Virus record (IMG/VR): IMGVR_UViG_2199352025_000014
Span: 1 to 35,039 of that record
Reading direction: 5' to 3' (one strand)
Source: a virus
DNA: 35,039 nucleotides
Below the pieces are notes generated by a model. The model saw nothing but the letters and a program-made list of their open reading frames with translations, did not search any database and had not been told where the DNA came from. The position numbers were made by a program, and so were the translations under genes. This document shows positions 1-35,039 of the stretch, in pieces (the stretch's first letter is position 1; each line of letters starts with the position of its first letter).

Positions 1-2
1 TA

Positions 3-224
3 TCGCAACTATTTGGTCGCGGCGGTGGTAATATGCCCGGTGGTGGAGGATTTAATCCACAACCACCTCCATTTATGGGTGGAATGCGCGGTCCATCATT
101 CCCCGGTAGACCTATACAGCCCGGAGGAATGCAACCATCATTCGGGGCAGGAGTACAGGCGCAACCACAAGCCCCTACAGGCGCATCTAATCAGCAAGTA
201 GGAAACAGAAATAGACAGTTCTAA
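3..224 (+). CDS. Partial gene, Gly/Pro/Gln-rich C-terminus (5' end outside window)
   Basis: The frame is open to the window edge, so only the last 73 residues are visible and the ATG at 33 is probably internal. The tail is low-complexity: runs of glycine, then proline-, methionine- and glutamine-rich sequence, ending in RNRQF. Its TAA overlaps the portal ATG (TAATG, 222-226), so it is translated just ahead of the portal. Its position is where phages carry terminase or a small virion gene, but the visible part has no recognisable domain. Function is unknown. Confidence 0.6.
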   Translation, partial: SQLFGRGGGNMPGGGGFNPQPPPFMGGMRGPSFPGRPIQPGGMQPSFGAGVQAQPQAPTGASNQQVGNRNRQF

Positions 225-2581
225 TGGCAAAAGATAAAGATAAGACTCCTGACCATATTAAAGTACTTCTAAAAACTATTGTCGATCAATTCGACAAAGA
301 AGATACTTTCGTCAGAGAAAGACAGTTGCGGCAGAGCCGACAATTGAAACTACTATGGGCAGGTTTTTCTAATATTTGGTATAGCGAAGTCGCGCATGAC
401 TGGAGAATTGGGAATGTTTCAGAATATCCCCAGTCAGATTCAGCGGATTTCTACGATAAACCAGTCAACGTATTCAGAGCATATTTGGAATCAATTATCG
501 CGGCACTTTCAGTTCAAATTCCCGCTATCGATTGTGCTCCCGACAATAGTGATAATCCTCTTGATATTGCTACGGCTAAAGCGGGAAACAAAATAGCTGA
601 ATTAGTCTATAAACATAATGATGCTCCTCTGCTCTGGTTGCACGCGCTATTCCTATTCTGCACTGAAGGTATGGTCGCCGCGTACAATTATCCAAAGGAG
701 GATACTAAATTCGGCACGTATGAAGAAAACAATTACGAAAATGAAGAAGTAAGTAACGAAATTAAAGTTTGTCCGCTCTGTAATCAGAATATTCCTGATG
801 AAGCACTATCAGACCTAGAGATGGACGAATATATGCCGGATGAAGATGATGTCGCCTCGCACGATATCATTCAGACTCACGGTTCGGTATGTCCTAATTG
901 TCTAGGAATAATGGAACCCGAACTACAAACTGAGAAAATCATCGTACCACGCGTAGTAGGTGTAACGCGCAAGCCTAAATCGCGTCAATGTATCGAATGC
1001 TACGGTGTAATGAATGTTAAGGTGCCTGTGTATGCGCGCAGGTTTGATGAAGCTCCATACCTGAAGTATTCATATGATGTCCACTATTCTAAAGCCATCG
1101 CAGAGTTTCCCCATGTTAAGAACACTCAGGGCGGAAACTCCAAAATATCCCCCTCTTACGGTGGAATGGGAGATTATTACGATAGATGGGCAAGATTACC
1201 TGTACAGTATTACGGGGATTATCCGCGTGATACAACTACCATCAATAAATATTGGCTCCGACCTTGGACTTACAACATTCTTGCCGATGAAGCAGACGTA
1301 AAAGAGCTACAGAGCCGATATCCTGATGGAGTTAAAGTATCCTACGTTAATCAGGAGTTTGGGTCCGCCGTTAATGAGAATATTGACGATTGCTGGACTG
1401 TTACTAAGAATCCTCTTTCTGATTATATTCATTATGATCCCCTTGGACTTCTGCTTACTTCTATTCAGGAAATTACGAACGAAATTATCTCATTAACATT
1501 GCAGACTATCGAACATGGGATTCCTCAAACTTTCGCAGATCCTACTGTATTAGACTTTAACGCGTATCGTACGACCGAAGCTACACCTGGTGCTATTTAT
1601 CCTACTAAGAATGCTGCGGGTAAGGCTATATCAGAAGGATTCTATGAGGTCAAGACAGCTACGTTATCGCAGGAAGTCCTACCCTTCTTTGATAAATCGC
1701 AGGAAATGGGACAGCTTGCTAGTGGAGCTTTACCTAGCCTATTCGGTGGCGCAGCGCCCAATTCATCTAAGACGGCTACTCAGTATACTGTCTCTCGCTC
1801 ACAGGCGCTTCAACGTCTCCAAACCCCGTGGAAGATGTTTACTTTCTGGTGGAAGGAAATATTCGGAAAAGTTATCCCATCCTACATCAAAACAGCAATT
1901 GATGATGAACACTATACAAAAAAAGACGAGTCCGGTAATTTCATTACCGTATTCATTAAGCGCGCGGAATTGGAAGGAACAATAGGCGATATCGAGTTAG
2001 AAGCTGCTGAACAATTACCTATTTCATGGGGAGCTATGAAAGAGGTTATGATGCAGCTTATGCAAGGTGGAAATCCAATGGTAATGCAGGCACTAATGTC
2101 GCCTGAGAATATACCATTCATGAAACGTACTATCGGATTGAATGACCTTGCTATTCCTGGTGAGGATGATAGGAATAAACAGTACGAAGAAATTAAGCTC
2201 CTTATTCAGTCTGAGCCTATGCCCGGTCCTGATGGTCAATTAGAACCATCAGTTGATATCGACCCGAACGTAGATGATAATCAGATTGAAGCCGATATTT
2301 GTAGACGTTGGGCCGTATCCGATGCAGGTCGTCAATGTAAGATGGATAATCCACCAGGATACACTAACGTTCTTCTACATATGAAACGACATTTGGATGT
2401 ATTCCAGATGATGCAGGCTATGAGTGCTCCGCAGGCTGGCCCGGCGCCAAGTAGCCCAAGTGGTCCGTCTAAATCTCCTAATCAATCTCCTAATCCAAAT
2501 GGAGATGATAAAGGCGGTGCCGCTAGCAAACCTATGGCAGCCCAACTCCCTAGGAGAAATAATGCCGCTACCATCCAGTGA
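224..2581 (+). CDS. Portal protein with inserted zinc ribbons
   Basis: This is the probable dodecameric portal at the unique capsid vertex, through which DNA is packaged and ejected and to which the tail attaches. It is 785 aa, within the long podovirus-type portal range. The middle and C-terminal parts look portal-like: a long helical region around residues 420-560 with SQALQRLQTPWKMFTFWW, then an acidic region and a Pro/Ser/Asn-rich tail. Unusually, residues 180-260 carry three CxxC pairs (C183/C186, C223/C226, C256/C259), which suggests one or two structural zinc sites inserted in the wing. Scaffold and capsid genes follow directly, which supports the call. Fold assignment is by overall pattern and context, not by alignment. 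Confidence 0.82.
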   Translation: MAKDKDKTPDHIKVLLKTIVDQFDKEDTFVRERQLRQSRQLKLLWAGFSNIWYSEVAHDWRIGNVSEYPQSDSADFYDKPVNVFRAYLESIIAALSVQIPAIDCAPDNSDNPLDIATAKAGNKIAELVYKHNDAPLLWLHALFLFCTEGMVAAYNYPKEDTKFGTYEENNYENEEVSNEIKVCPLCNQNIPDEALSDLEMDEYMPDEDDVASHDIIQTHGSVCPNCLGIMEPELQTEKIIVPRVVGVTRKPKSRQCIECYGVMNVKVPVYARRFDEAPYLKYSYDVHYSKAIAEFPHVKNTQGGNSKISPSYGGMGDYYDRWARLPVQYYGDYPRDTTTINKYWLRPWTYNILADEADVKELQSRYPDGVKVSYVNQEFGSAVNENIDDCWTVTKNPLSDYIHYDPLGLLLTSIQEITNEIISLTLQTIEHGIPQTFADPTVLDFNAYRTTEATPGAIYPTKNAAGKAISEGFYEVKTATLSQEVLPFFDKSQEMGQLASGALPSLFGGAAPNSSKTATQYTVSRSQALQRLQTPWKMFTFWWKEIFGKVIPSYIKTAIDDEHYTKKDESGNFITVFIKRAELEGTIGDIELEAAEQLPISWGAMKEVMMQLMQGGNPMVMQALMSPENIPFMKRTIGLNDLAIPGEDDRNKQYEEIKLLIQSEPMPGPDGQLEPSVDIDPNVDDNQIEADICRRWAVSDAGRQCKMDNPPGYTNVLLHMKRHLDVFQMMQAMSAPQAGPAPSSPSGPSKSPNQSPNPNGDDKGGAASKPMAAQLPRRNNAATIQ

Positions 2582-3851
2582 CGATAGACCTATTGAGGAT
2601 CGTTCAATTTCGCGTGGCGAAGTTTACGATCTATTAAACGATGAAACGCCAGTCGAGCAATCAAAAGAGACTATTGATATTGAACCGACAGAGGACGAGT
2701 CAACTGATAAGGATACTACACCTCCTAAAAGGGAATCTAAGCCTGAAGGAGACGAAACAGAAGAAATTAAGCTCGAAGAAGAAAAAGAAGATACAGAATC
2801 CGAAGAAGAAAAAGTAGAGAAATATTCAAAAGAATCTGACGATTTAGATATAATCGCTCCAGTTAGACGGCAGGAAATTCTTAAAAAATATCCACAGCTT
2901 TTTAAGGATTTTCCACAGCTTGAAAAATCTTATTATCGTGACCAAGCATATAACGAACTCTTTTCGACTCCGGAAGAAGCGAGAGAAGTTGTTCAGAATT
3001 ACAAGGCATATGAGAACTTTTCAAATAAAGTTTTCAACGGTTCTACAGGAGAAATTTTAGCAACAGTTAAGCAAAATAATCCGCAGGCATTCGGTAAGAT
3101 TGTTGATAACTATCTTACTGTATTAAGAGAAGTAGATGATAAGGCGTTCTATCACGTAATTACTAATACAGTTAAATCTACTGCCGCCGCTATGGTTCAA
3201 GAAGCGGAACGGATAAATAACGAGGATCTTCTAAACGCAGCACGCACCATGTATCAGTATGTGATGGGGACTGCGCAATATACTCCTCCTACTAATTACA
3301 TGAAGCAAAATCCTCAACAAGAGGAAGCGCAGAGCGAGATTCAAGCAGAGAGAATGCAATATTTCACCGAGCGATTTGAAACCGCGCAAGGTGATTTACA
3401 GTCTAGAGTCGATGGAGTTTTAAAGAATACCATCGACCAGAATATTGATCCTAGAAATTCTATGACTCCCTACGTGAAGCGCGTAGCAGTTAATGAAGTC
3501 ATGGAAAATGTTCAAAAATCTATTGATAATGACCCTCAATTCCGGAGACTACTAGACAGGCTATGGGAGAAAGCCGCGGAACAAAGATTCTCCAAAGTCT
3601 CATTGGAAAAGATTCGGTCAGCCTATTTATCTAAAGCTAAAACTTTACTTCCTGAAAACATTAAAAAGTCTCGTAATGAAGCCCTGAGAGGCTTGGGCAA
3701 ACGTGTTAGGGAAGAATCCGAAGAAACTGAAGAAACTACATCTACTACATCTAATAGGGCAACAACTGCGCCCAAAACTCGTAGCAGTTCTAACCGAAAT
3801 GAAAATCCCTCTAAGGGCAAGTCCACATACGAATTTCTAAATGAGGGTTAA
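2562..3851 (+). CDS. Head scaffolding protein (candidate)
   Basis: This 429-aa, strongly acidic and mostly helical protein lies between portal and capsid, the usual place for a scaffold that guides procapsid assembly and then leaves. The first ~110 residues are Glu/Asp/Lys-rich and probably disordered. Residues ~115-330 are helical, and the tail is Ser/Thr/Arg-rich and basic, as scaffold capsid-binding ends often are. The start at 2562 is preferred because AGGAG lies just upstream (about 2551-2555). The frame stays open back to 2424, but that would overlap the portal by 158 nt and add a non-scaffold-like leader. No residue motif proves the role. Confidence 0.65.
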   Translation: MPLPSSDDRPIEDRSISRGEVYDLLNDETPVEQSKETIDIEPTEDESTDKDTTPPKRESKPEGDETEEIKLEEEKEDTESEEEKVEKYSKESDDLDIIAPVRRQEILKKYPQLFKDFPQLEKSYYRDQAYNELFSTPEEAREVVQNYKAYENFSNKVFNGSTGEILATVKQNNPQAFGKIVDNYLTVLREVDDKAFYHVITNTVKSTAAAMVQEAERINNEDLLNAARTMYQYVMGTAQYTPPTNYMKQNPQQEEAQSEIQAERMQYFTERFETAQGDLQSRVDGVLKNTIDQNIDPRNSMTPYVKRVAVNEVMENVQKSIDNDPQFRRLLDRLWEKAAEQRFSKVSLEKIRSAYLSKAKTLLPENIKKSRNEALRGLGKRVREESEETEETTSTTSNRATTAPKTRSSSNRNENPSKGKSTYEFLNEG

Positions 3852-3853
3852 TA

Positions 3854-5104
3854 ATGGCCGTAGTTGAACAGAATGTCGTTGCTTTGGAACTAGAAAGAGT
3901 AGTTCCGAAGATACGTACTGTGTTCGAGAGAGACGATAAGTTCTACGCGAATATTAAGAAGCAAGACGTAGAAGTCATCTCGAATAGGCAGATGCGTATT
4001 CCATTGGAATTGAGGCCCGGTGGCTCATTCCAATACTTTAATGCTGATGGCGGAGATTTGGGAAGGGGCGGCGGGCCGCAGTGGGATAAGGCGGTTCTTA
4101 CTTCTGTATTCATGTCGGAAAATATTGAATACACGAAGCTCACTGAATGGTCTACCAACTCAGATCGTAAGGCTATCACTCAGGCTGTACGCCGTCTAGT
4201 AGCAACTGCGACAGATGAGTTACGGCGTCAGTTAGATGCACAACTCATGCAAGCAGGAAATGGAGTTTTAGCTACCATTACAACTGCTACTCCTACTGCT
4301 GGTGTAGATTCGTATGTTTGTACAACTGACGGATTCGGAGTCCGTCTGATGAGATTCGGTCAGACTGTACAAGTGTATAATTCTACTCTCGCCACTCTAA
4401 AGGGGTCGGGTGTTATTACCCTATGGGACGTTGAAAACAAGACTGTAGAAGTTACTCCTGCCATTGCTACTTCTACAACTGGTGACTTCATCGTTGCTAA
4501 TGGTATTAGTACTCCGACTTCGCTACCGGCACTATTCGGAGTTCCATACCATCATTCCAGTTCTTCATCTGGAACTTGGCTAGGATTCTCGCGTAGTTCT
4601 ACGCCGGAAATTCGCGCGAATAGAGTTAATGCATCCAGCGCAGCTTTGACGCTCCCACTTCCACGTCTAGCCATCAATAAGATTGGCAATAGAGTTGGAA
4701 TTGATAATGACTTCAAGCCACGCGCATGGATGCATCCTGCCCAAAAACAAGCGTACGAGGAAATCGGTCAGCTTGTGAGTATTATCCAAAAACAAGCCAA
4801 GGACGAAGCCTTGGATATGTATTTTGGTGATAATATGCAGATGGCAGGCGCGTCTGTAACGTGCTCGTATAACTGGGACAAAACGCGTATCGATTTTGTC
4901 ACTGATAGCGTCTGGGGCCGCGGAGAAACTCTACCACTAGGATTCTATAAGACTGATGGTAGAAATATCTTCGAGATTCGCGGAGCCAGTGGAGGCGTTG
5001 CCACTGCGGATATCTTCTACATGGTAGTCGGAATGCAGATTTTCGTTAATAATCCGGCGGCGTGTGCGTATATTGATACGCTCGCGGTCCCGTCTGGTTA
5101 TTAA
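3854..5104 (+). CDS. Major capsid protein
   Basis: This is the probable HK97-fold shell protein of 416 aa. It follows the scaffold by 2 nt and has a GAGG ribosome binding site. The N-terminal part has the amphipathic helix and charged N-arm expected of coat proteins. Residues ~125-135 form an Arg-rich helix (TDELRRQLDAQLMQAG) that resembles the spine helix. The C-terminal part (FVNNPAACAYIDT) is hydrophobic. A Ser/Thr-rich section around residues 160-240 could be an insertion or surface domain. Two small beta-rich proteins follow immediately, as decoration proteins often do. The call rests on length, composition and gene order. Confidence 0.82.
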   Translation: MAVVEQNVVALELERVVPKIRTVFERDDKFYANIKKQDVEVISNRQMRIPLELRPGGSFQYFNADGGDLGRGGGPQWDKAVLTSVFMSENIEYTKLTEWSTNSDRKAITQAVRRLVATATDELRRQLDAQLMQAGNGVLATITTATPTAGVDSYVCTTDGFGVRLMRFGQTVQVYNSTLATLKGSGVITLWDVENKTVEVTPAIATSTTGDFIVANGISTPTSLPALFGVPYHHSSSSSGTWLGFSRSSTPEIRANRVNASSAALTLPLPRLAINKIGNRVGIDNDFKPRAWMHPAQKQAYEEIGQLVSIIQKQAKDEALDMYFGDNMQMAGASVTCSYNWDKTRIDFVTDSVWGRGETLPLGFYKTDGRNIFEIRGASGGVATADIFYMVVGMQIFVNNPAACAYIDTLAVPSGY

Positions 5105-5106
5105 TC

Positions 5107-5142
5107 GGAAACATATCGTGGAGGTGGAGGGTATATGTTTCC
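5107..5142 (+). promoter_or_regulatory. Hairpin with ribosome binding site in loop and start codon in stem
   Basis: GGAAACATAT (5107-5116) and ATATGTTTCC (5133-5142) are perfect 10-bp complements around a 16-nt loop. The loop carries the purine-rich ribosome binding site, and the downstream arm contains the ATG at 5135. The element starts 3 nt after the capsid stop. It could restrain or time translation of the first decoration gene against the capsid gene, or act as a processing or stability site. Structure is read from the sequence; function is inferred. Confidence 0.7.
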
Positions 5143-5425
5143 AGGCATTACGACTAAGATTTCCGAAACAGTATCAGCATCAACTACTACAGTTGATGTT
5201 AAAACGGATCTAGTCCGTCTTACAGGCTCTACAGCAATTGCCACTCTAAACCCCCACTACGGTGGGGGATTTAGTGGTATCTGCGTGTTAGTTCCTGTAG
5301 ACGGAACTCTAGGGCTATTAACTACAGGTAATATCGCTGTAGCTGTTACGATGGCGCAGAACCGAGCTACCGTTATGGTCTACTCGAAAGCAACGGGCGT
5401 TTGGTATCCGGGCGCTATTTCGTAA
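5135..5425 (+). CDS. Small beta-rich virion protein, decoration candidate A
   Basis: This 96-aa protein is rich in Thr, Val, Gly and Ala, with alternating beta-type hydrophobics and no transmembrane segment. It lies directly after the capsid gene and shares a pattern with the next gene: a TGST/TGTT-type turn, VAT/IAT, TTGNIA, then a closing MVYSKATGVWYP (MTYDPGTAKYYP in the neighbour). The pair looks like a tandem duplication. A capsid decoration or cement role is inferred from size, fold type and position. Its start codon sits in the stem of a hairpin, and the coding sequence contains a second, very stable hairpin at 5246-5274. Confidence 0.6.
   Translation: MFPGITTKISETVSASTTTVDVKTDLVRLTGSTAIATLNPHYGGGFSGICVLVPVDGTLGLLTTGNIAVAVTMAQNRATVMVYSKATGVWYPGAIS
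5246..5274 (+). other. Intragenic hairpin with C(UACG)G tetraloop
   Basis: CCCCCAC (5251-5257) and GTGGGGG (5262-5268) pair perfectly around the loop TACG (5258-5261). In RNA this is a UNCG-class tetraloop closed by C-G, among the most stable known. The stem continues as CTAAA (5246-5250) with TTTAG (5270-5274) after a single bulged A. It lies inside the decoration gene, where the code does not demand such a structure. No U-tract follows, so it is not a standard terminator. It may protect the capsid message, cause pausing or mark a processing site. Confidence 0.7.
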
Positions 5426-5447
5426 TCTCATAGAGAGGATAAAAACA

Positions 5448-5759
5448 ATGAGTGACTTGTTGCACCAGAATCTAAGCACGGTGCAGAGCCAAGTACAGCC
5501 TATGCCTGTTACAATGGCTGCCGCTGCCACTATTGCTCCGTCTACGTTTCTGACTATCCTAACAGGTACGACGAGCGTAGCTACTATTACTCCGCCAGTA
5601 TCAGGTCAACATATGCTGTGTTTCGTATCGACGGACACAGGCACAACCAATGTTACGGTAACTACGGGTAACATTGCTCTAGCGACTACGCTTGTCACTA
5701 AGAAGGCGTTGTTTATGACATATGATCCCGGTACTGCGAAGTATTATCCTTCGTATTAG
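5448..5759 (+). CDS. Small beta-rich virion protein, decoration candidate B
   Basis: This 103-aa Thr/Ala/Val-rich protein is paralogous to its upstream neighbour over most of its length (TTGNIA and the Y-Y/W-Y-P closing motif in both). It has an N-terminal extension containing QSQVQPMPVTMAAAA. The ribosome binding site is AGAGGAT, 11 nt before ATG. A decoration or outer-capsid role is inferred from its position after the capsid gene. Other possibilities are a head-completion or minor structural protein. Confidence 0.6.
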   Translation: MSDLLHQNLSTVQSQVQPMPVTMAAAATIAPSTFLTILTGTTSVATITPPVSGQHMLCFVSTDTGTTNVTVTTGNIALATTLVTKKALFMTYDPGTAKYYPSY

Positions 5760-5767
5760 GAGGTTAA

Positions 5768-6022
5768 ATGGCTGAAATTAAACCAACGGAGACTCATAAA
5801 GTAGTGGAGTCTCCGAAGCCAGTACAGCCTCCTAAGCCAGTAGAAGTTCCGAAGGTAGATGCTTACGAGGTTTCTGTAGAAAAGCGAAAGAGAGAAGCCG
5901 AAGAAGTTCTTACTAAGGCTCGAACTATCTTAGCTCAATACAAAAACCTTGAATCGCAAGTTCCTCCGGGTAACGAATACTGGATGCTAATGAACCAATA
6001 TCGTGCGTTAACTAGCTACTGA
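5768..6022 (+). CDS. Small virion-module protein, member 1 of a tandem family
   Basis: This 84-aa protein has a strong AGGAGG site. Residues 1-35 are a Pro/Lys/Val-rich flexible arm (PKPVQPPKPVEVPK). Residues 40-84 are helical with the family motif NLES then EYWMLMNQYRAL. The same motif recurs in the next two genes (NHLEG...EYWTLLNVYRGL and GNLES...DYWRLKDHYQGL), so the three look like a tandem triplication. The helical hairpin shape suggests an oligomerising virion or assembly protein. I do not recognise the family. Confidence 0.7.
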   Translation: MAEIKPTETHKVVESPKPVQPPKPVEVPKVDAYEVSVEKRKREAEEVLTKARTILAQYKNLESQVPPGNEYWMLMNQYRALTSY

Positions 6023-6027
6023 CAGTT

Positions 6028-6103
6028 TAGATGGTGCTGATGGAAGTGGCCTTGATGCTATATGCTCCTATAGCTAGAGACTTGGGGCTATCAGCACCAT
6101 CTA
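6028..6103 (+). other. Nested inverted repeat between tandem paralogs (structured RNA or recombination scar)
   Basis: TAGATGGTGCTGAT (6028-6041) and ATCAGCACCATCTA (6090-6103) are perfect 14-bp complements. Within the 48-nt loop, GCTATA (6057-6062) and TATAGC (6069-6074) form a second perfect stem with loop TGCTCC. This fills most of the only sizeable gap in the virion operon and ends just before the AGGAG of the next gene. It is not tRNA-shaped, and no T-run follows. It may control translation of the downstream paralog, be processed, or be left from gene duplication. Confidence 0.75.
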
Positions 6104-6116
6104 TTTAGGAGAATTT

Positions 6117-6305
6117 ATGCCATCTGATCTTCTTATAGCGCAAATTCAAGCAGGTCAAGCTCTAACTAGAATTAAGTTCATGTTGAATGCTCATAATCAT
6201 TTAGAAGGTCAAATAGGTGTTTCTGGTAACACCGATGGAGAATACTGGACGTTATTGAATGTTTATCGAGGCTTGCTACGAAGGATTGCAGAGCTAGGAG
6301 GATAA
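6117..6305 (+). CDS. Small virion-module protein, member 2 of a tandem family
   Basis: This 62-aa helical protein has AGGAG upstream. It carries the family signature: a helix with IKFMLNAHNHLEG, a short turn, then EYWTLLNVYRGLLRRI. It lacks the proline-rich arm of member 1. It lies directly after the 14-bp inverted repeat and is separated from member 3 by one base. Function is unknown; it is likely to form a helical hairpin that pairs with itself or its paralogs. Confidence 0.7.
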   Translation: MPSDLLIAQIQAGQALTRIKFMLNAHNHLEGQIGVSGNTDGEYWTLLNVYRGLLRRIAELGG

Positions 6306-6306
6306 A

Positions 6307-6504
6307 ATGTCTACCAATGTCGAATTATGGACGGCGGAAGCTGTAGTCGTTGTAAATCAATTAAAGATGATTCTACTAGACCACGGTAATCTAGAATCGA
6401 ATATCAGCGTTTCTAGAGCACAAACCGACCAGAATGATTATTGGAGACTGAAAGACCATTATCAGGGTTTAGTAGAGCGAATTAAGAATGAGACTGGCGT
6501 ATGA
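6307..6504 (+). CDS. Small virion-module protein, member 3 of a tandem family
   Basis: This 65-aa helical protein has GGAGG within the end of the preceding gene. It shows LKMILLDHGNLES and DYWRLKDHYQGLVERI, aligning with members 1 and 2 across the whole core. Its stop overlaps the next start (ATGA, 6501-6504), so translation is probably coupled. Function is unknown. Confidence 0.7.
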   Translation: MSTNVELWTAEAVVVVNQLKMILLDHGNLESNISVSRAQTDQNDYWRLKDHYQGLVERIKNETGV

Positions 6505-7055
6505 TTAATGAATCCATCGAAACTCTCAATGAGAGGCTAGATGAATATTTCGGTCACGATGACCTGAAGCGCGCAATCTGGCGTATAAGCTGGTCTAATG
6601 ACCAAATTGAGAAGATTAAAACAAATTATTCTGCTGAAGGTTTTGAATTACCTTATAAAATCGTCAGAGAAGTAAGAAAGTATCCTTTTAATAAAGATCG
6701 CTATATTTTAGAACGCTTAGTCGTTGTGCCGGATGCTAATGAAGAAGAAATGACGGTCAAGATTAGCTACGAACCGATGTGGGTATTCGAGGATTCTAAC
6801 GGATTTCCTCTACCTCCTAAATGGGAAGCGGCTAAACATGTCATTGATACGATTTATGCGGCTATCGGTAAGGTAACTGCACCTAAATATAAAGATCCAG
6901 ACTCAGGACTTACGACTAAAGATATCATTTTAAAAGAAAAAGAACGAATTGAAGGAATTCAACAAGATTTATTCGGAAATGAAACTGACGTGACAGATTC
7001 TCTGTCACATCGTGAAGGTATTAGTGTTCCGCATAATTATGAGGGGAAAAAATGA
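6501..7055 (+). CDS. Conserved-type phage protein of unknown function
   Basis: This 184-aa mixed alpha/beta protein has no membrane segment or signal peptide. It includes WEAAKHVIDTIYAAIGK and a Lys/Glu-rich helix near residues 150-165. It overlaps its neighbours by 4 nt at both ends, so it is part of the virion operon. Its place between capsid and connector genes suggests a role in head completion, assembly or virion structure. I do not recognise it. Confidence 0.6.
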   Translation: MINESIETLNERLDEYFGHDDLKRAIWRISWSNDQIEKIKTNYSAEGFELPYKIVREVRKYPFNKDRYILERLVVVPDANEEEMTVKISYEPMWVFEDSNGFPLPPKWEAAKHVIDTIYAAIGKVTAPKYKDPDSGLTTKDIILKEKERIEGIQQDLFGNETDVTDSLSHREGISVPHNYEGKK

Positions 7056-7744
7056 GCGTTGGATTCATGGATGTATGGCGTAGGAATCGACAGGTGCGCG
7101 GTCCTGTCAATACTTTCGATAAGTCTACGGTGTTTTCAGTTCTACCTAAAGATATCGAGGAGAAAAAGCATACTCTTGACCCTGGTATATTCAAAATTCC
7201 GTCAGGATATCCTGATAAACCTAGTCGATTAGTCGTAGGTCCGTCATCGTGGTGGCGCGAAATCGACGTAGAGCAACCATTGCTAGAAATTCCGGTCAGT
7301 TCAGTCGTAATCGCTGAATCTATCGTTAGAGACTACTCTAATGGTATTTTAATGTGCGATATGGGCGATGTTCGGCCCGGTTTATTCTTTCTCAATGGCG
7401 ATATTACTGTTGAAAAATTAAAACTTGAACATTCTGACCTGTTGAAACTCGCTATCAAGCGTCAAGAGAATTGGTTTCGCGCACTTGTTAAATTAGCTGA
7501 TTCTCTATGGGCTAGGTCACAAAAGAATCCTCTAGCAATTTCAGATGATTCTCGTATGGCCGCAAAAATGCTCAAAATCGAAGATAGGGAATGGCTAATG
7601 GACTTCCGCATGGAAAATGCTACGATGGCATCTTGTCCAGCGTGCGGAACTATGCGAAACAATACGTTTCCGGTTTGCGCTAATTGCAAGACAGTCATCG
7701 ATGTTGAAAAGTTCACAAAACTCGGTTTGAAGTTTGCATCTTAG
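7052..7744 (+). CDS. Virion-module protein with C-terminal zinc ribbon
   Basis: This 230-aa protein starts in an ATGA overlap. Residues 1-190 are mixed alpha/beta and unrecognised. Residues 195-212 contain CPAC, ten residues, then CANC (C195, C198, C209, C212), a clear Cys4 zinc ribbon. The same spacing occurs in small early-region proteins of this phage. The ribbon may be structural or may bind nucleic acid. Context suggests a head or connector role. Confidence 0.6.
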   Translation: MSVGFMDVWRRNRQVRGPVNTFDKSTVFSVLPKDIEEKKHTLDPGIFKIPSGYPDKPSRLVVGPSSWWREIDVEQPLLEIPVSSVVIAESIVRDYSNGILMCDMGDVRPGLFFLNGDITVEKLKLEHSDLLKLAIKRQENWFRALVKLADSLWARSQKNPLAISDDSRMAAKMLKIEDREWLMDFRMENATMASCPACGTMRNNTFPVCANCKTVIDVEKFTKLGLKFAS

Positions 7745-7753
7745 GTTTTAAGA

Positions 7754-8098
7754 ATGTCACAAGAATCTACACGTCAAGCGAACATTCAGTTAACAGGAGT
7801 GGTAAATGCGAATTTATCATTTGCTGCGGCTGATAATGCTAGTAGTCCCGGTGCCGTAGCTAATCAGTCGTTAGCGTCAGGAACTAATACTATTACGGTA
7901 GTTTCTAATGCTACGGCTGTTACGGTGATTCCTCCTGCTGGGAATACTAATTCCATTACGTTGAAGGGAGCGAGTGGAGATACTGGAATTCGTCTCCATA
8001 ATACAGATCCTTCTACGATTGCTCTCCATAGCACTCAATCGACAATTCTACTCGTAGCAGGTAGTACGACTAGCGGCGTGTTACTAGCTTGGTCTTGA
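7754..8098 (+). CDS. Small Thr/Ser/Ala-rich beta virion protein
   Basis: This 114-aa protein is composed almost entirely of alternating small and beta-forming residues (TNTITVVSNATAVTVIPPAG, SNSITLKGAS-type strands), ending in GVLLAWS. It resembles the post-capsid decoration candidates in composition, but I cannot align it convincingly with them. The ribosome binding site is weak (TTTTAAGA), so expression may depend on the preceding gene. Likely a minor surface or fibre-associated protein. Confidence 0.5.
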   Translation: MSQESTRQANIQLTGVVNANLSFAAADNASSPGAVANQSLASGTNTITVVSNATAVTVIPPAGNTNSITLKGASGDTGIRLHNTDPSTIALHSTQSTILLVAGSTTSGVLLAWS

Positions 8099-8111
8099 GA
8101 AAAGAGTTGAA

Positions 8112-8795
8112 ATGATAGCCTCAGAAGTAATGAGTTTATCCGCGTCACTTCTGAATGATACGGCTTTGAGTGTATTTACTTATACTGCTCAAATTCCGTA
8201 TCTCAATATGGCACTAATAGAACTTGGTGAGGAACTAGAATTAAATAATGTTCCAGTCACTAATAAAAAAGCTGCGACAATTACAGTCCTGAGTGGAGTA
8301 GAGGGAATAGGTGGTGGAGGTGGTCAACCTACTTTACCACCGGGATTAATTGAACCTCTTACATTATATGAGAGGACTACAGGTAGTCAGTTCTCCTATA
8401 TTCAGATGGCGAAATGCGATTTCTTACCTGTAAATCAAGTTCCTACAGCATTTCTAATCTATTGGGAATGGTCAGGCGAAACTATTCATTTTATTCCTGG
8501 TGGTGCAACAGGAAGCGTGGATGTTCAAATTCACTATATTAAGAATATTCTTCAACCTATAGCAGCTAGCACAGATCAAATTGATTATGATAAAGCTAAA
8601 CTATATTTGATATACCGAAATGCGGCTCTCTGTGCATTCTTCATCGGTGAGAATAAAGAACGCGCAGATGAATTAAACGGATTCGCCGGATTAGCATTGC
8701 AACGCGGATTAGGAATTGCTACGAAGGGTAGACAGTCTATATTCACTCGAAGAAGGCCATTCCAAGCCGGTTGGAGAGCCAGGAGAATTATATGA
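8112..8795 (+). CDS. Head-tail adaptor (connector) candidate
   Basis: This 227-aa protein sits between head genes and the probable tail hub. The N-terminal half begins with a helix (SASLLNDTALSVFTYTAQIP) and a short helix with ELGEELELN. A beta section with a Gly-rich loop (GIGGGGGQ) follows, then a helical C-terminus (DYDKAKLYLIYRNAALCAFF) and a basic tail (FTRRRPFQAGWRARR). This alternation with a long C-terminal helix and basic end fits the P22 gp4-like adaptor class, which binds below the portal. The assignment rests on shape and position. Confidence 0.5.
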   Translation: MIASEVMSLSASLLNDTALSVFTYTAQIPYLNMALIELGEELELNNVPVTNKKAATITVLSGVEGIGGGGGQPTLPPGLIEPLTLYERTTGSQFSYIQMAKCDFLPVNQVPTAFLIYWEWSGETIHFIPGGATGSVDVQIHYIKNILQPIAASTDQIDYDKAKLYLIYRNAALCAFFIGENKERADELNGFAGLALQRGLGIATKGRQSIFTRRRPFQAGWRARRII

Positions 8796-8986
8796 ATTTA
8801 ATAGGTTTGTTAGTCCTTCTGTTAATCGTATGCGTAGTAATTTGGGCCGCGCGTTCTCTAATGGCAGCATTCGGTATTGGAGATCCAATTAGAACTGTGA
8901 TTTATGTTATAATTGTGATTATCCTTCTAATTGCATTACTTCAGTTTGTTGGCTATCCTTCTGGCCTTAGAATAGGGCGAGTATGA
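8792..8986 (+). CDS. Two-helix small membrane protein
   Basis: This is 64 aa when started at 8792, which gives an ATGA overlap with the previous stop. The longer frame from 8771 is less likely. Residues ~3-26 (LIGLLVLLLIVCVVIWAA) and ~37-56 (VIYVIIVIILLIALLQFVG) are transmembrane helices joined by a short loop with GIGDP. The pattern resembles small bacterial Thivi_2564-type membrane proteins. In a phage it could be a holin-like or membrane-anchoring factor, although no lysin is nearby to support that. Confidence 0.65.
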   Translation: MNLIGLLVLLLIVCVVIWAARSLMAAFGIGDPIRTVIYVIIVIILLIALLQFVGYPSGLRIGRV

Positions 8987-10482
8987 GAGGTCACGACCCA
9001 CTATTAGTCGAAGTATTCAATGGTCTTTGGAAACGTGGAGATGCTGATTCTACGCCTGTAGATCATTTTGCTGAAGCTGTAAATATTCAATATATCGAAT
9101 CGGGTTTTGAGACTCGTGATGGCATACAGCCATTCATGAATCCTAGACCCACGGGAACGCGCGATATCGCTCGAATGTATACATTCAATACTACCACTGA
9201 TGATGGATTAATTACATTAGATTCAAGTGGTAACTTCTATCACGTCATTCCTGCTGACCCATCATCTACTCTAATTCTATCCGTAGCTAATGCTGAAGAT
9301 TTCGCAATGGCTATTATGAATGATAGAGCTTATATTACGCCATTCAACGATACCGGATTAAACGATTTCGTCTATGTATATAACGGCGATGGTACTCCAG
9401 CTAGAAAAATTGCGGGAGATCCACCTGTTGACGCCGATGGTGCGATGGCTGCTGCAAATAGTGGTACTACTGGCAATGTTGAGGCAGGTATACATATATT
9501 CGGAGTTGTCTATGAGACAGATTCAGGATTCGATACGCAAATCGGACCTGATACGCTACCAACGGTTACAGCAACAGGCACTAAAAAGGTTGATTTATCT
9601 GCTATTCCTGTTAGTCCTTCTTCAGCAGTTGTAGCGAGGCGGATTGTAGCGACTAAAGCTATTGACCCTGCTTTCTATACCGGCAATACGCGCGGTTACG
9701 AGTTCTTTTTCGTTCCAGATGGTGAAATTAATGACAATGTGACTACTACACTTGCTGTTAATTTCTACGATATTGAATTACTTGAAGCTGCCACACCGCT
9801 ACTCGAACTAATGTCAGAAGTAATCAGTGGTTCAGCACTAACTTTTTATCATAATCGATTAGTTCTAATGAATCCGTATGGTGAGCCGGGATTAGTGCGC
9901 GTCTCACTACCCGGTGAATATGAAGCGTTCAACGAAGTAGATGGAATTATATTAGCACAATTTGATGGACTAGGAATTACGACTGGACAGGAATATCGTG
10001 ATATTCTCTATCTGTTTAAAATTAATGAAACTTTAGCAGCTACAGATAATGGTGATGTTCCTTCTTCATGGCCGCTCGTTATCATTGATGAGGGTCTAGG
10101 CGCTGGTATTCATGGAGTTTGCTACATCGATACTCGTCAGGGAATGAGTTCCGAATTTTTATTACTCGAAAATTACTCCGGTATCTTTCAATTCGATGGC
10201 ACTTTTAAGCGACCTGAATTGAGTTTCAAAATTAAGGATTTATGGCTCTCATTTACTCAAAACACGGTAGCGCGCAAAATCGAATTTTACAATGACGTGC
10301 TACGTCAGATGATATTCCTCAATATTCCTGATGATATGATGATTTTGATGGGAGATTACGCTAACGGTATGACACCTGAGACTATCCGATGGGCTAAATG
10401 GACTTACGAAGTTGAACCAAATACTATCACATTGTTTGATAAAGATGAACAACTTCTGATTGGTACTACGGATAACATCTAA
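8983..10482 (+). CDS. Probable tail hub / tail accessory beta-propeller protein
   Basis: This 499-aa beta-rich protein starts in an ATGA overlap. It begins with a motif often seen in podoviral tail hub proteins: a short N-arm, VEVFNGLWKRGDADSTPVDH, then a statement of a 'source' sequence (ETRDGIQPF). Repeating strands with YTFNTTTDDGLITLD, FVYVYNGDGTPARKI and GIFQFDGTFKRP units follow, compatible with a propeller. P22 gp10-type proteins occupy the same place after the adaptor. This is an inference from pattern and gene order; a minor tail protein is the alternative. Confidence 0.5.
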   Translation: MRGHDPLLVEVFNGLWKRGDADSTPVDHFAEAVNIQYIESGFETRDGIQPFMNPRPTGTRDIARMYTFNTTTDDGLITLDSSGNFYHVIPADPSSTLILSVANAEDFAMAIMNDRAYITPFNDTGLNDFVYVYNGDGTPARKIAGDPPVDADGAMAAANSGTTGNVEAGIHIFGVVYETDSGFDTQIGPDTLPTVTATGTKKVDLSAIPVSPSSAVVARRIVATKAIDPAFYTGNTRGYEFFFVPDGEINDNVTTTLAVNFYDIELLEAATPLLELMSEVISGSALTFYHNRLVLMNPYGEPGLVRVSLPGEYEAFNEVDGIILAQFDGLGITTGQEYRDILYLFKINETLAATDNGDVPSSWPLVIIDEGLGAGIHGVCYIDTRQGMSSEFLLLENYSGIFQFDGTFKRPELSFKIKDLWLSFTQNTVARKIEFYNDVLRQMIFLNIPDDMMILMGDYANGMTPETIRWAKWTYEVEPNTITLFDKDEQLLIGTTDNI

Positions 10483-11963
10483 TGCCTGCTCCTACTAATA
10501 TTTCGTTCGCAACAGCTACAGACCTAGGTTCGACATTTCCTATAAATGTCACTCAACAGATAGACAATGCTGGTATATATTATACTGTTTACTATAAGAT
10601 TACCGTAGCTGCAAATGTTGTATTAGGGTGGTGGGCATATGGTGATGCTGCTTTTGATTATATTCCAAGAGTTACAATTTATTTAAGTAATCAAATTACT
10701 CAACTACAAAATTTTGGTTCAATGGATGATATGGTATGTGTAATACCACTTGCTATTGGAACATATTATTTTAAAATCGAAGCCGTAGGCACAAAATTAC
10801 TTAGTCCCGCGACCCTTACTATTAGTGTTGTTGAAACTCCAGATAATAGTTATGCGTCTGGTGATATACTAATTATGGATGATAGTCATGAAACTTCTTT
10901 ATCCATAAATAGTCAAGATGATGGTACTGTAAGTAAATATATTTATAGCTTTTCAGCAGGTGAATACGGTGTAACAGTTCCTAATTATCTTATTACCCTT
11001 GATAGTTGGACTGATACTATGAAAATTTATAGTACAGCCTTTAATCTATTAACTGAGGTAGATGCTTGGCCTGGATTAAATGCTGGTCAAGATACTGTTG
11101 CATTTCTTGGTAGTAATCACGATACTCATGCTTATTGGGGTGTAATAGATAATGGTCTTGGAGTAGCTTCTGTAAAGAAAATTAGCATACCTGATGGTGC
11201 TGTATTGGATACATATAGTCCATTATATCCGTCAGTTATTAATGCGGCAATGGCAGCGGCTGCTAATAGTGATGATACAATTCTTTATTATTCAGATGCA
11301 GACGTAGCGGGTAATAAACCTATTAAACGATGGGATTTAGTTAATAATGTTGGTTTAAGTAATTTAGCTGTCGGAATTGCTGGTTATCGAAATTTAGATA
11401 TTAATGTACTAGCTGATGACACTATTTTAGTTCTTTTTTATGATGGAATTGCAACAGATACTATTGTCAAACAGTATTCTATTGCCGGAGCAATCTTAAA
11501 TACATATAATTTTGGTGATATTCAACATAATGCTGATTCTGTTCCTAGAATGTGTACTAGTATAGATAATCAAACGTCATTTTGGCTATATCTTAAAAGT
11601 GAACATGATGCCTTCGTAGAATTTCTCAATATTAAAATATCTGATGGTTCAACCTTAGCTGATTATACTAGTATTAATACATTCAGTGATGGAAAATCAA
11701 GTGTTTATTCAATAGCAGTTCCAGCTAGTACGCCTAGATCGGGACCATCTCCATCATGTCCGATAATGCTATTGAATTCAGCCGAGGTTCCAATTGAAGG
11801 TGGATTATATATTCAGAAGATGGGTGATCCTATAAATTTAGACGATAATCCAAGTTTCTCACCTATAGACCTTGATAGGTATTTTACGGGTTCTTCATTA
11901 ACAGCTACGATAGATACAGCAATTCCAGACCCAACGGTTATTATTTACCCCGCAGGTGACTAA
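10482..11963 (+). CDS. Beta-rich tail protein with PPC-like N-terminal domain
   Basis: This 493-aa protein is Asn/Asp/Ser/Thr-rich. Residues ~1-118 look like a bacterial PPC-type jelly-roll domain (ATATDLGS start, a Y-Y-K-I strand, closing GTYYFKIEAVG). Residues ~130-420 contain repeated strands around DDTILYYSDAD, DDTILVLFYDG and IKRWDL, suggesting a propeller. The coding DNA is visibly AT-richer than its neighbours and has almost none of the GCGCGC runs common elsewhere, consistent with an exchanged host-recognition module. It starts in a TAATG overlap. A receptor-binding or tail-needle role is inferred. Confidence 0.5.
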   Translation: MPAPTNISFATATDLGSTFPINVTQQIDNAGIYYTVYYKITVAANVVLGWWAYGDAAFDYIPRVTIYLSNQITQLQNFGSMDDMVCVIPLAIGTYYFKIEAVGTKLLSPATLTISVVETPDNSYASGDILIMDDSHETSLSINSQDDGTVSKYIYSFSAGEYGVTVPNYLITLDSWTDTMKIYSTAFNLLTEVDAWPGLNAGQDTVAFLGSNHDTHAYWGVIDNGLGVASVKKISIPDGAVLDTYSPLYPSVINAAMAAAANSDDTILYYSDADVAGNKPIKRWDLVNNVGLSNLAVGIAGYRNLDINVLADDTILVLFYDGIATDTIVKQYSIAGAILNTYNFGDIQHNADSVPRMCTSIDNQTSFWLYLKSEHDAFVEFLNIKISDGSTLADYTSINTFSDGKSSVYSIAVPASTPRSGPSPSCPIMLLNSAEVPIEGGLYIQKMGDPINLDDNPSFSPIDLDRYFTGSSLTATIDTAIPDPTVIIYPAGD

Positions 11964-12265
11964 TGCCAGTAAATGCTCAAGTAGGCTCTCACGCAGAGGA
12001 AATCGTACATTTTGGTGCGGTACGATTACGTGTAACTGGGGTAGGTAATCTGGATATGGAGTTTCTTTCACTAGATAGTGTTGACACTCAAACATTAGCG
12101 CCTTTAGCGATGCAAACTACGACTGGACGCGAACCAGTTAGATTAGCAAATTTCATCTCACAGCGTGGAATGCTAAAACTTAGTACTAATGCAATTAGTG
12201 AATCATTTCGTATCAATCGTATTATTCTATTCGTCAAACCGATTTGGTCTGAGTATCCGGGATAG
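11963..12265 (+). CDS. Small virion protein in fibre cassette
   Basis: This 100-aa beta-rich protein starts in a TAATG overlap with the previous gene. It contains VHFGAVRLRVTGVGNLDMEF and SESFRINRIILFVKPIW, giving a compact beta-sandwich impression. It lies between the PPC-like tail protein and the collagen-like gene and returns to the GC-richer composition of the rest. It may be an adaptor joining fibre parts. The family is not recognised. Confidence 0.55.
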   Translation: MPVNAQVGSHAEEIVHFGAVRLRVTGVGNLDMEFLSLDSVDTQTLAPLAMQTTTGREPVRLANFISQRGMLKLSTNAISESFRINRIILFVKPIWSEYPG

Positions 12266-12270
12266 GGAAA

Positions 12271-12639
12271 GTGGCACTCGATAAAGTAGATATCGCGCGT
12301 CTCAAATCGACTCTAGTTCAGTCGAAAATACAGAGTACTAATCCTGCTCTGTATCAGGTTATTCTACATCTAATGGATGACACTATCCAGTTACAGGATA
12401 GATTAGCAGTTGTATTAAATGAGATTGCCGCGGCTACGACTGGTACGACTACTCTAACTACGATTACTGGTCCTATGGGTATGATGGGCCTAGATGGTGA
12501 GGATGGTCAGATTAGTTTCTTCCCCGGTCCCTCTGGAATTAGGGGCGCGCAAGGAATACCGGGTATACCGGGCATGGACGGTGTATCCTGTGGTGATGAA
12601 TGTTCCTGTATGCCATTTGTAGGGAATATTATATCATGA
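12271..12639 (+). CDS. Collagen-like fibre shaft protein
   Basis: This 122-aa protein has a GTG start and AGGGA upstream. Residues 1-55 are helical and likely a trimerising coiled coil. Residues 67-79 (GPMGMMGLDGEDG) and 86-104 (GPSGIRGAQGIPGIPGMDG) are Gly-X-Y collagen repeats, broken by QISFFP. The end has three cysteines (C107, C111, C113 in CGDECSC), which could cross-link chains. Phage collagen-like segments form trimeric fibre shafts. The stop overlaps the next start (ATGA), pairing this shaft with the following tip protein. Confidence 0.75.
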   Translation: MALDKVDIARLKSTLVQSKIQSTNPALYQVILHLMDDTIQLQDRLAVVLNEIAAATTGTTTLTTITGPMGMMGLDGEDGQISFFPGPSGIRGAQGIPGIPGMDGVSCGDECSCMPFVGNIIS

Positions 12640-13382
12640 TTAAAGGCGCTCATTCAGGCGTATTAATTCCGTCTGTATTTGAGTATACCGGAAGTGGAGC
12701 TATCAACGATTTAGATTTTAATGGCGCTGATATTCTAAAATTAACTAATGGTAGTCTTGGGGCAGTAAGTGGATTTAAAGCTGGATTTCCCGGCCAAATA
12801 CTAGCTGTTATTGCTACTAATTCTCCTACTGCATTTGCAGATCAAGATACCAATAGTGTAGCTGCTAATAGATTAATTAATTTTTGTCATAATCGTACTG
12901 CTTTAGCAATTGGTGGAATTGTTATATATCAATATGACGCAGTTACGCAACGATGGCGACTAATTAACCATGAGCAAGGTGCATTTCTTCCGGGAAGTGT
13001 AACTTGGACTGCTACTACCACTAATCCAGTCCTTAATAATGGTACTTTAGTAGGATATTATTATGGACAGGGGAAATTCATTGATTATCATATTAATTTA
13101 GTAATTGGTAGCACAACTACTTTAGGAAGCGGATTATGGCTATTTTCGTTACCTGGTTCTTTTGCTGGTGGTTATGCTTCAGTGGGGTCCGGGTTTGTTA
13201 CCAGTGGAGGTGGTGCTACAAATTTTGCAGCTGTATGTAGTATTACTACAGCATTTGATGCATCTGGGCAAGCGTTCGGAACATTAGCTGCCACTGGTGT
13301 AAATATAGCACATAATCAGCCGGTAGGTATGACAACTGGTGATATTTTACGTTTTTCAATTCAAGGTATTCCGGTAACTTAA
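12636..13382 (+). CDS. Tail fibre tip / receptor-binding protein candidate
   Basis: This is 248 aa when started at the ATGA overlap at 12636; the frame is open from 12600, but that start lies inside the collagen-like gene. Residues ~35-120 resemble fibre heads that follow a shaft (SGFKAGFPGQILAVIATN, NFCHNRTALAIGGIVIYQYD, QRWRLINHEQG). Residues ~135-245 form a second beta domain with YYGQGKFIDYHINLVIG and GDILRFSIQG. Coding sequence is AT-rich. Together with the collagen-like shaft it probably forms a trimeric fibre that contacts the host. Confidence 0.65.
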   Translation: MIKGAHSGVLIPSVFEYTGSGAINDLDFNGADILKLTNGSLGAVSGFKAGFPGQILAVIATNSPTAFADQDTNSVAANRLINFCHNRTALAIGGIVIYQYDAVTQRWRLINHEQGAFLPGSVTWTATTTNPVLNNGTLVGYYYGQGKFIDYHINLVIGSTTTLGSGLWLFSLPGSFAGGYASVGSGFVTSGGGATNFAAVCSITTAFDASGQAFGTLAATGVNIAHNQPVGMTTGDILRFSIQGIPVT

Positions 13383-13389
13383 GGACATT

Positions 13390-13713
13390 ATGCGAATTGC
13401 AAAGAGGATGGCCGGTCCTGCACTAATTACTAATGCTGCTGCAACCAAGTATACAGTAGGTAGTAATCGTCGTGGTATTGTTCGGCATGTGCATGTTGAA
13501 AATCCGTCGGGTTCATCAGTTACATTCACTATGTCGATTGGTGCTGATGCTGCTGGTACTAGGCTATTTGATGCTTACTCTATTGCAGGTGGTTCTGTTC
13601 TCGACCACTACTGTTACTACGTATTAGAAGCAGCAGAAATCATTCAAGCACTCGCAGGCACGACTAACGTAATGACTCTCACTATTGACGGTGATGAGGA
13701 AGTACTTGCGTGA
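13390..13713 (+). CDS. Small beta-sandwich virion protein
   Basis: This 107-aa protein has AAGGA upstream. It has the pattern often found in phage fibre regions: AAATKYTVGSNRRGIVRHVH, then FTMSIGADAAGTRLFDAY, then a closing VMTLTIDGDE. It is likely a compact beta-sandwich on the fibre or baseplate-like knob. The stop overlaps the GTG of the acetyltransferase. Exact role unknown. Confidence 0.55.
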   Translation: MRIAKRMAGPALITNAAATKYTVGSNRRGIVRHVHVENPSGSSVTFTMSIGADAAGTRLFDAYSIAGGSVLDHYCYYVLEAAEIIQALAGTTNVMTLTIDGDEEVLA

Positions 13714-14090
13714 TTCGGAATATAGAGGATAAGGATTTAGAACAATTAAAAGAAATACATGAACAGTTTTTTCAAAAAGAATTTACTTTTCATGATTTCC
13801 TTTCTGGTGCTATTTATTCTTTCCTTATTACTGATGATGTTGATAATAACATCATTACTGCGTGCTGCATCCGGCCCATAGCTGAAATGGTAGCACTAAC
13901 TAACTTGAATAAATCACCTAGACTACGAAGACGCGCGCTCTACGAATCGCTGGAAATCGCTAAATACACGTTACAAGGCTCTAGTATGCGTCAGATTCAC
14001 GCGTTCATTCAAGATAAGAAGTGGGAATCCCAACTCATTAAAGCGGGATTTAAACCCTGTACAGGCCGCGCAATTTACTTTAATCTTTAG
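13710..14090 (+). CDS. GNAT-type N-acetyltransferase
   Basis: This 126-aa protein starts with GTG in a GTGA overlap. The layout fits a GNAT fold: an N-terminal helix (EDKDLEQLKEIHEQFF), a central strand pair (IITACCIRPIAEMVAL), an Arg-rich loop and helix (SPRLRRRALYESLEIAKY) where acetyl-CoA would sit, and a late helix and strand (WESQLIKAGFKPCTGRAIYF). GNAT enzymes move an acetyl group from acetyl-CoA to an amine. Its position inside the structural operon suggests modification of a virion or host surface protein; the target is unknown. The acetyl-CoA loop is atypical. Confidence 0.65.
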   Translation: MIRNIEDKDLEQLKEIHEQFFQKEFTFHDFLSGAIYSFLITDDVDNNIITACCIRPIAEMVALTNLNKSPRLRRRALYESLEIAKYTLQGSSMRQIHAFIQDKKWESQLIKAGFKPCTGRAIYFNL

Positions 14091-14097
14091 GTGATAT

Positions 14098-15231
14098 ATG
14101 GCTATTGGCGACCATAAAAGAGTTCAGAATACAGTCGATTACGTAGCCGCACAATCGCAGGGTCCGTTAAATGAAACTAGGAAACGTATCACTGAGCAAG
14201 GCGGTGATATGTGGAACTGGCTATCTCAGGGTGCGAATAATGCACTAACGGACTATAAAGGCATAAATAACCAATATCAGCAATTTCTCAATCCTACTCA
14301 GATAGGTCCGTCAAATATTAATCAAGGGTATGGTAATCTACAAGATCCTGCTACATGGATGAATCTGGTAAGTCAGCCTGACCAATTAAAAGCGTGGTTA
14401 GCAGGTTCTAATCCGGCATTAGCACAGTTATTTCAGAATAATCCTCAATTAGCTGATTACTATGTAAAACAGATACAAGGAAGTCCCGGAGCGAATCCTA
14501 CTGAACAAGCAGGAAGCGCGCAATACTGGGTAGATAAAGCTCTAAAAGATCCAAATATCCCTGGTGCCGATCCATTCCGTACAGGAATGACGAATGCGAT
14601 GTCAGGATATCAAAATTTCGCTGAAACAGGTGGATTCTCGCCACAGGATTTAGAGAATATTCGAGCACGTTCTAATGCACCTATTCGCGGCGTCTATTCT
14701 CAGGCTAACGCGGCAGTAGATAAACAGCGTAGGTTACAGGGTGGATATTCGCCGAATTATACTGCGGCTAAAGCTAAGATGGCGCGTGAGCAAGCATACG
14801 CTAGTGCTGATGCTTCTACGAATACTGAAGCGGCTATAGCTCAAATGCTACAACAGGGTAAACTAGCTGGTTTAGGCGGTGAAGCACAAGTTGGTACGGC
14901 AGGTCGTAATCAGAATCTAGGAGCATTACAGGGACAAACTAGCCTTTATAGTGCTACGCCAGGTCAGGCTCAAGTATTCGGTAGTTTAGTGGGACAGAAT
15001 AGAAATCAGGATTTAGAAGGTCAGAAATTACAGCAAGATATTGGTAAGACAATGCAAGAAGGCAGATTAGGTGAAGCTAAGGTGCCGGGTGATTTCTCAC
15101 AATATATCGGTAACGCTTCCGATACTGTTGGTCTGATTGGTGATATTATGACCGGCGGCAGTTCTAGCCTTTTGAAGAATGTGTTGCCTAAGAAAAAGCT
15201 ACCAGTAGCTACAGATTCATCCATGTATTAG
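14098..15231 (+). CDS. Internal virion / DNA-ejection protein candidate 1
   Basis: This 377-aa protein is rich in Gln, Asn, Ala and Gly with helical stretches (KAKMAREQAYASADASTNTE). Residues ~335-365 (IGNASDTVGLIGDIMTGGSS) are semi-hydrophobic and followed by a basic end (KNVLPKKKLP). Gly/Gln/Asn-rich helical proteins after the tail genes are typical of podoviral ejection proteins that enter the host with the DNA. It is the first of three such genes in a row. Role inferred from composition and order. Confidence 0.5.
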   Translation: MAIGDHKRVQNTVDYVAAQSQGPLNETRKRITEQGGDMWNWLSQGANNALTDYKGINNQYQQFLNPTQIGPSNINQGYGNLQDPATWMNLVSQPDQLKAWLAGSNPALAQLFQNNPQLADYYVKQIQGSPGANPTEQAGSAQYWVDKALKDPNIPGADPFRTGMTNAMSGYQNFAETGGFSPQDLENIRARSNAPIRGVYSQANAAVDKQRRLQGGYSPNYTAAKAKMAREQAYASADASTNTEAAIAQMLQQGKLAGLGGEAQVGTAGRNQNLGALQGQTSLYSATPGQAQVFGSLVGQNRNQDLEGQKLQQDIGKTMQEGRLGEAKVPGDFSQYIGNASDTVGLIGDIMTGGSSSLLKNVLPKKKLPVATDSSMY

Positions 15232-15240
15232 GATAAAGTT

Positions 15241-16755
15241 ATGCTTACACCTGCTGACCTACTTCGCCTGAGAATGCAGAATTCTCCTCTGCAATCTATT
15301 GGTTCTCAACAGGCATCTCCTAATTTGTTAGGAAATGTATTCGATCAACCATCTGCACCTGTAAATCCATATCAAGGACCACAGGAGCCTGTTCAACAAC
15401 AAGATCCATATAATCAACCACCTGTAGAACAGAATCCATACGAAGATCCTACGCCGGAACCTGATATACAGGATGATGAGCCTCCTGACCAAATATCGCC
15501 TGAAATTATCAAGGCTCTAATGGGGCAATATACACCAGAAACACGGGCTAGCGATGCATTACAGGCAGGACTAGAAAATTTTCCACAAAGAGAAGAACCG
15601 GGCAAAGCACGTAGAATTATGGCAGCTATTGCCGGTGCCGGATACGGTGTATCAGCGGGAGCTACAGCAGATGGCGCGCGTTTAGGGTTTAGAGGCGGTG
15701 CTACGCCTGCTGAGAAATACCAAGCTAGTGAACAGGTAATGTATCCCGATTATGGTCGTAAGATATCTGATTGGCAGATGAAAATCAAGCCACTAGAAGT
15801 TGCTGCACAAAATGAGCGATTAGCTAATCAGAATGAGCGAATGAATATCAATAATGTTGCCAGTCGAATGCTAACTGGTGAACGTAACGATATTATGCGA
15901 TTCGGAGCACAGAGTTTAGATAAATATCGAACTAGTGAAACCGAACGAAAGTGGAGTCAGCAAGATATTCAATGGTACAAGGCATATATCCAAGATTATA
16001 AGACTAGACATCCTAATCACATTTATAAAGAAGATCGTCAAGGAAATGTGATAGGAATCGATCCATCAGATGACAAAGCGTATCCAGTTCCAGATCCTTT
16101 ACATCCGGGTAAGAATCTAACACAGCTACCCGAAGAACTTAAAGTAGAGATGGGTATAAAAGGTGCAATGGCACGTACTCAGGCTAATATCTCTGCTGCA
16201 AATGCCAGAGCAACACAGGCAGGTGCTAAGACTGTTATGATTGATGGTGAACTTTATACTGCCAATCCTAGAGAAAAAGAACCTACCGCAAAGCCAGTAG
16301 CCGGTGTTCCCGAAGGTGCTACAGTTACGAATGTTCCGAGTGGAAATCAATCTAATACGTGGCGACCGACTAGTCTAGAGGAAGGACGCGCGTTCGTATT
16401 AACTGCAAAGAAACTAGCACTTGACGAGGAATTAGGCAAATATGTGCATGTTCAAGGTAATGACGTACAAGTGGATAGGCCCGGTTGGATTAGCGGTCCT
16501 ACAGAGGAGCAATATCGTAGAATCGGAATGATGCTAAAAAGTGCTGGTGGTAGCGAGAGCAGCGGGGCTGCGCCTAAACCTATTGCTAGACCTGCTAAAC
16601 CTACACCCGGCGAAACTCCATCTAAAGGAGAACCTAGTTTAGAAGATTATAAAGCTCAAGCTAGAAAAATACTAGAAGATAATAATAAGCAAGTGACAGA
16701 CGCGACCATTTTAGCTGTTGTGGCGCAATTGAAAGCTAAAAGAGCTAAAAAATAA
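15241..16755 (+). CDS. Internal virion / DNA-ejection protein candidate 2
   Basis: This 504-aa protein has a Pro/Gln-rich N-terminus (residues 20-85, PYQGPQEPVQQQDPYNQPP). A short hydrophobic Ala/Gly section (MAAIAGAGYGVSAGA, ~126-140) could touch or cross a membrane. A long helical region rich in Asn/Gln/Arg and a Pro/Lys-rich tail follow. The order fits an ejection protein acting after particle opening. No catalytic motif, such as a transglycosylase, is visible. The stop overlaps the next start (TAATG). Confidence 0.5.
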   Translation: MLTPADLLRLRMQNSPLQSIGSQQASPNLLGNVFDQPSAPVNPYQGPQEPVQQQDPYNQPPVEQNPYEDPTPEPDIQDDEPPDQISPEIIKALMGQYTPETRASDALQAGLENFPQREEPGKARRIMAAIAGAGYGVSAGATADGARLGFRGGATPAEKYQASEQVMYPDYGRKISDWQMKIKPLEVAAQNERLANQNERMNINNVASRMLTGERNDIMRFGAQSLDKYRTSETERKWSQQDIQWYKAYIQDYKTRHPNHIYKEDRQGNVIGIDPSDDKAYPVPDPLHPGKNLTQLPEELKVEMGIKGAMARTQANISAANARATQAGAKTVMIDGELYTANPREKEPTAKPVAGVPEGATVTNVPSGNQSNTWRPTSLEEGRAFVLTAKKLALDEELGKYVHVQGNDVQVDRPGWISGPTEEQYRRIGMMLKSAGGSESSGAAPKPIARPAKPTPGETPSKGEPSLEDYKAQARKILEDNNKQVTDATILAVVAQLKAKRAKK

Positions 16756-19052
16756 TGGCTGAACAACAAGATATTCATCTACCTGCTGCGCCTAAAAAAA
16801 CTGTCACTCCAGAGGGTGTAGATTTATCTGATATACCTGATGCAGGTGATACATCAGGAGTGGATTTATCAGGTATTCCTGATCTAGATTTATCAGCTAT
16901 TCCTAATGCTCCTAAAACTAGTCCGCAAGGTGGACATTGGGAAACTAAACACTGGCATCAAAGCTGGATTCCCGATACTCCTAGACCTGAAGGATTATCG
17001 CATATTTCTGCACCATTAGTAAGCGGTCCTTATAATCCATTTCAGATGGCGCGAGATAGGATAGCTAATCAAGCCTCTCAACCGTCACCTATGCTAGATA
17101 AGATATATGGCATGTTAGGTGGTGGAACTGGTCGATGGGAGACAGACGCGCAAGGTAATAGAAAATGGGTGAAATCTGTATTACCTGGCGATACTGATTG
17201 GCTTAAAGGTAATCTAGCTACTTTAGCATCATATCCTGTTAGTATAGCAGAGGATGTTGCTAGGATGGCAAATGATTCTCTCGCTGTAGGAACAGGATTA
17301 GCAGGAGTAGCTAATAAGTTTGTTAAACCTCCATTGGGAGGAACGGTATTAGATACTGAAGCTATTAGGGCATTACGAGCGCAAGAAGGCGCAAAAAAGG
17401 TATCAGAAGGATTTACACCTTTACCTGCTAAAACTGCCGAATCTAAGTTGCCACCAGTATCAGGTGAAACTACTGGAGGATTCCAACCACAAACACAGGC
17501 TGATTTGGAGTATCCATTAAATATTGTTCCTAACTCCGTTCGGCCACGCGCGACTCAAACTGCTGTAACAGCAACTATACCTGAGAGTGCTACGACTCCA
17601 TCTACCTTAGATCCTGTAGATTGGAACATTTCACATAGACCGAAGGGTGCGCGAACTGATAGGGTTATGACTGTTAGTGCCGCTACTGACGCAGAGGCTA
17701 GAGAAATAGCTACGGCTCAGGGAGTTAAAAATATTAAAAAGGTAGAAATGATTAGACCCGCATCGACTGTTGTAGGTACTACACAGGAACAGGCGATGGC
17801 ACAACTTAGTAACGAATATCTTAATACTCCTCCTAGTGCCGCAGCACTGACTACAGCAGGCGAAAAGCTACGTCTATTAAAGGCAAATCCCAATGATGAA
17901 GAACGGGATATGCTAGCTAAGATATTAACGGCTCCCAGATCGTTGCGCGCTTCATGGGACGTATCGGCACCATTTAGGCAAGGTCTAGGAATGGTGCATA
18001 AGAAAGAGTTCTGGAAGAATCTAGGTCCGATGTTTCAGGCTGTTAAGAGTGAAGCGGCATTCCGCGCATTACAGGATGAAATTATCTTACGACCTAATTT
18101 CAAACTAATGAATGATTCTGGCCTATTTATCTCCGATTTAAGTGGTGTAATGAATCGTAGAGAGGAAGCTATTATTTCTGACCTAGCAGAGAAATTCCCC
18201 GGAGTGCGCGCTTCTAACCGTGGTTATACGGTATTCCTCAATAAACTACGTGCTGACGTATTCGATTCGATGATTCGAGATTTACGTACGACAGGTGTAG
18301 ATCCACTTAGAAATCCGCAAGCTGTGAAAGAAGTATCGGACTTCATTAATCGTGCTACAGGTCGTGGCTCGTTGAAATTTAACGTACCGGCGTTCGGTGG
18401 AGAAAAGGAAGGGCTACATTGGAGAGAGGTACAATCATTCGAGAATGCTAATAAGTTTCTGAATGCTACATTCTTTTCACCTAGACTAGCCGCATCACGT
18501 ATCGGAACATTCAATCCGTTTAACTACACTTCAGTGAATCCGGTTGTACGAAAGGAAGCTCTTAAATCGCTAGGTGCCATGCTAGGATTTGGTACAACTA
18601 TGCTAAGTGGTGCTTCTATGATGGGTGCCGATGTTAGTTTCGACCCACGTAATAGCGATTTTATGAAGGCTAAACTACCCGGTAGTAATACACGTCTAGA
18701 TCCGTGGGGCGGTTTCCAACAGTACATAGTTCTAGGCGCGCGAATTGCATCTGCTCAAACCGCCAGTTCGCGCACAGGTCAGGTATATGATTTGGGAACT
18801 AAATTCGGTGGTCGTACGATGAAGGATGTTCTGGAGGATTTCGGGGCTAATAAACTTAGTCCGCAGGTACGATTCCTATATGACTATGCTAATCAGAGTA
18901 AGCAACGTCCATTCTATTGGGATAAAGAGACAGCGGATACATTCATTCCAATGCTATGGAGCGATGCTGTAGAAATTACTCGGGATCATCCTGAGAATCT
19001 TCCGGTGGTTTTTCTGACTGCTCTGGGGATGTCGGCTCAGACGTATAAATAG
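16755..19052 (+). CDS. Large internal virion protein with polyvalent-type C-terminal region
   Basis: This is a 765-aa protein. Residues 22-51 are three copies of a DLS-x-IP repeat. Residues ~60-330 are Pro/Thr-rich and probably extended. Residues ~400-700 are helical, with LNATFFSPRLAASRIGTFNP, VSFDPRNSDFMKAKLPG and LDPWGGFQQYIVLGARIAS. These strings resemble C-terminal parts of very large phage polyvalent proteins that are packaged and ejected (LPD38-like, from memory). It is the last virion gene; its 3' end lies antisense to a small zinc-ribbon gene on the other strand (overlap 18976-19052). Confidence 0.6.
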   Translation: MAEQQDIHLPAAPKKTVTPEGVDLSDIPDAGDTSGVDLSGIPDLDLSAIPNAPKTSPQGGHWETKHWHQSWIPDTPRPEGLSHISAPLVSGPYNPFQMARDRIANQASQPSPMLDKIYGMLGGGTGRWETDAQGNRKWVKSVLPGDTDWLKGNLATLASYPVSIAEDVARMANDSLAVGTGLAGVANKFVKPPLGGTVLDTEAIRALRAQEGAKKVSEGFTPLPAKTAESKLPPVSGETTGGFQPQTQADLEYPLNIVPNSVRPRATQTAVTATIPESATTPSTLDPVDWNISHRPKGARTDRVMTVSAATDAEAREIATAQGVKNIKKVEMIRPASTVVGTTQEQAMAQLSNEYLNTPPSAAALTTAGEKLRLLKANPNDEERDMLAKILTAPRSLRASWDVSAPFRQGLGMVHKKEFWKNLGPMFQAVKSEAAFRALQDEIILRPNFKLMNDSGLFISDLSGVMNRREEAIISDLAEKFPGVRASNRGYTVFLNKLRADVFDSMIRDLRTTGVDPLRNPQAVKEVSDFINRATGRGSLKFNVPAFGGEKEGLHWREVQSFENANKFLNATFFSPRLAASRIGTFNPFNYTSVNPVVRKEALKSLGAMLGFGTTMLSGASMMGADVSFDPRNSDFMKAKLPGSNTRLDPWGGFQQYIVLGARIASAQTASSRTGQVYDLGTKFGGRTMKDVLEDFGANKLSPQVRFLYDYANQSKQRPFYWDKETADTFIPMLWSDAVEITRDHPENLPVVFLTALGMSAQTYK
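16818..16907 (+). repeat. Three in-frame DLSxIP repeats
   Basis: Three copies of a short unit reading D-L-S-(D/G/A)-I-P-(D/N) occur near the start of the large internal protein, with near-identical DNA (gatttatc...attcct). The first and second copies are separated by a longer linker. Such repeats suggest a short linear binding motif shown several times, perhaps for docking to another internal virion protein. Confidence 0.7.
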
Positions 19053-19143
19053 GCATATTCTTACAGTGGATGCATATGCCATGATCATGTACTGTGTACT
19101 TACCACAGATACCGCACCACATATGATGGTAGAAGTGTTTCAT
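18976..19143 (-). CDS. 55-aa Cys4 zinc-ribbon protein, antisense to end of virion operon
   Basis: This small gene starts at 19143 in a perfect ATGA overlap with the DUF3987 stop (19140-19142) and has GGAAGG just upstream, so the start is well supported. It encodes HHMWCGICGK...GICIHCKN, giving C10, C13, C24 and C27 in CxxC-x10-CxxC spacing, then a Pro/Glu/Asp-rich tail. The last 77 nt of the gene run antisense through the 3' end of the large internal virion gene. Probably a zinc-bound peptide that binds protein or nucleic acid. It is the last gene of the leftward operon. Confidence 0.75.
   Translation of the reverse strand: MKHFYHHMWCGICGKYTVHDHGICIHCKNMPIYTSEPTSPEQSEKPPEDSQDDPE
19052..19080. 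repeat. Inverted repeat at the convergent gene junction
   Basis: GGCATAT (19052-19058) and ATATGCC (19074-19080) flank a 15-nt loop immediately after the last rightward stop codon. CATGATCATG (19080-19089) and GTAC-TGT-GTAC (19089-19099) follow. No T-run follows on either strand, so this is at best a weak terminator. It also lies inside the small zinc-ribbon gene. Confidence 0.4.
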
Positions 19144-20411
19144 TTTGACCTTCCCTTGAAGTGTAACTTAAACTTTTCAGCTATAGTATCAGGCATCTTA
19201 TAAATGATTTGATTACCTATGGTCTGAATATTAATGACATTTCCCTGGTCGAACTCCTGCATAATCTCATCTAGTTCTGCTGCCTTGATATCCATCATGT
19301 ATCTTTTTAGCATGAATGTTCTTGATACCTGATAGTTCGGCCTGTTTATAATCTCCTTTATAATAATTCCCTTCTTATCTGCGAAATCACTCTTTCCTCT
19401 CTTGCCTAGTGTAGTTCTCCTAACATTACCTATAATAGCCTCAGTCACCTTTAGTGACTCGTTCATATTGCCCGGAGATATGAATAAGCTATTAGACTCA
19501 CTTAATGAGAGTAACATCGCTACCTTTAATACACTATCTCCGAATCGCTGAACCGTGCCCGTTGTATCTTTATCAGGTAACTCTCTAATCGATAGGTAAA
19601 AGTCCTCATACCAATCATCATATATCTTTCCTGCCTCGGTTAGATATACGTCCCCGAATTTAGTTTTCTTTTTGATATTGTATTCTTCTGATTCTTCTCT
19701 ACTTCCTAGCGGTCTGAATGGTCCAGTTAGCTTTGCTAGTTCTTTCAAATGTTCGACTAATTTTAAACGGTCAGGAGGATTACGGAGAGGCACCATTAGT
19801 GAATTTAATACCTGTACTTCAGTTTCGGCTATAACGAACATTCGTCCTATGAATCCTCCCTTGATATCCTTACCTTGTACGAAATCCTCGAAGTGTGCAT
19901 CATTCGTAGCAACTAGCATAGTTAGAGTAGGGTCTTTTAATTGGAATGTCTCCATCTTTAGGAGACTACGGTACTCGCCTTCGTTATACTGACGGTCATA
20001 TAGATCCGTCAATATGGTCATAGCAGCCGGGTCGCTAACAAGGCTAGAACTGAATTCACTAGCAGCAATAAACCCCACAGATTTATTAACGACCTTTCCT
20101 CCGGGGAGAGTATATGCCGTACCAAGTTCTTTGAGAATACCCTGTATACTAGAACGACCGCTGATAATTCTAGTATTGTTAACGCGAGCAACGAGATCCT
20201 TAGCCAGTGCAACGGGTGGTCCTTTCTTTAGGCCACTATCGGCATGTAACATTACGTATATATTTGGGTAGAGTTTGTACGCGCCTGCTCTATCTAGGTA
20301 TACTTGGTCTTTTACTACAGCTGATAATATGGCTAAACCGCTCCAGTACCAAAATGATCTCGGAGATTCTAATTCCTTGTGTTGCTCTATCAGTTTGTTT
20401 AGCCATGTCAT
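19140..20411 (-). CDS. DUF3987-family ATPase (replication helicase/primase-associated candidate)
   Basis: This 423-aa protein starts in an ATGA overlap. Residues ~50-75 hold a P-loop-like segment, MLHADSGLKKGPPVALAKDL, where the usual K-S/T is K63-G64, as is seen in DUF3987 proteins. A Walker B-like strand with acidic end (VGFIAASEFSS, ~112-122) follows, then an Arg-containing GGFIGRMFVIAE element at ~185 typical of the family. The C-terminal ~100 residues look like a winged helix. DUF3987 proteins often occupy the helicase/primase slot of phage replication operons. No other helicase loader, DnaB or TOPRIM primase is visible here. Confidence 0.7.
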   Translation of the reverse strand: MTWLNKLIEQHKELESPRSFWYWSGLAILSAVVKDQVYLDRAGAYKLYPNIYVMLHADSGLKKGPPVALAKDLVARVNNTRIISGRSSIQGILKELGTAYTLPGGKVVNKSVGFIAASEFSSSLVSDPAAMTILTDLYDRQYNEGEYRSLLKMETFQLKDPTLTMLVATNDAHFEDFVQGKDIKGGFIGRMFVIAETEVQVLNSLMVPLRNPPDRLKLVEHLKELAKLTGPFRPLGSREESEEYNIKKKTKFGDVYLTEAGKIYDDWYEDFYLSIRELPDKDTTGTVQRFGDSVLKVAMLLSLSESNSLFISPGNMNESLKVTEAIIGNVRRTTLGKRGKSDFADKKGIIIKEIINRPNYQVSRTFMLKRYMMDIKAAELDEIMQEFDQGNVINIQTIGNQIIYKMPDTIAEKFKLHFKGRSK

Positions 20412-20722
20412 TTCGTCCCCTCTATATCCGGCTTATATTCTACTTCCAGAATATCGTTAATTAGTTTCTGCTCATGTCGGGCTAGTTCAGTCCTATCGCC
20501 TTCAAATAGTTTAACATAAAATGTATTGTCTCTTTCAAATAAAGAGTTAATAAATGGGGCTATTCGCCTCAATTCTATATCAACAATATCTTGAATAGTA
20601 AACCCTTTTTTCGGAAGGAATATCTTCTTTTCACCGGGTATCCATAATAGCTTCTCATAATCCATCGTCGCGGCTAGTGGAGTTGCCATAAGATATTTCA
20701 ATAGGTCACGGCGATTCATCAT
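20408..20722 (-). CDS. Small protein with twin-arginine-like N-terminus
   Basis: This is 104 aa from the ATG at 20722, which overlaps the polymerase stop as ATGA; the frame is open to 20734. It begins MMNRRDLLKYLMATPLAA, which looks like a Tat export signal (RR, then a hydrophobic stretch and an A-x-A-like end), followed by DYEKLLWIPGEKKIFLPKKG. Similar openings occur in other phage proteins (from memory). No cofactor site is seen. Whether it is truly exported or only resembles a Tat signal is open. The rest is helical with charged residues. Confidence 0.6.
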   Translation of the reverse strand: MMNRRDLLKYLMATPLAATMDYEKLLWIPGEKKIFLPKKGFTIQDIVDIELRRIAPFINSLFERDNTFYVKLFEGDRTELARHEQKLINDILEVEYKPDIEGTK

Positions 20723-23244
20723 AGTGCTATCCACCCATCCTCAGAGCGCGCAGGAGTAGGTATTACTACAGGCGCGAACATAGGCGACTTGAATTTCGAG
20801 AGATTCTGATAGTCTTTACCGATTTCGAGTTCACAAGGAACGATAAGTTCTCGTCTCGGTAAGCTACAGCGAGAAAAATCGATAGGTCGTTCCATTTCGT
20901 CTTTAGCAATAGCACCCCACAACTCAGCTTTATCCTCTGGAACCGACAATAATAGTGCATCGTGAGCCTCTAGGACTATTCTAACTTTTGGTAATCTTCG
21001 TTTAATGCGTAGTGCAGCCGCTTTAGTGTTATCAGTAATACTACGTTGAGCCATATACGAAAATGCCATTCTAAATAATTCATCGCCCCAACGCTCGTAG
21101 AATATACGTTTTCCACCTGTATCACTTCGTACTCCATAAGGCTTAGGCGCGGTTAGAATTCGCGATTTCTCTAGAGATTTAACAACACCCTGGTGAAAGT
21201 TATTTCTAATTTTTGGTTGTCTTTTGTGAAAGATATCCAGAGCGCGCCCGGCTTCTCCCTCAGTGATAGTATAGTCAATTTTGAATTTTCTAGCTTGTGT
21301 ATTGATTTCGGAGGCGGCTCTAGCTTTACCTGCTCCAAGGTGACCAGCATGTCGTAAAGTCTTGCCTGCAAATCGTATAGGAGATTCAAATCCCAGGACT
21401 TTTTTGGAATAGTCATCCTCAGCCCCTCCAAAGAACCATGATGCAGTTAATGCATGATAGTCATGTATATCGATATCTATTAACGCCTGCTCATCCTCAG
21501 CATAAAGAAATACAGCGCGCGCTTCTGCCTGACTACTATCGAGTTGTATGAATACCTCTCCATCATCGGCTATGTATGCGGAGCGAACATCAGCCCCTAC
21601 ATCGCCGTGTTTCGTCATAGTCTGAAATGCCGCGCCTAGTGAACTGTGTCTGAGTTTATTACGTTCATCTCTATATTCCATTTGTGGTCTAATTGGGGGA
21701 TCTTGCTGGCCTGTACTAGTTCTCCCAGTGTCAGTACAAAGGAAATAAGTTGTTCGCATTCTTCCGTCGTAGTCGGGTATTGCAAGGATATAAGAGCCGA
21801 TGGTTTTTCTGACTCTACGCTGCAAAAGAATGTTATCGATAATTTCACGGTGTATCTCCGTCAGTTTAGGTGACTTTAATAGTTCGGTTAATTCTTCCTC
21901 ACCTGTTCCGGTGCGGAACGGCAATTTTAGTGATTCAAATAAGAGTATATGAACCTGTTTCGGAGAATGCGCATTCGTATATGTATCGGTTAGTTTAAAC
22001 AATTCATATTTTAATTTTTCATTCCATATGACGTATTTTTCGAGTAGTTCCTTTCTCCTAGCCTCATCTACTCTAAATCCGACTGATTCAATATGGAGAT
22101 AAAGAGAATGTAACTGCATGATGAAATTATCATAATAATCTCTCATGTTTAGATCATCTAGATCCTTATCCATCTCCTCATCTATTTCAACAGTTACACA
22201 CGCATCGCGCGCATTATAGATGAATAGGTCATCTATACTTTGTTTCTTCGGGTCGAACTCTTTTCCTTCGTGTTTGTAGTATGGTTCTTCTGTATAGATT
22301 GAAGTATTAAAAGCGAGTCCTTTTGGTAGCTCTGGATTGATAGCAAAAGATTTAAGCATCGTGTCAGAGCTGAGAGAATTAATAGGTAATCCGAGTCGAG
22401 ATATTTTGTCCTCGTCATACTTGAAATTTTGTCCTATCTTCTTAAATTTCGGATTCATTAGTAATTCGGCTAGGATTAGCCATATCTGAGCTAAATCCGA
22501 ATCTGGAATCTTACTAATTCCATTACCATTCCATAGTGGACATGACATACCTTCCCATCGGTCGAATGCTATACCGATACAAGTCGGTATACAATGGAGA
22601 GCTTCTATATCAATGGCAAGTCTAGTTGAATTCCCCTTCCTGGCAATGAATTCGGCAAGTTCCGCTGAGCTACGACAGACGCGTAAGGTTCGTGAGGGTC
22701 GATTAATATCAGGTGAATTACTTTGTAGTGCTGCCCTTTTAAAGTCGAAGGAAATAATTTGTCTATTCCAGTATCCTTTGAATTCGATTCCAGAGTAACT
22801 TGAGAGACCCCTAGGGTTATATGTGGGCACAAATTTGCGTCCCATCCCAAGGAGAATAGATCCCCGGTAATCTTCAATACTAGATTTGCCATACAATGCC
22901 CATAATGCTGCTGAACCTAACGCAAGTATACAGTTTGGTTTAACTTGATTAACTTCGTATTGCAATTCGGCTAATTGTGCATCTATATCAACTCCTGCAT
23001 TTCTAGCTCGTACGCTGAAAGGAATTTTTTTACCGCCTTTAGGTGAGTCGGGTACGTGGAATTTGGATACGGTAGATAACCAGCAACTATTTTTATTGAT
23101 TTTACAATCTTTGAGTAGTCGGTCTAAGTCGTAGGATGATGAAAATATTTTACCTGCTTCGGTGTCTCTAATAGAGGGACAATCGCCTAATATCATCAGT
23201 TTCGCGTTTATTGCACCTTCTGCTCGTATGTATTTATTTGTCAC
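20719..23244 (-). CDS. Family A DNA polymerase with N-terminal uracil-DNA-glycosylase-like domain
   Basis: This is the phage replicative polymerase, 841 aa with a GTG start. Residues ~14-150 resemble a UDG superfamily domain (ILGDCPS motif I, LALGSAALWAL, TYNPRGL in place of TYHP). Residues ~205-350 form a 3'-5' exonuclease with D212/E214, D277 and Y343-x3-D347 all present. The polymerase follows: motif A DSSQAEAR (D569), the O-helix RFAGKTLRHAGHLGAG (R624, K628), and motif C AHDALLLS (H761, D762). The O-helix lacks the usual N-F-G-x-x-Y-G and motif C has Ala where Glu is common. The UDG-like part may be inactive, since its usual motif II His is Asn143. It follows a 27-aa peptide without a gap. 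Confidence 0.9.
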   Translation of the reverse strand: MTNKYIRAEGAINAKLMILGDCPSIRDTEAGKIFSSSYDLDRLLKDCKINKNSCWLSTVSKFHVPDSPKGGKKIPFSVRARNAGVDIDAQLAELQYEVNQVKPNCILALGSAALWALYGKSSIEDYRGSILLGMGRKFVPTYNPRGLSSYSGIEFKGYWNRQIISFDFKRAALQSNSPDINRPSRTLRVCRSSAELAEFIARKGNSTRLAIDIEALHCIPTCIGIAFDRWEGMSCPLWNGNGISKIPDSDLAQIWLILAELLMNPKFKKIGQNFKYDEDKISRLGLPINSLSSDTMLKSFAINPELPKGLAFNTSIYTEEPYYKHEGKEFDPKKQSIDDLFIYNARDACVTVEIDEEMDKDLDDLNMRDYYDNFIMQLHSLYLHIESVGFRVDEARRKELLEKYVIWNEKLKYELFKLTDTYTNAHSPKQVHILLFESLKLPFRTGTGEEELTELLKSPKLTEIHREIIDNILLQRRVRKTIGSYILAIPDYDGRMRTTYFLCTDTGRTSTGQQDPPIRPQMEYRDERNKLRHSSLGAAFQTMTKHGDVGADVRSAYIADDGEVFIQLDSSQAEARAVFLYAEDEQALIDIDIHDYHALTASWFFGGAEDDYSKKVLGFESPIRFAGKTLRHAGHLGAGKARAASEINTQARKFKIDYTITEGEAGRALDIFHKRQPKIRNNFHQGVVKSLEKSRILTAPKPYGVRSDTGGKRIFYERWGDELFRMAFSYMAQRSITDNTKAAALRIKRRLPKVRIVLEAHDALLLSVPEDKAELWGAIAKDEMERPIDFSRCSLPRRELIVPCELEIGKDYQNLSKFKSPMFAPVVIPTPARSEDGWIAL

Positions 23245-23328
23245 TCATTTTCTCACGCTGATATTAGCATCAATCAAGATGTATACGAACAAGGCTATGA
23301 TTAGGTATCCTACGATTGTGAATATCAT
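23245..23328 (-). CDS. 27-aa single-pass membrane peptide
   Basis: This tiny gene exactly fills the space between the cold-shock gene and the polymerase. Its ATG (23326-23328) overlaps the preceding stop as ATGA, and its TGA (23245-23247) abuts the polymerase GTG at 23244. It encodes a hydrophobic helix (IFTIVGYLIIALFVYILI) and a short DANISVRK tail. Perfect tiling on both sides argues that it is real. It could anchor replication to the membrane, act on a host membrane protein, or mainly couple polymerase translation. Confidence 0.65.
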   Translation of the reverse strand: MIFTIVGYLIIALFVYILIDANISVRK

Positions 23329-23585
23329 TCATTCACCGCCGCTACTTCAGATGATGTATCTAGCACCTCTATCTTGAGCGCGCGCCATCCGTTCTTTTTA
23401 TACTCTACTGGAATGAACTTAACGAACATTCCTACTTTTAGTTCAGGGAACTTTAAAGTTTTAGGCTCCAGTGCTGACCAATGGAAGAATATCCGGGTAA
23501 ATTTCATTTCTTGAGATGAAATGAATCCCCATCCATTAGTATTCAGTTTGAAAATTCTACCTGTTAGTTTCTCCGTATCATTCAT
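23325..23585 (-). CDS. Cold-shock-domain nucleic-acid-binding protein
   Basis: This 86-aa protein has the CSD fold: GRIFKLNTNGWGFIS (RNP1-like, with W-G-F-I), RIFFHWSAL (RNP2-like F-F-H), then KVGMFVKFIPVEY and GWRALKIEVL. It binds single-stranded RNA or DNA and may act as an RNA chaperone or antiterminator. Start 23585 is chosen because AAAGGAA lies 5 nt upstream; the frame is open to 23618, but that would begin inside a hairpin. The 5' region holds a long stem-loop that could give self-regulation. Confidence 0.85.
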   Translation of the reverse strand: MNDTEKLTGRIFKLNTNGWGFISSQEMKFTRIFFHWSALEPKTLKFPELKVGMFVKFIPVEYKKNGWRALKIEVLDTSSEVAAVNE

Positions 23586-23604
23586 TTTAGTTCCTTTATA
23601 AAGC

Positions 23605-23655
23605 GGGAACTCCCACATTCTACGGCACCTAGAGTGCTACGTCGTGAGAGTCCCC
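23605..23655 (-). promoter_or_regulatory. Stem-loop upstream of the cold-shock gene
   Basis: On the minus strand GGGGACTCTCAC (23655-23644) pairs with GTGGGAGTTCCC (23616-23605) in a 12-bp stem containing two G-U pairs. Within the loop GCAC and GTGC (23637-23634 and 23628-23625) form a smaller hairpin. It ends 20 nt before the cold-shock start. It may be a 5' UTR switch opened by the cold-shock protein itself, or a weak attenuator. A 26-codon frame (23662-23582, with its stop overlapping the cold-shock ATG) also runs through it but has no good ribosome binding site. Confidence 0.6.
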
Positions 23656-23695
23656 TATTCATCTTTAGAACTTTAGTTGCATCATCTTATAGGAA

Positions 23696-23935
23696 CTAAG
23701 GTTCTTCAGATGAAGTCTCGTCATCTTCTTCGTCATCTTCAGTAACATCTACATCTTCGTTTTCATCTTCCTCGTCGTCTGTATCTACTTCGTCGTCATC
23801 TTCTTCTGTTTCCGCTTTAATTGCACGATCCATGAATTCATCGAGAACTTTCTCCACTTTGTCGTCATCTTCTTTCTCTATCTTTTCGGCAAGATAGTTA
23901 TACAGTTCATCGACAGAGCCAGTCCATAGATTCAT
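23696..23935 (-). CDS. Very acidic small protein (possible DNA mimic)
   Basis: This 79-aa protein has a helical first half (VDELYNYLAEKIEKEDDDKV). The last ~38 residues are almost entirely Asp and Glu with a few Val, Thr and Asn. Extreme negative charge is shared by phage DNA-mimic inhibitors of restriction or nucleoid proteins and by SSB-type acidic tails. Its place directly downstream of an Acb2-like anti-defence gene makes a counter-defence role plausible, but nothing specific is recognised. Confidence 0.65.
   Translation of the reverse strand: MNLWTGSVDELYNYLAEKIEKEDDDKVEKVLDEFMDRAIKAETEEDDDEVDTDDEEDENEDVDVTEDDEEDDETSSEEP
23711..23815 (-). repeat. Low-complexity acidic-coding DNA
   Basis: Pyrimidine-rich on the plus strand (tcatcttcttcgtcatc and similar), this stretch codes the Asp/Glu tail of the acidic protein. 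GAT and GAA codons alternate, so it is prone to slippage and length change. Confidence 0.6.
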
Positions 23936-23944
23936 TAGAAGCTC

Positions 23945-24166
23945 CTATAGCTTATCGTGGTTACGTGCGATAGCTGCATTTGCCCAGAACATGAATTCTT
24001 CTAACTTAGTCTGAGCTAGGCTTGCCTCTCTACCTTCTGGCAAGGATTCATTTACGAAGTTTGCACTAGCTTCGTAGATAACGCGCACTTGCGTATGTAG
24101 TTTCACCGCCTCTACGCTAGGCTGATGATATTTCGCGCGATTGGCGATATCCTCTTGTGTTATCAT
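23945..24166 (-). CDS. acb2: Acb2/Tad1-family cyclic-nucleotide sponge (anti-CBASS candidate)
   Basis: This 73-aa helical protein carries the family signature: VRVIYEASANFVN, then LPEGREASLAQTKLEE (P43, R46, T53, L55), then FMFWANAAIAR (W61, A62, N63, R68). This closely follows the pattern of Acb2 from Pseudomonas phages and T4 Vs.4 as I remember them (PEGR-x4-L-x-x-T-x-LE-x-A-x-WA-x-x-AI). Acb2 forms small oligomers that bind the cyclic di- or trinucleotides made by bacterial CBASS systems and so prevent effector activation. Ligand choice here cannot be read. Its position in the early operon fits counter-defence. Confidence 0.85.
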   Translation of the reverse strand: MITQEDIANRAKYHQPSVEAVKLHTQVRVIYEASANFVNESLPEGREASLAQTKLEEFMFWANAAIARNHDKL

Positions 24167-24183
24167 TCTTTCCTCTGTAAAAA

Positions 24184-24272
24184 TTGTGGGATGTCAATGA
24201 GACGCACAGGGAGTGTCGTCGCTACTTATTTGACTGACCGCAAAGTTAATCTTATTCGTAGCCATCCCACAA
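24184..24272 (-). repeat. 10-bp inverted repeat bracketing the SSB-Acb2 gap
   Basis: TTGTGGGATG (24184-24193) and CATCCCACAA (24263-24272) are perfect complements 69 nt apart. On the minus strand the downstream arm is followed by TTTTTACAG, a short U-tract. This could form a long-loop terminator or attenuator between the SSB-like and Acb2-like genes, or a translational control element. A 23-codon frame sits exactly in the loop. Confidence 0.6.
24194..24265 (-). CDS. Possible 23-aa leader peptide in the inverted-repeat loop
   Basis: ATG at 24265 opens a 23-codon frame (MATNKINFAVSQISSDDTPCASH) ending at 24194. Its start codon lies in one arm of the 10-bp repeat, and it ends next to the other. 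AAGGG lies about 10 nt upstream. It could be a regulatory leader for the anti-CBASS gene. There is no homology evidence, and a chance frame is possible. Confidence 0.25.
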   Translation of the reverse strand: MATNKINFAVSQISSDDTPCASH

Positions 24273-24276
24273 ACCC

Positions 24277-24687
24277 TTACTGCTGAACCGCGACTACTTC
24301 TGACTTAGGCGTACGATACTTGTGGTTGACGCGATTTACCACGCGTCCCTGCCACGTATCATTCTCGACGTATACGTCAAGCTCTTTACCTGCCGAATTA
24401 CCTAGGTCGTAGCGTTTTCCTGATTCGGCTGTGATACCAAATGCACCGAGAAATCCTACACTAAAGCCGATAGCCTTAGAGTTGAAATTCCAGTCGATAG
24501 GAACGCCCTGATATGTGGTAGAGCCTGTATCTCCATTGAAAAGAATTGTCCCTTCGACGGGATAATTCGTAGAGTTACCGTCCTTCGAGAGTGCTTCACC
24601 TACACTCTCGATTCTCATACGGTACCATGCCGGTTCCACGACTTTTCCACGAAGAATATCGCGTGAACCGTACTCTATTGTTGGCAT
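24277..24687 (-). CDS. Single-stranded DNA-binding-like protein
   Basis: This 136-aa beta-rich protein lies directly downstream of the Sak4-like ATPase. The opening PAWYRMRIESV, a long turn with SKDGNSTNYPVEGTI, and the late KELDVYVENDTWQGRVVNRV strand pair resemble phage OB-fold SSB-like proteins (DUF669-type). The end is short and lacks an acidic tail. SSB, Sak4 and a Cas4-like nuclease commonly act together in phage recombination and replication. Confidence rests on pattern and context. Confidence 0.6.
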   Translation of the reverse strand: MPTIEYGSRDILRGKVVEPAWYRMRIESVGEALSKDGNSTNYPVEGTILFNGDTGSTTYQGVPIDWNFNSKAIGFSVGFLGAFGITAESGKRYDLGNSAGKELDVYVENDTWQGRVVNRVNHKYRTPKSEVVAVQQ

Positions 24688-24696
24688 ACTCGTCTC

Positions 24697-25515
24697 CTAA
24701 AACGTAGTTAATGGTTTTTTGTCTGGTTGTGTTTTTAGTTTGTTTATAGCAGGTAGAATAAACTTGCTATACAGTGGATCGTTACCAAACACGATTTTTT
24801 TATCGAGTGGTAGGCCGGTACGAGCGAAGTCATCTCCGGTATGCTCTGTCAATAATGCATAACTGCCTCCTTGTCCTTCTACAAATCCCTTATCTATGTT
24901 GAAGTGATATACCTCCTCACAGTATGCAGGGATTTTAGCTGCGGTCTTTTTCGCAGCAGTTACGATAGATCGACTAAAATGAGTTTCTCCATCTGGAGAT
25001 TTATACTCAACTTGAATGACGTGAGCGATTAGAATTACATTGACCTTATGATACTGATGCACGTCCTTCAGTATGCTAATCAGGTCTAGGATGGCTGAGG
25101 ATTCCGCATTGTAATCCTCTAGTTCATTCACTTCTATACCACCAACTAATCTACCTGCCTTAACACCTGATGAACGAGTCTTACCTTGTTTCATACGTTT
25201 AGTCTGTCCCATTATACTGTCGCCTAATGATGTAATGGAATCGACTATGACAGTCTTATAGGGACAAGTTACCTGTAATTGTTTCAGCTTAGCTTCTGCC
25301 TTACTCCAATCGTTATAGTCCTCATAGTTTACATCAGCCGGACTTACACCGAAATTCTTCATCGGTAGTAATAGGCTATTCATTTTCTTATCCCACGAAA
25401 ACCAAAAGTGAGGCGTAGGATAGGATAGCGCGCACGTTGATTTACGCGTGCCCGGCTCACCTTTAAATAGTGAGAATGAAGTACCTAATGCTAATTCATC
25501 ATTTAGTGTCGGCAT
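24697..25515 (-). CDS. Sak4-like RecA-fold ATPase (single-strand annealing recombinase)
   Basis: This 272-aa protein has a clear P-loop GEPGTRKST (19-27) and Walker B TVIVDS (88-93, D92). A central helical section and a late strand VNVILIAHV (RecA-type sensor) follow. Size and motif order match the phage Sak4 group, which anneals homologous single strands with help from the phage SSB. The SSB-like gene is next downstream and the Cas4-like nuclease lies upstream in the same operon, forming a recombination module. It overlaps its upstream neighbour by 17 nt. Confidence 0.8.
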   Translation of the reverse strand: MPTLNDELALGTSFSLFKGEPGTRKSTCALSYPTPHFWFSWDKKMNSLLLPMKNFGVSPADVNYEDYNDWSKAEAKLKQLQVTCPYKTVIVDSITSLGDSIMGQTKRMKQGKTRSSGVKAGRLVGGIEVNELEDYNAESSAILDLISILKDVHQYHKVNVILIAHVIQVEYKSPDGETHFSRSIVTAAKKTAAKIPAYCEEVYHFNIDKGFVEGQGGSYALLTEHTGDDFARTGLPLDKKIVFGNDPLYSKFILPAINKLKTQPDKKPLTTF

Positions 25516-25879
25516 TTTCTTTACCTTTTTCAGCGTGGTGAATATGTTCTAATGCTACGATTAGGTGTAGTAACGCTGGATTCTTCAGCGCGTGAGAAAT
25601 CATCTCAATTGCGACAGCATATTCGTGGAACTGTTTGACATTCTTTGAAACGTCACTAATTTGCTGTGATGTTAATAGGATATGTTTAACTTCTGTGTCG
25701 AATGCCATTCGGATACTACGAACTGCTTCGAGATATCCTCTGAGTAGTGGAACTAATACTTCCGCGCCAGTATTCACCGATTCACGTAATACGTTTAAAT
25801 CATTGAGAGCACCTTTCAGTGTCTCAATTTCAGGATTCTTATTCTTGATTACATCAATAACTTTTTCTTCGTTAGTCAT
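25499..25879 (-). CDS. Helical protein of unknown function ahead of the recombinase
   Basis: This 126-aa protein is nearly all alpha-helical, with Leu/Val heptad-like stretches (LKGALNDLNVLRESVNTG, VLVPLLRGYLEAVRSIRMAF) and a His/Glu-rich end (HLIVALEHIHHAEK). GGAAGGA lies upstream of the ATG. It overlaps the Sak4-like start by 17 nt, so it probably works with it, perhaps as a mediator. Not recognised. Confidence 0.6.
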   Translation of the reverse strand: MTNEEKVIDVIKNKNPEIETLKGALNDLNVLRESVNTGAEVLVPLLRGYLEAVRSIRMAFDTEVKHILLTSQQISDVSKNVKQFHEYAVAIEMISHALKNPALLHLIVALEHIHHAEKGKENADTK

Positions 25880-25964
25880 TGTACCATTCCTTCCGTATTT
25901 TCACGTATACTGCGGCTCGCATGTGCCGATAGAGTAACCACCAATACTTGAATAGATTAACCAC
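25872..25964 (-). CDS. Possible 30-aa basic aromatic peptide
   Basis: A GTG at 25964 overlaps the end of the preceding gene. The frame runs to a TAA at 25872, 8 nt inside the next gene. It encodes FKYWWLLYRHMRAAVYVKIR-type sequence rich in aromatic and basic residues. It fills the gap and overlaps both neighbours, like other small genes here, but it uses GTG and has no clear ribosome binding site. Confidence 0.35.
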   Translation of the reverse strand: MVNLFKYWWLLYRHMRAAVYVKIRKEWYND

Positions 25965-26148
25965 TTCGGGGACCACTTTCTAACTTCTTATTAATTTCCT
26001 TCTGCCGAATACGCTCGACTTGCTTTAGTTCGGATAGTAGCATCTTCAAGTCTGCTACCTCACCCTCTAGTTGTTTGATATACTCCTTTAGATTGTCGTG
26101 TGACCATCCTCTAGCTGTATTAGTGATTGAATTAACTAGTCTATTCAT
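25957..26148 (-). CDS. Small coiled-coil protein
   Basis: This is 63 aa from the ATG at 26148, placed 5 nt after AAAGG. The open frame extends to 26175, but that would overlap the previous gene further. Residues ~20-55 are a coiled coil (DNLKEYIKQLEGEVADLKML), ending in a basic Ser/Gly tail. Likely dimeric. Function unknown. Confidence 0.55.
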   Translation of the reverse strand: MNRLVNSITNTARGWSHDNLKEYIKQLEGEVADLKMLLSELKQVERIRQKEINKKLESGPRSG

Positions 26149-26335
26149 CATCACCTTTCGGTGTACGCGGATCATTTATTTTCCGCTCGATTATTTCGAT
26201 GTATTGTCTTGGCATATTCTTATCACGTGCTAGGGCACCTCGCGCGCCTTCAGCTTTCTCTCTACTATCCCATACTGTCTCGACTACGTTCCAGCGAGTA
26301 TCTATAACGATATAGATTTTAATGAAGTTACTCAT
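26141..26335 (-). CDS. Small alpha/beta protein of unknown function
   Basis: This 64-aa protein starts in an ATGA overlap with the preceding 54-aa gene. A strand pair (IKIYIVIDTRWNVVETVWDS), a helix (REKAEGARGALARD) and a last strand (QYIEIIERKI) give a compact beta-beta-alpha-beta shape. Small proteins of this shape are common in phage early regions. No function can be assigned. Confidence 0.6.
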   Translation of the reverse strand: MSNFIKIYIVIDTRWNVVETVWDSREKAEGARGALARDKNMPRQYIEIIERKINDPRTPKGDDE

Positions 26336-26496
26336 ATGTTTGATTTAAACCAAACTTCGGTACTCCTAGTTAAATTTCCCCATAGGAAATCGAGATGTTC
26401 AAATGGCAACCATAATTGAAATGGTTCTATCCATCCATATCGAATATTGTCAAACTCATCTAAGTACACACCATACCTTCCACAAGCATTACTCAT
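26332..26496 (-). CDS. 54-aa Trp/aromatic-rich protein
   Basis: This gene fills the 153-nt gap between two small genes. Its ATG (26496) overlaps the upstream gene by 8 nt, and its TGA overlaps the next ATG (ATGA, 26332-26335). It encodes RYGVYLDEFDNIRYGWIEPF and FEHLDFLWGNLTRSTEVWF: five or so Trp and many Phe/Tyr, acidic overall, no signal peptide. The exact tiling supports it as real. Probably a compact binding protein; function unknown. Confidence 0.6.
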   Translation of the reverse strand: MSNACGRYGVYLDEFDNIRYGWIEPFQLWLPFEHLDFLWGNLTRSTEVWFKSNI

Positions 26497-26689
26497 TAGC
26501 TTTACCTACTGAGAACATATCATCAGGATGATTGCCATCAATTAGAAAGCCACCGTCATCTTCATGCTGAGCATGTTCACATATTCTACTACATTCGTTG
26601 TCTTTACCTTTTGAATAACATTGTGGACAGCAATGACAAGTTTCATCGCATCCCTGTTTAATATGTTCACATTTATCACATTTATTCAT
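26489..26689 (-). CDS. Cys-rich zinc-binding small protein
   Basis: This 66-aa protein has nine cysteines in the first 37 residues (C4, C7, C14, C18, C20, C21, C24, C33, C37) plus His9, His19 and His39, enough for two or more zinc sites. The second half is acidic and unstructured-looking. It overlaps the Cas4-like gene by 8 nt. Zinc-cluster peptides of this kind usually bind protein or nucleic acid; the partner is unknown. Confidence 0.65.
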   Translation of the reverse strand: MNKCDKCEHIKQGCDETCHCCPQCYSKGKDNECSRICEHAQHEDDGGFLIDGNHPDDMFSVGKANE

Positions 26690-27539
26690 TAGTCGGGTCC
26701 CAAGGAGTTCCTACTTTAAAGTTGTTTTTCAACTCATCTTCGCGCATGTTCGGATTAGCCTTACATACATCTACGAACGGGCAGAAGCCGTATTTGTTCT
26801 CGCAGTGTGTATAGTTGGGAGGCCAGTATCCACTATCGGCATAGAGTAGCATGAGCTTCGCATAATACGGAAGAATCTCCGTTTGCCACTCCATTAAATG
26901 ATCTGCCGTATATGAGAGGACCGGGCGGGTAAACTTTTCGTGCGGTTTGAGAGTCTTTTGAAAACCTATCTTATTGATAATTATCTGACGGGTTTTCATT
27001 AGGATACATTGACCTATAAACTGATTGTTCAGCGTCAAGCTATCTCTACGCTGTTTCATCGTCTTATGGTCTACTGGAAATATTCCTTGATTGGTATCTA
27101 CTGCTGCGTCTAACTTTGCTTTCCAAAGTAGACTAATTTCGTCATCCTCGTAAAGTATTTCACCCTTAACTACTTCAGCCTCTAATGGCACCCAAAAATC
27201 ATTCCGATAGAAATCGAAGTATTCTTCCATCGTGGTAAAGGCTAACTCTATATCTTCTGAACTCGCATTCCTAGTTTCTTCTGGATCATTCGCTAGCTCT
27301 TTACCCTTAGCGAATCCAATAGCAATACTATCACCTCGACCCTTTCCAGCGATGATAGACTTGTAATAATGTTCAATGATAGTATGGCATATACTCCCCA
27401 TTTCCAATGATGGAGATTTTCCACGTATACCGATTAGATTTAGATTGAAGCGGAAATCGGCTAATCGTGGACAGCTCATTAATGTACTGAGCATAGTCGC
27501 ATCTAATACGACGTTCTTCTTTTCAACTAATATTTCCAT
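26682..27539 (-). CDS. Cas4/RecB-like PD-(D/E)XK exonuclease with Fe-S cluster
   Basis: This 285-aa protein has MLSTLMSCPRL (C23), GSICH (H52), D144 in AKLDAAVD, PVDHKT (D157-x-K159), FIGQ (Q177), and a C-terminal CENKYGFCPFVDVC (C246, C253, C259). C23 with the last three Cys matches the 4Fe-4S staple of Cas4 and AddB nucleases. H52, D144, D157 and K159 make the metal-dependent nuclease centre. It would resect DNA ends for the Sak4-like recombinase in the same operon. With no CRISPR genes present, it is a recombination nuclease. Confidence 0.85.
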   Translation of the reverse strand: MEILVEKKNVVLDATMLSTLMSCPRLADFRFNLNLIGIRGKSPSLEMGSICHTIIEHYYKSIIAGKGRGDSIAIGFAKGKELANDPEETRNASSEDIELAFTTMEEYFDFYRNDFWVPLEAEVVKGEILYEDDEISLLWKAKLDAAVDTNQGIFPVDHKTMKQRRDSLTLNNQFIGQCILMKTRQIIINKIGFQKTLKPHEKFTRPVLSYTADHLMEWQTEILPYYAKLMLLYADSGYWPPNYTHCENKYGFCPFVDVCKANPNMREDELKNNFKVGTPWDPTNE

Positions 27540-27557
27540 TTATTCCTTTCAATTAAA

Positions 27558-27587
27558 TAGTAGGGAGAGCCTCGACCCTCCCTACTA
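27558..27587 (-). terminator. Strong hairpin downstream of the basic protein gene
   Basis: TAGTAGGGAG (27558-27567) and CTCCCTACTA (27578-27587) pair perfectly around a 10-nt loop. On the minus strand it is followed by TTTAATTG, a weak U-rich tract, so it may act as a partial terminator or processing site before the Cas4-like gene. Confidence 0.5.
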
Positions 27588-27597
27588 ATAGCACGCC

Positions 27598-27613
27598 TTG
27601 GGCATTTGCCCAA
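27598..27613. repeat. Perfect palindrome TTGGGCA-TT-TGCCCAA
   Basis: TTGGGCA (27598-27604) and TGCCCAA (27607-27613) are separated by only 2 nt. A tight palindrome of this length in an intergenic gap suits a dimeric repressor operator or a short hairpin. It lies 11 nt upstream, in minus-strand order, of the larger hairpin at 27558-27587. Confidence 0.45.
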
Positions 27614-27621
27614 ATCGTTAT

Positions 27622-28065
27622 TTATATCGTGTTGTTCACTTCGTAGTTACCGAAAGCCTTTTCCATATCTTTGTTAGCTTTTCGAGCGCGCGCCTTCTCT
27701 CTCATATTCTGTACGTGTTGCAAACGACCCGGAGTCCATCTGTATACGCGCTTCTTAGCCTTCTTATCCTTCTTATCTTTCTTAGCATAATACTTTTCGT
27801 GTAGAGCCTTAGCCGCCTTCTTGATATTCTCTCTGCGAGCCTTAGTGAATACGAATGGCTTCTTACGCGTATATGGTTTGCGCTTAGGCTTACCGGGGTC
27901 TAATGCTTTCTTCTCATACTTGCGAATACCAAATACGCTCTTAACAATCGCCTCTTGTCTATCGGAGTGACTGTCAGTAGCAACAATACGCTCAATCATA
28001 TTAATTGAGATGCCGAGAGATTCATGCTGTTTTTTTAGTTCTTCGAGCAGCTTTTCGATAGTCAT
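27622..28065 (-). CDS. Lys/Arg-rich DNA- or RNA-binding protein
   Basis: This 147-aa protein has a short coiled-coil N-terminus (IEKLLEELKKQHESLG) and a very basic middle and end (KRKPYTRKKP, YAKKDKKDKKAKKRVY, NMREKARARKANK). The charge pattern suggests nucleic-acid coating or nucleoid interference. It overlaps the RHH-type gene upstream by 44 nt in another frame. No catalytic motif is seen. Confidence 0.6.
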   Translation of the reverse strand: MTIEKLLEELKKQHESLGISINMIERIVATDSHSDRQEAIVKSVFGIRKYEKKALDPGKPKRKPYTRKKPFVFTKARRENIKKAAKALHEKYYAKKDKKDKKAKKRVYRWTPGRLQHVQNMREKARARKANKDMEKAFGNYEVNNTI

Positions 28066-28243
28066 AGTAGTTTACTCTCACCTTCACATCTAGCGCGTGT
28101 GCTAGAATAGTGTTACCGACAAACGACATTGAACAGTTATTAATCTTCGCTTCGTGAGCTAGAGCATCTTTTAGTTCGCCCTCCACGGCGATATACGCTG
28201 TTTCTCTACTAGTTCCGGGTAGACGCGGTAGAAATCGTCTCAC
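28022..28243 (-). CDS. Ribbon-helix-helix DNA-binding regulator
   Basis: This 73-aa protein has a GTG start in a GTGA overlap with the preceding 54-aa zinc-ribbon gene. ETAYIAVEGELKDALAHEA followed by NNCSMSFVGNTILAHAL is the strand-helix-helix layout of CopG/Arc-type repressors. The basic C-terminal end follows. As an RHH dimer it probably binds an operator within the early region; the palindrome at 27598-27613 is a candidate site. Confidence 0.65.
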   Translation of the reverse strand: MRRFLPRLPGTSRETAYIAVEGELKDALAHEAKINNCSMSFVGNTILAHALDVKVRVNYYDYRKAARRTKKTA

Positions 28244-28404
28244 TTCTTCTGCATCCTTTCATTCATTCGTCTGAATGCTCTTATTAATAAGCAATCTTTA
28301 CAGTAAGTTTTATTTTGAAAAGAAGGACTAGGGCAATCGTAGCATTCGCCTCTAGCTTTCTTTTGTGCTCTATATTCGCGTCTCCATTTATTCTTGTCAA
28401 TCAT
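28240..28404 (-). CDS. 54-aa Cys4 zinc-ribbon protein
   Basis: This gene lies in the gap between the TIM-barrel-like gene and the RHH gene. Its ATG (28402-28404) overlaps the upstream stop as TAATG, and its TGA overlaps the next GTG (GTGA, 28240-28243). A basic helix (KWRREYRAQKKARGE) precedes C21, C24, C35 and C38 (CYDC-x10-CKDC), then another basic helix (IRAFRRMNERMQKK). Zinc ribbon with basic flanks suggests DNA or RNA binding. Confidence 0.75.
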   Translation of the reverse strand: MIDKNKWRREYRAQKKARGECYDCPSPSFQNKTYCKDCLLIRAFRRMNERMQKK

Positions 28405-29444
28405 TATCCTACGTATTTACAACCTAGTGATTGAAAGTAGTTACGCTCTAATTGAATCTCCACGCTAGTCACGCGACCGCGCACCCATCGATACACGTCG
28501 TATTCAAACGCATTGAAATACCACGGTCCTCTGATATTCGGTATAGCTAGATAGAATGGTGGAGGATTAACATCGGCATCAGCCGGTTCATTAATAGGCC
28601 AGTTATAGGGCATAACTAACCGACCTACGATTTGCCATATCTGATTACCCCTGTAATTGGGTCTACCTCTACTATCATACGGTGGTCTACCCAAGTCGGA
28701 TAAATTGTATTGTCCAATCCATCCATCGAACTCACCGTATAGCAAATCATAATCTTGCATTCTGCCGCCGGGTATGTAGTCACTTCCCCCTTCTCCGACA
28801 GGGATATGACCTGTATTAAATTCGATTGCCAGATATCCATGAGGGGATATAGTACGAAAAAGTCTACCAAAATCCACAACTTGTTCTGGCGACCATCCAT
28901 AGAATACTCCATCATAACCCGGTGTCCAGATGATATATGGGTCTAAATCTCCTATAGCTTGATGAATGCGCGCGAAATTATTCATTAGCCATTGATGCCC
29001 ATATGTCCATCCTACAGAGTCATTATATTCCTTGAAATGTGGGTCAGGATTAACTGACTGACCATCACCAGCTAGTCGAACGTCAACATAGAATCCCGCC
29101 TGAATACACTCAATGATGCGAGCGCGCATTATATTGAGTGACTGAGTATAGTCGTGCGCGAATTCAGGATCTTGATACGGCTGGCCTGGCTCGTTATACC
29201 ATCCACTAATGTCGAAGATGATATGCTTATCACCGAGCGCGCGTTTCACGCCGTATACCGACTGTCTATCAATGGGATTATCTAGCCATGCTATAGTTTC
29301 CCACCACGGTAGCTGACCGAACTGAGTAGTATTAACTGTCAGTCCTTGGAAATGCATCTTGACCGCTAGAATTTCATCTCTAGTCGGCGGATTCGGTAGA
29401 GAGCCTGAAACTATCTCGTTGTAGTAGTATTTAGTTGTAGCCAT
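28404..29444 (-). CDS. TIM-barrel glycoside-hydrolase-like protein
   Basis: This 346-aa protein has no signal peptide. Alternating strands and helices appear: HIIFDISGWYNEPG, FYVDVRLAGDG, YIIWTPGYDGVFYGW, LAIEFNTGHIP and DLLYGEFDG. Aromatic residues line the strand ends, and Asp/Glu occur where glycosidases carry their acids (candidates: E in AIEFNTG and E in GEFDG). This fits a GH-like barrel. It sits in the early operon, far from the virion genes, which is odd for a depolymerase; it may instead act on an intracellular or envelope glycan. Active-site assignment is inference. Confidence 0.45.
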   Translation of the reverse strand: MATTKYYYNEIVSGSLPNPPTRDEILAVKMHFQGLTVNTTQFGQLPWWETIAWLDNPIDRQSVYGVKRALGDKHIIFDISGWYNEPGQPYQDPEFAHDYTQSLNIMRARIIECIQAGFYVDVRLAGDGQSVNPDPHFKEYNDSVGWTYGHQWLMNNFARIHQAIGDLDPYIIWTPGYDGVFYGWSPEQVVDFGRLFRTISPHGYLAIEFNTGHIPVGEGGSDYIPGGRMQDYDLLYGEFDGWIGQYNLSDLGRPPYDSRGRPNYRGNQIWQIVGRLVMPYNWPINEPADADVNPPPFYLAIPNIRGPWYFNAFEYDVYRWVRGRVTSVEIQLERNYFQSLGCKYVG

Positions 29445-29712
29445 AAACGTGATAGCTCAGCATAGTGTAAGTAAATTGTCCGTCTTGTGGTCTAGTCCAG
29501 GAGGTGAATACCATAGCTCCATTGGGAGTGTACTTTTCATACGGCCCAATATTTGGAGATACATGAAATACACCATACTGGTTCGGCTCTTGCGAAAGAT
29601 ACCCGCCACCCTCAACGGAAAATGATATACTTCCGTCTGAATTAGTGATTACGAGTACAGCCGTAGCGAAAACTGGTGAATCAGCTAGAATATCCTTCGC
29701 AATCTTAATCAT
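29431..29712 (-). CDS. Beta-rich companion of the barrel protein
   Basis: This 93-aa protein is mostly beta strands (VFATAVLVITNSDGSISFSV, MVFTSWTRPQDGQFTYTML). It overlaps the next gene by 14 nt and the previous one by ATGA. It could be a carbohydrate- or protein-binding partner of the barrel protein. Not recognised. Confidence 0.5.
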   Translation of the reverse strand: MIKIAKDILADSPVFATAVLVITNSDGSISFSVEGGGYLSQEPNQYGVFHVSPNIGPYEKYTPNGAMVFTSWTRPQDGQFTYTMLSYHVYGYN

Positions 29713-29930
29713 CTCTGTCTCCTGTGTATACTAGCGTTCCTAATTGGATAGTTGATTCTCCTAGGTGAATACATAGGGAATGAGAAACCATAGTTAGAAA
29801 AAATCTCTAACTTAGCTCCCTTATCCTTCTCCTGAGTGACCTGAGTTTCCATTTTACGACTAGTAATTTTATTCATCCTACGAATGCGCGCTGCGTCGTT
29901 AAGTCTCTTACTTAGTTTCTTTAGCTGCAT
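29709..29930 (-). CDS. Small basic protein
   Basis: This 73-aa protein is rich in Arg and Lys (LKKLSKRLNDAARIRRMNK), with an aromatic middle (NYGFSFPMYSPRRINYP) and a basic end. It overlaps the following gene as ATGA. Likely nucleic-acid or membrane-surface binding; function unknown. Confidence 0.55.
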   Translation of the reverse strand: MQLKKLSKRLNDAARIRRMNKITSRKMETQVTQEKDKGAKLEIFSNYGFSFPMYSPRRINYPIRNASIHRRQR

Positions 29931-29938
29931 TATCTCTC

Positions 29939-30151
29939 CTAACTAAAGTTTGTTTCACTGATGATACGACGCGCGGTATTACGCTCGGATAGCCAGCAAT
30001 ATTCGACTAATCGCTTTGCGGTCAGTCCTAATAGATATAGAGCAACATTACAGTTTTCTTCATCCTTATTAGGATGGCAATGTTCCCTATGCCACTTAGC
30101 GGCGTTACAAATATTCATCAGTTCGGCCATACCGGACGATACTCGTTCCAT
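29939..30151 (-). CDS. Small Cys/His-containing helical protein
   Basis: This is 70 aa from the ATG at 30151, which has GGGAGG upstream and sits 1 nt after the previous stop; the open frame reaches 30220 but would start inside the preceding gene. It contains NICNAAKWHREHCHPNKDEENC (C and H spaced as a possible metal site) and a helix ALYLLGLTAKRLVEYCW. Function unknown. Confidence 0.55.
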   Translation of the reverse strand: MERVSSGMAELMNICNAAKWHREHCHPNKDEENCNVALYLLGLTAKRLVEYCWLSERNTARRIISETNFS

Positions 30152-30152
30152 T

Positions 30153-30569
30153 TTAGTATACCTCCCACGAACATTTAGCACATACAGTAGTGGCGTATGG
30201 TGCTTTGAAATCCTTACCACATTTCTTACATCTTACAGTGGGCGCTTTATCTTTATCCCACTTCGGCTTAGGTTTAGGTATATCGTACTTATTATACTGC
30301 TTTCGCTTTTGTTCATATGGCGAGTCGTAATCATGCGAACGATAATACTGTTTGTTCTGAGTATGCCACTGCTTCATAAATTCCTCAGCCATATCTTTAG
30401 TATATGTAGGCTGAGTGAATTTAGGTGTCTCAGGAACAGAATAACTATTTAATGCGAACTTACCATCCTCTAACATCTTACACACCTTGCGCGCTGCTAG
30501 ATTAGCCTCGTTCTCATTTGGATTGTTATTAGCTAATCGAGTTAGTTTTTTCAGTAGTTCGATGTTCAT
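30153..30569 (-). CDS. DUF2786-like plus C-terminal zinc-ribbon protein
   Basis: This 138-aa protein starts with LLKKLTRLANNNPNENEANLAARKVCKML, the pattern of DUF2786 (helix, N/P turn, EA-x-x-A-A helix). A Lys/Tyr/Pro-rich linker follows. The end is a Cys4 ribbon, CKKC-x12-CAKC (C114, C117, C130, C133). DUF2786 proteins are found in many phages; their role is uncertain. The ribbon places it with the other zinc proteins of this operon. Confidence 0.65.
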   Translation of the reverse strand: MNIELLKKLTRLANNNPNENEANLAARKVCKMLEDGKFALNSYSVPETPKFTQPTYTKDMAEEFMKQWHTQNKQYYRSHDYDSPYEQKRKQYNKYDIPKPKPKWDKDKAPTVRCKKCGKDFKAPYATTVCAKCSWEVY

Positions 30570-30584
30570 ATCAGTTTTCGGAAG

Positions 30585-30719
30585 TTAGAAAGGAATAATC
30601 TCCTTAATGTAAATCGCTATCTTGCATCGGATACACCAGAATAAATTGGTCTGCTGTTCGTCAACAGACCAAATATTTCCACCACAATGCGGACAACTGC
30701 CTAAAAGTTTATTTTCCAT
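30585..30719 (-). CDS. 44-aa Cys4 zinc-ribbon protein
   Basis: ATG at 30719 follows the upstream TAA by one base. The frame runs to a TAA at 30585. It encodes GSCPHCGGNIWSV and LFWCIRCKIAIYIK with C9, C12, C29 and C32 (CPHCG-x15-C-x-x-C), a classic ribbon. It fills an otherwise empty 151-nt gap. Below common length cut-offs, so easily missed. Probably a minimal zinc ribbon acting on host transcription or translation. Confidence 0.7.
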   Translation of the reverse strand: MENKLLGSCPHCGGNIWSVDEQQTNLFWCIRCKIAIYIKEIIPF

Positions 30720-30720
30720 T

Positions 30721-30936
30721 TTATGCTAGTGTTCTTCCATCATCTAATGATAGCGGCTCTACTTTTATTTCGTATGTCACATCCTGCGTGAATACCGGAG
30801 GCGCATCCTCGTAAGATACGATATCTACTAGCATGTCCTGTAAGTTATCCGCTGCGTGTTCTACCTCTATTTTACTTGCATCAGCTTTCAAATAAACACG
30901 AAACTCGATATAACCAATACGCGGATTAAATGTCAT
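30721..30936 (-). CDS. Small beta/alpha protein of unknown function
   Basis: This is 71 aa from the ATG at 30936, which has GGGAG upstream and overlaps the zinc-ribbon gene by 11 nt. The frame is open to 31095, but that would lie over the zinc-ribbon coding sequence. It shows IGYIEFRVYLKADASKIEVE and VTYEIKVEPLSL strands around a helix. Not recognised. Confidence 0.55.
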   Translation of the reverse strand: MTFNPRIGYIEFRVYLKADASKIEVEHAADNLQDMLVDIVSYEDAPPVFTQDVTYEIKVEPLSLDDGRTLA

Positions 30937-31120
30937 AGCCTCGCTCCCGCTTATCCGCACATGAATTGCAATAGGCGTAGTCCGGTCGAATGCGCACTCT
31001 ACGCCCGCATCCCTCGCATTTCTTATAGACCGATTCTTTCTGAACTTTATGATAGAACTCGATATCCTCCGGCCCATCGATTTCGTAGAATCCATAGTTA
31101 TCGTCGTAGTAGGATGTCAT
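30926..31120 (-). CDS. 64-aa zinc-ribbon protein
   Basis: It starts in an ATGA overlap. An acidic, Tyr-rich N-terminus (SYYDDNYGFYEIDGPED) leads to C35, C38, C51 and C54 (CEGCGRRVRIRPDYAYCNSC) and a basic end. The Tyr/Asp-rich arm with a ribbon could be a protein-binding peptide plus a nucleic-acid-binding domain. Its conserved metal site is the reason for preferring this frame to the overlapping one. Confidence 0.7.
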   Translation of the reverse strand: MTSYYDDNYGFYEIDGPEDIEFYHKVQKESVYKKCEGCGRRVRIRPDYAYCNSCADKRERGYDI

Positions 31121-31344
31121 TGATTAGCCCTCCAGATAATGCGCGGATTGCGCACATATTCAGTTTCGATTAAATAGCGTAACTGTCTAGCCTTTGCTTC
31201 ATTAGACCACGTTACGCCGTATGTCGTTCCACCGTACGCGTTCGTATATTCGACAATCATAGCTACTTGTGGGTCGCCCAAATAGTAGCCATTTTTCCTG
31301 ATAATTTCATCGATTATCCCTTTACTGTCGATAGTTGACATCAT
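31117..31344 (-). CDS. Small protein of unknown function
   Basis: This 75-aa protein has AGGAGAAA before two adjacent ATGs. A helix (SKGIIDEIIRKNGYYLG) precedes strands VAMIVEYTNAYGGTTYGVTW and a helix KARQLRYLIETE. The stop overlaps the next gene (ATGA). No family recognised. Confidence 0.6.
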   Translation of the reverse strand: MMSTIDSKGIIDEIIRKNGYYLGDPQVAMIVEYTNAYGGTTYGVTWSNEAKARQLRYLIETEYVRNPRIIWRANQ

Positions 31345-31353
31345 TTTCTCCTA

Positions 31354-33444
31354 TTAGCGAGTCACCATTTTCTTGATATTCGATTGTTTCCGGTTATGTG
31401 AGTCTACAATTGCCTGACCTAATTCATGCATGATATCGTTGTGATTCCATACTGGCATCTCACTCGCATTATGCACGCTATGGAAATACTTACGCTTTTT
31501 CTCTACGATACCATGAAAGAAATCATCGACTGTATCATGGCCCGTTACGCACACTACATTAATATGCGAAGATAGTTGCCCTATCCTCTTGAAGCGACCC
31601 GGCGCAGCTTGGTCCTCATTAGCTGGATTCCACTGTCTTTCATGCAATATCGCATCGCTACAGGTTTGAAGGTTAATTCCTTCTCCCGCCGCTAGCGTGC
31701 TCGCTACCATTAGAGCGCGCGAGCTAGAATTGAACTTATTCTGTAGCTCGAATCTATCTTCTGACGATAGATTTGCGGTCAGCTTCAATACGGGCATATC
31801 GTTGCCGTATTCTTCCTTTAACTTATCATACAGTATCTGACCGACATCGATATGGTGAACGAATATGACTAACTTCCTATCCGTTTCCTCTACGAAATCG
31901 GCCACATATTCAAGAGTCGCTGGAATTTTAGCGATACCGAGTATATGTCGCATCCTCTGAATCTTCGCTGCGATATTATCGGAGCCGAAAGCATCGGTTT
32001 CCTCTCCGCCGATTATCTTAGCATTCCACCATTTTACGAAGTCGGATACTTCCTCGTCATACATCTCTTGCTTAACGCCATCTAACTCGAAATAATGTAG
32101 TGTTCTAGTCACTTCAGGATATTCGTCCATCACGTCGTTATATTCACGACGGATGATAATATCTTTAACGTATTCCTTGAACGCCGGAATATTCCGAATC
32201 CCACCTTCCTTATATTTATTTCCTTCCCAGTGAAATTCAACCCATCTATCGATAAATCCCTGATGTGAATTGAATTTCATAGGGGCAATCATCTGTAGGA
32301 CCGGATAGAACTCGCTACCGCGATTTTTCCACGGCGTTCCTGATAGTGGCACAACGCGCGGAATCTCTTTAACTAAGCGACGGACTTGCTGTGTTCTAGA
32401 TGAATCAGGATTTTTAATTAGCTGACATTCATCTAGAACTATCGTCTGAAATTTCCTATCGAGCAATTTCTGAATGTCGAAACCTTGTTGTACGATTTTG
32501 CCTGATTTCAACTTACGAGTCTTAGGGACTAACAAGTCATATGAGATGAAATACAACTTAAGATTCTTAATTACCGGGTCCGCGCTAGTCCGAATGACCT
32601 GACCGACGAAGTTATCGCCTAGCCAAATCATACTCTGGCAATACATCTGGAAGATAATCCCAGATTTCACGACGAATAGAACTGGTTGTGCTTCCGTATG
32701 ATACTTAATGTAGCCGAATATATCGATTGTCTTACCTAAGCCCATCTCATCGAATACGCCTATGCCCTTGTTTATAGCTAGGCCCGTCTCGATGAAGCGC
32801 ATAGCATCTACTTGGAATTTAAATGGTCGCTTAGCATCGCATAGCTGGCAGAAATTCTTTTGCCATTTATGCTCGCATTTCGGGTCCGCGTCTGCTGATA
32901 TGAATTTCTCGTATGGAGTGACTTTCGGTAACTTACGAAATATATTGTGACCGCATCTCAGTTCGATAACGCGCGTTCCGCCTAAATCGTAGCTACGTTT
33001 TTCTACGGCTACCTTGCCACATTCCTCGCACTTTTGTTGTAATCTAGTGACCTTATACTTGGGCGTGCGGATAATCTGTTCTTCTATTTCGACTTCTAGA
33101 GTCGCGCCTGACCGAATCGCATCGATAGCCTCTGGCGTAAATGATAGATTTGAACACGGTTCCGTGTTATCGCATCCTATCTCTCTAGCTTTATCACGCC
33201 AGATAGAATCGTGAGAATGTCCCGGTGTAAGTGCATGGGCCACTTCGTGGCGTATAGTATTTTTAACAGATTTCTCATCGTGAATATCGATATGTAGCGC
33301 ACTAATAATAAGACATTTGTCCTTATGCACACACATGCCGAGAAATCCGCCGGACATATCTGTAGTTAGTCTTACGTGCCAATCTCTTAAACCATATTGG
33401 TTTAAGGTATCATGAGCGAATTGGACTGCTTCGTTTCGTGTCAT
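31354..33444 (-). CDS. SprT-like metalloprotease fused to SNF2 helicase
   Basis: This is a 696-aa fusion. Residues ~5-95 are SprT-like: HEVAH (H66, E67, H70) with H76/H78 in the following loop. Two zinc modules follow (C139, C142, C164; then C190, H192, C199, C202). Residues ~205-640 are an SNF2 ATPase: DEMGLGKT (232-239), DECQ (337-340, in place of DEAH), LSGTPWKNRGSEF, FVHHIDVGQ, LAAGEGINLQ and APGRFKRIGQ with its arginine finger. SprT proteases cut DNA-protein crosslinks and SNF2 motors move along duplex DNA, so a clearing engine for roadblocks on phage DNA is plausible. I know of no host protein with this exact order. Confidence 0.88.
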   Translation of the reverse strand: MTRNEAVQFAHDTLNQYGLRDWHVRLTTDMSGGFLGMCVHKDKCLIISALHIDIHDEKSVKNTIRHEVAHALTPGHSHDSIWRDKAREIGCDNTEPCSNLSFTPEAIDAIRSGATLEVEIEEQIIRTPKYKVTRLQQKCEECGKVAVEKRSYDLGGTRVIELRCGHNIFRKLPKVTPYEKFISADADPKCEHKWQKNFCQLCDAKRPFKFQVDAMRFIETGLAINKGIGVFDEMGLGKTIDIFGYIKYHTEAQPVLFVVKSGIIFQMYCQSMIWLGDNFVGQVIRTSADPVIKNLKLYFISYDLLVPKTRKLKSGKIVQQGFDIQKLLDRKFQTIVLDECQLIKNPDSSRTQQVRRLVKEIPRVVPLSGTPWKNRGSEFYPVLQMIAPMKFNSHQGFIDRWVEFHWEGNKYKEGGIRNIPAFKEYVKDIIIRREYNDVMDEYPEVTRTLHYFELDGVKQEMYDEEVSDFVKWWNAKIIGGEETDAFGSDNIAAKIQRMRHILGIAKIPATLEYVADFVEETDRKLVIFVHHIDVGQILYDKLKEEYGNDMPVLKLTANLSSEDRFELQNKFNSSSRALMVASTLAAGEGINLQTCSDAILHERQWNPANEDQAAPGRFKRIGQLSSHINVVCVTGHDTVDDFFHGIVEKKRKYFHSVHNASEMPVWNHNDIMHELGQAIVDSHNRKQSNIKKMVTR

Positions 33445-33451
33445 ATTTTTC

Positions 33452-33649
33452 CTAGTTTAGTTTAGCAGGATTGACACATGCTTCATGCATATTCATATAT
33501 TCCTTAATTACTTCGAGCGCGACCGGCGGAGGCGTAGTTAAATCCTCATCCGATAGGAAATCGTATTCCACCGACCCACAGACCGCGCACGACTTACGGA
33601 GCATATATGTATCTCCGTCGCGGACTACCTCGAATGCGACATTATACAT
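33452..33649 (-). CDS. Small protein with partial zinc site
   Basis: This 65-aa protein starts in a TAATG overlap. Strands at the N-terminus (VAFEVVRDGDTYMLR) precede C21, C24 (CAVCG), and a later H55 and C58 (MHEAC) could complete a metal site. It is placed between the zinc-finger gene and the SprT-SNF2 fusion. Function unknown. Confidence 0.6.
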   Translation of the reverse strand: MYNVAFEVVRDGDTYMLRKSCAVCGSVEYDFLSDEDLTTPPPVALEVIKEYMNMHEACVNPAKLN

Positions 33650-34368
33650 TAGTTATTCTCCGCTATTTTGTTGTTAGTTGCGATACAGATTTTCGCCGCC
33701 TGCTCGATAGATACGTTCCGTCTCATAGCCGTCATTTTCAGGACTACAATATCTAGTCCGAATTGATTGGCGTATTTCTTTAGTTCTGAATTATCGTGTT
33801 TCTTGATAGACGGTGCCTTCTTAGGTGTCTTACCCGTATTGATGCCCGGCTTATATTTGATATCGTTTAAGCCTAGCTGTTTTTGCTGTTCGGCAGACAA
33901 TTCCTTCATATGGTGATTGAGATATATCTGCGATTCGCTACGCTCGTTTCGAATAGCCGATATCTCGTTTTGTTTCTCGAATAGCGTTTTATCGAAATGA
34001 CGGATGCGCGCCTTTATCGCTTCCGCTATCGCATACGCTTTATTCTCTATATTCGGGTCCGCTTCGATAGTCTGCTTGATTTTCAGAATCGCCGGAATAT
34101 CTGAATTGTAGTAATCGCCGCTTGTCTTGACTACCTCGTATGAACGTGTTCGTTCATCTGTTACACGTTTTGCAGTTTCATATTCTTTTTGTTTACATGC
34201 CGGACAGATTAACATCTTTTTAGGATGTTTTGTATCCGGGAATAAATCACAATCCGCTACAGCCCCGCACGCTTCACATATAGCATTGCTCGCGTGCGAT
34301 AGTTCGTCGTATCCGCATACGACACATATACCACGATTATCGAATGTTTCCTGATATCCGTGTTTCAT
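33649..34368 (-). CDS. Zinc-finger protein with helical C-terminus
   Basis: This 239-aa protein has seven cysteines in residues 15-58 (CVVC, CEAC, C40, CPAC) for at least one and likely two zinc ribbons. The rest is helical with SDIPAILKIKQTIEADP and a basic linker, closing with a short helical domain (LKMTAMRRNVSIEQAAKICI). This layout suits a transcription or replication factor. No specific match is recognised. Confidence 0.6.
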   Translation of the reverse strand: MKHGYQETFDNRGICVVCGYDELSHASNAICEACGAVADCDLFPDTKHPKKMLICPACKQKEYETAKRVTDERTRSYEVVKTSGDYYNSDIPAILKIKQTIEADPNIENKAYAIAEAIKARIRHFDKTLFEKQNEISAIRNERSESQIYLNHHMKELSAEQQKQLGLNDIKYKPGINTGKTPKKAPSIKKHDNSELKKYANQFGLDIVVLKMTAMRRNVSIEQAAKICIATNNKIAENN

Positions 34369-34369
34369 A

Positions 34370-34702
34370 TCACGCTCCGGGCTTCAAGTAAGTATCTACG
34401 ATAGAATCGGTATCATCGTCCGCGACAATACCATGCGCGCAATCGTAACAGATAGGATGCGATTGTAGGACATTCGTATCATGCTCCATGAAATATAATG
34501 GGTCATGATTTAAATGATGTTGCAGAATGCGCGCGACTTTATTGCATGAAAAACAATAGTAGTTTTTATGTAATAGAAGTGATTCATAATGTGGGGGCAT
34601 ATGGTGAGTGCAATCGCCCGCGCCGCAGGTCCACACTATATGACCGGGCATTAATTCAGCCCGATAGTAATGGTGATTGTGTCTCTTACTTTTGGTTGCC
34701 AT
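34370..34702 (-). CDS. Cys/His-rich small protein
   Basis: This is 110 aa from the ATG at 34702, chosen because AGAGGTAA lies 7 nt upstream; the open frame reaches 34729. C26, C31, H33, H34, C50, C53 (CFSC), C85 and C88 (CYDC), with many His between, indicate two zinc sites. The end is acidic. Function unknown. Confidence 0.6.
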   Translation of the reverse strand: MATKSKRHNHHYYRAELMPGHIVWTCGAGDCTHHMPPHYESLLLHKNYYCFSCNKVARILQHHLNHDPLYFMEHDTNVLQSHPICYDCAHGIVADDDTDSIVDTYLKPGA

Positions 34703-34704
34703 TG

Positions 34705-34995
34705 TTATCTTACCTCTGAGATAGGCCATACATGCATCGTATGGTCTACGTGACTAACGACATTGAAATCCCGATAGCGAACTGTATCCGTCCCGCTCAT
34801 TTCCATAGCGCGCATGACTTTCATCGCATCTAACTTCCTGTAATACCCGTATGAGAATAGTCCGCCTGACTCGTACTCGATACACCACAATAGCGTAGGC
34901 TTAATTAATGCCTTCTGACCACGGCGCGCATGTCTAGTTCGCTTAGTGACTAGTGGAATAACGCGCATCTTCACTTTGTTATCTAAATTCATCAT
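34705..34995 (-). CDS. Small basic protein of unknown function
   Basis: This 96-aa protein has AAAGGAG upstream of two adjacent ATGs and a TAATG overlap with the upstream partial gene. A basic N-terminal half (VTKRTRHARRGQKALIK) is followed by strands and a helix (WCIEYESGGLFSYGYYRK, DAMKVMRAMEM). Not recognised. Confidence 0.6.
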   Translation of the reverse strand: MMNLDNKVKMRVIPLVTKRTRHARRGQKALIKPTLLWCIEYESGGLFSYGYYRKLDAMKVMRAMEMSGTDTVRYRDFNVVSHVDHTMHVWPISEVR

Positions 34996-35039
34996 TATTC
35001 CAGCTCCTTTTTCAAATCGTATTCATATTCCGCGTCTAG
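34995..35039 (-). CDS. Partial gene at the right edge
   Basis: The last 14 codons of a leftward gene (ending YDLKKELE) are visible. Its TAA overlaps the next ATG as TAATG, in keeping with the operon. The rest is outside the window. Confidence 0.5.
   Translation of the reverse strand, partial: LDAEYEYDLKKELE

Follow-up and report, generated by a model that had tools for sequence, protein, structure and literature searches.

Small zinc-ribbon-type proteins crowd the replication operon of an uncultivated podovirus-like phage and its relatives

Introduction

Why would a phage fill its replication operon with tiny proteins carrying paired cysteines, and on what would such proteins act? The question is raised by a single virus record of 35,039 bases, referred to here as the window, in which an earlier note had pointed to nine reading frames with CxxC pairs within one operon, described them as an unusually dense series of unrelated-looking Cys4 proteins and proposed that they form a host-targeting suite. 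In the present work, the existence and number of these genes are established, compared with those of other phages and followed across the relatives of the window, and the roles that they may play are then weighed.

The phage and its relatives

The window is a fragment, since relatives with the same gene order mostly measure 44-49 kb. It is composed of two convergent halves (Table 1), of which the replication half encodes the SprT/SNF2 protein, a PD-(D/E)XK nuclease, a RecA/Sak4-like ATPase, a cold-shock protein, a UDG-PolA fusion and a DUF3987 protein. We take the operon to be the replication and early-type region of an uncultivated podovirus-like phage, probably with a bacterial host. Its ribosome-site motifs, along with the CCA encoded at the end of the tRNA genes of relatives, would fit such a host without proving it. 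Among 50,697 phages searched, no nucleotide match to the window and no protein match to its nuclease or capsid were found, and the SNF2 protein gave matches at the helicase level only. The host search returned no relative from a genome scan with the nuclease alignment and no match to the tRNA-Leu pattern; a literature search found no paper on this phage family. The relatives considered below consist of 72 loci gathered by means of the nuclease, together with 17 relatives whose records are complete or nearly so. tRNA-Leu(UAA) genes with very different stems recur in the replication region of several loci (L156, L163, L169, L175, L187, L191 and L210); the window carries no such gene. The single homologue of the 346-aa operon protein sits on the structural strand of its genome.

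Table 1. Features of the window discussed in the text (positions in the 35,039-base record)
Feature	Position	Strand	Length (aa)	Description
Structural half	3-19052	plus		Portal, capsid, others
Structural-side protein	7052-7744			C-terminal zinc ribbon
Replication half	34995-18976	minus		Convergent with structural half
Operon-end ORF	18976-19143	minus	55	Cys4; not picked by the gene caller
Structured RNA	24183-24273	minus		Candidate new RNA; gap between two operon genes
Z1	26489-26689	minus	66	9 Cys; acidic
Nuclease	26682-27539	minus	285	PD-(D/E)XK; Pfam PDDEXK_1 5e-7; 72 relatives
Hairpin	27545-27625	minus		Gap before nuclease gene
Z2	28240-28404	minus	54	Basic Cys4, pI 10
Protein without family match	28404-29444		346	Inside operon; single homologue in G019 (L190:3904-5181)
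Z3	30153-30569	minus	138	DUF2786-like N terminus, C-terminal Cys4
Z4	30585-30719	minus	44	Cys4 zinc ribbon, weakly Lar-like
Z5	30926-31120	minus	64	Cys4 zinc ribbon
SprT/SNF2 protein	31354-33444	minus	696	SprT-like metalloprotease, zinc-binding linker, SNF2 helicase (Pfam)
Z6	33452-33649	minus	65	CxxC + HxxxC; orphan
Z7	33649-34368	minus	239	8 Cys, N-terminal zinc ribbon; usually directly upstream of SNF2
Z8	34370-34702	minus	110	Six Cys (HxH...C-x4-C...C-x2-C...C-x2-C); core gene

Cys4 genes of the replication operon

The Cys4 motif was defined as two C-x2-4-C pairs lying 6-45 residues apart, and small genes as those encoding at most 150 aa. All nine reading frames of the earlier note were recovered in place on the minus strand, and eight of them (Z1 to Z5, Z7, Z8 and the operon-end ORF) carry the motif; the claimed pairs fail in Z6, which is not a Cys4 protein because its three cysteines provide one CxxC and a possible H-x3-C. 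Among the 25 small genes found in the 16-kb minus-strand operon, seven encode Cys4 proteins, and Z7 is a further one beyond the small-gene class. A background of 0.7-1.3% predicts about 0.2-0.3 such genes (binomial p ~3e-8 at 1.3%). None of 5000 shuffles reached seven, either when each protein kept its own composition (mean 0.8) or when the composition was pooled (mean 0.09), which bears out the unusual density claimed.

The genes are tightly packed, most junctions being overlaps or gaps under ~15 bases, with a GGAG/AGGA-type ribosome site at many of them. The start of Z6 overlaps the end of Z7 by 1 base and has a GGAG site; the operon-end ORF has an AAGG site and a 4-base start overlap with gene 19140-20411, and its other end runs into the 3' end of convergent gene 16755-19052. 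The word operon, as used in the first description, stands here for a single co-directional cluster, in which promoters or terminators might be located in six gaps of 77-110 bases. Three further proteins had not been listed, namely the SprT/SNF2 protein, with invariant Cys/His, the nuclease, with invariant Cys, and the structural-side protein 7052-7744, with a zinc ribbon. We infer that the zinc proteins of the operon bind zinc.

Enrichment across the phage family

The family uses small Cys4 proteins about ten times as often as other phages. They account for 11% of its small genes, against 0.7% in the polymerase neighbourhoods of T7-like phages and 1.3% in random viral contigs. Across the 72 loci, the motif occurs in 149 of 1,323 small genes, where composition-keeping shuffles expect 16, and 80 control contigs picked at random through a neutral 14-base pattern contain 5 among 461. 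Replication neighbourhoods of T7-like and N4-like phages served as matched controls. When distinct small proteins are counted, the motif occurs in 116/1044 for the family, 7/1029 for T7-like phages, 1/79 for N4-like phages and 5/381 for random IMG/VR contigs; after clustering, these figures become 58/563, 0/115, 1/30 and 5/351, respectively. The clustered rate of the family differs from that of the random contigs with p 2.5e-8, and the N4-like comparison is by itself not significant, the sample being too small (p 0.35). In the complete relatives, small zinc genes are more frequent on the replication strand (64/528) than on the other (12/280, p 2e-4).

Two properties of the counts deserve mention. 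A gene caller trained on one genome alone misses small genes (T7: 34 of ~60), and published gene coordinates were for this reason used for T7, N4, SPO1 and HF2. HNH-type endonucleases carry zinc motifs for a known reason, and such HNH-type or homing endonucleases (clusters 3 and 5) slightly raise the Cys4 count of the family.

Could the excess merely reflect unselected accumulation, in a family that has many small genes and a Cys-rich composition, with no shared reason for the zinc motif? The small genes are indeed numerous and slightly enriched in cysteine (1.8% against 1.2%). However, the rate, expressed per small gene rather than per kb, remains about ten times higher, the composition-keeping shuffles fall far short of the observed counts both in the family and in the window, and the Cys columns are conserved (see below), so that we regard this explanation as very unlikely.

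Conservation and turnover of the zinc proteins

The 150 small zinc proteins of the family fall into 73 clusters, 47 of them singletons, and all clusters except three hold one member per genome. The zinc genes of the family are thus not one duplicated gene, because so many clusters almost never include two members from the same genome; as first described, the proteins of one genome look unrelated, with no BLAST similarity to each other. The earlier note had also made its proposal depend on the conservation of the cysteines, and conserved they are: the Z8 and Z7 families keep them nearly throughout (37 and 32 sequences), and Z1, Z2, Z3, Z4 and Z5 each have at least one relative retaining the motif; for Z6 and the operon-end ORF, the search for relatives found none. 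In most clusters the Cys columns are 83-100% identical against 28-41% for the remaining residues, clusters 3 and 7 being exceptions. The spacing of the Cys4 pairs at ribbon distance, combined with this conservation among homologues, places the proteins with the zinc ribbons. Purifying selection is seen in the zinc genes wherever it is measurable. Most small zinc proteins of the family are lineage-specific and, judging from the distribution of the clusters, appear subject to fast turnover.

These patterns also bear on the idea that the proteins act as a zinc or redox buffer, a metallothionein-like sink that would deprive or protect the cell and in which the total of cysteines would matter rather than the folds. 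Such a role could account for the nine cysteines that Z1 packs into 66 residues, and it has a parallel in the zinc-uptake genes znuABC of Haloarcula, which rise during His2 infection, an increase that the authors tied to the many CxxC proteins of this virus (PMC7221443). Yet several clusters hold defined spacings and further invariant residues rather than bulk cysteine, and Z7 and Z8 also conserve residues other than cysteine, with family-specific surfaces that recur; a buffer is accordingly hard to credit.

Core members Z7 and Z8

Z8 is found by HMM in 62 of the 72 loci, with a single match per locus. Residues H10, C26, C31, C50, C53, C85 and C88 are invariant in 37 sequences sharing 17-33% identity with the window protein. 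The inner ATG at 34702 was favoured over the start at 34729 (ORF 34370-34729) because the family alignment begins there. The gene mostly lies directly upstream of the recA-like gene and adjoins Z7 in a minority of loci that includes the window. For the AlphaFold model of Z8 (pLDDT 77), Foldseek gave no match at E <= 0.001 and VIA none with a Z of 2 or more, an absence that does not show the predicted fold to be new.

Z7 was found in 34 of the 72 loci. C31, C34, C55 and C58 are invariant in 32 sequences, and an extra N-terminal pair, C15/C18, occurs in 16 of 31. The model (pLDDT 88) displays a zinc ribbon, a long helix and a C-terminal three-helix domain whose residues 188-239 match EF-Ts and UBA domains weakly (Z 4-6 over ~50 residues); Foldseek gave no match to this domain with E under 0.1. 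The modelled domain may thus be UBA/EF-Ts-N-like, at modest Z. The proximity of Z7 and SNF2 is not proof of partnership, and the two genes are separated in relative L072/G019.

The neighbouring SprT/SNF2 protein unites its domains in one chain, each scoring above the Pfam cut-off: SNF2 (E 8e-20, 71.5 bits for a cut-off of 24.9), Helicase_C (9e-12, 45.7 for 23.5) and SprT-like (8e-6, 26.2 for 25.6). Two groups of invariant Cys/His precede the helicase; C139, C142 and C164 are present in 35/35 sequences and C190, C199 and C202 in 34/35. The short SNF2 calls of several relatives (544-600 aa) may be devoid of the SprT part.

Accessory zinc members and other cysteine-bearing proteins

Z1 is 73% identical to its homologue in the distant relative L210/G023, whose capsid protein is 51% identical to that of the window, and 8 of its 9 cysteines are kept; these eight would leave room for two zinc sites. 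The dN of 0.24 and dS of 1.04 of this pair indicate that Z1 is under purifying selection. Since dS reaches 2.0 for the capsid protein and is saturated for the portal, Z1 was probably exchanged between relatives, its last sharing being more recent than that of the structural genes. The L072 homologue of Z5 is 69% identical to it and keeps all four cysteines, with a dN of 0.24 and a saturated dS.

Other members are more restricted. Z2 has a single weak relative (L169:16945-17190, E 3e-4) in which the Cys4 is retained, and a contig scan with Z2 and Z6 found nothing. Z3 has four homologous ORFs; its cysteines are conserved in every compared pair, with 33% identity elsewhere. Z4 has homologues in G005 (L161, 2e-8) and G015 (L056, 1e-5) that keep the Cys4 and a C-terminal IPF. 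Two family assignments were tried and rejected. Z3 scores 19.7 bits as DUF2786 over residues 7-30 (E 9e-4), below the Pfam cut-off of 23.9. Z4 scores E 0.005-0.013 as Lar, with 16.2 bits for a cut-off of 28.6 in Pfam and 17.0 for 39.6 in NCBIfam. Searches of PADLOC, NCBIfam, PHROGs and Pfam assigned none of the small zinc proteins, and a library of solved structures gave no significant match; the PADLOC matches were limited to the SNF2 helicase part.

Outside the small-gene class, C23, C246, C253 and C259 of the nuclease are invariant in 15 sequences, an arrangement of the Cas4/AddB iron-sulphur type from which we infer a cluster. The nuclease of most relatives has an additional Cys-bearing insertion that the window protein lacks (alignment consensus). 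The Cys4 of protein 7052-7744 is present in 17/17 copies from the complete genomes and the window. A portal Cys4 is present in 11/18.

Comparison with known systems

Crowding by zinc ribbons is already known, since there are precedents in His2, HF2 and phage G. The haloviruses His2 and HF2 encode many small CxxC proteins, some of them early genes (PMC7221443, PMC8707807). As in the present family, short CxxC proteins abound in the early or replication regions of these viruses, where they are annotated as such, and the Cys4 rate of HF2 equals that of the family (8 of 65 annotated small genes, 12%, in the stretch examined). These viruses have archaeal hosts and a PolB-type genome, whereas the family encodes PolA and has relatives in which the tRNA genes end in an encoded CCA; a non-exhaustive family comparison found no homology between HF2 or His2 and the window proteins. 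Small zinc ribbons are likewise numerous in Bacillus phage G, with about 35 copies for which a role as transcription factors or structural DNA binders was suggested (PMC7824862). There, one family was duplicated, unlike the dozens of unrelated clusters found here, which do not constitute an expansion of the phage G type.

The C(P)XCG zinc finger microproteins of Haloferax volcanii are similar in having under 70 aa, two CxxC pairs and many members per genome, but they are cellular archaeal proteins. Zinc binding was demonstrated for most of them (PMC10716476, PMC11241148, PMC6562870), but several predicted ones do not bind the metal (PMC11241148), so that a Cys4 motif alone is no proof of zinc binding. 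The restriction-alleviation family Lar (PF14354, TIGR03655) groups short zinc-ribbon phage proteins, which Z4 resembles no more than any zinc ribbon would.

As far as our search shows, the novelty resides in a bacterial-type podovirus lineage with dozens of unrelated ribbon clusters, enrichment over three controls and two new conserved families, Z7 and Z8, as core members. This set makes it possible to ask, in testable form, why the early regions of some bacterial and archaeal viruses are packed with tiny proteins that bind metal; it also yields candidates for host takeover or counter-defence that would escape similarity searches.

Possible roles of the zinc proteins

The proposed host-targeting suite is supported in part. 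The lineage-specific members fit a cargo directed at the host or at its defences, but Z7 and Z8 are core genes beside SNF2 or the RecA-like gene, a placement that suggests a role in DNA metabolism no less than one directed at the host. Since the family, defence and solved-structure libraries gave no significant match, no target was identified for the accessory members. RNA polymerase, ribosomes and nucleases, which the earlier note had suggested, are speculative candidates.

We favour, at even confidence, a reading in two layers. A stable DNA-metabolism core would comprise the SprT/SNF2 protein, the nuclease, the RecA/Sak4-like ATPase, UDG-PolA and the DUF3987 protein, and would be accompanied by a cargo of tiny genes with fast turnover. 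The metal-stabilised ribbon, for which 40-70 residues can suffice, would be the preferred scaffold of the lineage for this cargo, being economical to encode, stable and easy to re-surface. Z7 would have become fixed as a helper of phage DNA transactions alongside SNF2, and Z8 alongside either the RecA-like protein or the pair formed by Z7 and SNF2. Each accessory ribbon would occupy one host target, a protein or a nucleic acid, in host takeover or counter-defence, and the accessory set, aimed at the host, would be renewed repeatedly.

The zinc proteins, the small accessory ones included, might instead all or mostly belong to the replication, recombination or packaging machinery of the phage as DNA-binding ribbons not directed at the host. 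Their genes do sit in the replication operon, Z7 and Z8, as the best conserved members, adjoin SNF2 and RecA-like genes, and zinc motifs recur in the SprT/SNF2 protein and in the invariant ribbon of 7052-7744. The charges of the operon zinc proteins spread widely, from pI 4.4 to 10, and cut both ways: Z2 and Z3 are basic, as would suit this role, but Z1, Z5 and Z6 are acidic. Most small members are moreover confined to one or a few relatives, as the singletons illustrate, whereas the replication enzymes are shared. We consider this alternative doubtful.

The two-layer reading has a bolder extension, in which metal-ribbon microproteins would be a general renewable scaffold for binding both host and phage proteins and would be swapped between related phages by way of an early operon that is itself fixed, Z7 and Z8 coupling the cargo to the SprT-SNF2 remodeller and the RecA-like protein. 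In this broad form we find it unlikely.

RNA elements of the operon

The gap before the nuclease gene contains a hairpin of very high stability (13 pairs, z -5.5). It is possibly a terminator or a processing site, and a search of the relatives found no similar sequence.

A second gap holds the candidate structured RNA, for which Rfam gave no match. It consists of a closing stem with a poly-U end, inner hairpins and an internal loop, CGAAUAAG...AAUAAG, that is invariant in the four closest copies, and it usually occurs directly after the homologue of gene 24277-24687. Among six relatives, the stems vary in sequence yet still pair, and both sides are changed in 15 of 22 pairs, where shuffles average 7 and never attain 15; these counts lean towards structure because the alignment was fitted to it. 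Two of the six copies, in L018 and L069, were recovered with the model, which had been built without them.
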